A stretch of DNA of 64,000 nt from Paramacrobiotus metropolitanus. Lineage: Eukaryota > Tardigrada > Eutardigrada > Parachela > Macrobiotidae. Position numbers and translations under genes: made by a program. Shown piece after piece: positions 1 through 64,000 of the stretch. The stretch lies in NCBI RefSeq assembly GCF_019649055.1, contig NW_026570345.1:186001-250000 (forward strand). The letters run 5' to 3'. Under the pieces are notes generated by a model, which did not search any database, had not been told where the DNA came from, and saw nothing but the letters and a program-made list of their open reading frames with translations. Numbering within the stretch: position 1 is the stretch's first letter; the number at the start of each line of letters is the position of its first letter.

Positions 1-780
1 GTTACTATTCTGGCTCAGCTGCCGCAGTTGAATGAGGGTATCGACGGCTCCGTCGTACGCAGCCCTGGGTGTTGTTGCATGCCGAAACGTACGGCATCCC
101 CTCTTTAAACGCCGCGATGTCCGTCTAAATCCGGATGAGCTGTTCGCGCATGGTGTTGCTCGAGTTGACAAGCCCCTCCATTTCCGACATTGTCCAGACG
201 CTCTGCTGCAGCCGAGTTAATTCGGAACCTGGAACATGATCCGCAGCTCCTATCACCGAAAAACCATCTCATCGATGAGCAGCGCCTGCGGACGCATATC
301 CCGCACCAGCGCACTGTTACTGCTTTTCGGATTTTTTGTGATGAGGCGGAGAAGGTCCGGAGTTTCCCAAACGCGGTCAACCGGGATGTGCGCGATGACC
401 GTCTCAGTCCGGGTGAGCGAACAGCTCACCCGGATTGAGACGGACATTGCGCGTTCAACGTGATACGCGGAACGACTTTCATGCAAAGGGCGTCACGTGG
501 CTGATCTGACGTTGGGCATAAATGGTATGAAAGCGGGCGTGTTTTACATGAAGGCGGACAAGGCGGCTAAAAGCGAGCGTCGGCAAAGTGGACGGCAAGG
601 TGATGGCATGAGCAAAAGTCGTGGCACACGGGGATGGCCTGCATCTTGTCCATCTGCAGATCGAAGAGGGTGCGGTTACTGGGCATGGGTTCCGATGTCT
701 GCAAACACAGCCGGTATCATTAGATTAACAAACCAAGAACGCTATTTTGATTTGGGAATAATTCTAAAATAATAAGCCGA
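1..780. repeat. Array copy A (partial, internally inverted)
   Basis: This is the right-hand part of the repeat unit seen again at about 11,880-13,080. It opens with the marker ctattctggctcag (also at 12,123; a variant lies near 3,864) and later has a gtggcacacg...gcctgcatct stretch matching 12,458-12,485. In the interior, roughly 215-440 matches the 12,300-12,440 segment only as its reverse complement, so part of this copy is inverted. The short reading frames on both strands (for example DPQLLSPKN on plus) match frames on the opposite strand of the other copy. This suggests descent from an old coding element, but no frame is intact. Confidence 0.6.
399..443. repeat. 20-bp-arm hairpin at inversion breakpoint
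   Basis: The left arm (399-418, ccgtctcagtccgggtgagc) and right arm (424-443, gctcacccggattgagacgg) are complementary apart from one mismatch, with a 5-base loop. It lies at one end of the segment that is inverted relative to the sister copy, so it probably arose when the inversion joined two opposite copies of the same sequence. Confidence 0.75.
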
Positions 781-2470
781 AAGCAAGCACGTACCAAAAC
801 ACGAGCAATTTCAGCTAGTTGAGCCAGTGAAGCAGACATCGTCGACTGTTAAAGAACACGGAATGAACATCGATACGGCAATCAAAAGACGCAAGGTAAG
901 GAAACATCGTTAGTGTTATGAATAAGCCATAGTGCAACGAATTTCGCTGAAAACTGACAGCCTAAACACTTCCTAAAGTTAGGAACCGAAGGAGTACATT
1001 CAAAGATCCTCAAAGATTGTTAGTTTTTACTGCCTTATCATAACACAGGCGCATTCATCAGCGATAAATGTAGTTAACTGTACGTTAAATACATACGTAA
1101 GTAATCAAAGAGCACATGTTTGTACCATACGATGAGGTTGTGCTGTCAGTTGCACTTGTAAACGATTATTCATAAGGCAAATGTTATAACAATTTCTTTC
1201 CTCATTCCCACAGATACTAAATTGCTTAAACACCCAAACAAAAAGGCAATGTGTACTTGTTTTCTTGACAAATAATAACGCGAAACTACATAAATTCTGG
1301 GAACGTCAGTGCAGTGCTCAGCGTATAGACTACAGATACGCAACTATGCATCGAAAACATACAGTAAACTGAGTAAAGCAACGTTTACGGTTTAAGTGCT
1401 TATTACTGCAAAAATGCTTATTTGTCGTATAATTCGTTTAATTTCACGTTCTAGCGGCGATGAGCAAGAAAATAACCGAGATATATTAAAGGCTAAAACG
1501 TTAAAAAATGTTACTTTTGTCGTGCAAGAATAAAATTGCCAAAAAATCTACTGCATAATGGCGGAAAACGGTAATAAATTACCATTATTAGGCACACAGT
1601 TATCGTACAACCTTCTCCGCAAATTTTGAAAATGTTTAACGAACGTCTATCCGCAACTGCCGAAAACGCATAAATCTTCACAGAAAACGAGGCACTCACC
1701 GATTCCGAAGGGATGATCCGAATGAACAGTATAGGACGACTGGGTTCTCCGACGTCTGGAACCCGAGAACAGAAAACGCCTGGGTACGTTCGAGCAAACT
1801 TTCTTATTAAAGGAAATCAGAATTACAGGCATATGGGAGTGGTTCAATATGGTTTTATCGTTTATGCTGATTGCTTTCCTACTTCATTCAATGACTACTA
1901 AAAACATCGTCAGTAAAACTCGATAAGGACTAGCGAAATTGCGACGGTATTTGTAATTGTAAAACGTGCAAGCTAAGGATGTGACAGATGCCAGTTTCAA
2001 CTCGCCACTCGAGTCGCGAGCGCAGATTGCTTGCGAGTTGCGCCTTGCTGTACAGTAGCCCCGCCCTAACCGATCTCGTTGTATAGTATTTATGTTTGAT
2101 GAAAACTGAAAAGTGCACCGAGAATTATTAATAATTACAACGGCTACACCCAGTATTGTATTTATTGGTTTTCCCACTTTTTTTGCAGTACAATGTAAAC
2201 CTTGTGTAAAGTTAGGTTAGCGTAGTAAATACGAGTCCAGAAGAAAAATCGCATTTACGAAATCAGAAATCTTATAACACCCGAATTAACAGAATTGTTA
2301 AAATAGTAAGTTGTGATAGCACACTTTAAGTTTAATTTTAAATGTTCATATAGATATCTTGAAACATCCCTAATCAGTAGTCAATAACCTGCTGTTAAAT
2401 GCATCACTAGTGTTATCAAACAACAATTATCAAACAAATTATCAAACAATAAAATAATACTGCGTAAATT
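781..2470. other. AT-rich spacer within repeat array
   Basis: No supported gene. The longest open frames are under 100 codons and have no recognisable similarity. I saw no inverted repeat, tandem repeat or RNA gene here. Confidence 0.5.
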
Positions 2471-4440
2471 TACAGTCCGTAAATGTGTACAAATTCTCGT
2501 AATGAATCGTATTAAAAGCTGACGCGCACATAAGTGAAAACCATTCCGGGACAAATTTTTATAAATCTATAATCACTTATCTGTATTAAAAAGAACTTTA
2601 AATTTCTCATATTTTACATGTCACAGGTAATTATATAGGAAAATTGCAAACAAAACTAGTTATGACGTTGATCCTTTAAACAGCTTACTGTTTACATCCA
2701 TTTTTTATTTTCTGCATAACAAACCGTTACAAACGGTAGAAAAATGGGAGGCAGCACATTTCGTAAAGTGCAATCCTAAAAATCTTTACCATTATATCCG
2801 TTAACAGGATAAGTGGACAGGATAATTCGGTATTCCTTTCGAAAAGCCAAAATCGATAGAATTCAAAATTGAGGCAATCGTTTATTAATCCGGACAATCC
2901 TGCGATGCAAGCGGAAGTACATGTACATGCACGGAATAACAAATTCTAAAATTCTAACACACAGTGACTGCACAAGACAAAAAAAACAAGTTCACGTTTT
3001 AAGGCTGCGAGCGACTGGCATGAAAACGGAAATTCTACAGAGTGCAGAATTGAAAAAAGCAAGAACGCTTTGGAATGCACTTACTCAGCCACAACAGCAT
3101 GTCCATTGTCCAGTAGTGAGTGGTGAACCAGCCTTCCTTATCTCGTTATGCTCCAGTGCTGGTGTTTTCCAGCGCCGGCATTTGGAAGCGGCATAGTTTT
3201 TCACTGTGGCTGGAGGATACCAAGCGAGTACATTGCGTTGAACGCTGCTGACCATTTGATGACCGTTGCGCTGACCGTTTGATTAATTCGCGATCAAGGG
3301 TATATGCGAGATTGCGAGGCTGTTTCACAATCAAATGACAGAACGTTTCCGCCGGAAACGCGCTGACCTTGAACTGTGAACCGGCCAACCGCTTGGAACC
3401 AGTCGTGTGTGCAACACGTCCAGGGCCGACAGTGCGGACTGACGGATTCCACCTCCGAGTTCTTTCTAGTGGTGAATCAGCCAGTCTTTTCTCGCGTTCT
3501 CCAGTGTCAATGCTATTTTCCCGTGGGTAAAGCTCCGGGCGGCTAGGTCGTTGAGGCTTGCCGGACGGTATCCACTACCAAGAAATGTTCGCAGTTTGCT
3601 AACAGTGTGTGCATGAGTGGAGAATCACCCCTTCTTATCTCGCCGTGCTCCAATACTGATGTGTTTCCGGCTTGTGCATTGTGCATCTGGGAGCGGCATA
3701 ATCGTTCACGTTGTCCGAACCACGGTATACAGCGTCAGAAGCACGTCTGCGGTTTTTACACTGGGGAATGTCCCGACGCTCACGCGATTAGCCTGCGACG
3801 CGAAGGACAGTTTCGGAATGTCAAGGTCATCGTGCTGATTTTTGTGGGAGCGACCAGCTCGTAAATATTCTGGCTGATCAGCCAGCACAGTTATGAGCTG
3901 CTTCTACTGGTCATTAGCAGCGGCAGTTGTATAAGGACATCGACGACTCCATCGTACGCGGCCTTGGTTGTTGTTGCTTGTCGGAATGACATCGCCGCGG
4001 CTGAGCTTTTGGTCATCCGTCCACGACAGCCTACCGCGGTATAATGGCGCTGTGGTGTACTGAACGGACGTCCTTTGCCTCGTAGCAATGACGAACGAAC
4101 GATGCATAGAACGGTACACCACAGGCGCCATTGCGCCGGACGGCTGGTTGCCATTTGTAAAGACACGACCACGATGGAAAGTGGCTGAAAAGCTGTACAG
4201 TCGTCGTCCACGCACAACCGACCTTGCCGGCGTTGTGATCGACAAATCCCGGAACGTCGATCTCTGCGACCGACAAGAGCTCCGTCATCGCTCCTGTATT
4301 GCTATATGGCGATGAATATGATCCCAACGGTAAAGGTTTTATCGGTATCGTGGTCCGAGTACGTGGATATTGTGGGTTAACGGCTCAATCGGACCCCGGT
4401 CGCAAAACGACTTTTATGGTCTGTAAATGTAATCAATCGT
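2470..4440. repeat. Array copy B
   Basis: This is the most complete copy. Its left part (2,470-2,700, around aaaagctgacgc and aaccattccggg) matches 12,620-12,840. The body from about 2,725 matches 6,240 onwards almost base for base over long stretches; for example, 3,607-3,797 matches 7,104-7,287 with only a few differences. The right end (around 4,424, tgtaaatgtaatcaatcgtg) recurs at 7,930 and 12,627. It contains no intact coding frame. Weak frames on both strands have no recognised family. Confidence 0.75.
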
Positions 4441-6070
4441 GTTAGAAGCTGACATGAACATGATCAGAAATGTTATAGAACTGCAAACAAAACTATCTGT
4501 TATTTTCCTATAAACTGCTTACATATATTTAAGACTAAGATTTAATTTTACATAAACATATGACGCAAAATTTTCTTGCTCAAGTGAGACTTATTAGAGG
4601 CGAGAAAATCGTACGTACTGCGATTCAGTGCAGTCAAGCAGCAACATTATTTTCGCTGACATGTATCTGATAATTTATTGATCGCATAACATTGGTAAAA
4701 CAATATTCCAGTATTCTTTGTGCTCTCTTATAATAGGTTTACGGGTTATTTACACGCTTTGCACCGCTGCGATTTCACGTTGTACAACGTATGTTGGCAC
4801 TTGTACTGTACCTGTACAGACTTCTGCATCCAGATATTTTAATATTAGTATGCACTATGCAGCTGTAATAACTCCGCAAGATGGAACAGACTGCACCTTT
4901 AAGCCACATTATAATCACAGACGCCATCATTCTGGGCATGGTAAACGGAAGAAAATGGGAGGAAACACGTTCCGTAAAGTGTAATCCTAATAATCATAGT
5001 CGTTATGTATCCGTCAACAAGTGAATCAGGATAATTCGGTAGCTCCCTCGAGAAGCCAAAATTAATAGAACTGCAAACTGAGGCATTCGCTCTAATAATC
5101 CGGACAACCGTAGGACGCAAGTAAAAGTAAAAATGCGAGGAAAGGAAGTATAAGGAAAAATGTCAATAAAAGGCCTGCAATTCTGATTAACATTGCACAA
5201 CTAGTCAAGCAAGGAAGCTCACGTATTTTTGCTGAGCAAGACTGGCATGAAAACGGAAATTTTGCAGAGTGCAGAATTTGGTAAAGAAACAAGGCACTTA
5301 CCCGGCAACAACAGCATGTCCATCTAGCGCGAGTGGTGAATCAGCCATCTTTTTCTCGTCATTCTCTAGTTTTGATGCTTTCCGGCGTGTGAAGATGGGA
5401 GCAGGGAGCGAGCGGCATAGTCGTTCACTGTGCCGTACGGTACCAAGCGCGTACGCGCCGTCCAGCTTCTGTCTTTCGGTTATTGCGTGGTCAAGGGGCA
5501 AGGGCGCACGCGACGCCATTTCACAATTCATGGCCAAAACGTTCCCGCCGGAAGCGCGCTGACCTTGACGCTCGAACATTCCATCTTTCCAGACGTGTGA
5601 ACATTCGCGGGTATACCAGTCCAGATTGTTGGATTCCACCTCCACATTCTCTCTGAAGAAGCGAAACCATACGCTGAATGCATACAAACAACTGTTGCTT
5701 GGCATATGTTTCTCATGAGAAACAAATGAATGAATATGCAGAGTCTGGCTTCACCGGAGTAGGTGAACCATTACTCTGCCCAATCATTCATCTCAAGCAG
5801 TAAGCCGTGCACTTTGAAAAGCAAGGAAGTCAATCTGATTCTTGCAGATAATACCTGTAAGGCAAAAGAGCGGGGCGAGTTATTTTTAGCAAGAAGAATA
5901 TTATTTTTGCTTCGGAAGAATTCAGAGGAAAAAACATTAAGCACTGAACTTCTAAAAATTAAATCAAGAGAAAAACATTTTTGTAGCTGCCCGATAGAGC
6001 AAAACACTGTTAAATAATCAAACAATTTCATAATACTGCAACAGTAGATTGCAACAGAGAGAAGCACATG
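4424..6070. repeat. Array copy C
   Basis: The left junction sequence (4,590-4,760, gagaaaatcgtacg then ggtttacggg) recurs at 9,065-9,245 and in weaker form at 12,890-13,060. The body (4,880-5,760) shares its 5' half with copies B and D. The last part (5,840-6,010, around gttatttttagcaag) is shared only with copy E (10,450-10,600). This copy is therefore a different structural variant of the unit. No intact gene is present. Confidence 0.65.
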
Positions 6071-6229
6071 TTAAGAGCAGCAGATATACAATACAATATA
6101 CGGTACACTGGTTCTAGTACAGGCTGTATCCAGAGCAAAATTTAATGTATATATATAACAGTAATATGCAGCTGGAGGAATTTTGCAAGATGAAAACAGG
6201 CAGCACTTCCAAGCCACATTATAACTGAT

Positions 6230-7970
6230 GTGTTGCAACATCATCTGATGTTTTCTGCATATCAAACGGTAGAAAAATGGAACGCAACACGTTCCGTAAT
6301 GTGCAATCCTAATAATCATAACCATTATTCCCGTCAACAAGATCAACCGGATAATTCGATATTCCTTTCGAAAAGCTCCAATTATTAAAACTCCAATCAA
6401 TCAATCAATCAATTAGGCAATCCTTTGATAATTCGCACAATCATGGGACGCAAGCGGAAGCGCGTACATGCGCGGAATAAAAAGTCCCGAAATTCTGACG
6501 CACACTGACTGCACACAAGACAAAGAAGTTCACATTTTAATGCTGAGCGCGACTGGCATGAAAACGGAAATTCTGCATAGTGCAGAATCGGATAAAGAAA
6601 GGACGCTTTGGAATGCACGTACTCAGCCACAACAGCATGTCCGGTGGTGAGTGGTGAATCAGCCTTCCTTATCACGTTATGCTCCGGTGCTGGTGTTTTC
6701 CAGCGCGGGCATTTGGAAGCGGCATAGTTTTTCACTGTGGCTGGAGGATACCAAGTGGGTACGTTGCGTGGAACGCTGACCGTTTGATTAATGCGCGGTC
6801 AAGGGTATATGCGAGGCTGTTTCCCAATCAAATGACAGAACGTTTCCGCCGGAAACGCGCTGACCTTGAACTGTGAACCGGCCAACCGCTCGGAACCAGT
6901 CGTGTGTACAACACGTCCAGGACCGACAGTGCGGACTGACGGATTCCACCTCTGAGTTCTTTCTAGTGGTGAATCAGCCAGTTTTTCTCGCCTTCTCTAG
7001 TGTCGAGGCTATTTTCCCGTGGGTAACGCTCCAGGCGGCTGGGTCGTTCAGGCTTGCCGGACGGTATCCACTACCAAGATCTTCGCAGTTTGCTAGCAGT
7101 GTGTGCATGAGTGGAGAATCACCCCTTCTTATCTCGCCGTTCTCCAATACTGATATGTTTCCGGCTTGTGCATTGTGCATCTGGGAGCGGCATAATCGTT
7201 CACGTTGTCCGGACCACGGTATACAGCGTCAGAAGCACGCCTGCGGTTTTTACACTGGGGAATGTCCCGACGCTCACGCGATTAGCCGTCCACGCACAAC
7301 CGACCTTGCCGGCGCTGTGATCGACAAATCCCGGAACGTCGATCTCTACGACCGACAAGAGCTCCGTCATCGCTCCTGTATTGCTGTATGGCGATGAATA
7401 TGATCCCAACCGTAAAGGTTATCGGGTTATCGTGGTCCGCGTACCGGGGTAGTGTGGGTCGACGGCTCAATCTGCCCCGGTCGGTTGCATGCCGGAATGA
7501 TGTCGCCGGGGCCGAGCTTCTGGTCATCCGTCCACGGCGGGCCTAGCGCGGTAAGGGTGGTGTGGTGTACTGAACGGACGTCCTTTGCCTCGTAGCAACG
7601 ATGAACGAACGATGCATAGTACGTACGTTCGATACACCACAGGTGCCATTGCACCGGACGGCTGGCTGCCATTCATAAAGGCACGACCACGATGGAAAGT
7701 GGCTGCATAAGCGATGCAGCTGCCGCCCACGCAGACGCAACTGAACTCGCCGGCGCTGTGTCGACAAATCTCGGACATCGATCTCGATAACAGACAAGGT
7801 GCTCCGACATCGCTACATGTATGGCGATGATCCCAACGGTAAATTTGGTCGGGTTGTCGTTGTCCGGCTACGTGGATAGCTTGGGTCGACGGCTCAATCG
7901 GATCTCGGTCGCAAGACGAGTCTTATGGCCTGTAAATGCATATAAATTACTATAATCGATCGTGTTAGAA
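6230..7970. repeat. Array copy D with internal rearrangement
   Basis: This is a close relative of copy B. At 7,287 it jumps from sequence matching 3,797 straight to sequence matching 4,204. The skipped segment and a second version of what follows then appear at 7,485-7,930. In module terms B is X-Y, whereas D is Y-X-Y. The open frame at 6,873-7,397 (+) results from this fusion and resembles no known family. Confidence 0.7.
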
Positions 7971-8109
7971 GCTGACGCGGATATAGCAAGAATTATGAAT
8001 AAAATTACAAAGAAACTAATTGCTACTTTCCTATAAGTAGCTTACATATATTTAATACTAACGAAAATTAAATTTAATTCACATAAACGTATGCAAAGTT
8101 TACTTGTTA

Positions 8110-9030
8110 CCCCATCAATAATAAACATATGAATCATAGTAATATCGGTGCATCTATTTAGACGTTAACTCATATGGGAAACGTATGGATCACAATCACC
8201 CTTAAATCAGTGTTTTTTTGTCTCGAAAAAGACAGAATTTGTCCTGGAAGTATTTTGTCGTAATCCGACTTAAAATAATACGTTTGTCGGTAGAAATTGT
8301 GCCCTCCCCGCCCCAATCGTTTATGAAATTAACTGCGGCTGTTTTCTAAATATGTATTATATTAAATGTCTTGTATAATACAATATTAGAGACTTTAATG
8401 AGCTTGTGCGCGTTCTTTTGTATAGTCGCTTTGCTTTATTAATGATCAGGACGATTCAGATGGTGTATGTACGTATAAATGTTGCAATAGTGACTGATGC
8501 ACAAATGACACCGGCATCGAAATGTTAATTAATCCCAGTTTGGGAAAAATCATTTTCATCCTTTCCTGGAAGAAAAATATTTGCTCACTGCATTCTGCGG
8601 ACAGTTGCCGGTTTCTGTGTGGATGGTTTGTACAAATCATCCACTCCAGTTTCGCTTGATTAGCATTAAAATTAAAACATGTGCGTCGATTGTGAAGCAA
8701 TTACAGTAGAGATTTATAACGGTGCAATGCGCACAATAAAAACTATGCAACAATTCGCGATCGCTGCTTCCAAAAGCAAAGAAATAAGCATAATTCGTAA
8801 CAAAATGCGGCTGCACTGTTCAGGCGATTTCGGAATCTTTGCCTAAAAGACGCAATGACGCAGCCTGATGATTCCGGTTAATATCACAATAAATTAAATA
8901 GTTCCATCTGAGCTGCCGTGGATAATTACTTATTTGTAAACGCAACACCAGTGAAATCAAGAACTAGATTTAGTGGTGCAGTGCGGTATGAAGCATGCGA
9001 TCAACTGAAATATCAAGTTGTGAGTTTGCA
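8110..9030. other. Unique spacer between array copies
   Basis: I found no match to the repeat unit here and no convincing gene. The only frame over 80 codons (8,446-8,700, minus) has no recognisable domain. Confidence 0.45.
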
Positions 9031-10620
9031 TCGCACTGAGAAATTTTGCCGCGCGCAATTAGGATGAGGCTTATTACAAGCGAGAAAATCGTACGCGTAC
9101 TGCGATTCAATGCAGGCAAGAGCCTAGTCAATCTACGTTATTTTTGCCGTTCTATTTTTATTTGTACTGATCGCACAACATTTGCAAAACCATATCCCAA
9201 TATTCTTTACATATATTCTTTTTTATTAGGTTTACGGGTCATTTACCAACTTTGGCCTTTATGCCGCCGCGATTTCACGTTGCATAAAGCGAGTACCGTA
9301 GCACTTGTACAGGCTCCTGCATCCAGAATAAATATTAATACGCAGCTGGAATAATTCCGCAAGATGGAACAGAGAGCACTTCCCGCCACATCATAATCGC
9401 AGACGGTATCATTTTGTGCATGACAAACGTCAAACGGTAGAAAATGAGAGGAAGCAAGTTCCATAACGTGCAGGCCTAATAATCACAACCATTATAATAT
9501 GTTCGTCAACAAGCTACAGAGGACGTACCAAAAGTAAGTTTCCTATTTTGCCTCTCCCAGCGCAAATGCTATTAGCTCTTATTATCCAAACAGATATAAA
9601 TGCCCTTCACTAAGGAAAAGAAGTAAAATATAACTTTGTCCTACGTCCTTTGTAAATAGGATCTTAATCCTTTAAAAACGATAATTATTCGAAAAGCCAA
9701 ACTTTATAGAATTAACCTTTTAATGCACTCGCTGTAATAATCCGGACAACCATAGGACGCAGGTACATGTGCGATGTGCGGAATGAAAAGGCTGCAATTC
9801 AGATTTTCAGATGCGCATTGCAGAAGACACAGACGTTTATGCTAAATATTTTCCTGTTGAGCACGACTGCCCTGAAAACGAATTCTGCAAGCGCCGAATC
9901 TGATAAAGAAAGAACGCTTTGATGTGCACTTACCCAGCAACAGCACCATGAGATGAGTCAGTGGTCCTTATCTCAGCATGTTCAAGTGTTGATGTTTTCC
10001 GGCATTTATCTGGGCATTCTCGTTCACTGCGGCCGGACAGTATCAAGTGAATATGCTCCTCTCAACTTTGTCCCTTCCGGTTATTGCGCGGTCAAGGGCA
10101 CACCCGACGCTATTTCGCAATTCAAGGCCAAAGATGTTCCGCCGGAAACTCGCTGACCTTGAACCATGAATTGGCCATGCTCGATCGCTCAATCTTTCCA
10201 CAAGTGCATACATACGCGGGTTACAGCGGGTACACAGCCCAGATTGCTGGATCTCACCTCCGCAATCTCCCTGAAAAAGCAAAATTCTAGACTAAATTTC
10301 ATACAAACTGCTCCTCCTCGGCATATGTTTTTCAGGTGATGAATACTCCGCATATTTATTCAGTCCAAGCGGTACGCCGTGTACTTACTTTTAAAAGTAA
10401 GGAACGCAGTTCGATTCTTACAGGTAATACCTGTGATGCAAAAGCGCGGAGAGAGTTATTTTTAGCAAGAAAATATTGTTTCTGCTTCGAAAGAATTCAA
10501 CAGAAAGGAAATTTGAGCACTCAACTTTTAAAAAATAAGTTAAGAGGAAAACGTTGTTGTGATTTTCCAATAAAGGCAAAAACTGTACAATTATCAAAAG
10601 TAATACTGCAACAGTAGATT
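9030..10620. repeat. Array copy E
   Basis: It begins with the gagaaaatcgtacg/ggtttacggg segment shared with copy C, passes through the aagatggaacag segment (9,361; compare 4,879) and the gccggaaa...cgctgacctt segment (10,141; compare 5,550 and 6,848). It ends with the segment shared with 5,840-6,010. The array continues in more diverged form from about 10,920. No intact gene is present. Confidence 0.65.
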
Positions 10621-11880
10621 CAACTAGATTGCAATTTTAAATGTATTACTTTGACTGCAGTACTATTTAAATGTATTACTGAGCTGCTTTTCATTTTGAA
10701 ATTAGATAACGAATGTGCCTATTTGCAAAATATTTTGCCAGTTTTTCTCAAAATAACTTTTAAGACGATGCAGGTTGATCTACTCGCGCTGTAGTGATCG
10801 AGCGGCAGATCTTAAAATGGTGGTTGCTGCTTAAATTAATTATAGAATCAAACACGTACCTCGATTATACTGATGATTCCGCCGAATGAAGTGATTGCGC
10901 CATCACGGCAAATGTGATGACAGCGACCATAATTGTGCTTCTGGTTGTGAAGAAATGCGCTCGCTTATTTAAGCGGAAAAATCTGGAGGTTTTGCAGGCG
11001 CTCGCCAGCGAGGCTCCGTCTGACGCCGTTGAGGGCCGCTGGCGAAGGAAGTCACGAGCGCTGACTTCGAACTGTGAACTTTTCAAACGCTCAAATATTC
11101 CTTCTCTTTTCAGACTTGCATGCAGCGCACACACAACTATGCCCTAACGAGTACGAGGGACGACAAAATAACAAAGTCAAGTGGGAACGGAGTAAAGAAT
11201 CTACACCGCAGTAAAGAACCGACATTGGTTAACACGACGTCCGGTGACGCGCAATGTGTGGACAATGCGTCGATGCGTGACAGCTCACGAGTCAGATGGC
11301 CGCCTCTCCCGTAATAACGTACTTCCGTTTGTTTCCGACCACGACAATCCACGTTTACGTCACCCACTTTAAGCCGCAAGGCACGCCTGCAGTAATCAAA
11401 GATCGCCGAAGTTACCGGTGCATGTAATCCAGTGAGGTGCGCATCGCCCAATACAGAGTGCACTTCGCCATACGGATTTGAACGAAATGCTATCAGTAGC
11501 TGCCGAAAGCACATACTTGATAGTTGATACTACTATATAAGTCTGAGCAGACCAACAGAGTCGACGACATGTAGCGCGATCCTTCGAGAAAACGCTGGCG
11601 GACCCAGTTTATTCAAGATGGAGGGTCTGGGAAGATACAATACATATCGCCTCTTCCGCTATTCACGGAGATTCTGACTGCCTCCAATTCAAGGGCGCAG
11701 AATTCCTTCATTCACAAATTCCGACTTCGGGGGAACTGTTGATACACGGGATACCATATAAGAAGCCATAAAATTTCAGGACTGAAAATCTGGAATTGAT
11801 TAGTTTCGCAGCTAACCATGTTCGTTATCAGAAATTGTAATTAAAGGGTAACTTACAGGTTTTCATTGCTACGTTCCCCG
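10620..11880. other. Diverged array sequence; unrecognised open frame
   Basis: Only short pieces match the array, for example the gcgctgac...gaactgtgaac stretch near 11,057. A 125-codon minus-strand frame lies at 11,137-11,514. I do not recognise it and it could be chance. A minus-strand stretch at 10,873-10,938 would encode a short signal-peptide-like segment ending in a stop. Neither is claimed as a gene. Confidence 0.3.
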
Positions 11881-13080
11881 ATTATGCAAGGTGCAGGCTC
11901 CAGTGTTGATGTGTTTCCGGCATGTGCGTTACGCATCTAAAAGCGGCATGATCATTCACAATGTCCGGTCTTCGATATACGGCGTCAGAAGCACGCCTGT
12001 GGATATTACTTTGGGGAATGTCCTAACACTCACCCGAATAGGCTGCGACCCGAAGGATAATTCCGGAATGTCCTAGGTCATCGTGCTAATTTCTGCGGGA
12101 GCAAGCAGCTCGTAAGTCGTAACTATTCTGGCTCAGCATCATGAGTTGGATAGGGGCGTCGACTGTTCTCTCGAACCGGGATCGCCGCGCCAGCGCTTTC
12201 GTGCATACGTCCCTGACAGCTATTCGATCTGGATGAGGTAATGCAGTACAGTGGCTGGTCAACTTGTAAAACGGTGATGCACGAGATGGCGAGCCACTGC
12301 ACTCCATTACCGACATGGTTTAGACGCTCCTTCATCGCCCTGATGTCTCGGTTGACCTCGTTCATGAAATTCTGGACCTTCTCCATCTCTTCCGGTGGTC
12401 GGCCGTCAGGAGCTGGGGATCCTGTTCGAGGTATTTGTAGAACTCGGCGACTAAGTCGTGGCACACGCGAATGACCTGCATCTCTCTATCTCCAGTTCGT
12501 GGATTCGGTCAAAGAGCGGTTGTTGGACACGATAATTTATTTTACTGGTACATGCGGTTGCAAGGCAGCACCATTTTTCGTGCACGATTATCAAATGGTA
12601 CAACAGTACAGCATAATTGTACAGCCTGTAAATGTGTAATCAATCGTGTTAAAAGCTGACGCATACGTTCAGTTTTGAAAACCATTCCGGGCTAATTTAT
12701 ATAAATCTGTAATCACTTTTCTGTATTAAAAAGAACTGTAAATTTCTCATATTTTATCTGTCACAAGTACGTAATTATGTAAAACAATTGCAAAGTAAAC
12801 TAATATTAGGAACTTCATTTGAACAGCTTACTTGCAAACATCTAAAAACAAAAAATATTTTTATTTACATAAAGAGTAAATTTGTTAGCGAAAGACTTAT
12901 TTTAAGCGACAAAACCATACGTAAAGCGAATCAGTGCAGGCAAACAGCTACATTAATTTTGCTGACATGTACTAGACAGGGACTGATCGCATAACATTGG
13001 CAAAACAATTTTCCAAAATTTTTCGTTTCAGTATTTTCTGTTACTACAGTTTACGGGCTAGTTGTCGGCTTTTTCATTGC
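11880..13080. repeat. Array copy F
   Basis: Positions 11,890-12,130 match 3,645-3,875 of copy B (tgatgtgtttccggc, gcgtcagaagcacg, ggtcatcgtgct). From 12,123 it follows copy A. Positions 12,620-12,840 match 2,470-2,690, and 12,890-13,060 match the left junction of copies C and E. The minus strand at 12,305-12,400 can encode a charged helical stretch (EEMEKVQNFMNEVNRDIR), a possible coiled coil surviving from the element's old protein. The frame is broken on both sides. Confidence 0.65.
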
Positions 13081-14290
13081 ATGATGAAAAAGAATTATAT
13101 TTCATTGACACTTTTTTGTTTTATTTCAAAAATGCAGTTTCTTTCCCGTGTATGTTGTATCTAGATCTGTACTTCTGTTAATTTTATGCTACCCCTTTTT
13201 GAAGTATGAGTCCGATTGGTTACTGCCCTAGTGATGTACGGCTGCGGTATACTTGTACATGTACATTGGTCACCATGCATGAGAAAGGGCTTGCTAGTTT
13301 GTTAATTATAGGAAAAGCTGCAAAGGACATGCGTTTTACAACAGATGTTATTTGGATGCTTTATGTCATCCAGACATCAGTTTAGCTGACCTGGCGCTTA
13401 CATAGTCTTATTCTTACATGTTCTTACTTACACATAAATTAATTTTAGTATATCTCTTTCAGTTTTTATGTATATCAGAATACCTTTTGTAGATCCACAC
13501 AAACGCGCATAAACGATTGTTAATCACAATGTAACTGCCATTTGGCCGACGTTAGTGCTCGTACAACTTGACGTTTTACTATACATTATTGCCCTATCTG
13601 CATGAAAACATTATTTCACCTACCTGAAAGCATGAACGCTTTATTTTTATAAAAATCAATAGACAATAAATGATAATGGAAAATTTGAAATAAATAACAA
13701 AATTTAACTCTTTTTTGTTGTATGTACGAGTTGAATATTGCGACAGTTTCCAGAGTACCTACGCCTGGTATACAATCGATCAGTATGTCACCGGTTACAT
13801 ACCTAAAAATCAATAAACGCAAATAGTCTTTTGCAGATAATTATGTCAAATTCACAGTTATGCAAAATAAAGTATTTTTCATTTCAATACGGGTATACCC
13901 GTACATACAATTATCCCTTTGTGCACAGTACTTGGTACAAACTCGCACGTAATGTTTCATAGAAGTTGCTGCTTAATACTTATAATTATATGCTGTTTTT
14001 AGAAACGTATTAAGTGTGATTTCACGAAAGGACCACATTCGCACAATCCTGTTTTTCGAAATTATTTGTACTTGTAACTTTGTATAAACACCTAATTATA
14101 CTTACAATTAACGCGTATAACGCCCAACGCTTATAATTATGTGAATCTGGAATCGGCTTCGACAGAGTTTTCTTTGGCTCGGATTGATTATACATGTACA
14201 TCGATAGAATGAACCAGTATTTTCTAGGACGGGCCTACATACTGTATATCGCTAGCAATACTTTACAGACAGCGGTCGCCAAAAATGAAC
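13081..14290. other. AT-rich intergenic region
   Basis: This lies downstream of the first esterase gene, which is transcribed leftward. I see no gene, repeat or RNA structure that I can support. Confidence 0.4.
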
Positions 14291-14355
14291 ATCAACGGTA
14301 ATCCAGAGCGCCGTGTAGGACCTGCAATCGGCTTAGCTAATACGTGGCGCCTTAG

Positions 14356-17143
14356 CTAATACGTGGTGCCGTTTCCGATCGGACATGGCTCATTGGCAAT
14401 CTGCTGCCAGTACTGGTACATTGCAGCAAGGTCATAGCTGCAGGCGGACCATTGTGCGTCTAGTCCTAATTCATTATATCCATATTGGCTGCCTTGTAAG
14501 AATCCCGGACCATCCATCCTTCTACTCACAGAAAATAATATCCAAGAAAACGTTTGACCAAAACGAGTGTAAATTATTGTCATAAACATGAAAATTACGT
14601 ACCCATGATATGCGACTTGTTGAAGCATGCTCCGAATTCTGACTGTTAAACGGGGATCATACGTTTGGTTGGGTAAAAGCAACCACGGACCGAAAATGTA
14701 AGGCAACTCCATCGCATGAAAGGCGTCTAAAAATTGACGATACTCGTAAATATCACTAGCAATTTAGCCAATAAGACGTAAATAGTAGTCGTTTTCATAA
14801 TGTCAGTGTACTGGACGTACGGAAGCCATTATAATGCGAATCGTATATTATTTTGATCAGCTGTACAGAAGGCCATGATGACACACTATGGCTGGCGTAG
14901 ATTGACGCTTCCTTCACCGCCGGAAACGCTTGTAAGGCTTCCGTACCAAGCTGCAGCACAGAAATTAATTTTCACAACGCTTCGTGAAAACGAGCACTTC
15001 AAATCGTTATTGCAGCTGAACATACATGGTATAATTTTAATAACGTATCATCGCGACTGTCCGTTGCCGATAGATTGTAGTGCTGCATGACGCGATCAGC
15101 TAATGCATAATCCGGAACCGTGCACAGAGGCTTCCCGTCTCGTGGCAGAAGGTTTTTGGCGACAATGGTACGGACGCCATCAATGGTCAGCGGTTTGGTG
15201 GGATCAAGAAGATCCGGAATTGCCACTACAGTATTAAAAACATTTCTCGTATTTTTGTTGGCGTATTCCGTTCGATTACTTTTCTTATTAATGCAGTATA
15301 CTCCTACTCACATGTCAAGATTAGAGCAGCGTCTTCGCGAAGATAGCTCGTGACGATATTTGGACTGGTATATCCGCCGTCCAGGGTTTGCTGCAGCGCG
15401 CGCAGCGGTACGTCTTTAAGGTGATCGTGATCGATCACCAAGCCAAATGATGCAGTGATCTAATTGGTACAACATATCTTGAAGTTATATTACGTATATA
15501 AACAGATTTGCCAGCCTTACCGGGCTGGCAGGTACTACCAAAGCGGCTTTTTGGAGCTCCTCATAAGGCAAGGCTTTCAAGCAGCCGGCCAGGGCATCGG
15601 TAGTGTTAACCGGGCATCCAGCCGCCGCAGCAACTTGATTTGCTGCGGATAACGGATTCCGGACGTAGTCGAGATCCACTAGCACGCTGCCGCTAAACAT
15701 AATGGCTGACCACACTATATCTAAATGAAAATCACCTAGTTTTACTGACGTTATCCAGTTATTATAATTGTGAAGTGTAAGTGTTCAGGTTTTTTTGAAC
15801 GTTTGGATGTTTTTCGAAACTTTTTGTGACGTGTCTGCTGCCTCGTTTTAGCCTTCAATGCAGATTGCGTGCGGACGTTACGGTAATTATACATTAGTTG
15901 TTCTACAAATAAGTACCAGCACCTTTTACGTTAGTGAAGGTACGACGAAATTTACTGATACTGTAGGCTAACGGTAAAGAATTCTTATTAAAGTTTTGTC
16001 AAAGATGGTCGCATAACTCGCAATAACCGTACCGCGAATAACAGGATCCAGCAGCGCAGCCGACACCAGAGTCGCTCCTGCACTCTGACCGAACAGCGTT
16101 ATACCGGTTGCCTTTCCCCCGAATTTTTCAATGTACTTGTGGACAAATTTGATCGCCGTCTTGCAGTCTCCAAGTCCAAAATTTCCCTTGGTTGAATCGT
16201 CTCCCGTACTTAAAAAGCCTAGCAATTGCGTCAATAAATAAAATAAATGAACTAATTTTATTTATGAAGATGACGAAGCGCCATCTTCATGAGCTGATGC
16301 CGTCAGTACGTAGAAATTAAAGAGATACACAACAAGCAATAAATATATATCAAACCACAATGACGTTCCGCAATCTTACCGAATGCTGTCAACCGGTAAT
16401 TTATCGTGACGACAATTGATCCCACACTATCGGCCAATGAGCTTGAATTGTAGCTGTCCTTAGTGCCAGCTATAAGTTACACGAAGAAATGTTGGCTAAG
16501 CCCGTCAGAACGCTAAAGCAAATTGCGACCTTGAAAGCCTCCGCCATGGATCCACACCATCGACGTCCAAGCGTCCGTATTGTTGGGCAGGCGTGGAGGT
16601 ACATATACATCCAGATACAGACAGTCTTCGTCAATAATTTTACCGGTTACAGGCGGCAAACCATTTAGAAATCCTTGCGGGCAGACATTTCCTTGTTTGG
16701 ATCGAGAGCTATTACTAATATACGAGAAATCCGTATTCTCCGCCGATGCCTGCATGCAGGATCGTTATTATGATTGCAGCTAATATTGTTCTTGGCGATA
16801 TGAAATTGGGTGGTCTATGAACTTTACATGGTGACATCATGGCATATAAATTTCGGCAAAAACTTTTCGACGGTGCATGACTGCATGGTGAATTTCTGCC
16901 AGGCACACCGCAGAAATCAAAAATAAATTGTACCTCAAAGCGTTTGCTGACTCCATAGCGGATTCCGTAATAGGCGTAGCCATAGCTGCCCGGATATTTT
17001 TCTGAAGCGAAAGCCTCACCAATCAGCTGGACGTCCTCCCGCAGATTGACCACACCGCTGTCACCCGCGCTCGTCTCTGTAGTGAACAATATAATTACGA
17101 GGGGAACAACCATCCCAATCAAAGGACGAGGATTCGACGACAT
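14356..17143 (-). CDS. Type-B carboxylesterase/cholinesterase-like, 557 aa, 10 exons
   Basis: A secreted alpha/beta-hydrolase of the carboxylesterase family, expected to hydrolyse ester substrates. Exons (minus): 17143-16934, 16749-16530, 16469-16380, 16218-16033, 15720-15521, 15459-15312, 15225-15026, 14950-14821, 14726-14603, 14521-14356. All phases join, giving 558 codons with stop, the usual size for the family. An N-terminal signal peptide precedes SAGDSGVVNL. The oxyanion-hole motif HGGG is at residues 138-141, the nucleophile elbow GQSAG has Ser219, the acidic triad residue is probably in LREDA (343-346), and the histidine is H465 in FHAMELPYIFG. Gln replaces the Glu common in GESAG. 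Substrate cannot be told. A paralogue lies immediately upstream on the same strand, so this is a tandem duplication. A membrane anchor is not evident. Confidence 0.9.
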
Positions 17144-18729
17144 TCTTTGTTTTTAGCACAACGCGAGAGTTGGCGAGACTTATTCCCCGAAACAAACGAA
17201 ACATTTCTGGCAAGAACTGTCGAGAACAACATACCTTAAAAACAGCCAAATGGTCAGTTGAGGCAGCAGCCCGCTTCGCTTCGCTTCGAAAGCGGATTTC
17301 GTGTACGAGTGCAATACCTGCAATTAATAATAAGTCGTTGTGTTTGGATTCAGTTCAGTAAAAACTCATCAAACAGGCATTTCTGTCGAAGCTGTTGCCA
17401 CCAATCGAGTTTTATGCCATCACCCGAATGCATACTTCTAGTGTAATTTACGGTAAGACACATCGAACTTTATGGTAGTCCTATATTATGGTAGATACAA
17501 GAATATTTAGGGCAAAGAGTTCAATTTTTTAATGTCGAAAGTCAGCCAGCTGAAACGGGAAATACCGTTCGAGCAGGTGAAAACCTCTCGTATTCGATTA
17601 TAAAACTACTGACAGGAACGAAAACCACTTTTCATAAAGCATTGCGGTCAGTTCATAGCTGTTGTTTTCTGTTATGGTGTTACGGAATTAGTACTCCGCT
17701 CAGTGTTGACATCGAGAACCATTTTTAGCGAAACAAGCGGAGTGGCATGATCCCCCTAATTCCCTCGATTCCAATCCCGATCAATATAATATCGTATGAC
17801 AATGACAAGCCCTTCGTTCCCAAAATTAAACTTCGCCAAAAGGTGTAATTGCAAAAGCAAAAAATTTTAAAGCGAAGCTTACGTACAACGAAGCGGCGCT
17901 TTGTATAGCGGGCGTAAGTGCGTGTGACAGGTACGTGCATATTAAATTTTGTAGTTGAATATTCTTAATGAACCGAACACTTTTGCTATACACAATAAAA
18001 TTCTTCTTTAGGGCGGGGGAGCATTTTTCCGCCATGGAAAACCAAATTGGAACGCCGGGCGGGCGGTTTCACCAAAAAACTTGATACAACAGTTTATAGG
18101 AGTGGCTTTGAAGGATGTTTAAGGTCACCAGTCTCTTTGACTGGTATGTCCTTTTCCGATAATGTATTCGTACAAGTGTCGGATTCGTTGCGGGACTGCG
18201 GAATGTAATGGGCAAGTCACATGCTAATATGCTGTAACAAGTTTAATCAAACTTCGGATACCGAACTCGGAAAGAACATACGACAAGTAGCCGACGAGCT
18301 ACACGTGCCACGGAAGCGAATCGGCATCGAATCCAACGGATATCCTATGTTTTATCGTTATAGTTTATCTCTATGTACAAGCCAGTTTCACAAACCGGTT
18401 ACCAATATAACCTTGAAATCCAAAAGTGATAACTCGAGCGCAGTATGATTACTGCAAATACATTTTATTTGAATAAATACTGTCTATTTATTGCACGAAA
18501 TAACAGCACAATTGCTACTGGAGCTATTTTTTTACTTTTATCACCCGCGTTCTAATTACAAGGGTGGGAACTGGCCAAAACGGACCAATACTATTGGTCA
18601 AAATTGATTTAAGATTACCTAATAATAAAATTAGTTTTAATACGGAATTGCTCCAGTAGCCCTCCATGGATCGAATCGCGACACTGAGCCAGAGACACGT
18701 GTGCGGCTGCTGGTTCTCAGCGTAGCTAA
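17144..18729. other. Intergenic region between tandem esterases
   Basis: This holds the upstream region of the first esterase and the downstream region of the second. I see no supported gene. Open frames here are under 80 codons and have no family match. Confidence 0.45.
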
Positions 18730-21362
18730 CTAATAGGCGTACATAGCGTGGCTTCCGCATGGACATGGCTCATTGGCAATCTGCTGCCAGTACTGGTACA
18801 CGGCTTCCAGGTCACTGGTGCCAGGCGACCATTGTGCGTCCAGTCCTACTTCGTTGTACCCATAGTGGTTGTCTTGTAAAAATTGCGGACCAATCATACT
18901 TCTACCGGTAGAAAGTAAGGACCATGGAAAAGTTTCACAACCTGACTGATAGATAATAATAAACAAAGAAATTACCCGCCATTGTGTGTAACTTGATGAA
19001 GCATGTCCCGATAGCTGACGGTCAGACGGGGATCGTAAGTTTGGTTAGGTAACAGCAGCCACGGACCAAAAATGTAAGGCAGCTCCATCGCATGAAAGGC
19101 ATCTGAAAATGAAAAATGAAATGAAACCAACGTTGTCAGTTTAGTAGTGGATAGTAAATTTCTTATTACATACTACATACGCCTTAGTGCCTTACGTACT
19201 ACTGTACGTACTACTGTACACACTGTTTACTACATACTACTGTAGTATGTAGTAAACAGTGTGTACAGTAGTATGTACCACATAATAAAATACCACATAC
19301 GCAGGCCATTATAATGCGAATCGTATATCGTCCTAATCAGTTGTACTGAAGGTAATGATGGCATTGGCTTGATGTGATTGGCATATATTGACGCTTCCTT
19401 GAAAGCTGGAAATGCTTGTACGGATTCTGTACCCAGCTACAACAAAGCCGTTGCACGAAATTCTGTCATAATTCAAACAATTGTCAAAGACGGCGCAGCG
19501 TACATGGTATAATTTGAGCAATGTGTCACCGCGGCTTTCTGTGGCCGACAAATTGTAGTGCTGCATAACGCGGTCAGCTAATCCATAGTCCGGAACCGCA
19601 CACTGAGGATTCCCGTCTCTTGGCAGAAGATTTTTAGCGACAATGTTACGGACGACATCCATGGTTAGTGGTTTGGTGGGGTCAAGGAGATCCGGAATTG
19701 CCACTATTGGAAGCGTTTGGCACTTTTGTCGTTAATTCAACTATCAGTTAATAATGTTTCATGAATGGAGTAAACCACAACCCACATGTGAGAGTTAGTG
19801 CAGCATCTTCGCGGAGATAGCTCGTGACGATATTTGGACCGGTGTATCCGCTGTCTAGGGTCTGCTGCAGCGCACGCACCGGTATGTCTTTAAGATGGTC
19901 GTGGTCAACCACGAAGCCATCAGCCGCAGCCAGCTAAAAACCGCAAGCGCAAGGTAAACGTACTGAACAGAACAAATAATTATATGAAGTGAAGAATCGC
20001 TATCCTTACTGGGCTGGCTGGTACCACAAGTGCCGCCTTTTGGAGCTGCTCTTAGGGCAGCGCTTTCAAACAGTTGGCCAAGGCAGCCGTTGTATTATCA
20101 GGACATCCCGCAGCCACAGCAACCTTTCTCGCCCCAGATAACGGATCCCGGACGTAGTCGAGATCCACTAAAACGCTGCCGCTAAACATAACGGCTGACG
20201 CCACAATTTCTGTACAAAAGCCACTCAGTTATTATACAAATAAAATAAGTATCTGCAGTCCCGTTTTGGTTCAGTAAAATTATGAAAAAATTTAGGCGGC
20301 ATAAAGTGACTAGATTGGAACAGCCGTACCGCGAACAGCAGGATCTAAGATCACGGCAGACACCAAAGCCGCTCCACCACTCTGACCAAACAGCGTTATA
20401 CCGAATGGCTTTCCTCTGAATGCTTCAATGTATTTGTGAACAAACTTGATCGCTGTTTTACAGTCTCCAATTCCAAAATTTCCTTTTATGGAATCGTCTC
20501 CCGTACTCAAAAAGCCTATCAGTAGCATAATATTTACGATACTGCATTACAGACATCGACTGTACCCACGTAGGCGTTCCGCAAACTTACCGAATGCTGT
20601 TAGCCGGTAATTTATGGTGACAACAATTGCTCCCACACTGTCGGCTAGTGAGCTGGAATTGTAGCTGTCTTTAGTGCCAGCTTACAGAACAAGGAAAGGT
20701 TACACAAGCAAGCTTAATATACAGAATTAAGTCGTTACCTTGAAATCCTCCGCCATGAATCCATAACATTGTTACCCAGTCATCTGTGTTATTGGACAGA
20801 CGTGGAGGGACATATATGTCTAGATACAAGCAATCCTCGTGGAATACTTTATCGGTAACAGGTGGCAAACCAGGTAGAAATCCTTGTGGACAAACATTCC
20901 CTTGTTTGGGGCTTGACGTGTTCTTCAAATACAGGAATTCCGTATTCTCCATTGAGGCCTACAGATTTGATACAAAATGCGTTGTAAATCAACGGTTGAA
21001 AATAAGCTAACAGATCAGTGCTTCTAAGTTATCGGTTATGCATAGTATGTGATCGATAAGAAAGGGATTTAATAACAAGCACATTTAACTCGATCTCTCC
21101 CGTAAGTTAATTACCTCAAAACCTGTAAACCCTTATTATCCGTAAATTTTACCTCAAAACGTTTGCTGACTCCATAACGAATCCCGTAATACGCGTAGCC
21201 GTAATTGCCCGGATATTTTTCTGAAGCGAATGGTTCACCAATCAGCTGTACATCGTCGCGCAGGTTGACCACACCAGTGTCTCCTGAGGTTGCATCTTTA
21301 GCAAGTAATATTGTTGAAATAGCAGCGGCCACCCAAAACAAAGGATGATGATTTGACGGCAT
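18730..21362 (-). pseudogene. Second type-B carboxylesterase, one in-frame stop
   Basis: A paralogue of the esterase at 14,356-17,143 with the same ten-exon layout: 21362-21153, 20958-20739, 20680-20591, 20515-20330, 20209-20010, 19933-19786, 19703-19504, 19436-19301, 19102-18976, 18901-18730. Seven of the ten exons have exactly the same length as in the sister gene, and all splice sites are GT-AG. It would encode 562 residues, with HGGG, a GQSGG nucleophile elbow and FHAMELPYIFG. One codon in exon 5 (20,054-20,052) is TAA where the sister has tyrosine (LPYEE), at about codon 288. That would truncate the protein after the nucleophile and before the histidine. Because everything else is intact, this is either a very recent pseudogene, a segregating null allele or a base error. 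An upstream in-frame Met exists, but the start at 21,362 aligns with the sister gene's signal peptide. Confidence 0.8.
19209..19273. repeat. Perfect 32-bp-arm palindrome in esterase intron
   Basis: The left arm (19,209-19,240) and right arm (19,242-19,273) are exact reverse complements around a single T. It lies in the intron between exons 8 and 9 of the second esterase (19,103-19,300). The arms contain tactactgta and tttactacat. The matching intron of the sister gene (14,727-14,820) has no such structure. Confidence 0.9.
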
Positions 21363-21539
21363 TCTTGATTTCCAGTATAAAACGAGATTCTGACTTTCCG
21401 TAAGACCGTAACTACGAGCTGCCAGTTTCTTGCAATAGCAGTGGAGAACTTCCTTTACAGGTAGGCAAAAATCGAGTTTTGAGGCTACATGCTGAAATCG
21501 ATCCATAAGTCCATTCTTGGTACAATTAGCCATAAACCG

Positions 21540-24060
21540 CTATGTTTTCAGTGCATTCAATTCAGTACAACCCCATCAAACTGGCAATAATATGCCGACG
21601 CTGTTGTCACCGATCGCATTTTATGGCGTCATCTCGCCGCAGTGTGTTAGGTATTTGCAGCACAGCACATCGAACTTTATGCTAATGCTATAGTTTGCAT
21701 AAAAATGGAGGTCCTACTGTATTGTATAGTATTATGCAGACTGCAGAGCAAAACGGTCATACTGCAATGTTGAATGTCAGCGAGCTATAACGGGAAATAC
21801 CGTTTATTACCGCGACAATCAAATGCCGGTATAAAAGTTTTGCTACGCTTTTAGACAAAACGATAGGCAATGAAACGCACTATGTAGTAAAAACTAAAAA
21901 TTACTTTATAAATTTCGTAATCTCTTTGTAATGTCCAATTCCACTTAAAATCATTCGAACGGTGGGAGTGGAGAAGTTTTTTTGGCAGACCAGCTGACCA
22001 AGTAAATCGCTATGTTACGGGTTACCTACTCTGTACTCTGCCCTCACCTTACTTTTACTTGCTAGCATTTTTCCTTAAGAAAGGAGTTGTAAAATGAATC
22101 GATATTACTGTATAAAAAGAAGTTGAGGGAAGAGTAGGTAACAGAGCGATCTAGATTTCAAGGCAAAAAGCTTTTAAGATTTCACGACTGTAAGGATGTA
22201 AGGTTTCAAAGCAAAAGCTAAATTAATGATACTACATTACTACCGTCCATTCGAAACGCCTGGTCGTTAAAAGCGAAACCATGAGGCATGGTTAATTAAC
22301 AGGCCGTTTTATTTATGGCGGTTGGAACTTTGCATCGTTTGAAGACATACAACTATAGAGATACAGAATCCATTAAATTTAGTGTCAAAATTAGTTTCGC
22401 TGATTAAATTTTCGAAACGGCGACACCGGTTTTCAGTGTGGCCTCCAGTTAATAAAGTCCGCTGTACTTTATTTGTGATAACATTGCACAAATATGCTCC
22501 TTGCTCACTGTGTCCATGACGGCTCGATGGATCGCCATGCTAATTTATACATAATTAGAATTTTCTGCACTAAATACAATTTTCGATTGACCGGCGTTTT
22601 GCACCAAGATATCTGAGTCAACGACAAAACAACAATATACACATGTGTGTACGGGTGTGTGGTTGCCGCCATAATTATAATATTTACGCAGCAACTATGA
22701 TTTTTGTTTTTTGTTCGACCGGCAGGAGAACCTACAAAACAATAATTTCGATCTATCGGTCAAAGGATTTCGTAAACAGTTTAAAAAATTAGCAAACACT
22801 TTTTATAGAACTGTTTGTTTGTACTAGCTTCACCACCTTAATATCATACGCAGTCTCTTTCGTTATTTTTTTTTTGAAACAAACAAACAGTTGTTTATAA
22901 CTTTATACAGATAGTAACGAAGAGATTCTTTAAGAAGTGTTACTATTTCATCAGCGATTTTCGTTGTAGACATTCATCCTTTACTGCACATTTGACATAT
23001 CTATATGTGTTGTATAGACTTATAGGCAACAGGCATCAAGAGACAACAGAACGAAACGAATACACAATAAACCAATGTCAATTAGCAGCATTAAGCACGT
23101 ATGTTGTGTAAATTGCCCAACATCGAACAAAATATCTGTACGTGATCATGAAAACTGACAATGGCAGCATGTAACAAATTGACACAGAAACACCGCGGTT
23201 TAATAAGAACATGAGAAAATAAAGTTGTTAATTGTCAGCTCAAGTGTAAAAGTGGCTCATGTATATATTGTGTTTGACACACAACATGCTGAGCAACACC
23301 TCAACGCCGGATCGTACATCGATAAACAGCGGAAGCGAAAATCGTGAGTGGCATCTTGCCGCGCCGATCACCGATCAACAACACATACACACACATATTT
23401 AGCCGGCATGTTTTCCATGCGGAGCAAAAAATCGAGAGTTATTCAAGTATGTCCGGTTATCGATTAATTCTATTATCAGAGGCAAAGAAATGCTCATTAA
23501 AATGGCCAGGAGAATGGGTCAGTCTGTCAAGAGTCAAGAAGAGAGAGCAGAGCAAAAAAGAGAAACATGCCGGCAAATTAATACCTGCAGTAGTGATGTA
23601 TGTATTAGTAGCCAGTTGATGCGGTTTATTAGTGCGTGATGCCGGCTGCGACGACAATAGCCTGGGCAGCCGTAAAAATGCTGTTAAAACACATAACTAG
23701 GTTATACACAATATGCCGTATAAACGCGCTGTACAACATCCACCCGGCATTATACTGATAGGAAAATATTATATTGAGCAATGCGGCCACAACCACATTG
23801 CTGTGTGCTGATGGCCAATGACAAAAAACACCAGCAGTCGGGGCCGTCCTTGGTCTGACAGCGTTATTAGCGTCCGGTGTGTATGTATGCGTCATACCAT
23901 CGTGGTGAAAATGGCCGGCGGGTAATTGACGGCGGGACGGCGTTGATAAATGGTCGCGGCGTAGAGGAACCTGCCAGAATCAGCTTGTCCGAGAACAAAT
24001 CAGTTTTCGCGTGATCTCTATTTGTTGTATACCCTGGTAATCTGCGACGGAGTGTTGCTG
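21540..24060. other. Intergenic region
   Basis: This lies between the start of the second esterase and the start of the astacin-like gene, which diverge from here, so promoters for both should be inside it. I see no supported coding region. A short inverted match (gaactgtttgtttg near 22,808 and caaacaaacagttg near 22,881) is present but weak. Confidence 0.45.
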
Positions 24061-24080
24061 TTGTGTGCTGGATCACAGTG

Positions 24081-27000
24081 ATGGAACGCTGCGTGGGGCT
24101 ATTGTTGCTGGGGTGGATGGTGGGCGCCGGGATGGCGGCCGTGCTCAGCTTCCCGCCGCAGAACGCCGACCAGGTCAATGATGTCAAGTTGGCGATGAAC
24201 CGTGATACGCGCTATGATAAGTGGATGGATCCCGCGCATGTGCTCTATCGTTTCGACGAGAAGGCCTACTGTAAGTGCGAGGGAGACAAGAGTTTCCCGC
24301 GTTTTCTCTGTGTGAACGGCGGTAACAAAAAATCAGTTTGATTTCCAGTGTTGTTAGAAAACTACTCGTAGAAGCTTGATTTAAACCCGATGCATAAAAA
24401 TACCTTTAACAGAGATCACGCTCTGCATAAAATCATGGAGTAGAATAAAATAAATGCAAATAACCTTTTTTAAAATAAGCTTGGTCTAAGGAGTATATAA
24501 CCTTTCCAGTAAGGCTTATAATTTATTTATTTTTTTTTTGTTAACTTTGTATTTAAAACTGCCGGAAACCGTAATGAAATTTAAGCAACTGCGCAAATTG
24601 AAAAATACGATTTTTCGGAACTTTGATTGTAAATACTGTAGCAAGAGCTTTCTTTACATGTGTTCAGTAACATGAAATTAAATTTTTATAAATAATTTCG
24701 ATTAATGTCATATTTCTTCAACTTGTAGGCAATGGTGGTTACCAATACGATCAAGGTGTCGGATTAATATTTCATTTATTGAATGATGGCTTGTCTGTCA
24801 ACTAACAAGGTCCCGGCTGTGTAATGTTTATTCCGCCGTATTGTTTTACATGTTTACTTAGCGCGCTGATGTGATTAGCACACAACATGAAAACCTTGTA
24901 CACGGATATACAATTCCCTGTAACATATCGGAGTTATTATATTTATTTAATATTGCAGTAGCTGGCTACAGGACCGAAGAACAACGAACAGATTACTATA
25001 TAGTACTAGTATAGACATTTCCAGTATCTGGCAATCAATTACAATTTCACATTACGACGGAACCGATATAAAACAGTCTTTTAACAAAATTTGCAATTAT
25101 ATATCCGTTTCTTATGTACAGCGATTGATAACCTTTATAAATATTATCACGCAACGAAAATAAAGCAAACGGTAAATTCTGGTGCTGAAACTGCCAAATT
25201 TTTCAGCACACATCAACTTTTGTCATAATGTACCATGAACTAAACATTAAAAGCACATTTTGTTTTCTGCAGCATCGGAAGAGAAGTCGTTAATTCTGAA
25301 AGCCATGGAGCGAATAAGCAACGACATGAGCCAGTGTATCGCTTTCAAGGAGTACAACGCGGACAGCGACGCCGGTCTGGACAACATCTACATCTCCAAG
25401 ACCTTGAACGACGGGTAAACACACGAACACTGACTCACGCCAATGTAACCAATAATAACGATATTTTCATAGCCATGAGATTCTTGTGTCCCGTTTAATG
25501 GGCGTCCATTCAGCCATTCAGAGCGGGCATAGGTGTAACAGCATTCCAATAAAACACAGACAGTAGCAGCGCTTCCGTACATTGCCGCGTCATAAACGCC
25601 GCTATCAATTTTTAAAACTGTTGATCAGTATGCTAAATATGCCGGTATGATGGAATAAAAACACGCTGCCGGCATTTGCCGATATATTGCAGATCAGTGC
25701 CGCCGACATGCTTCAGCTTCTACGGGCGCGTGCTCCGCGCCGCTGGTCAAGGCCAGAAGATGGCCATTCATAATGGGCCCAACGGCTGCATGGAGGCGCA
25801 GCGTGACGTTATGAAGATCCTCGTCAATGTTCTCGGTCTGCGCAACGAATACAATCGGCCCGATCGCGATCTCCATATTAAAGTCTTTCCTGAGAATCTG
25901 CAACCCGGTAAGAAAAACCAAGAATTTCAGTAAAAGTCGAACATTATATTTTTCGCATAATCAAAGTTGACCTCACTATTCGGATGCTTTATAGCAGACC
26001 AATAGTCATTACTCCGCTAAATTTAAACGACTGCATTATATACAGCCCTGCTCAGCCAAGTTGGGGCAGTTTTGTTAAATAATTATAAAATAATTGTATA
26101 CATTGTTTCGTTTTTGAATTTGCAGTTATCTAGTGTAACTTTTTACGGCGAATCTAGGAGTTTTAAAACCGGTACCCCTTGGTGTGCCAGTAGGGAGCCG
26201 AGCACTGGTTAAGGGGATGGTGTGGTGGTCATTTTTAGGATGCTTATAACGGCCCCTCTGAAGAATACACCGACAGATATTTTTACGTGAGCTTTTCTGG
26301 AAAGTCCTAAGCGAACCGAAGCCTGTCCGTTATGGGTTCGCAAAAAAATCTAGCGCGATCAGTGCTCGGGCTGACCGTGAAACAATGTGCACTTCCATAG
26401 GATTGTATGCTAAGACCTACCTGCCGAAGAATGCGGTTGCCTAGCGCACAGACCAAAGTAACTTCAATTTGATATTTGCCATGAATAAAGCATGGACCAC
26501 CTGAAACGATTTTGAGGTTTGAACAGACATAAACTGTCCAGGCGGAGAAATGCAGTGGCCGGATGAACAGAATAAAAAATCAGCAAAGCGGCTGCAAAAA
26601 ATACGTATGCTTTCTCTTACAGTGTCTCGAAATGGAGTGTTTCAGGCATATTGTACAAGTGAAAGACTTTTTATTGACGCTCAAGGCTTCGCAAATACGA
26701 TTTCGTCGAAAATAATTACCCGTCGCATCCCGTGGCTGCACCGGAAGCGTGCGAGGAGGTCACCCCCATTCAAAGGTGCTTGCAGTCACTCTGCAAAGGT
26801 CACCCAGGCTTAGCCGAAATCGGCTGATGTATGGTATCGTTCGCAAGAGCATTGAACGACCAACACCTCAGAGGTAGTGCTTTTGAACAATGACGTCATC
26901 AGAATTTTTAAGCAAATTTCAAACAGGACTACTGCTACCACGCTGAGTGGGTCAAGCCGCTTTTTCCTCTGGTCTACCCTAATTTTGACCTCACGGTTAT

Positions 27001-30000
27001 TCGGAAAGCGGTCTCAGCGTAGAATCTCCAAGTGATAAAGATGTCGGACACACACGGCAACTAAGAAAAAATTAAATGAGGAAGTATTCTGTGACGGCTG
27101 ACCTGTGCTAATTTTTTGAAAAAACTGCCCCAACTTGGCTGAGCAGGGCTGTAATGCAAATAAATTAAAAACAAATTGAATTTTAATTCCAAAAGAAAAC
27201 TACTTGTTGCGTGTTTTCAAAAAAGCATCGGCAGGGTTTGTAATCCTAATGGAGACGATTCAGTTTTATGTTGATTCTTGTACAAATGCAAATTAAATGA
27301 AGATTTGGTGGCCCCTGCCACAATGGTATCGTACTACGTTTCGTTTACGATTTTTTGTTGTGTTAAAATAATTTTGTAATAACTTACTAACTTACCGTAA
27401 TTATCGAATTTGCACCCCTGGGGTGCAAAAGTTCAAACGTCCTGGATGAGGGGGCTTATTTCGGGGAGGGGGCGTTATTTCGGGGGGTGGTATTATTTTT
27501 CAAACAGTATTTTTGGGAGGGGCCGTTATTTTTCAAACAACTCTGCATCCTGTTTTATTGAAACTCGACGCAGTAGATACCAGTGTTTGCAGTTTCAGAA
27601 CCTTGCGAGCAGCATTCTGAAACATAGCACCAAATTATTTTTGTGACCATTTACTGTTTATTTATTAAATCACAACTATTATTATGAAGCAATTGGCGGT
27701 TTATTTATCATTTTGTGGCGCTTGACATTTAATAACGCCCCCCTGGGGGGTAAAATCGGGGGGAGGCGCTATTTTCCAAACGGGCTATGGGAGGGGGGCT
27801 TATTACGGAGGGGGGCCTTATTATGGGGGGAGGTTCAAATTCGATAATTACGGTATTTTTGAAACTTAGTAAGTTATGTGTTAGGGTATACAGACTCTTA
27901 CAGAGTCAGTAAAGCGCACTATAATTATAAGGCACTTCAATACTTGATGCCGCTAATGCCGGCATAATGCCTAAATGCATAATGCCGGCACCTGGACGTA
28001 CGTTGCCTTACTTTTCGCCAAACTTACGCAAGCATAAATCAGTTACAAGTCATGTTCTGTAGTAATCAACGTCAGATTTACCTGGACAAAACAATAATGT
28101 TTTACTAATTGTGAGCCTCATTGGATGGCTTATCAAAAACCAAGTATGTTTTGCATTTATGAGCCCCGTAAGATGTAGAGTATCGACAAATAACCATTGA
28201 GCCGGCGATTTTGAACGAATGATCTGCCGCCCAGTACAGTGAAAAAATGAGGCAATGAAAGCAGGTTACGATAATACTGGTAAATTATTTGAAGAAAAGC
28301 ATAAAGACATAAACATTTACGCTAATCACCACGGGGGCGGTCTATAATCACCGCTCAATAAACTGTCTTAACCATGGAACGGCGATTAATGAGCACGTGG
28401 GAAGCGGAGATTAGCGTTTCTGATCAAGCCAATCGTAAATATTTGACTACTTTTGTATTTCTTATTATTAAAATTTGTTATTTCTTTCGCAGAACTGCGT
28501 AATTCAAACCTCCTAACGGCCTACAATGCCTCGCAAGTGGACACGGTGGACCGACCGTTTGATTATCATTCAGTGACCATTCCAAATTTCAATAAATACG
28601 GCATCGTTAACAGCACAGTTTTTGAGCTGCCTGCGAATACGACCTTTCCCCAATTGGACCGGCTCAGTCTGGATGACTGTATGGGATTGGCCTGGATGTA
28701 CGGATGTGATGCCAAGAAATGCGTTGATCGTAAGGGCCAACTTACTGTAGCTTTAATCACCGTCAGAAATACAATTCATTTCTCTGTTATCTCTTTAAAT
28801 ACGGCAATTTTAGAAGTTGATGTTTACTACCGGTGCTCGTGCAGGTTTTTTAAAAAAACTGTTACAAAAACGATCCCTGCTACAAGAAAAATTTAAAGAT
28901 AATTATGATGTTCTTAATAATATTATTGACAATCCCGTAAACGCTGATTTACAACGTATATTTGTATATTTGTTATTTATGTGTTTTACAACGTATATTC
29001 GTGAACACGTATATTTGTTGGTGCAGACAGCTAAGACAGGTTATTAGCTTTACGGTTAGGAATAATTCTTCAGACTTTTAAATACTTGCGGTAATTAAGG
29101 CAATAGAAGTACAATAATTGCTTATACACCGTAGAGTAAGTATACACATCTTCATAGTCTTGTAACGTGTTTTTTTGCAGCATACAACGCGCCGCCTCCA
29201 TCACTGAAGACTATAGAAGTAAATATCATTCCCACCGACAACAAAATCCTCATTGAACTGCAGCCAAACGCCACCGAAGTCCCGGCCACTTCCGCCGCCA
29301 CCGAAATCATTACCACGGTCATTGCCACCGAAGCCACAACACACGCGGCCGAGACCACCGTAGCGATACTTAACGAAACAACAGCCTTGGCAACGGAAGC
29401 CACCACTACCATTGCAGCCATTACTGAAAACATCACCGCCTCCGTGGCACTGGTAACAACAGAAGCGGCAACCGTACAATCGGTCAACGAAACCAGCGCG
29501 ACGCTTTTGTTAACCCTCGCTACGGTGGCGCCCCTGAACGTGACCTTAGCCGATGTCATCATCCCGCGCAAGGGTGGACTGGAAGAACTGAATGTCACCG
29601 AGGGGCCGATGGTCATCCAGACGGTAGCAACCGCGGCACCAAACGAAGCAACTACCCAGCATGTCGAAGAGACGACGAGCTCTATCCAACTGAAATTGGT
29701 GTTTGTTGTCAACCAGACGGATAATGCCACCCTCAGCAATGTGTCACAAGTCGCCGCTGTTGAAAATATCACAACCGTTGCGCCCACGGTGGCCGCCCAA
29801 ACGACAGCGAGCGAAGCGACGACCGTCATTGCGACAACCGTCACGGAGATCGTCACAACCACTCACTCCGTGGAAAACTCAACGCTAGCCGCTATCGTCA
29901 GTATCGACGGGATCATTGTTGGCCAACCAGTAGTGCAGGATAGCATGCAGCCCAAGGATGGTCTTAATGCGACGACATCCGCGCCCGCTGTGCTGGATCA

Positions 30001-30115
30001 CAGCGTGAGCGAAGCAAGCATGCTCAACGCCACAACGGCGGTCAACATCACAATGGCGGATAACAAGAGCATGACGGATATGGATATGATGTTGATAGGT
30101 GAACGCAGTCTCTAA
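24081..30115 (+). CDS. Inactive astacin-like protein with mucin-like tail, 572 aa
   Basis: A secreted astacin-fold protein predicted to lack protease activity. Exons: 24081-24270, 25273-25414, 25693-25907, 28493-28729, 29181-30115. All are GT-AG with consistent phase, 573 codons including stop. Residues 1-20 are a signal peptide and about 50-252 follow the astacin domain (ILKAMERISNDMSQCIAF; then a C-terminal MYGC). The zinc motif HExxHxxGxxHExxRxDRD is replaced by KILVNVLGLRNEYNRPDRD at residues 152-170. All three histidines and the catalytic glutamate are gone, yet G159, E163, R166 and DRD remain. The Met-turn SVMHY has become SVTIP (209-213), losing the Met and Tyr too. Residues 262-572 are Thr/Ala/Val-rich with over ten NxT/S sites, so probably an extended glycosylated stalk. 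The open frame is fully intact, which argues for a retained non-catalytic role such as binding. No transmembrane segment is seen. The start at 24,081 is the first ATG before the signal peptide. Confidence 0.88.
24271..25272 (+). other. Intron 1 of astacin-like gene
   Basis: About 1 kb of AT-rich intron with a clear gtaagt donor after the AAGGCCTACT exon end and a ttttctgcag acceptor. I see nothing else in it. Confidence 0.7.
26043..27151. mobile_element. TA-flanked inverted-repeat element, 1.1 kb
   Basis: The terminal inverted repeats are 31 bp and identical (26,043-26,073 and 27,121-27,151), beginning CAGCCCTGCTCAGCC. A TA dinucleotide flanks both sides (26,041-26,042 and 27,152-27,153), as expected for Tc1/mariner-type insertion. 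The interior (for example the 87-codon frame at 26,550-26,813) shows no recognisable transposase, so it is probably non-autonomous or decayed. It sits inside intron 3 of the inactive astacin gene. Confidence 0.85.
27381..27876. mobile_element. G-rich MITE-like inverted-repeat element
   Basis: The 20-bp inverted repeats taccgtaattatcgaatttg (27,393-27,412) and its complement (27,836-27,855) are perfect, and the outer 9-mers aacttacta/tagtaagtt (27,381-27,389 and 27,868-27,876) extend the symmetry. The interior alternates runs of G with cttattt/cgttattt units, reading as one strand near the left end and again near the right end. There is no coding capacity. It sits in the same intron as the element at 26,043-27,151. 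Confidence 0.75.
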
Positions 30116-30249
30116 TGACCATGTTGAGCCGATGGGGTTGAAAACAACCATCATCTGGTATGATGGAAGTTTTCGGATGAAATGTGTATTTTTTACTTTG
30201 TTTCTCTTCGGTTTTATGTTACTCTTATGGATAGCTCACTCCACTAATC

Positions 30250-30255
30250 AATAAA
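30250..30255 (+). terminator. Poly(A) signal of astacin-like gene
   Basis: AATAAA lies about 135 bases past the stop codon of the inactive astacin gene, the usual distance and orientation for its 3' end. Confidence 0.5.
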
Positions 30256-30259
30256 TAAG

Positions 30260-31385
30260 TGCCGGACATGCGAGTGCTCGTCGCTACTAGAGTTTAGCTT
30301 AAAGTAAATGCAAACCATTGCACCCAACCCTGCCAAGTGACTAAGTTCTTAGTTCTTACGCTTACGTTTATCCATCATGTCCCCTTTTACTTTTTAAGGC
30401 AGGGCGCACAACAAACTATAAATTTTAATGTTTTCTACTTGGCGCAACGGTTTTATAACACATGTAAACATTCAACACCAGATGTACCATTGTGTTTCCA
30501 CTGACTTGGCAGAATTTTATGTAGCTAGCCGGTGCATTTACAGATATATTTTGTATTTCGTATATTTCGATTCTGATTAAGAACAAAAGTGTATGTGAGC
30601 AGGGAGCCTATTAAAAAGTTATCAGTTTACATAAGAAATGTTACAGTCTACGACACGCTCCTATCTACGTAATACGTAAATACTTGCGTATTTACCAGGT
30701 TTATATCACCATATACACATAGAGCCAGGTTTCACTGTGCGGGTTCGCCCACGCTTCACTGATGTGAATTCCATTAATTTTCTCCTTTAGGTTATCAAGG
30801 TGATTTTAATAATGAGGATAGGTTACTGCCACAAATTTATTGTGCACCGAATATGAGTAGGTTGCTGGCAAATAACGATGCCCTTTTCGTGTATCCGTAA
30901 AGACCAGTGGATTACGCTACATGAGAAAATTAAAGTGGCGAACGCTAATGGCACTATTAATTCTCACTACAAAACACTAAAGCCATTACACTCTGCAGTA
31001 CCGAAAAAGACTATTACATAAGGGTCATTTGAATGCTATTGTGTTACTCTGCACAATGTAACCGAGATCGGCGAGCTGTCACTCGCCTCGTCGGGAAATA
31101 AAATTCTTTCGCCGCGGATGATCTGTTGCCCAGATACCCGGTGCATATGTACCGTATCTGTGCAGACGCCAACGGCGTCTGCGCTTTCCAGTCCACGTCA
31201 GCACCATCCATATGCCACCTTCACCATCCAGGAATAATACATCTGGGCAAAGCTTTAAGTTGGGTCGTATATATTTTTGGTGGAACCTTCTGTTGATGAT
31301 GAGTGGCGAAGGCTGATGCGAGGCGGATACAGGGATACAGAACAATGCAAAAGGCCAATACGAACTATTCTCTCCACAACGAGAT
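30260..31385. other. Intergenic region between convergent genes
   Basis: The astacin-like gene (+) and the kinase-kelch gene (-) converge here, so it should hold both 3' untranslated regions. No gene or repeat is supported. Confidence 0.45.
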
Positions 31386-31389
31386 AGTA

Positions 31390-34234
31390 TTACTTAGCAA
31401 CTGCTACGCCTCTTATCGCGAATCCACCAACGGTGCGCCGCAGCAGGCGTTCATCCTGCGCGGATAGTGCGACAGTTGACCAGAATCCGTTGTCGGTGGT
31501 GTCGTACATTTCTATTGAATATTCATCCGCATTGCCATTATTTTTGCCGCCGCAGACGTATATCCTTTCGTTAACAACGCAGGCTGAATGGCTATGGCGC
31601 GGTCGCTGCAGGGTCTGAATGTCCTCCCACATGGACGTTTCGATGTTCAAACGAATGCAGGAAGGCATTACAGCCGATTCGAATACCGATGTCACGCAGC
31701 CGGAAAGAATGTAGATGTACCCTCTCACGACAGCCATACCAAACATTTCCCGACGCTGTGGAAGGGGTTGTAAGGATGTCCATTGGTCCGCCATCGGATC
31801 ATAGAGATCTAACTCCACTAACTCCCTATCCCGACTGTTGTGAGCATATAATATCTTTCCGTCCAACTCAGCCACTGCTTCCACGCTAAACCTGCAATTC
31901 AAGCGATGTTTCACTTTATGAAGTCGCAGTACTTTGTATGATGAGAATTCCGTTTGACCATACGTACGAGGAGGATTGGTGTTGAGTTAGGGCAACCATC
32001 GACGGTTGGCGGCTAAATTAACCTCTAGTAGTCTAGGTGTTCAGATAAACTCAAGACTAAAAATTCGCTACCTACTTAACACTAATCCTCCTCGTATAAA
32101 TGTTAACTGCAAAAAACGGAGCTTCGAACTGAAATTAGCTGAATAAATAGCGCGAAACTGCGAATGCCACGGAATAACTTGCTGTTCTCCTCACCCTTTA
32201 ATCGGGCTTGATCTCTCCAAAATAATGCTGCTGCTGTGTATATCTTCTGCCACAAAGAAATGACAGTCGTCATACTGATTACAGCGCATATAGTAAATCG
32301 TGTCGTTAACCACAACCGGACAGAACCAGCGCGAAGACCCTGGCCATGGGACCTCGTTCAGCGAGAAATCGCTCATGGTTCCATCAGATATGTTCCACAA
32401 GCAAAGGTCATGTTCGCTCATGCCCATGCCATCCAACTCGTCTTTAAATATGATTCCACTGTTCGGTAACGTCAACTGGGGGAAAACAAATAAGAGGTTC
32501 TTTGGTAGGGGCGTCTCAAGAACTCGAATTTGGTTTGTCACTGGATCAAATACCACCGCTTTAACGCCATCCCCGATGACACCATTACTGCACTGTATTA
32601 TGACAATGTCAGCATCGGCAGTTTGGATAGGTATGCTCTTTTCTGATTTATTAACGTCTCCAACTGAGAAGGTGTGCAACAGTCCTTCGGCCGATATCCG
32701 TTCTCTGGGGTTATGCTGTAAGCACAGGCGGATGCAAGCGGCTAACTTCCGCGGCACTTCAGCTTGGACAAATGGCACATAGCCATCCAGTATTAATAAG
32801 GTAAAGCGCGAGTTGGGAACGTTTGTTACACTGACCGCTTCTCCGTTCTTTTCCAACCGTTTTTTATTGGTCTTGCTTTCTAGACAGCATTCGGCGATCT
32901 CCAACATAATGCAACCTAAGCTCCAGATATCAGTTTTCCGTCCCGGATTGACTGCTTCAACTTGGCCGAATTTTTTCAGCATTTCGGGTGACATGTAGCG
33001 TACAGTTCCGCGCAACTGCAGTATATCTTTGGAGCAGGTGGTGCTTTCTTGCATTTGGATTAAATCGTCCAGGTCACCAACTAGTAGCGTTTTGCCACCG
33101 GCGGCCAGACCCCTGACCAGGATGTTTCCAGGTTTCAAATCTCCATGGATTATTCCCCGACGATGCAAGAAATCTACTCCCGTTGCTATTTCGACACAGT
33201 ACCTTTCGACATCATCGTATTGCAAAGCTTCGCTTTCTTGGGCTTGCTTCAAAAGTGATGCGAGGTCACCTGAAACAAGCGTCTGGCTCACTGCGAACGC
33301 TACACTAATACATGCAACTTGAATGATCAAACAATTTTTGGGATAAGTTGAGATTCGAGGCCATTGGTGCTAGTTCAGGTGTATCTGAATGGCACCAGGC
33401 GGTTGTGACTGACAGGAAGAATGATCGGCTGAAGTTGATTTTTTTATGAAAATGTGGGCACGATGGCTAAAGCGCCTTCAACCATCGTCATCCCAATTTA
33501 ATTGGCTCCAGTGATGCCCATGAATTCGCCTTGCCAGGTACACTTACAAACGTGCATGAAATTCTGAAAGCTGGTTCTTTTAACAATGAAAATTCAAGGT
33601 CGTGCACTGGACTCCATATACGGTACAAATTATAACTAAATTTAAACAGTTCAAGTATTACTATTTAAGTACTATGTGCGCATACATACAAGTGCGCATA
33701 CAACCAAGTTGAAGCAACACAGGCCTCAGGCTATCATTCGAGCTGAACGCTAAGGTTCTTAGCAGCATCATTGTTTATGTAGTGAAATATGGAACTGCGA
33801 CATCTTGTCGTTGTCGATTATAATTATTACAGAGCAGTGGGCTCACCGCTACAGCGCTCCATCAGTATCTCTATCATTGCTCCGGCAGCAAATTTCGTAA
33901 TACGGATTTGGTGGTACGGTATCAAGTGTTTGTGCACCAACTGAGGAAGCATGCTTAATCTGGCAAGCGTTTTCGTCCAATTTTCTGCGTCCGTATAAAT
34001 TTCGGAGTTTGGGGGTAGATGAATAGCTTTAACAGCCGCAACGGCTTCTCCATTATAATCGCCCTGCTCTGTAATTACCGCTTTGTAAACAATGCCAAAG
34101 GCTCCTTTTCCAATAAAGTCAGCATTAGAGTAAACAAACTGACAGTTACTGCCAAAAGTCATAATTCTTCGATTATCAGATTCGGTAGATCTGTCGGTTG
34201 CCATTTCGACTTTGTAGTCACCTGAGCGAAACAC
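31390..34234 (-). CDS. Protein kinase fused to kelch-like repeats, 654 aa
   Basis: Exons (minus): 34234-33847, 33269-32195, 31891-31390, joined in phase (655 codons). Residues about 38-365 are a protein kinase domain: glycine loop GKGAFG at 42-47, ATP lysine K69 in AVKAI, catalytic loop HGDLKPGN at 171-178, metal-binding DLD at 195-197 in place of DFG, then RYMSPEM and DIWSLGC. The two essential aspartates (173 and 195) and N178 remain, so activity is plausible despite HRD becoming HGD. The C-terminal half has at least three kelch-like repeats (LYDPMADQW, IYILSGC, IYVCGG with NIETSMWEDI), expected to form a beta-propeller for protein binding. There is no signal peptide or membrane segment, so it is presumably cytosolic. 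The start could also be M11. The kinase resembles the MAP3K/STE or TKL side, but I cannot place it. Intron 2 carries a small inverted-repeat element. Confidence 0.85.
31967..32094. mobile_element. 128-bp TA-flanked MITE (CGAGGA termini)
   Basis: The terminal inverted repeats start cgaggaggattggtgttgag and match the right end's complement with three mismatches over about 25 bp. TA flanks both ends (31,965-31,966 and 32,095-32,096). It lies in intron 2 of the kinase-kelch gene. The first bases (CGAGGA) and the TA target match the element at 38,860-39,047, so the two are probably one family. Confidence 0.75.
33270..33846 (-). other. Intron 1 of kinase-kelch gene
   Basis: The donor (AGCG then gtgagc) and acceptor (gtttcag) join MERCSG to GDLASLL in phase 1, restoring an unbroken kinase N-lobe to C-lobe. 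I see nothing further in it. Confidence 0.7.
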
Positions 34235-34239
34235 ATCTG

Positions 34240-36500
34240 ACGTCGCGATGAGGAGACTTAATAAGAAACCAGGAGAAGACCCACAGTAAACGTTTCGTAA
34301 TTTCTGACGCTAGAAACACGGAGACTACAGATTATATTGTTGCTATCTTGTTATAAGATCGACTTCAATACACAGCTGCGACTGCGAGGCACAACGGGTT
34401 CGGAGCCGCATGTGCTGAGCTGAGAACCGGTTAATGTGGCTGCTTGATAAAATTGTTAATTTTGACAAGAATGCCGTGCACTGACTAACTGTAAGATGCT
34501 TAATCATTAGTGTTGTTCTGTGCGAAACATCTGGAAATTACTGTGAACATTATGTAGACTCGTCGACTTTGCAAGCGCAGTATAATAATGCAGCCCTCTT
34601 ATTTACAGCGTTTCGCGTACATAAAAGCAGCTGCTGTATAAGGAGCTAAGAAGTGCTAGTCGGCAAACTTGAAACAAGCGCTGACGCTGCTGTGTATCAC
34701 AGTCAGTTAACTGGACACTTTGTCTTACGGTTAACATTGCGCCAATTTCGTTCAACATTTCCAAAAAATTTCGACATATCATTTTCAGACAATTTTGAGA
34801 CCGTGCAGTCAAAAATGCACAACAGCACAATTCCTTTATGGTTTACATCTAGAATTATCACGATCACGAATTAGAGATAAATCCTACATAATACAGGAAG
34901 CTAATCGAAAAAAACTGTACCATCCCCTGTGGAAAAAGTGCGAGATCAGTGCGGGATTACACTAACCACGGTGCAACAACCATTATGTTGACCTTCCAAA
35001 AAAATGTCACAACATTTTCACTCCATCCTTCTTGGCGAGTGGATTTTGGATCAAAGCGTCTGGTCGGTCTGGATCCAGTTGTTCTGGACCAACGTGACTG
35101 CCTTCGTCGCCGCTTTTCCACCTGCAAAGAAACTCAGTACACCGTTCGTGCGTTTGATGAGGGGTGGATGCAATAGACACACTTGGAAGCAAACAAACCA
35201 ATCCTCAAACATAGAAATGCCGACTTCTTTTGGACTTTCGTTATCGAATTTGTGCAGCGAGTGCACATACTGCACAGCCTCGTTTATATGTTCAAGAAAG
35301 ACGTGGAAATCCTGCTGGTATGGAAAATGGAGGTCGATAAAGGTCAAACATCAAACTTTGTTGCCGGTGACCCAATTGGGGAGAACTTACTGCTGCGGAA
35401 ACGGTCTAATTAAAGACTTGGACCATAAAATATTACTAAACACACAGATATCCATCGACTAGCGTGATGTCACGGCAGCGCACATGCACTGTGCATCGGA
35501 GTGGGAAACTTCTGTGGGTTTGTGCGGTATCAAAACATTCAAATTCAAACAATCTGTTCACTTTGGCTCAAAAAATGCATGAAAAAATTTTAAGTTTGAA
35601 AGTGGGCTGATAGAGAGTTTAGTATCAGAGAAGCGAAAATTTCACGATTTATGTAGTTCTCGTCAAGCATAGAGGTCTACGAGCAGCTTGCCATAAACGT
35701 TTACAATACTAATATAAACTTTATATTTTAGTGAATATGTACCACATAGCTGTACAACCGGAATGTTGGAGCAATGCAACCGGTTTCACTTCGTTGTCAC
35801 AAAATAAAACGTGTCCATATATCTGGGTTCGTGATACATATAAGTCGTATTATGGAAATACAGTTAGTTCTCCGTAAAGCAAGAACAACAATTGCGACTT
35901 CGGTTAATGCTCGTACATAACGGACTTTAGGAAAGTGAGCTCACCTTCGATTAAACTGCAGCTGCACAATCCCCTCCAGGCTTCATGAAAAGAGCAACAA
36001 AAAAAGGAAAATGCACATGGCGAAATCTGAGATTTAGGAAACCCAGTTTTATTCATGTGGTTGCTGGATTTTATTCTTAACGTTGCTAGACTCTGCATTT
36101 TCGAGTAACCTGACAACTTCCGATGCCAGAGTTGATTTGCACTTGGCCGATACCCGATATTTAAAGTTAATCTACAAATCAAAACCAAGAGTGCAACAAT
36201 TATGAACCAATTAGTCATGAGGTAATTTTTTTAAAATTGCTGTTACTGTATCTGACATCAGTGACATGGGAATAACAACATGTGTAGCCGTAAACCAAAA
36301 CTTCTAGAAAAAACAGAAACAGTATCGTATAGCTTCAGGTTTTGAAGTTTTGAAGAGATTGGATACAACTCATGCAGTGCGTCATAGTCACGTATAGTCG
36401 TATATCAGCGACCAATAAATAACCGCGTTGGCACAAAACTGTTAAAATAAAATACAAGTTCATTATTAGTAAACAAAATACATGGTCAATATTTGACATT
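34240..36500. other. Intergenic region with unrecognised open frames
   Basis: A 152-codon plus frame (35,004-35,462) overlaps minus frames at 35,007-35,347. The minus strand reads more like protein and could use a gtgtgt donor near 35,191 and a tttgcag acceptor near 35,110. However, the upstream side is closed by an in-frame stop and no family is recognisable. I do not claim a gene. Positions 35,465-36,500 hold nothing I can support. Confidence 0.3.
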
Positions 36501-38859
36501 TATACGATTATCCAGTTAAATCGCCGAGAGAGTACTCTAAGGCTTGGGTAACACTGGGTTCATAGTAGCGGTACACCTTCACCGGTCGGGGAGCGACATT
36601 TTCGACCGTCAGATGTTTGTAGAGATCCAAATCGATGCACGGCTCCTCCTGCAAGATCTATATAAAAAAGCAATTAATTAGCAATTTTACCCAACAGTAT
36701 TGAGTGGCAAAAATTATCCTCACAGTAAACTTAAAATCGAGGTCAAGCGTTTGTACAGAGTACGAACTACAAACTACGGAGTTCAACTGCTGCAGAGTAC
36801 AAACTGCAAACTGGCGTTTTACTTCTGTGAAAACAAAGGTTACTAATTACAGTAAATTACTACAAGTTAAACAAACACAACCAATACTTCGGTTTTTCTC
36901 AACAACCGGGCACATTAACTTTTCATTTTTCACAACCGGCCTCCCTTATTTCTGTCCCTCTCATTCAGCTGTTCACGGGGATATGGCCGAAAAATGGACT
37001 TTGGTGTAAGATCGAATTTGATTTTCATTGCCAGCGCCATTTCAACTAGGATCAACAGCTGACCATGAAAAAACATCACATGTCTACCGATGACAGGTTG
37101 TTTAAAATGGAAGTGTTCTTCAAAATAGTGGAAGTGACCGGTTGTTCAGAGAAGCCAAAGTATTTTGCGGCTTTTATAGGCAGATCACGATGTTACTAGC
37201 AGAGCAAGCCGAACTGACCCCTCTCAAACATATTTCCTTTTTGGCTTCATTATCCACACAATCGGCTTTGTCCACTCCCATCCTTTTATCCTTCTCTAAG
37301 GCTTTTGCATTTTCTTTATCGAACTGATAACCGGTCAGAGCTGTAGCTTCGATTACGACCATGCCGCTCTCTATCCTGCCTGTGTACCTGCAAATCCACG
37401 AAGTTATTTTAATTAAATCTGACTGCAATAATCTGCTAAAAATTATGGTGTCACGACATAAAAAATAGACAGAGAACAAGAAATGAGCAAAATAAAAAAT
37501 TTTCTTATTAAAGGATTTGTGCTCCATTCAAAAAAAAGTTGCTTTATATGTCTCAAAATACTAACTTTGGACAGATGCTCAAGGGCAGCCGGTCGTTGTT
37601 GCTGCCAATACGTCTGAGCCTGACCTTCAGCTCAATGTCAGATTCCCCAGGATTTCCTCGTTTTGCAGCCATTTGCCCAGGCTTGGCTGTGGCTGGCCTT
37701 GAGCGAGGTGGTATCATCCGGAATTTATATTCTAACTGGCCCCGAAGACGACCTTTCCCATCAGCAACTACCGTGATCAGATCATGGCCGGATGGAATAG
37801 CGATATTTATTATACGCAGCGAGTGTTGTGGCACAGTAAAGTTTCCCAGAGATGTCTTGCCGGCAAAAATCCGCCCGGAAATTTGATTACTGCTGCGCAT
37901 GGACGCTGAGACGTCGTTCAGAGCATTGAGTGCCACCACCGTGTCCTAAATCAAAATTGTTTTAATAAGTATACTGGCAATCTGCCTAATTTCTGACTAA
38001 TAATAAATATCCGATGTTCAGTACTTACAGTAATAGTAATTACCAATTCTTATAGTAATACTAATACTTATAGTAATTCTAATAACAACCACAAATTATT
38101 TTAATTTCTTTAACCAGACAGACGATGGTGCAAGCGCGACAATAGCGATTAGCAATCGTCAGTTACTGCCCATCACCGAATCGCCATACTTGAGTCGATA
38201 TAAATCCGCCATTAGCGTTTCGTTGGGCCAGCAGCCAGTTCACAATGCGAAGATCATCAAAATCATGGTCGCTAGTTCCATGCAAATGTATTAAAGCCAA
38301 GAGGGCATACGCTGCCGTTTCCACGTCCCGTGCTGTGAAACGGTTCCCGACCTGGTCGTGCTTGTGGGCCGCCAGCCAGTAGCGCTTATCTTCCTGTGAA
38401 GTGATCGCCAAGTCATTTAACCTCGCCTTGCACAAACCTTGCACCGGATTCTCCAGTTGGCTCAGCGCGTAGCAGGTAATCGCCAAAGAATACGAATCCG
38501 TGACCTTTGATAGAATGCCTTCCAGATAGAATTTGGCCTTGCGCATGGCTGTATGGTTAAGATAATGATTCTGACTGTATGCCAGCGTTACGAAAGCGGT
38601 TAGAGCTGGGCCGGTCCCGGATCCTCCCATTAGCCCCGAATCCAGGATGTACCCATCCTCGCGGAAAGAACCGTCCGGATTCTGTTAGGAATCGAGGAAT
38701 TTGACAGATTTCTCGATCTGGCTGTCGTCGATGGTGATGAACTCTTTGGCCATGGACAAGCCACGGACGACAAAAGCGGTTAACCATGTCGAGCCTGGTT
38801 GTTCTTTCCGACCAAGTGTGCTAAAAAAAATCAGTCAATGTCGTAACTTTTGAAACATA

Positions 38860-39047
38860 CGAGGACAGGCTTAGTATTCGCGATCACCTAAAAACTAACG
38901 AAAACAGTCCAATGGTTGTGTGGAGTGTCACTGGACTGCTTTCTCCTGGTGGCTGGCTGGTGATTGACTGTTCTGCACAACCCGGGCACGGTGATCGCGA
39001 ATTCTCGCTAGTTCTTTAGGTGATCGCGAATACTAAGCCTGTCCTCG
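38860..39047. mobile_element. 188-bp TA-flanked MITE (CGAGGA termini)
   Basis: The near-perfect terminal inverted repeats, over 35 bp, start cgaggacaggcttagtattc. TA flanks both ends (38,858-38,859 and 39,048-39,049). A gtgatcgcgaat motif occurs three times inside. It lies exactly where the thioester-encoding exons of the macroglobulin gene would be expected. Confidence 0.85.
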
Positions 39048-39222
39048 TATCTTTTGATTTTCATTTCTGTTAACGGTTTTCTGTTTATCTTAGAATTAAC
39101 AGAATATAGTAGTAGTAATAATAGTCCTACAGGCTGTCTAATTTATTGTTAATACGGTACATCGTAGCCATTCGTACGTAACATAAATTAGTACTGCACA
39201 TAAAAAACGGCAGATAGAATGA

Positions 39223-39274
39223 TTAAAGGATTCAAATTTTCACACCGATTAAAGGATTCAAATTTTCACACCGA
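39223..39274. repeat. 26-bp tandem duplication
   Basis: Two direct copies of a 26-base unit starting ttaaaggattcaaattttca lie at the 3' edge of the last recognisable bait-side exon of the macroglobulin gene, next to the missing segment. Confidence 0.8.
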
Positions 39275-42200
39275 ACCTCAGTTGCCTTGGACTTCTTGTC
39301 GTAGTGACCTCCTGTAAAGAGCTGGAATGAGAGCCTGCTTGGGATAGTTTTATTGTTGATTGCTGGAACCCTTACCAACTCCGACGATAGTGTCCAACCT
39401 AAACCTGGATTCGAAAACGAACACCATAACATTGGACTCCTGGAAAGTTGGCGGTTAATCGACTGCTTACAATTGGTAAATTATAAGACACGTGCAAATA
39501 CCTCGAAGGAAGACCCTAAGCTGCTTAGGCCGCAAGAGTCCATTAGGCGGGCTTTATAACAGTACCCCTCGCCGTCACCAAATCCAAATTCCGGTTCTGC
39601 TGGTCTGGAAAACCTGGCTGATTGCGGTAACACCTATAGAAAATAGACTCATATTATGCCTTGCCAAATATTTCCAATATCAGATTAGCAGGTATTCCAG
39701 TAAACTGATTTGTCAGAACAAAATTCACATCGGTGTGTGCGATATCGTTGCCGGTAGCCAATCGCAGAAGATTTTTGTCAACGGCCAGTAAACCGACCAA
39801 TGACTTTGCGGCTGCTGTGACCGTTATTTGGGCCTTTTCCCGGCGTCCAGGAAGTACATAATCGCGTTGATTTTGCGGACGGAAGTCCAAGGTAATCTAA
39901 GGGAAATCAACACATGATTCAAATACATTTTTGTACATAGCCGGTATTTTACATTACTGAAAGCAAAGAATACATTTAATGGTCCTACATAATAGTTTCA
40001 GCATATAGTTGGCTTACATTGTGGATGTCTTGGGGACTGGTGACTTTTACTTCCACAGTGTCGGTGACTATATCCATATCCCCGGCAGTGGTACTGGCCG
40101 AAAATGCGATAATTTTCAGGCCTGTTCGTGTATCGGGAGGAATAATGACACTTAATGGGCGGCTTTGTTTGGCTGGCCGGGGAATTATTTCGGTACCGGT
40201 TATAATAAGACCTTTCGGCGAAATAATCTGCAAGAAAAAACCACTGATTTGGAAGCGCGATTTACTCGTATATTCCGCCCACATCGTTCCTCCGAAATTG
40301 CGCATGAATATTATCAGGCTGAATAATTTTTTATCATTTAAAGTTGGCTATAACGATCAGAACATACCGAATAATTAATGCTATCACATCCCGGTTCACA
40401 CTTCATCGCAAACTCGATCGTTTCGCCGGCACGGAACATGCGCGGTTGCAGCAGCAGAATACGCAGCCCGGCATTCCCGCGATTCTGGATATTCTTTGAC
40501 TGGCTGACGCCGTCCACTGTCACGTCAACCGACGGCGAAGCATTTCGGTCGTGCCAATCCATTCGCATCTGTACACTAATCATCCCCTTCTCGACATCCA
40601 CCACTTTGTCGTTAGAGAGTGTGGTCGTGGCGGTGATGTCCGTATTAAAATTCCGCTCAACGGCGGTGATCGCTGCTTGCTGCAAGGCCACTGAATGGCG
40701 ATACGGCGATCCATCATGGTTAATGGCGTGGATTACAGCTGTGGCGGTGCCGGATTTCGGGACGTTGTACTGGACCTGGATGCGAAGTTTGAATGGGTCG
40801 CAGTGGAAAGGAATTTTCACTTCGGCCGACTCTTCGCGGCTGGTCACATTTTCGACCGCGCGGACTTTGAGGGTGATGACACGGGACTGGGGGTTTAATG
40901 CCGAGCACATTATGGCGTGAGACGAACGAGGGAAGTTGCACCGGAAAGGAACAGGTTGGCCTTTGGCCGCCTAATTAATTTGGATTGAAATTTTTATTAC
41001 GTAATTTTATTTGCTATATAAATCTTGTAACAAAGAATTTCCCTTCAGTAATTGTTACGTTTATATTTATCTGAAATGTTTGGTACGCGTTCTTGTTGCT
41101 CAAACAATCATACGAAATGCACTAGCTGTTCACAAACCTGCGAATGAAGCTCTTGATTGCCGGTCGCTGAATTCTCGACGGTAGCCATAACTGAGCCGTA
41201 CGCAGGATTTCCGGCCTGATCTCTACATAAAGGACAACGTAGACCATCACATTACCGTAAAAAATGGTCCTTAGTACGTTAATTCTATTTATTTCCTTGA
41301 CAAAATTGCCGTTACGTTATTGTAATGTGTACGTATCTTTTCTGGATTTGTTTATTAAAAGTTAGTGTCTAATGAAAGATAATAAAGGCATATTCTGTAG
41401 CGCATGCAGTTTCCTAATACCCACCTCAACGCAACGGTGAACTGGAAATCTGGTTGACCTTTTACGATGTAAACTGGTGCGTTGATGTACACCAAATAGC
41501 GCGAAAGATCTACAGAATAAAACGTTTACTTATTAAGAATTTCGCTACAAAGGTACTCGTGCAATATTACTCTATCACGGTCGACTTAAACTAACGTGCA
41601 AGCGTGTGTGTCATACCTCGTATATTGTAAGATACGAGTCTTTTTGCGTTATGCGTGAGCGGCCGATTCTAACTTACAGTAGTCAGCAACAATCAACTTT
41701 TTTCTCTGTATTTGGCTGCCCGCCACCACCTCCACGGTCCAGTTACCAATTTCCGGTTCAAAGCTGAACGGGTTAAAGGTTCCTTCAAAATAGCCAGGAT
41801 CTGCAAGAAATCACCAGAAGCTCGTAAGTGCATTAGCCAGAGACCTAACCACCGCAGGCATTTCGGATTACGTACGCTTAACATCAAGCCTTTGCTGCTG
41901 TTTCCGCTCCTGCATGGCGTCTCCAGCGGGATTCTAAAAATTAATATCAGCAAACATGGTGATAAAAAAAACATAGTGCGTTGCACGGGCATATTTATTG
42001 TTAATATTAGAGAGAGGGACATTCGTACTTTTAGATACACGTCAATCTTCTCCACATTAGAGGACAGGGTTAGCTCATTAGTGTTGAGAAGCAGCACCCG
42101 ATATTTGACGCTTTCCGTAGCTTTGTACATGGGTTTATCCAGTTGGATAAGGACCAGTACGTCGGAAAACAGCTCCAGCGTTTTCAATTTCCTATCGGAG

Positions 42201-42910
42201 ACGCCGTTGTCATAACGCACCGCCACATTGAGAACGATCGGCTGTACGAGCGGAGTGCTACCAATCTGATAAAAACTTTGAAGTTCCGTGAGAACAAATA
42301 ACATTTTACGTAATGAGTGCTCAGCAAAATACACCGAACAGGGAACCTGCCAGGTTATTTGCGGCTGAGAAGCAAGTAGCTGAGTAAAAAATGAGTAAAA
42401 AAAATTAAAAAATTAATTTGCGTTAGGGACGGCAAAATTATCGCTGCGCGCGGTGCTATATAATCCCACTACAATCAATGTACATATCAATTTACTTATC
42501 TATCAAGTGTACATTAAATATAAAATATTGATGGTACGTTGAATATAAATGGTACGTTCACAAGATTAATTGCAAATGGAGCAATGGGATAAAATGTTTA
42601 CCTTAAAGATAATTTTTCCTTGTCGTCCAGCAGCGACCTTTGTTTCGTGGCGATGCACCGCCCGGTCGGCTGCAGATAATGTCGCCGTAACATTGGCGCC
42701 TCGGTATTGGTGTAACGAATGCAGGATGATTTCGTAGTCAGTATTGTAGCGAATGAAACGATGGGAATATGCCACGAGAATTCCATCGTCACTGTGATCC
42801 CAGGTTTCTTCCGGAAAGAACCCACGTGGATAACTCGATGGATGAACGCAAGGGAAAATGGCTAAAACGGTGACCACTGCTAGCTGCATCATTAAGATCT
42901 CGCGATGCAT

Positions 42911-44300
42911 CTTACGTAACGAAAGGAAAAGACCACTTTGAAAATCAATAATTAAGAGTACAGGTACACTGTATTGCGAGAATACAGTTAGAAAGCAATA
43001 AAGCAGTTTTTTTTATCGTTGGTTGTCTTGGCAAGTCTGTGTGAAGAAAAGAAGCGCTTAGCTTTTCCAGCGCAACTTTTTCTGTGTTTGTGGATTTGAG
43101 AACAAAACGATAGCAATCTGACAAAGCGAGTCCAAGGTTTGTAGTCTCTGTTGTGCTGTTTTGCAGTCAGAGTTGTGTGGTAAATCGCCCGCCAGTCTCT
43201 GATGGGCATTCCGCATTGGGGCAAACATTAAGGGGCATCGGGTGACTAACATATCGGATATGTGAATGATGAGTGAATCATTTATGCATCAACATAAATT
43301 TTCGGATGGTGGTATGTTATTGCCAGGACGTTTATGGTCGCAGAACGCTACTTCATGTCTGCTGCTGCACATTCTTGACAACTTCCCGCATAGATATTTT
43401 GATTAAACCCATGCTTTTGATTTTACATAAACATTTAAGCCGTGGAACGACAAAACTTGGCAGACAGAAATGTAACCAGCATGCACAAAAGACAAACATT
43501 GGAGTAAGCAAAGCCGTGGCGTTATGCTCACATACATGAAGCCGGTGTGAAATTCCGTGGGATTAAGGGGATGTACCGCACCCGGAATAAGGAATTGTGC
43601 AGTGCGACATCTTGCAGATGGACATCCAGTTGTTAATCGCACATGAGCCGACAACCCTGTTATGAAACTTAAAATTCTGGTCGCTACAAATATATCAAGG
43701 AAATATAAATGTTATTGAAAACCTTTGGACGCGCTTTCATCGTCTATTACGGAAATAGAATGGACATTTATTAAGAAACAATAGGATAACGCAGCGCCTT
43801 GGGGGTCACAAACAGCCATCATCTGGTATGGTGGGAGTTTTCCTATGAAATGGGATCTTTTGCTTTGTTTCTCGTTGGTGGTATGTTACTCATAATTAAT
43901 TCATTAAACTCGATCAACAAATAATTGTCAGATATCTATAATTTTTATTCGTTACTGCATATCGTTTTCATTATCCAACAGGCAACTATGAACACTGCAT
44001 GCGTCATCGTTGTCAAACATTGTTACATTACTACTCGTACAAAATTTCTTAGCCTTATGGAAATTGCAAGACTATTAATTTTATAAAACAGCCAAAAATG
44101 CAAAACAACGCAGTTCATTTTTTTCTATATCTGGAATCATCACGGAAAAGATTTCCAACATATCACAGACAACCGACTGAAAGTAAACTAGGTCCACACC
44201 AGTTTCCAGGGCACCGGGTTGGTGCAGGATTGAAACTACCGCGCTCCATGAAGCGCTACACCGGACCGTCGCTGATTGGGGCGGGCTTACAAATAAGACT
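42911..44300. other. Intergenic region with a gene-end remnant
   Basis: This region is mostly unremarkable. The supported feature is the segment near 43,765-43,925, listed separately. Other open frames are under 90 codons and unrecognised. Confidence 0.4.
43765..43925 (+). pseudogene. Remnant of the 3' end of an astacin-like paralogue
   Basis: Positions 43,805-43,925 align with the 3' untranslated region of the inactive astacin gene (30,140-30,262), sharing ccatcatctggtatg, gatgaaatg/tatgaaatg, ctttgtttctc and ttatgttactc in order. The match extends weakly leftward into the last codons (ataggataacgcag against ataggtgaacgcag). No coding exon of that gene is recognisable further left. It looks like the end of a former duplicate copy. 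Confidence 0.6.
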
Positions 44301-44743
44301 CTCCACTAACGCTTGTATTCCGCGTGGTCGCTCCATATGACAGCTGGGAAAGTTGATGAGCATGTTCTGTAGTACTGTGTCCATTTTGTCCTTAATGACA
44401 AATTTTAACGACCTACCCAGAGGAACAAAATTAGGAGAAATGAATGTAAAGCTGTAAATACCGGTACATGTCCTTATGCCAAGCGGAAGTTAATTCTGTC
44501 CGACTCCGATCGGTTCGTCTTGCGGCAACTACTGTTCTATTCTGGCCAACTTGCCATGAGTGCAGCCATACTGGATTCTAGTATTCGCACCTTAGTTTTG
44601 AATTTTTCGTACTAACTTATGAACGATTTAAACCATTAAGAAAATCTTGATCTTTGTAACGGCACCGGTTGAGTACTATGCATGCATATACAGTTTATAA
44701 AACACGTAATATATCAAGTGTTGTTTGTCATGCTGTTTACAGT

Positions 44744-47700
44744 TTACCTGCTACCTACTCTAGTTGTATTCTGGCTTAACGAATAACCGTTATTTGGGTA
44801 ACCGATCTCGAAAACGACTGACCTTTGGTAAACTGCTGACCAGTCGTCCCATGATTCGCACCCCAGATCACTGAGTACCGGCTCCTTGAACGCCCACAAC
44901 TTAAACGGATACGTCGACATCGTGGAACCCAGCCGCTGGAACGTCCCTAAATCCAGGTTCATCCCGCGGGAAGAATTTAAATAAATCCACTTCAGATTGA
45001 TCATCTTGGCTAGGAACATGTCTGGGATGCAGTCAATAGGGTTCTCCTGCAGACCCAGGTGTTGTAGCTGCTGTCCAAGAGTGGTCATCAATGATTTGAG
45101 GTCTTTGATCGAATTGTAGCCCAAGTATAGATTCTTCAGTTGTACCATCGGTTCCAGCGCTCCGGGCTGAATCTCCGTCAGCCCGTTCCCGGTTAGTGTC
45201 AACACTTTAAGATTGCGGAGACCGTCGAAATCATGGGTCCCCACCAGGAAAATCTTATTCCAGGATAAATCCAGGGCACGCAGATTACACATCCCACGAA
45301 ACGTCTGATACCCCAAGGACTGCAGCTGGTTCCCGGCTAAAATCAGAGTCTCCAGATCGGCTAGTGGTTGGCACAGTTCTTCGGTGATGATGCCGATGGC
45401 GTTGAATCCCAGATCAAGTTGCCGTAACGTGGGAATATTGGCGTTTTTGAACACCGCAAAGATGGAACTATCCAAATACCCTTTCTGCAGAATCAGCCTG
45501 GCCACGGCTGGTGGCAAAGTGGAAAAGGCGTCTGGGTCAAAGCGTGGTTTGGCGATGTTTCCGGGAGTTAAGCAAAATGTCATGTTCAAGATCTGTAGCG
45601 TTTTCGGTAACGCATGAAAGAAGCTCTTATCAATGCGCATAAAATTATTACATCCGATGTTTAAGTGTTCCAGATTTTTTATCCTGCTTAGATGCGTGCC
45701 ATTAAAGCGTTTCATTTTATTCCCGGACAAATCGAGTTTCTTCAGATTGGGGAACAAACGAAAATGTGTGATATAGTGGTTCGTGTCGTCTTCAAACATG
45801 AAACCAATGTTCAGTTGATTGCCGCTTAAATCCAGTTCGGTTAACTGCGGGGACACCGGTTCCATGCCGATTGGCAGCAGGCGGAGTCCGTTATCGGAGA
45901 GATCCAGCAAGGTCAGGTTGGTGGATAATGATCCAGCAAACATATTAATGACTGTCAAATCTCGAATGGCGTTACCGCCCAAGTACAGCTGTTTCAGGTT
46001 GGGCAAACCGGCGAAGCTGGAGCGAGCCGGTAGGAAGTTGGTATGCCTTAGATCCAGCATTTCCAACTGATTGTAATCGGCAAACACCCAAGAAGTGTGG
46101 ACAAAATCTTGGAATGCGTTGCCTTGAAAGGAGAGCTACAGATATAACAAACAATCAGCCCGTTAGTGGCAAATGTTAAGGAGTCTACTGAAATGTAGGT
46201 ATCAAATATCTACAAAGTAGAAAGAAATGGCTAGAAAACTAAAATTCATTCTTTACAAGATTTATCATTCGACTTGTGGAAATGATTCCAAGTAGAACGA
46301 TTACGTAAAGTGGAGGACCTTTATCAAGGTGGTTTTGCCTTACATTAGATTTTTTCTAAACCAAACAGATACTAGCGCTATCTGTAAAAAACCGTTTGAC
46401 CGCTCAGCAAACGGTTGCTTGGATTATATAATTATCCTTAGTCTTAGAATTAGAGTGGATAATAATAACTACTCGATTGCGTGACGATAGGAGACTGCGG
46501 GCCATCATTGCCGAATGCAGCGCTAATCCGCTATCTCTGAAACTTCTGTAACAACCAATACGTTGAGCTTGTTGAACTTAATCTTGTGTGAAAAATGATG
46601 TCGCCTTATTTCGAAAGTTGACGAACTTTAAAATCTTTCTAACGACATTTCATATACACTAGATTTAAAAAAAACATTTGCGACTTTCTGAAGAAATTTG
46701 CAAACTGGGTTATTGGAACGTTTTTATGGCGAATCAAAACGGCAGCAAAAGAAAGGTATGTCGGAGAGTTATACACTGTTCAAATGACTTGACAGAGTTC
46801 GCGTGATATGCAAACTTACGGAACTGGAGCAGTAAACACAATTGACCGTGCCAAACTTCCGTAGCACTTACGTGTTTGGCTTCACGGAATTTCCACAACT
46901 GCTCGACGACCCCCGCGGTTATGCTGAATTCATTGGCGATAAAATCGATAAACGCTCCGGACTGGTAGCTGACGCCGTTCAGCATACTCTCACAGATGCG
47001 CTGGGAGCCGGACTCGAAGATGTTGTGGGCGATTCGCACGAACTTGAGCGGTTTCACCGTGCTGACCATCTTGTTTGGGATCTGCTGGATGGAGAAGGTA
47101 GAGTTGATAATCTGCAGCGACTCCATATTAGGGAAGGCGCGAAAGAAATCACCCTGTACTTCCGTTAGGCGCCCGTTGACAAACACCAGCTCGCGAAGAC
47201 CCGGAATGGACTGTGTCTCGTCGAAATCGTTTAGCAACTGCGTTATGCCGGTGCGGTACAGCACGACGCGCTGTATCCTGAAGCGGCACAAACTAGCTTT
47301 TAAACTAAATTTAATTTTGCCGCTGTACAAATAGCACCAACCTCTCATTATGGGTTATAAGGAGCACTTCTTATAAAAAAAGTTATACGCTACGATTAAT
47401 ATTCAAGTACGAGTAGTTGAGTTTTCACCAGATTTACTTACGTAGGTGGAAGCAATTCTAATGGCATTTCCGCCAGCAGTGGACTGTTCATAATGACGAG
47501 CTCTTTCAAATTGGTCTGGTCTCGCAGTTCCGGGAAATACTCCAGATATAAGATGTTATCCAGTTCCAGTCGCAGCAGATCGTCACTGACCGAATCCAAA
47601 ATGGCCGCGCCGATCCGCGTCATGGGAGAATTCCACACCGCCAATTGCACCGGCTGATTGGAGTCGCGGTAATTCCGTAGATCATCGAACAGCTGCTGCC

Positions 47701-47854
47701 CTTTGATGTCTTCGCAAGCGATGGTGAACACGCTCTGCACGGTGCAGTCGACAAAACATTTTCCGGATGACATGGTCGGACATTGTGCACCGATTATGCG
47801 GAAGACATAAGCAAATTTCACCAGCAAAAATAAGGATGCACTGTATAATGTCAT
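44744..47854 (-). CDS. Secreted leucine-rich-repeat protein, 736 aa
   Basis: Exons (minus): 47854-47442, 47277-46872, 46135-44744, in phase with gtaagt donors, 737 codons. A hydrophobic N-terminus (YSASLFLLVKFAYVFRIIG) is a signal peptide, followed by a Cys-rich N-cap (CPTMSSGKCFVDCTVQS). The rest is a run of LRRs of about 24 residues with the LxxLxLxxN pattern (LRALDLSWNKI, LKVLTLTGNGL, LKNLYLGYNSI, LQHLGLQENPI). No transmembrane helix or intracellular domain is visible, so it is probably extracellular and used for protein binding. It resembles the ectodomains of insect chaoptin/Toll-like or connectin-type proteins, but cannot be assigned. The stop overlaps a possible gtaaac donor, and a short 3' exon at 44,390-44,306 would fit in phase, so the C-terminus is uncertain. 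Confidence 0.85.
46136..46871 (-). other. Intron 2 of LRR gene
   Basis: About 740 bases between FREAKH and LSFQGNAF. I see no extra exon, repeat or RNA gene in it. Confidence 0.6.
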
Positions 47855-47859
47855 GATTA

Positions 47860-49300
47860 CTCGTTTTCGCGCGCAACTGAATTTTAAAAAAGTTGCTGAC
47901 TCGAAAAGCTTTTTTTGGTACGAGAGAATTAAATGTATTGTCGTGCATGTGCAATATCCTAGCGCTCAGCATTAACCATGTAGAATCGGCGAAATGCATA
48001 GCAATTAACTTAACATATGTATCTGCTGGTGTTTCTACCATGTGCGCGCTGGATATACCGAATGCCTTGCAGCGCTTTAGCGCGCTGTCAAGACAGTGGA
48101 GTGGCGATACGGTAGCAATCTACACTGGGCGGTATTTTGTGAGAATATTTTTTTTGCAAGGATTGCCGAAGGCGTTGCATAACTCCCTAGTTCCGAAACA
48201 GTACAAGCGCAGGTTGTTCGCACAATTTTGAAAAACATGGTTGAATGTTTTTTATTCTACTAGCGAGACAATAAAAAATTACTCATGTGACAACCATATT
48301 AAAGGGTTAACCACATCCGGCTGAAACGAAAGTTTTCTTTCCTTATATAACAAATCATACTATTTACTGAACACTTTTTTCCTGTTCATGAACTGGTCTT
48401 GCACTTGCGAGAAATAATACCTCATCTGCATAACTTTTATCCCCTTTTTAGTGGACAGTCCGGTTTCTTGACAACCCAAATCAAACCAAAGTGCGTAAAT
48501 TTATTATGAGTATGATTAGGCAGAATATGATTTTTGCGGCTATCGGTTCGCGCCCAAACTGCCGTCACGCTTCGGGCACATTGATTTGCTGTCAAAGCGT
48601 CAGTTCATATGCAGCGTGGAAAATTATTCTCATTTCATTACTAAAATATGCACGGCGAACACCATCAGTTGCTGCCTTACCTACAGCTCAAGGCGAACGC
48701 CGTTCTGAATGTCATCCGATTTACTGCTGTAATAAAACAACCGCAATGTTTTTGGCGCTTCCACTGTGTCTCGCTTGTTTCAAGAGACTCGGCAATGTTC
48801 AACTCAACAACCAGTGAATTTTATTAATTACTCAATAATACGCAGTAAAATTATCACTTACTGTATATGAAGTTTCAGCACTGTCACCTTTTAAGGCGGC
48901 AGACGTTCGTTAGTAGCAGTAGAAGTATTAAAGTATTACTTTTTTATTTTACCTGTTCTAATTATTGGGTTTTTAAAGTTCGAATGTAAATGGCATTGGC
49001 TTGTACAAGTTGACAATAAAGGATGGACTTTTACGAGCGTAAGTTGGCTAATTAGCTGAACGCAGGCAAATGCCTGCGGTCCATTGAATTTTCGTGCAAT
49101 AAACTCGTTATATTCATACTAGTATAAGGTCGTAACCGCCCTTAGGGCAAGCGGGCGGCGGTGTTAAGGTTTGGATGTGTAAAAACGAGAAATTGAAATC
49201 ATTGGTCTGTAGATGCTGTTTTTTTTTCGCTTTTTCTTCTTTATCGACAACAGCCAGTATACATAACAACATGCCTGCGCTGATTTACACTAATAAAAAT
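47860..49300. other. Intergenic region
   Basis: This lies upstream of the LRR gene. Open frames of about 110 codons on plus (47,893-48,231 and 48,491-48,817) have no recognisable family and no coding character. Nothing else is supported. Confidence 0.4.
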
Positions 49301-49308
49301 GATCGAAT

Positions 49309-49788
49309 TTAAACATTAAAAAAGCATCCAAAATCGTTATAGCCACTCGTGGCCTTCGGACGTGCAGGCAGTGTACCAAAAACAGCTGCAGCATTTCCAC
49401 GGATTACAGCTAAACTAAATCGTTGTCTTAAAAAGGCGGTAGATCGAGGTTCGCCTGTAACTTCACGGATCTTTCGGCCGACGAAACGGATCAGCTCGGC
49501 AAAAGGCATTCCGAAAGTCCCGAACGTCTCGACTGCCAGCGGGTAAAACAGATATCCCATTTCTTCGATGAAATCGTATGTCCGACGCTTGCTTGCTTCG
49601 GCCAGTTGTGCTACACTTCCCGCTTTCTTCGAGCTGGCATGCACAGCTTTCTTCGAGCTGGCATGCACATGAGACACCGCCACAGTATCCCAGCAGGTCG
49701 CGTCCCACACAAGCGCTTTACCCTCCCGCACAGGAATCAAGGTCATGCCGTCTGGCCGCTTGTTATTGCGTGCAGACAATCCGACCAA
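49309..49788 (-). mobile_element. Retrotransposon C-terminal endonuclease-like fragment
   Basis: An open frame of 159 residues (non-ATG start) with KRPDGMTLIP, then LVWDATCWDT, then MGYLFYPLAVETFG, then FLRQRFSLAVIRGNAAAV. This pattern resembles the C-terminal restriction-like (PD-(D/E)XK) endonuclease tail of invertebrate non-LTR retroelements. I assign it from memory of that pattern only. A 24-base unit is duplicated in tandem (VHASSKKA twice, about 49,620-49,670). The frame is closed by a stop just upstream, and the reverse transcriptase is absent, so it is a 5'-truncated relic. Its 5' edge meets the inverted-repeat element at 49,803. Confidence 0.55.
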
Positions 49789-49802
49789 TTCAATTCACAT
49801 AT

Positions 49803-50800
49803 AATTGACCAATTCACATATAGGACGGACTAGCATTCTATTGGTCGATTGTCACGTGGTTCGCTTGCCTAATATCGTCCAGCAGGTGTAGATTGTGCGG
49901 ACTGATCCTGCATTTGCTGTGTATTTTACTGCTTTTCACTTTTTTCTTTCTGATCTTAAAAAAGGGATTTTAGATTTTTTTAAATGGTTAAGGGCCTTGA
50001 TAGCTGGATATTATTGGAAATTGCATCAGGGAATTTTCTCGTTTGATATACAGGCTTGAACCGCCTGATTCGTCCACAGCCGAGTTTCGTCGAGTAAGGC
50101 AGCTTGCTCATGGTGGATTTGTTGTTTTTCTGGATGCAGCAGGTTCCGAATCGCGGGGTGGCAATTTAGCTATGCTATCGTTATATCTGAAACCCCAGGA
50201 CAAATCTACAAAAATGTACGCGGACGAATTTCCGCGAACAGCAGGAAAGCAATGGAAGCGTGCAGTGGATCTTTTTTCTGGGCCTTGCACATCGCACAAT
50301 GCACAGTGCACACCGAGCCATACCCATAACGTTTTTTCTGAGCACAAATGAAAAATGAAAGCAGATTTTGCTTTAGCTGATATACTTTAATTGTAATAAT
50401 GTTTTGTAATTCGCAAATAAATTTGCAGTCAGCTAATTAACGTGAGGCAATCAAAAATAGTGATCGCACTTTGTTTGACAGATATGTGGAAACTGGAAAG
50501 TGGTAGTTGTCAGCAGTCAGCATGGTCCGTGCTGGTAGACGCATTTAAATCTTTGTCTCGCGAATGATCTGGTTGGCTGACTCCTCTACTCACATTTTTA
50601 GTTGAAACTAGCAAGTTATTAAGTACAGTGCAATAAACAGTATTTTTTATGAAACAATATTCAGAATCCTAACGATTTTCGGTAGTGTCAAAAGCATTGA
50701 TGCAGCTGTGTAATATACAGTAATCTACGCCTGCTGCGAATGCGAGACGGAAACCACGTGACTAGCTTACCACGTGGTTTAATATGTGAATTGGTCAATT
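49803..50800. mobile_element. 1-kb element with 19-bp inverted repeats
   Basis: Perfect terminal inverted repeats aattgaccaattcacatat lie at 49,803-49,821 and 50,782-50,800. A second shared motif, cacgtggtt, follows inside both ends. The interior has a 102-codon plus frame (50,043-50,351) with no recognised family. Target duplication is unclear. It is probably a non-autonomous DNA transposon. Confidence 0.65.
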
Positions 50801-52900
50801 TAGGCGCTTAAGGAAAGTGAGTTGAACGGGTGGCTGAAAAAATCTCAGCCTTCGTTTTCGGTTTATTTCTCATGAATCACTTATCGCATCGCGAATTGTT
50901 CAGACTCACTTCGATAAACAATCTTTGTGACTAACCAAAACAATAAACCTTGTTTCAGGAAAACAAACCGTGCTTGATAAAAGTAAGGCCAGATGAAACT
51001 GTGTAATTATTGTATCCCAGCTTGATGAAGTCAGAATCTTTTCGTAATTCTTTTACGTGCGTCATGTTCGAATACCTTTGACTGGTTCAGGAAGAAAATT
51101 GCCATTACATTTTACCAACAGGAAAATGTTAGTTGGCACGGTGATTGCGCCGATTGAGCTATAAGGTCAGCAAATTTTGAGAGCTTACTGTAAGAATACA
51201 GTTTTTTAGCTACGTACTTCGTTTTTCGCTGTTTTTGTTACCAGTTTTTGCTGCGCAACAGGCGCAACACGAAATGCCGGCTTAAGTGAAAAATGTAGCC
51301 AAGGTATTGTCCTTACAGAAACCAGTTTGATCCAAATAAATTCCTAATGCACTGAAGGAAATTTACTTTTAAGCGGATCTCAGTGGATTTTACGAAAATT
51401 TGATGGGTTGGGTCTCGATTCTCCCCTGTCCTGGTCAAATAGGGCCACTGAAAGTTGCATTGGTGAACAGCAAAAAAAAAACAGGGAACAACTCCTCCAT
51501 CAGAAACAGGAGTTAAACTCAGGGTCAGTCAGGTTTAGGAGTTCGGCGAGTTTGTCTGAGTAGCGTTGTGTTCATAACACTTTTTATATTGTTTTATCGT
51601 TAAAATCGCATGCTGTACGGTACCTTACAAATCGCGGCTAGATTTTTAAACCTAAAAAGCCGGCGGACTTCTAGTAATATCGTAACTCAATAAGTAGGCG
51701 CGGCATTCTCTGCGTTGATAGTACTCGTTTCTTAACAGTTTGTACGGCGAAAGCAGTTTATGATAAAGTATCGAAAGATGCAGTTGCTGTAAATTCTAAA
51801 TTAAACGCATTGGGTTTTGATTTTTTTACGAGTTTCGGGAGAGGGATGCTTAAAGCCGCGATGTGCATTTAGTACGAGGGGATGGGGCATATTTAACATA
51901 TTTAAGTGACGCGCCTATGATATCGCAGCTTAAACGAGAAAGATATTATTGTTATCAAACGCACTGATCTGTAAACACTAAAATTATCAGGACAAGAATC
52001 GATGATTCAGGGTGCGCCGAAATTGATTTGACGCCCCGGAGTGATAAACTAAGAGCGTGAGCGTTTCTATTTCGTACGCACGGGGAGACGCTTTTAGCAT
52101 TGATTTTGAGGGAAAGATGGGCGTTAAATTCGGATTTTACGAATATATTCTTTGTAACGTAGCACCAGCACAGTTTAAGATATGGTCACCAGTACAATAA
52201 AACTTTCAATTGTACACGATGCTGGTCGACAAACGATACAGGCCTGTTACGATACTACGAAAATAGTTTGTGAATGTCATCCTGACGCAAATCAAATCCT
52301 GGTTAAAGCGCCGTTCTGTGTTTAGCTGCCCTTATCTTCGGTTTAATACTTGTTCATCGTCTTGAGTTTTGAAAATCCAATTATTCTGATGAATGTAATA
52401 TATTTTTTACAACGAACAAAACCTAAGCCTTTTGGGCGAACCAAAGTTGAAGTATTTCTTGCACCCTAAAGTTTTATCTTTTTTTACTTGTAGTTGAAGA
52501 GTAGGTGCGCTTAATACTTTATCAAAATACAGCAAATCATTATTATGCTTGAAATCACTTAAAGATCAAAATACATAGAAAACCGCATATTTTGGGAAAC
52601 GTTACATAAGGAACCAAAGAAGCTATCTCACAAAAGCGTTAATTAAGCATTTTAAATGTTGATTTCTTCAAAGGCGGCGGTTTTAAAATCATGCTGCTAT
52701 CACAAAATATGATTAGCATTGACAGTAATATAATTTTATCCACTGTTGAGGTTTAGGTTGAATTGCTCCCACTTCCTTGTACGACCAAACAAACCATGTT
52801 GTAAAAGAAAATACATCGACATAGTATAATATATGGAGTGGTAGGTAAGCTAGGTTTACAAACCGCTTTCGCTGTGAAATCGGCGTTAACCGAGAAAAAT
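50801..52900. other. Gene-poor region
   Basis: This stretch is AT-rich, with no open frame over 60 codons reported and no inverted or tandem repeat that I can support. Confidence 0.45.
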
Positions 52901-52904
52901 AAAG

Positions 52905-53110
52905 CTCAGTGACCTTCCGGGTTTGCGGTGTCAGAGGCCCCGGGGTCTGAGGGTGCAGACCACAGTGATTTCTCGGGTTGAACTCAGGTCTTGGAGTAGG
53001 TGAAGAAAATTAAAGTCATTAAAGGTCAACACAGCGACCTTTTAGGTTCGCCGCGTAAAGAACTCACGTTTTTTGGGGGTGTGAAAACATTAAATATTAC
53101 TAAAGGTTAG
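52905..53110. repeat. Outlying diverged copy of the minisatellite unit
   Basis: It shares gttcgccgcgt, gaactcacgt and aaaggtca in the same order as the array at 54,885-55,295. An older, more diverged copy precedes it (gaccttccgggtttgcggtg). It stands 1.8 kb away from the main array. Confidence 0.6.
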
Positions 53111-54880
53111 ATGTCACCCTGTTCGTACCACGGAAGAAACCGATACCCTTTTGTGCTACTGTATTCCATGTATCTGTAAATATTTTGGTTGTAATCTTAT
53201 GTCCGCTATAATTTGATTTCACTGTTCTCTGCCAATCAGCCGGTATCCCTTCCTAATACCTATTCCCTTGTATTCCTACCGTACTAACAACTTATTAATT
53301 ATTTAACATTTATGTATTGTTGCAGTCTTTTTTAGTGTAGTTTCGACGATGCACTTAAAGCATCTCACCTGGATTGCTTATACAGCACTTCCAGGGAGCT
53401 AGACGTAAGGTCACGAAGCAGCTATGATTACGATTGCCAGAATAAAGAAACACAAACTCACTGTGCGGCCGGATCGCAGGCTTAACTTTATTAGTACGTC
53501 CCGTACGAACGGACGAAAAACTAAAATCAGGTTTAGAAATATGTAGAATGGGCATCTTCCGATACATGTGTCTAGTCATGCTACGCTCGTGGTGAGCTGG
53601 TCAGAACAGAAAGTCACACATGGTGAACCGCTTAGACAGCATTCATGCGCTTTAATATCGAGGTATTATCACGTATTCCGCAAGCACTCTGCCCGAATTC
53701 AAGGCGTTTCCTAATTTTTTATTTATGAAAACCAAGAACACGCTGGTGAATACATGCGGAATACGGAGAATACCGGGACACATTAAATGGAAGCTACAGT
53801 CATGTCTACAGCTATATGGAATACCGATGGAATAATTGGGATTACTGCTGAATGCCAAAGGTACTTTGTCATAGGGGCGAGATTGATATGCCTTCAGAGT
53901 GTGCCCGTACGGCGTACTCTCACTTACACTACCTGTATTCTGCCTTTATTCCTAAAGTATTTTCCTCGCTTATCTCGCCTTCATGACTGATTTACTGCAG
54001 CTTCTTGCAGCATGTCAGCGCATTCCCACGTATTCGGTCTGTGTTCAACACGCATTCACCGCTCCAGCAGAAAACTAAAGAGATTTAAAAAAATACGTTG
54101 TCAACATGGACTGTTGATGATGGACAGCATACAGGTGAATTCGTGGGAGTACGTTAATGCAACACAGTAAGACAAAGTCAGATGCACTTGCAAAAGGCAG
54201 AATGCAGTAAAACCTCTCCTTAAAAACACTCTTTATTTGGTACACTCGTCTATAACATTCAAAATGTAAGGAACTGGATAGTCTCGTAGACTGTAGCATA
54301 CGGAAGATACTCTTTATAGAATTCACCTCTTCATAACAGCTACATACACTTTCCGCGGAACCAAATGCAGTTTTACGGGTGAAGAGAACCTCTGTATTAC
54401 ATTCAGCTGCGGCTGCATACTCTGACGGTACATACAGTAACGCGTATGTAATGTGATGCAATCACATTACATTAACGTCTGAAGGAAATAATTTTAGCAA
54501 ACCCATTATATTGCTTTCTATAACTTTCTTAAAAGACAGTTAGTTAACAGTTAATTTCATCAAAAATTATATTTGGCATTGTATTTATTACGTTTTTAAT
54601 GTCTTGTTAACTGCCGCAGTAATAAAATTTTTGTGGCCATCCCGCCAACACTTCACACTACTGTCCTTGCCCCCTAAAAACAACGCTGCCTTCTCTATAA
54701 AAATAAACCCGGTCATAACAAACGAACCGATGGAACCGTGTCTGTATTATATCGAGAGGTTTCGTATTAAGAGGTTTTACTGTACAACGTAAAGGCGCAC
54801 AGGATAAGTGCGGGATGCATAAGAAAACAAGGTGAACTAAAAAGCGGCTGATTTTATAAAGTGGTACGAAGAACCATAGG
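53111..54880. other. Gene-poor region
   Basis: No gene is supported. The longest frame (54,075-54,461, minus, 128 codons) has no recognisable domain and lies in repetitive-looking sequence. Confidence 0.4.
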
Positions 54881-54884
54881 TGCT

Positions 54885-55295
54885 GAAGGTCACCACAGGG
54901 ACCTTTCTGGTTCGCCCCGTGAGGAACTCACGTCTTTGAGGGTGTCAAGAACCCGAAAGGTCACCATTGTGACCTTTCGGGTTCGCCGCGTGAGGAACTC
55001 ACGTCTTCGAGGGTGTCAAGAACCCTAAAGGTCACTAAAGGTCACCGCTGTGACCTTTCGGGTTCGCCGCGTGAGGAACTCACGTCTTCGAGGGTGTCAA
55101 GAACCCAAAAGGTCACTAAGGGTCACCACTGTGACCTTTCGGGTTCGCCGCGTGAGGAACTCACGTCTTTTGAGGTGTCAAGTACCCTAAAGGTCACATT
55201 AGCGTTGGCTCTCCCCGTGAGGAACTCACGTCTTTTGAGGTGTCAAGTACCCTAAAGGTCACATTAGCGTTGGCTCTCCCCGTGAGGAACTTTGC
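54885..55295. repeat. Minisatellite, six units of 65-81 bp
   Basis: The core gtgaggaactcacgtc or its truncated form starts at 54,919, 54,990, 55,071, 55,152, 55,217 and 55,282, giving periods of 71, 81, 81, 65 and 65. The 81-base units carry an extra aaaggtcac block; the 65-base units are a truncated subtype at the right end. Each unit has a small palindrome (cgtgag-gaa-ctcacg), and the long units pair aaaggtcac with gtgaccttt. The plus frame at 55,013-55,255 is a by-product of the 81-base (27-codon) period. Confidence 0.9.
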
Positions 55296-55318
55296 ACTTT
55301 GCATCACCTTAAAAGAAA

Positions 55319-55950
55319 CGCGGGCTCGCTTCGCTCGCCCGCTTGATAATCATATTATTTAAATTTCAAACAAGTATTCGATAACTTCTGCTTATAAGCA
55401 AGGCAAATCAGCAAAAAAAAATACTAATGGTTGCCTTTTTTGTGGCATAAAACGCATCAGGCAGAAGAACATCACATTCAAACACATTATGGAACATTTC
55501 TATAAGTCCTTTGCTGTCAGGTAGACTTTTTTCGCTGTGGGCTTTCCGCTTTTTCCGCCGTGCAGTCAATGATTACATCCTACTTATAATTATAGAAAAC
55601 TTGCGAAGCACATACGTACGTATAGAAAAAAACAGTACAGAGTACACCAATACCGTGTAATTTGTTTGCAACTGTGTAAGCAACAGCTTTGCAGAAACTT
55701 TGTTGCGCTTATACTTTCGACGTACTTTGCTCGGTTCGCTGCAAAAATCGTTAAATTAGGGAATTGTTCACATTGTTGCTGACAAGTTATGTTGTCTGCA
55801 ACGTACTCTGTAATAATATCCTACATGTTAGTTGTTTAAAATACAGTACCGATACAGTGCAGGAAAAGCACAGTTGATGTTATACATAAAAAAATAAGGG
55901 GACGAATACACTGTGTTCATTCGAGCCGTACTACTTAATCAAACAAATTT
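55319..55950. other. Spacer with a short GC hairpin
   Basis: A gcgggc/gcccgc inverted pair at 55,319-55,341 follows the minisatellite. The rest up to the astacin-crystallin gene is AT-rich, with nothing supported. Confidence 0.4.
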
Positions 55951-55951
55951 A

Positions 55952-58059
55952 CTAAAGACAGGTGCATTTAACCGATTTTGCAGCGTTGTCGTGAGATGTC
56001 CCCGGAAAGTTCCAGTGACCTCCCGCATGCATTGAAGCGGTGGCTGTGAACGACCAGTTGTTTCCCTGCAAGTTGTATGCTGTGAATATCTGCAGTGTAC
56101 ACCCCCGTGTAACCTTGACCGAGCTCGTTGTGCCGCCGGGATTCAGGTTACTGCTCTGTCCGCTGGGAATTTTGTAGAATCCGCCGGCATAGTTGGGGTC
56201 ATTATACAGTACTGCGCACAGTTTTTTTACATGATATTGACTTCCCGGATGTCGGTGGTGCTCATCCCCACCCGTTGATCAATCGGCGTACTCTGCCAGG
56301 GCGACACGGGTCGAATTGTCCAGACGGTTGCGTTAATCGCGAAAGCGTAGTGCATGATTATCGTAGTGCATGATGGACCCATAGTCATACTCTGTTCCGG
56401 ATGCGGTGACTTGGTTGGCTGCATATTTGTTGAAATTATGCTTATCGGCTGCAATCACAAACATGTAGATCAGGTATGGCGATAAACGTTACAGTATTTT
56501 TATTTATTTCAGAATATTGCTACTAGTTGCAAGTACCGTCAAAAACGATAATACCGAGGGCACTTTCGCAGTAGAATGAATATACACTGCTTTAGCACTT
56601 AACAACGGATGATACATCAGCAGATTATGGCTCCCCTACTGTTTTTGCATTTAGGGCTGCGAGATTATGTTATCGCTTGTTATTAGTATCATTAATCACT
56701 ATCACCTTCGTGAATGTTGTTCCAGTGGATCTCCACGTGGGCGTCGCGATCGGTCCGGGATTGTTCATGTACAAAGCCAAGAGCGTGCAGAAGTTCATGG
56801 ATGATAGTGCCAATTTCGGTACGACTGAAACAGCCGCTTGCCAAAGATAGGGTTTGTGGTCCGCCTATCTTTCGAACATAGCTTGAGCATCTGTCAAGCG
56901 ACATAAAATTGAGTGGTTAGCGCTCACTGCAAACCCGTACCAAAATACTGCAAACCCGTACCAAAATGTCCCTACCCTAGCTTTTATACAATTTTACTTT
57001 CCATTTACTGTATATCGGTTGCACTTAATAATCACCTATGCTCATGTCGGATATAAATAAATCTCTGGATAGGCTTGTGCAGATACTTTTCTGAGTCTGT
57101 TGGTAAACGGTAATCAAAGGTTAAGGAAAATGGCCCGGTACATGGTGTCAAAATGGGATACATACACTAAAACTTTCTCCTGCGCGCACTCCGAATCATT
57201 ATTTTGTAATACTTTATGTCATTCGAAAGCTAAATAATTTGTATACATTGTTCTGAAAACCGTTTGCGCGCGCAACATCCGGTTCCTGAGATATGGTGTT
57301 TTAAAATGGGCGAAAAGTTTAAATGCATTGTTGTGTACCAAAAGTCTGGTTATTATCCGATCTTCTTGAAACTTTTGCTGTAAAAGGCACATGGCCATGA
57401 AGTTGAAAGTGAACCAATATCAGATCCATAGCATTTTTTTCCGATTTTAAAATGAATTTCAAAAATTTTAAAATTCATTTTAAAATTATGGGAAAGTGCT
57501 ATCTATGAAGCTGAAATTGGTTCACTTTCGACTTTATAGCCATGTACCGTTTACAGCAAAAGTTTCAAGAAGATCGGATAATAACCAGACTTTTGGTACA
57601 CAACAATGCATTTAAACTTTTCGCCCATTTTAATACACCATATCTCGGCAACCGGATGTTGCGCGCGCAAACGTTTTTCAGAACAATGTATACAAATCAT
57701 TTAGCTTTAGAATGACATAAAGTATTGCAAAATAGTGATTCGGAGAGCGCGCAACCGAAAGTTTTAGCGTAGTGTATCCTATTTTGACGCTATGTACCGG
57801 GCCATTTCCCTTAAGGAGAAGCCGAGAAGGAAAAACGTGCCACCTACCCAGTGCCTTTGATGATGTCAATATAATCCGCCTGAGTTTCCCGCTCATAAAA
57901 ACGACTAAGGTCGGTTTTTGTTGAAATATCAGACATTGCACGCAGAATGTCGTTTTCTTGCGAGTAACTAAAAGCACCCGAAATCTGGTAATAAACTCTG
58001 CCTCCAGGCCAGAGCTGGTTGAACGCAACCGCTTTTCCAGGATTGGCCAGCTTGTTCTC
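55952..58059 (-). pseudogene. Astacin metalloprotease with C-terminal beta/gamma-crystallin-like domain, frame-disrupted
   Basis: Exons (minus): 58059-57848 (catalytic N-half, GGRVYYQISGAFSYSQE), 56890-56706 (zinc motif HELLHALGFVHEQSRTDRD, all ligands intact, plus preceding SGCFSR), then 56448 leftward (EYDYGSIMHYDNHA Met-turn, continuing to WTIRPVSPWQSTPIDQR). Without a break the sequence runs on to 55,952, encoding about 90 residues typical of a beta/gamma-crystallin Greek-key domain: LYNDPNYAGGFYKIPSG, TSSVKVTRGC, AKSVKCTCL, stop. A 16-base tandem duplication (56,346-56,374) shifts the frame right after SIMHYD. The astacin-to-crystallin join (A7 run, 56,222-56,228) also needs one extra base. 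Either it is a recent pseudogene or these are sequence errors. The signal peptide/propeptide exon was not found upstream. The second intron holds a TTAA-flanked foldback. Confidence 0.8.
57121..57814. mobile_element. TTAA-flanked foldback element, ~330-bp arms
   Basis: Left (57,121 to about 57,460) and right (about 57,475 to 57,814) halves are near reverse complements, with a short centre around cattttaaaattatg. The ends read ttaaggaaaatggcccgg and its near-complement, and TTAA stands at both borders (57,121-57,124 and 57,811-57,814), as in piggyBac-type insertion. No coding capacity. It lies in the intron between the two catalytic exons of the minus-strand astacin. Confidence 0.85.
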
Positions 58060-58885
58060 CTGTCGCAACATTATAGACTTTAACTGTCCAATTGAAATAA
58101 AATGATCACATACGCGGTCAGACGCTATATTTAATCTAAGAGTTCCAGAAAGTTTCTGGCACGCGATCGCTTTGCTAAATATGTATTTGTCTAACTTACG
58201 TATTTTTCGGGCGCACCACAGTCACACTGCTTAAATATTACTTTCCTCCATAGTGTTGAGATACGAGAGCTAATTCAAATCACAGCAAAATGTGTATTAC
58301 TGGGCTACTGTCGATTTCCTATGGGTCAGGAAAGCCACAGATTCGAATGCTTTCGTCTGGTGATGACAAATACGTATAATCGTACCACAGTTGGAGATTT
58401 AAGCTTAAAGTTTAAACTTTGTAATTGATTTTCAAGCGTAACTGTATACTCCTGTTTTTCTCAATAACTGATCACTCTTACTACACATTTCGGACAACTG
58501 GTTATTTACCGGCCCCAGGTGTAGCATGTAAAGCGTATCGGTTATATATAGAGAACTTTAGAAAGCTTCAGCAAAGCAGCATATCAAAACTTCGAAGCTA
58601 CATTTCACGGGTACTAGGCTTCAGGGCCAGTTTCTTCTTCGCCCAAAGGGAGTTAAAATTACTGTACAACTACTGTACAGATGTTCACAAGAGAGTACTT
58701 CGGCATTTCTCAACAAAAGGTCACTCTTATTTTACATTCTGAACAAGTGAATCGGCCCCATGTGGCGTTGTCTCTGTACATGGTTAATTGCTGATGGCAA
58801 CTGCAGTAACATATACAATTAAACCTGGATCCGGAAGTAAATTTTTTTATTTTACACCGTAAGCCAGCAATGTGTTTTTTCGCTC
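58060..58885. other. Region upstream of minus-strand astacin
   Basis: I looked for the missing signal/propeptide exon on the minus strand and did not find it. A loose direct repeat (tttctcaa...cactctta...tttac at 58,457 and at 58,705) is present. No gene is supported. Confidence 0.4.
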
Positions 58886-58888
58886 TGA

Positions 58889-59783
58889 CCAGGGCACATA
58901 GGGGTCCTCCAAATTCAGAAAAATCTCATCGTTTGAAAAAAGATAGTATACTACCCAAGTATGCTTAAAAAATATTTTCAGCTGCTGTAATTCGGATACG
59001 CGTGGCCAGCGCAAATTAAAAGAGTACGCAATACCGCATACGTACTACCTATGTTATTTCAATCATCAATGCACAGCGCAGGCTTTATTCATACAAGCAC
59101 TACATAGCAGTCACTGCAAGACCATTCGCATGGACTCGGGCAGCTGCACAGCACCGAGGCAAGTGAAACCCGCGTGCGGTCGTCCCTGTTATCGCTTTCA
59201 AATTGCCGACATTCAAAAATGTGCTATTATCTATCATGTGTTATTACTACAGTATGGGACAAAATGTGTAGTGTAGTGGCTACGCGCCATATTAGCGCGT
59301 AGCAACCCGCATGGCTGTGTTGACCTGTAGAGGATGCATTTTATGTGGAACTACGAGTATTTCATTATTCAGTATCTATCCGGCCAGAGTGGCACAATAA
59401 ACATCTGTGCCAAGACGTGACAAAATGCGAAAACTTTCTTGTAATAATTAAATACACCAATCCAGAAATAGACAAATTTTGAAGTTTGACAACGGTGGAA
59501 GGGACCACCGCGTTCACTTACCTCGGTGCTAAGCAGCCGCCCGAGTCCATGCTAATGGCCTGCAATGACTGATACTAGTACTTCGAAGTATGCATAAAGC
59601 CTGTGCTGTGCATTGTAATAACATAGTACGTATGCGGTATTGCGTACTGTTTTAATTTGTGCTGGCCACGCCTATCTGAATTACAGCAGCTGAAAATATT
59701 TTTTTAAGCATACTTGGGTAGTATACTACCTTTTTACAAAAGATGAGATTTTTCTGAATTTGGAGGACCCCTATGTGCCCTGG
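58889..59783. mobile_element. Foldback element, ~300-bp inverted arms
   Basis: Ends ccagggcacataggggtcct and its exact complement start arms of about 300 bp (58,889 to about 59,190 and about 59,485 to 59,783). The arms carry matching landmarks such as cagctgctgtaattc and cgcaataccgcatacgta. TGA flanks both ends (58,886-58,888 and 59,784-59,786), a possible 3-bp target duplication. The unpaired centre of about 300 bp has no coding capacity. It lies between the two divergent astacin genes. Confidence 0.85.
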
Positions 59784-59789
59784 TGAGAT

Positions 59790-60700
59790 AAATTATACGA
59801 AACCAACGTCAGAATAAGAAGTACTGAATGCAGTCTACCGGTACCCTATCTGTGCTCTGTCATATGCAAAAGGTGAAAAGTAGACATGCATGATGCATCC
59901 CTAAATCCTCCTCGATGAACTCGAGTATATTACATCTTAGTTCAGTAGCGCGTTCGTGATATTCAGAATCATTCAGTGGTTATTCAGTACATTTAATACA
60001 CTACCATGAAAGTAGAACGTCTTTTAATTGTTTATATCGTTAATTTTAGCGCAAAAGTACATAACAAAAGCGCTGCAACTTGTTTCGACTACATTATAGC
60101 TATGAGCGCAAACGCACAACCAAATCAGCAATAGTTATATTTGCTTAAGCTTGCGTCCAAGCGTTGGCGCTCGGTAATCGCTCTCTAGCTGGGCGAATAT
60201 GAGAATTATGTACAGTCACAACTTATTTTTCTCATTTGAATTTGCTTTCATTATTGTGGAAAGCAGTCGGTTTCTCCTGGCTCCTGTGCGCCTTTACTAC
60301 GAACGGACCGGAACGGTAAACAATTAATGACCAAATCTTGGTATCTGCGGATGTTCCTCAAGGACTAAAAACAATATACCGTGCAGTACAGTACACAATG
60401 GTAGTATTTGCTATTACCACATTCTTCACCAAATTGCAACCGGAAGGAAGTCAAGACAACACGCCCTGTTGACTCAACCATAACCACTATCGCATTCTTT
60501 GCTAGGTAGGAGCCACTCGGAAGGAATTCAGGATGTACAGGTCGAATAGATAACATTTAATTTGTGAGCTGTTCTAAAATTAGTGGTGTTCGGGCTGCGG
60601 GCCTTCTAAAAGCACTATTTAAACAGCGAATTATGGGAATGTGTCTTCACTTGCCCAGTTTGCTATAGAGTAACGACGTGATTAATTACTGTGCAGTTTA
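59790..60700. other. Upstream region of plus-strand astacin
   Basis: A TATA-like tatttaaa lies at about 60,617, roughly 95 bases before the start codon. No gene is supported; a 63-codon minus frame (60,365-60,556) is unrecognised. Confidence 0.35.
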
Positions 60701-60711
60701 TTTTAGCCAAC

Positions 60712-62501
60712 ATGGCTGTCTATGGCTGTTTTATTTTCTTTACCGTAATGTGCAACTGCCTTAGTGCACCTGTTGGCAACAACGGAACCCACAGTCCCAT
60801 TTATCCAGAAGATAATTCGTCGTCTCCTCCAGGGTTAAACCTGTTACGGGCCATGTCAGATTTGGATAGCAAAGATGAGCCGCTTCTATTCGAAGGAGAT
60901 ATTTTGGGTGTCATCGAACCAGGTGACACTCTGGCAGATCTGGTATGTTTACACGTTATTCATTCAAAAAGTACAACTTTACCTCAAGTTTGCCGGCAGC
61001 CAACTGCGAGGGTTATATGACCTCTTCCAGTTCTCGTACTGGACAAGTGGGCAAAAACCAACAGTCGTTGCTACGCTTTACTCACGTGAGCGACCAAGGT
61101 TATGCCAGTCGCCATACATCGGAGCACATTAGGTAAAATTTAATTTACGTAGATCCCTTTTATGTACAGGAAAATTCATGTACACCAAAGTAATCAACAT
61201 CCTAGGGTAGTGGTTGGTGGGTATCTAGGCAAATTACTTTCCGGAGAAATTTTAAGGCACTCTGCTCTTTCATATAATTAAGTCACTGTGTAGTCCCTGT
61301 GATGTTAATAAGTGGTAATTAACAGGAAATCAAGTTGAACAATCCAGGAAAAGCGGTTATGTTTAACAAGCTCTGACCCGGCGGAATAATTTATTACAAT
61401 ATCTCAGATACTTTCACTATGTCACAAACAATCGACATTTACACGGCAATGTGGTGGATAGAATTGACCGGCGTCATAGGGTTTGTTCGAAGAGAATCCC
61501 AGCCAGATTACATTGACATCATCAAAGGCGCCGGGTAAGTGGCTCACGATATATGTAAATACATCTCCGCCATTGAAGTTGTTTTTGCAATACCTGAATG
61601 GCTATTATTCTAGCTTTCTTCAAAATATCAGAATTTTTGAATTTAGACCCGGAAAATGTGCCCTGGTTAGATTTCAGAACGCTTAAACGTTAACCAGTGA
61701 TTCCAAGTCGATTAACAGAAAATCTTCAAAAGCTGTTTGAGTAATATGGAGATCTGTTAAGCACCATACCGAGTATCAACCGTTTTGTTTTATTTTTTAA
61801 AACATTTCCAAAATTTTGGCGCTCAGTTTATACTTCCTGACGGTGATTAATTTTGAAAAGAATTACAGCGGCATACATTCCTTGTAGTTCAGCAACTTAA
61901 GTTGCCAGTTTGTCTCGGATGAGCTTTAAGAACATACAACAAAAATTCGATAGAACGCTGCTCGCTTCAACACGAGAATTGAGCTTCTACTAAATTTTAC
62001 TACAGAACGCTATCGCAAGTTCGCAACAACAGCCTACAGCAGAAAAAAAGTGCTCGTCACAATAAAATTATTTCCTTGTTGACCTTTCATTGAATCGGTC
62101 TTGCAATATCTTCGGCGAAAAAGCAAGAATGAGTTTTTTGTCCTCTTGTGATCTCCTTTAGTAATTAAGTGCTCTGCAATGCACATTTTATACTGCCCAC
62201 AAAACTTTGCTCTGCAGTGCACTGTTAGACGATGAAATCGTTTTTGATGCATGCGTTGACAGATGTTCTGTCTGCAGATAAAAAACATAAAATTTCAACA
62301 AATACGGAGCCAACCTAATCACCTTCCGGCACGGAGTACGACTTCGACTCAATCATGCACTACGATGACAAGGCTTTTGCGATTGACAAAGGTAACTGGA
62401 CAATCAGACCCAAGGCGCCATGGCAGAATACGCCGATTGGTCAACGCGGTGGGATGAGCTACAACCACGCTGTGGAAGTACAAATGATGTACAAACAATA
62501 G
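60712..62501 (+). pseudogene. Decayed astacin paralogue
   Basis: It matches the minus-strand astacin at 55,952-58,059. Exon 60712-60942 encodes a signal peptide (MAVYGCFIFFTVMCNCLSA) and propeptide (FEGDI). Exon 61326-61534 matches the catalytic N-half (NNPGKAV..., YIDIIKGAG) with the same phase but has TGA at 61,374-61,376 where its partner has Trp (LWPGG). The zinc-motif exon expected between 61,540 and 62,270 is absent. The last exon (62278-62501) keeps DSIMHYDDKAFAI and WTIRPKAPWQNTPIGQR but has a frameshift before them, and it stops at MMYKQ with no crystallin domain. With a stop, a lost exon and a frameshift, it is a pseudogene. It lies head-to-head with its partner across a foldback element. 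Confidence 0.85.
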
Positions 62502-63617
62502 GTGAAACTTAAAGCTTTTCAGCACCCTGCGCTCTGACGTCGCCGGAGCCAGTGTGCAGTATTAAGCCTTTTCTACTTCTGACATTTCAATCCTTAAACA
62601 CCAACGACAAAAGTCGGTGCTTGTAAATCCCGGCTGAGGGTGTCAAAGATTGAGTTTTCCCTTTAAGCCAAAGACTGTCACGTTTTCCTGTTTCAAGCAT
62701 TTACTACTTTTGTACCATGTTCAGACGTTACTACCATAACCACATCAAAATAAACTTCGTTCTTTATTATGTTCTGTTTCTTTTGGTTCAATCGGAGCAG
62801 TACAATAACTTGCATAAAACCGCCTAAACGCAATAAAATTCTAACACTACCGTTCTAAAAATTTTGCAGACTTTTCCTTCAGTAGAGTTATTTCTTAAGC
62901 AAGCAAATAGTTCTTGCCGATGGGCACTGGTCAGCTTGGATCATATCTGTTGCATCGTGAACAATGTTACGTGAATGCCTGCAAACTAGCTCGGTATCAA
63001 TTGCCACAGATTCAATTTTTATTATGCAGTTGAGTGAAAGAAGTCATCGTGCCATGCATATACCGTAAACTTATCCAACCACTTTTTTAAATTAATTCTG
63101 GCAAATATAGCATTTTCTTTTTGAAATTGCAACCGAAAGTCTATGTAAACTGCAACCACACCTTCGGACGTAGCAAAAATGGCATTTGATGATTTATTCG
63201 TAGAACTGCTAGTTTTTAACAGACCAAACGATTCCCGGATGCCATTACCAGTAATGGATTGCGAGGAATCCATAAACAGTTTGTCGCAAATAAACACCGC
63301 TTTACGATTTCCGGACCGCTTTTCTTGTATCCTAGAGAGGAACATGAAAGCAAATCTTTGAATCCAGGCAGCTTTACGGCATTAAAACTTTAATGCTGTT
63401 GGCAAGAGGGTTTGCGGCTATAGTGCACAGCCAGTTGAAAGCCGAGTGAAATGGCTGATGCGTTATCTTTGGTCGTAAAACGAAATGTCGTGCGCAAGAC
63501 GGCAGTGAACTCTTTGATAGCAGTTTCCGCAACGTTTATAAGCGAAGCAGTTGCAGCAATAAGGATAGTCTGCGGTTTGTCGGATGACTGATCGTATTTC
63601 CATATTACTGTTTTAAA
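62502..63617. other. Intergenic region
   Basis: This lies between the decayed astacin and the CAP gene. A 107-codon minus frame (63,022-63,345) shows no recognisable domain. Nothing else is supported. Confidence 0.4.
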
Positions 63618-64000
63618 ATGAAGCTGCTTAGCGTGACCTTTATCCTGGCTCTTGGCTATGTGCAAGGTATATTTTTGTGACCTATCTGTGGTGCCATTAT
63701 TTAATCAGAATGTTCTATAGGCCAGGTGGTGGATACCTCCATTAGCTCGGTGCAGCAGGCCATTGTGAGCCAGCACAACAACCTCCGCCGTCAAAAACCG
63801 TCAACCGCTATGTTCCAGATATCATGGGATGCGGAAACCGCGGACCGTGCACAGCAATGGGTGAACAAATGCAATTATGCGCATCCTCAGTATGGAACTT
63901 CTGATTATGACACATACATGAAGACATCCAGTAAGGGTCCAAAACTAGATTAATGATATGGCTTTACAACTCAAGTAATCAATATACTGGAAAGCAGCAC
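63618..64000 (+). CDS. CAP/SCP-domain secreted protein, 5' part
   Basis: Exon 1 (63618-63666) encodes a signal peptide (MKLLSVTFILALGYVQG). Exon 2 (63721-63930) joins in phase 1 across a 54-base intron and encodes the start of a CAP domain: an opening helix with QQAIVSQHNNLRR, then ISWDAETADRAQQWVNKC and NYAH, matching the HNxxR, WD..A..AQxWA..C, H pattern of the cysteine-rich secretory/antigen-5/PR-1 family. The gtaagg donor at 63,931 shows that the gene continues beyond the window. The ligand is unknown; these are extracellular proteins with varied roles. Confidence 0.85.

Follow-up and report, generated by a model that had tools for sequence, protein, structure and literature searches.

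Gene model at the locus

The window (the whole stretch of DNA analysed, 64,000 nucleotides from Paramacrobiotus metropolitanus) contains, on the forward strand at 24081-30115, a gene for an astacin-like protein whose zinc site has been erased. When spliced in silico, its five exons show GT-AG borders and compatible phases (Table 1) and yield 1719 nt, corresponding to 572 codons and a stop codon without internal stops. This five-exon model had been drawn in a sequence-only reading of the same DNA and proved right to the base. The G+C content is uneven among the codon positions (0.545, 0.422, and 0.651), and exon 5 was open in none of 2000 base shuffles. The SFPP...W.DP..(I/V)LY layout of exon 1 recurs in the paralogue at C87:407-409k, and C87:407k, the nearest intact paralogue, follows the same exon order as the window gene, including a sequon-rich tail exon. 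An alternative donor was noticed by eye at 30099-30100, at the place of the exon-5 donor in C87:407k. A search for a counterpart of the C87 sixth exon gave no convincing match downstream of the window gene (window positions 30001-34000). The idea that exons of different genes have been joined artificially could draw on the splicing being in silico only and on this alternative donor, but it is hardly credible, as all four junctions are GT-AG with compatible phases, C87:407k repeats both exon order and tail exon, and the exon-3 donor is common to zinc-site astacins.

Table 1. Exons of the zinc-less astacin gene and neighbouring features, in window coordinates.
Feature	Position	Strand	Content
Exon 1	24081..24270	+	Predicted signal peptide at about residues 1-20 (hydropathy), short pro-segment, start of astacin domain; KWMDPAHVLYRF
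Exon 2	25273..25414	+	N-terminal part of astacin domain; Cys85
Exon 3	25693..25907	+	Edge strand with Q132; Cys117/Cys143; zinc helix, erased (KILVNVLGLRN), with EYNRPDRD preserved after it
Terminal-inverted-repeat DNA element	26041..27153		33-bp perfect ends; within intron 3, outside the protein
Exon 4	28493..28729	+	Altered Met-turn DYHSVTIP (SIMHY lost); family-specific Cys245; Cys254, Cys259
Exon 5	29181..30115	+	310-residue Thr/Ala-rich tail, 15 N-glycosylation sequons, stop TAA
Possible poly(A) signal, AATAAA	30250..30255	+	135 nt past the stop of the gene

Astacin domain and erased zinc site

The Pfam Astacin family (PF01400) matches residues 48-254 (E 4.5e-14, 53 bits, with a cut-off of 22.5) and is the only Pfam match of the protein at E <= 1, where no serine or cysteine protease family appears. 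A PDB sequence search with the window protein returned BMP1, tolloid-like 1, crayfish astacin, and hatching enzymes. The zinc motif of active astacins is given as HEXXHXXGXXH in a 2023 astacin review (PMC9848320). The corresponding helix, KILVNVLGLRNEYNRPDRD, aligns gap-free to HExxHxxGxxHExxRxDRD and reads KILVNVLGLRN at the motif, so that the first histidine is replaced by K152, the catalytic Glu by I153, the second histidine by N156, and the third by N162. The SIMHY of the Met-turn reads SVTIP, with T211 for the Met and P213 for the zinc Tyr. The EXXRXDRD element with its family-specific Glu is present as EYNRPDRD (E163), and the scaffold residues Q132, C143, G159, E163, R166, D168, R169, D206, S209, D244, Y252, and C254 are kept. 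The view that all three zinc histidines, the catalytic Glu, and the Met-turn Met and Tyr are replaced is thus borne out by the gap-free alignment, and the accompanying claim of a kept scaffold is confirmed by these twelve residues, the Cys pattern, and EYNRPDRD. The pro-segment of astacins carries an aspartate-switch motif, FxGD. No F.GD was found in residues 1-70 of the window protein, as would be expected where there is no zinc to be masked.

The fold was modelled with AlphaFold2 on the contiguous paralogue C85:202k, which stands in for the window protein. The model reached a pLDDT of 77.8 and a pTM of 0.76 with mixed alignment rows; restricting the rows to zinc-less ones gave 77.4 and 0.75. 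Confidence was low (below 50) at residues 29-48 and 57-64, and both models had astacins as their first PDB matches. Superposition of the family-only model on crayfish astacin (1ast) by VIA-align gave Z 14.2 and rmsd 3.5 over 168 aligned residues. The fold check proposed for the window protein was run on this paralogue, whose model matches an astacin fold.

Tail and predicted secretion

The 310-residue tail contains 15 sequons, compared with 4.5 expected from its composition, a number reached in 0 of 5000 shuffles; 15 of its 19 Asn residues are used in sequons. S+T amount to 24.8% and P to 4.5%, and the richest 60-residue stretch has 35% S+T. The tail had been described as a mucin-like, glycosylated 310-residue stalk and as the main new part of the protein. 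Its length and richness in sequons stand; the mucin-like character appears weak because of the modest S+T and P contents, and the tail is better termed N-sequon-rich. A membrane-anchored stalk was rejected, as no C-terminal membrane anchor is visible in the window protein, which has no hydrophobic C-terminus. The tail is also not the only novelty, since new residues that run through the whole family, a Cys among them, are present in the domain as well. Residues 371-389 are moderately hydrophobic (1.86 on the 19-residue Kyte-Doolittle scale) and contain a sequon.

The tail of C87:407k, read from two exons, comprises 180 residues with 8 sequons (3.0 expected; reached in 15 of 5000 shuffles). The sequences of the two tails can hardly be aligned (25% over 79 residues, E 0.02). 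Secretion and glycosylation of the window protein are predicted from the signal peptide and the sequons. In Hypsibius, a nas-13 protein has been listed among the N-glycoproteins (PMC12167791).

A zinc-less family in the genome

The assembly searched comprises 169.8 Mb, and the P. metropolitanus genome has been reported as 170 Mbp (PMC11191345). With a SAHS query, it yielded at least 14 matches (best E 2.4e-16), 13 of which lie clustered on contig C3; SAHS genes are a hallmark of eutardigrades. Used as a query against the genome it comes from, the window domain gave at least 77 matches at E <= 0.001, a number that includes the three exons encoding it. Three further family members as queries added loci, and two more added none. 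Query matches outside the strong PF01400 hits were fetched as the zinc-less set, and 23 strong PF01400 matches were set aside. HExxH is absent from all 62 related loci with a readable helix, which is a lower bound on the number of loci and includes the near-copies L009/L024, C87:407k/C87:282k, L032/L042, and L065/L066. Four of the 62 (L020, L026, L027, and L028) keep the second histidine alone, and none keeps two zinc histidines. L023, of which the C-terminal part only is present, is unreadable and stands outside the 62. At L027, L047, L048, and L049, an intron splits the helix, and its first residues, initially read partly from the intron, are corrected by the family alignment. All 23 matches set aside read HEHH at the site, which brings the strong matches read as HEHH to 37 of 37 in total, among them a second gene in the window. 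With the zinc-site exon of the window as a query, the best 150 of 247 candidates all match, and none lies at a zinc-less locus. L005 scores 21.2 bits, below the Pfam cut-off of 22.5; therefore, annotation may miss some family members.

To count the residues replacing the site, 59 zinc-less rows were aligned with 19 zinc-site rows. The first histidine is Lys or Arg in 52/59 zinc-less rows, where the catalytic Glu is never kept (0/59), the second histidine is kept in 3/59, and the third in 0/59. The Met-turn Met is Thr in all 40 zinc-less rows that have the column, versus Met in 14/16 and Leu in 2/16 zinc-site rows. A Cys after LSxxD (C245) occurs in 45/45 zinc-less rows versus 0/16 zinc-site rows, position 148 is Arg in 43/59 zinc-less rows and Gly in 15/16 zinc-site rows, and Arg161 is found in 45/59 zinc-less rows. 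Arg148, Lys/Arg152, and Asn156 follow one another at i, i+4, and i+8 along the helix and so should face the cleft. Glu163 is kept in 58/59 zinc-less rows and also in 19/19 zinc-site rows, so that it is likely structural. It is highly improbable that the window protein is still an enzyme, holding a metal by other residues or performing a metal-free chemistry in which the acquired Lys/Arg and the retained Glu163 take part. The conservation of Glu163, Thr211 (40/40), and the basic residues at the old site would fit such an activity, but Lys, Asn, Asn, and Ile are, by established chemistry, unusual substitutes for three zinc histidines and a catalytic Glu, one zinc histidine remains at only four loci and two at none, and Glu163 is shared with the zinc-site rows.

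The exon-3 donor of the window gene lies 61 nt past the point where the conserved Glu codon begins, in phase 1. In a scan of 18 loci, a donor at 61 in phase 1 is common to the window gene, L020, L028, and L032 and to the zinc-site loci L069, L086, L087, L088, and L090, and the C87:407k donor lies at the same place. Deviating donor candidates are at 63 in phase 0 (L040 and L046) and at 58 (L089); among the other scanned loci none is listed at 61, the scan having covered some donor forms only. The shared position therefore indicates that the zinc-less family descends from intron-bearing astacins.

Phylogeny and order of loss

A first maximum-likelihood tree was built from 78 rows and 142 columns after removal of the seven site columns; L026, L058, L068, L088, and L089 (too short) and L023 were left out, and the zinc-site exon of the window was added by hand. 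All 59 zinc-less rows fall on one side of a branch (100/99) that separates them from the 19 zinc-site astacins. On the zinc-less side, the window gene forms a group with the two C87 copies (100/99); L020 pairs with L028 (85/87), and L031 shows a weak pull towards the zinc side (62/25). The window gene carries K152, T211, and C245 and is placed in the 59-row side; it very probably belongs to an old and expanded non-peptidase family of astacins, as judged from these sequence features.

Among 20 low-scoring zinc-side exons, 11 read HEHH and nine show partial site losses: QLLH twice (near-copies), HQHH twice, REHD, QEHH, RQHN, LQHH, and HAHH, the last (L105) also containing a stop. With these nine, a clean two-state picture without intermediates was rejected. 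Seven of the nine were added in a second tree (92 rows, 140 columns; without the partial-loss exons L101 and L102 and four HEHH exons, L106-L109), whose bootstrap had not settled; in both trees many forks are open. The zinc-less family is still on one side in the second tree (100/98), and the partial-loss genes lie on the zinc side with six changes (five to six in bootstraps; the starred branches alone force two). Deepest on the zinc side are L093 (REHD, 99/18) and L096 (RQHN, 99/82), and deepest on the zinc-less side are L020 and L028 (92/23 and 91/94), in both of which the second histidine persists. This arrangement suggests that the change of the first histidine to a basic residue and the loss of the third occurred early and that the second histidine was lost last, an order that rests on the second tree, with its uneven support and midpoint root, and that the first tree does not show.

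Selection and decay

C87:407k lacks the same site residues as the window gene and is 56% identical to it (dN 0.345). Over 194 codons, omega = 1 was rejected for this pair (2 delta lnL 126), with dS saturated, so that the omega value itself is meaningless. The dN/dS comparison that had been proposed as a check was thus run against a paralogue and spoke for constraint. The 21 dN/dS comparisons made consist of 20 within the zinc-less family (pairs and two exon subsets of the window gene and C87:407k) and one zinc-site pair; many family pairs are saturated in dS, and conservation is measured among paralogues of one genome. Family pairs with dS of 0.26-0.47 gave omega values of 0.045, 0.32, 0.20, 0.027, 0.14, and 0.44, of which the value of 0.44 falls short of significance. 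Neutrality was not rejected for L056/L057 (omega 0.44, 2 delta lnL 3.5), L009/L024 (omega 1.06) is too close a pair to be informative, and C87:407k/C87:282k is borderline (2 delta lnL 3.9). C87:282k, one of the nearest pair of copies to the window gene, is frameshifted in exon 4; decay therefore does occur in the family.

A decaying duplicate, in which the site was lost recently, constraint is absent, and stops have not yet been acquired, is very unlikely at the window locus. The frameshift in C87:282k and the loss of at least one site residue in nine of the 20 low-scoring zinc-side exons show decay nearby, but the window gene is open over 572 codons, neutrality is rejected against C87:407k, tail sequons are enriched over composition, and the loss is common to the 62 readable loci together with common replacement residues. 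A lone decaying duplicate was rejected given the 62 loci with the same loss and the rejection of neutrality. The opposing case of close HExxH relatives beside a decaying copy does not hold either, as the HExxH relatives lie beyond the 100/99 branch. The reading of the window gene as a retained pseudoenzyme, made from the sequence, is supported by the rejection of omega = 1 and by loss and replacement residues common to at least 62 loci.

Proposed role

The window protein is most likely, and with good probability, a secreted, N-glycosylated binding protein built on an inactive astacin fold. As a predicted secreted glycoprotein, it would leave the cell with an astacin-like domain without catalytic zinc residues, and it should not cut as astacins do because no residues hold a catalytic zinc. 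The former active-site cleft, formed by the edge strand with the invariant Gln132 and by Arg148, Lys/Arg152, and Asn156 on one helix face, would bind its ligand uncut, candidates being a protein, a peptide, or an anionic ligand. The tail would extend and protect the molecule extracellularly, with the gut lumen, the cuticle, and the egg coat as candidate sites. A decoy or binding role is put forward tentatively, at somewhat less than an even chance. As to the kind of role, a decoy or regulator that would compete with active astacins for substrates, surfaces, or inhibitors is the most likely first choice, followed by a structural matrix protein.

In the latter case, a matrix glycoprotein of cuticle, egg coat, mucus, or tun surface, the tail would do the work, and the dead domain would serve for anchoring or folding. 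The large sequon-rich tails of the window gene and C87:407k, the Thr/Gly/Pro-rich ORF of low complexity that follows the C4:736k domain (with a putative splice link), and the lack of a C-terminal membrane anchor in the window protein are in line with this role. It is nevertheless unlikely, as the tails barely align while the domain shows 56% identity and constraint, so that the domain looks more constrained than the tail. A binding protein on a dead fold could also be part of a wider tardigrade radiation founded by a single old loss, with a conserved basic pocket for an anionic ligand, a new disulfide, and a glycan-rich tail. The zinc site would then have been rebuilt stepwise, from REHD and RQHN through K..H..S to K..N..N, states that present-day paralogues still display, and the ligand might be, for example, a glycan, a sulfated matrix, or a peptide carboxylate. 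Both parts of this scenario are rather doubtful, slightly more so than the matrix role.

Relation to known systems and significance

Astacins usually have two Cys pairs. The window protein resembles astacins (M12A; 1ast, BMP1/tolloid, meprins, and hatching enzymes) in probable fold (from the paralogue model), Pfam match, EXXRXDR, predicted signal peptide, one intron position, and four Cys at the places of these pairs. Unlike them, it lacks the three zinc histidines, the catalytic Glu, the Met-turn Met, the zinc Tyr, and FxGD, and it has an extra Cys, with basic residues standing where the zinc site used to be. The nearest functional parallel is provided by the scabies mite SMIPP-S and SMIPP-C, multi-copy inactivated protease families (32 SMIPP-S) that likewise are expanded and kept with erased catalytic sites (PMC5956821). 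Some SMIPP-S inhibit host complement (PMC5956821). The SMIPPs differ, however, in their serine and cysteine protease folds, in being parasite proteins, in their independent origin, and in complement as the target of some (PMC5956821). Inactive metallopeptidase homologues are described as keeping a fold without catalysis for binding or scaffolding (PMC11266112), as would be the case here. The iRhom rhomboid pseudoproteases are likewise dead protease relatives with added new regions, but they have an intramembrane serine protease fold unrelated to astacins.

In the available sections of the 2024 pseudopeptidase review (PMC11266112), astacin appears once, in a metzincin list, with no astacin pseudoenzyme, and the word 'inactive' is absent from those of the 2023 astacin review (PMC9848320). 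The open-licence literature searched yielded no description of a zinc-less astacin family of such size with its own conserved residues and nothing on point on tardigrade astacins. NAS-13-type metalloproteases are reported as UVC-induced (PMC9145152), and 53 tardigrade-only peptidase clusters are reported for two other tardigrades (PMC5531438). The zinc-less family is not described in the available parts of PMC11191345, PMC9145152, PMC5531438, and PMC12167791, and relatives of it may already sit unnamed among the 53 clusters (PMC5531438). Dead proteases are thus an already known kind, and, as far as the open-licence literature goes, a large zinc-less astacin family with its own residues seems new. 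One genome holds at least 62 zinc-less loci beside many HEHH astacins and several partial losses; therefore, the succession of steps by which a metal site is taken apart, and the residues that replace it, become readable within a single genome. These findings suggest that this large family arose from a former enzyme and has taken up a new, non-proteolytic task.

Structure of the Zinc-Less Gene and Its Surroundings

Intron 3 of the zinc-less astacin-fold gene harbors a DNA element bounded by perfect terminal inverted repeats, and the presence of TA at both ends suggests that this sequence is a Tc1/mariner-like insertion. At the 3′ end of the gene, a possible splice donor lies at the position of the exon-5 donor of the nearest intact paralogue (C87:407k), in which a sixth exon is present beyond that donor. 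The final codons of exon 5 in the zinc-less gene may be former intron.

Table. Features located in the window and elsewhere in the genome assembly
Feature	Location	Strand	Remarks
Carboxylesterase-type exon	window 20310-20546	-	COesterase, E 6.3e-19
DNA element, 33-bp perfect terminal inverted repeats	window 26041-27153		inside intron 3 of zinc-less gene
Possible donor TTGATAG/GTGAAC	window 30099-30100		zinc-less gene; position matches exon-5 donor of C87:407k paralogue
Protein kinase ORFs adjoining Kelch repeats	window 31390-34309	-	atypical motifs HGDLKPGN, GDLDD
A-macroglobulin thioester-type domain	window 38163-38684	-	TED_complement, E 1.5e-27
Long leucine-rich-repeat protein	window 44744-46135	-	463 residues, one frame; LRR_8, E 1.9e-46
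Zinc-site astacin gene	window 56336-58221	-	at least 3 exons; HELLHALGFVHEQSRTDRD, SIMHY
Clustered SAHS-like matches	contig C3:446417-467169	-	query match in genome assembly; taken as a sign of a eutardigrade

The window also contains a zinc-site astacin gene, separated from the zinc-less gene by 26 kb. Among the other neighbors, the kinase ORFs and Kelch repeats possibly constitute one kinase-Kelch gene, and the carboxylesterase-type exon has, by eye, GQSGG where the nucleophile is expected. The A-macroglobulin-type domain, a member of a protease-trap family, and the zinc-less astacin lie 8 kb apart. By eye, the ORFs located at 40338-42412 (-) resemble this domain, but they gave no match in Pfam.

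Other Astacin Loci in the Genome

On the same contig as the C87:407k gene, a nearly identical copy (L014, C87:282k) is found in the opposite orientation, with exon 4 frameshifted. Beside another zinc-less family locus (C4:736k), the other strand carries a Thr-rich ORF (L012, 51-791, +), whose Cys pattern resembles a chitin-binding domain by eye only. In the zinc-site astacins L079 (179-2674) and L083, the frame stays open for 832 and 870 residues, respectively, and their C-terminal parts resemble leucine-rich repeats (by eye for L083; LRR_8 at 18.2 bits, under the cut-off of 27, for L079).

Piecemeal loss of site residues was observed in nine of the 20 low-scoring zinc-side astacin exons (L093-L112). 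Denoted by the residues at His1, the catalytic Glu, His2 and His3 of HExxHxxGxxH, the partial-loss types comprise QLLH, HQHH, REHD, QEHH, RQHN, LQHH and HAHH, and these partial losses apparently represent several independent events.
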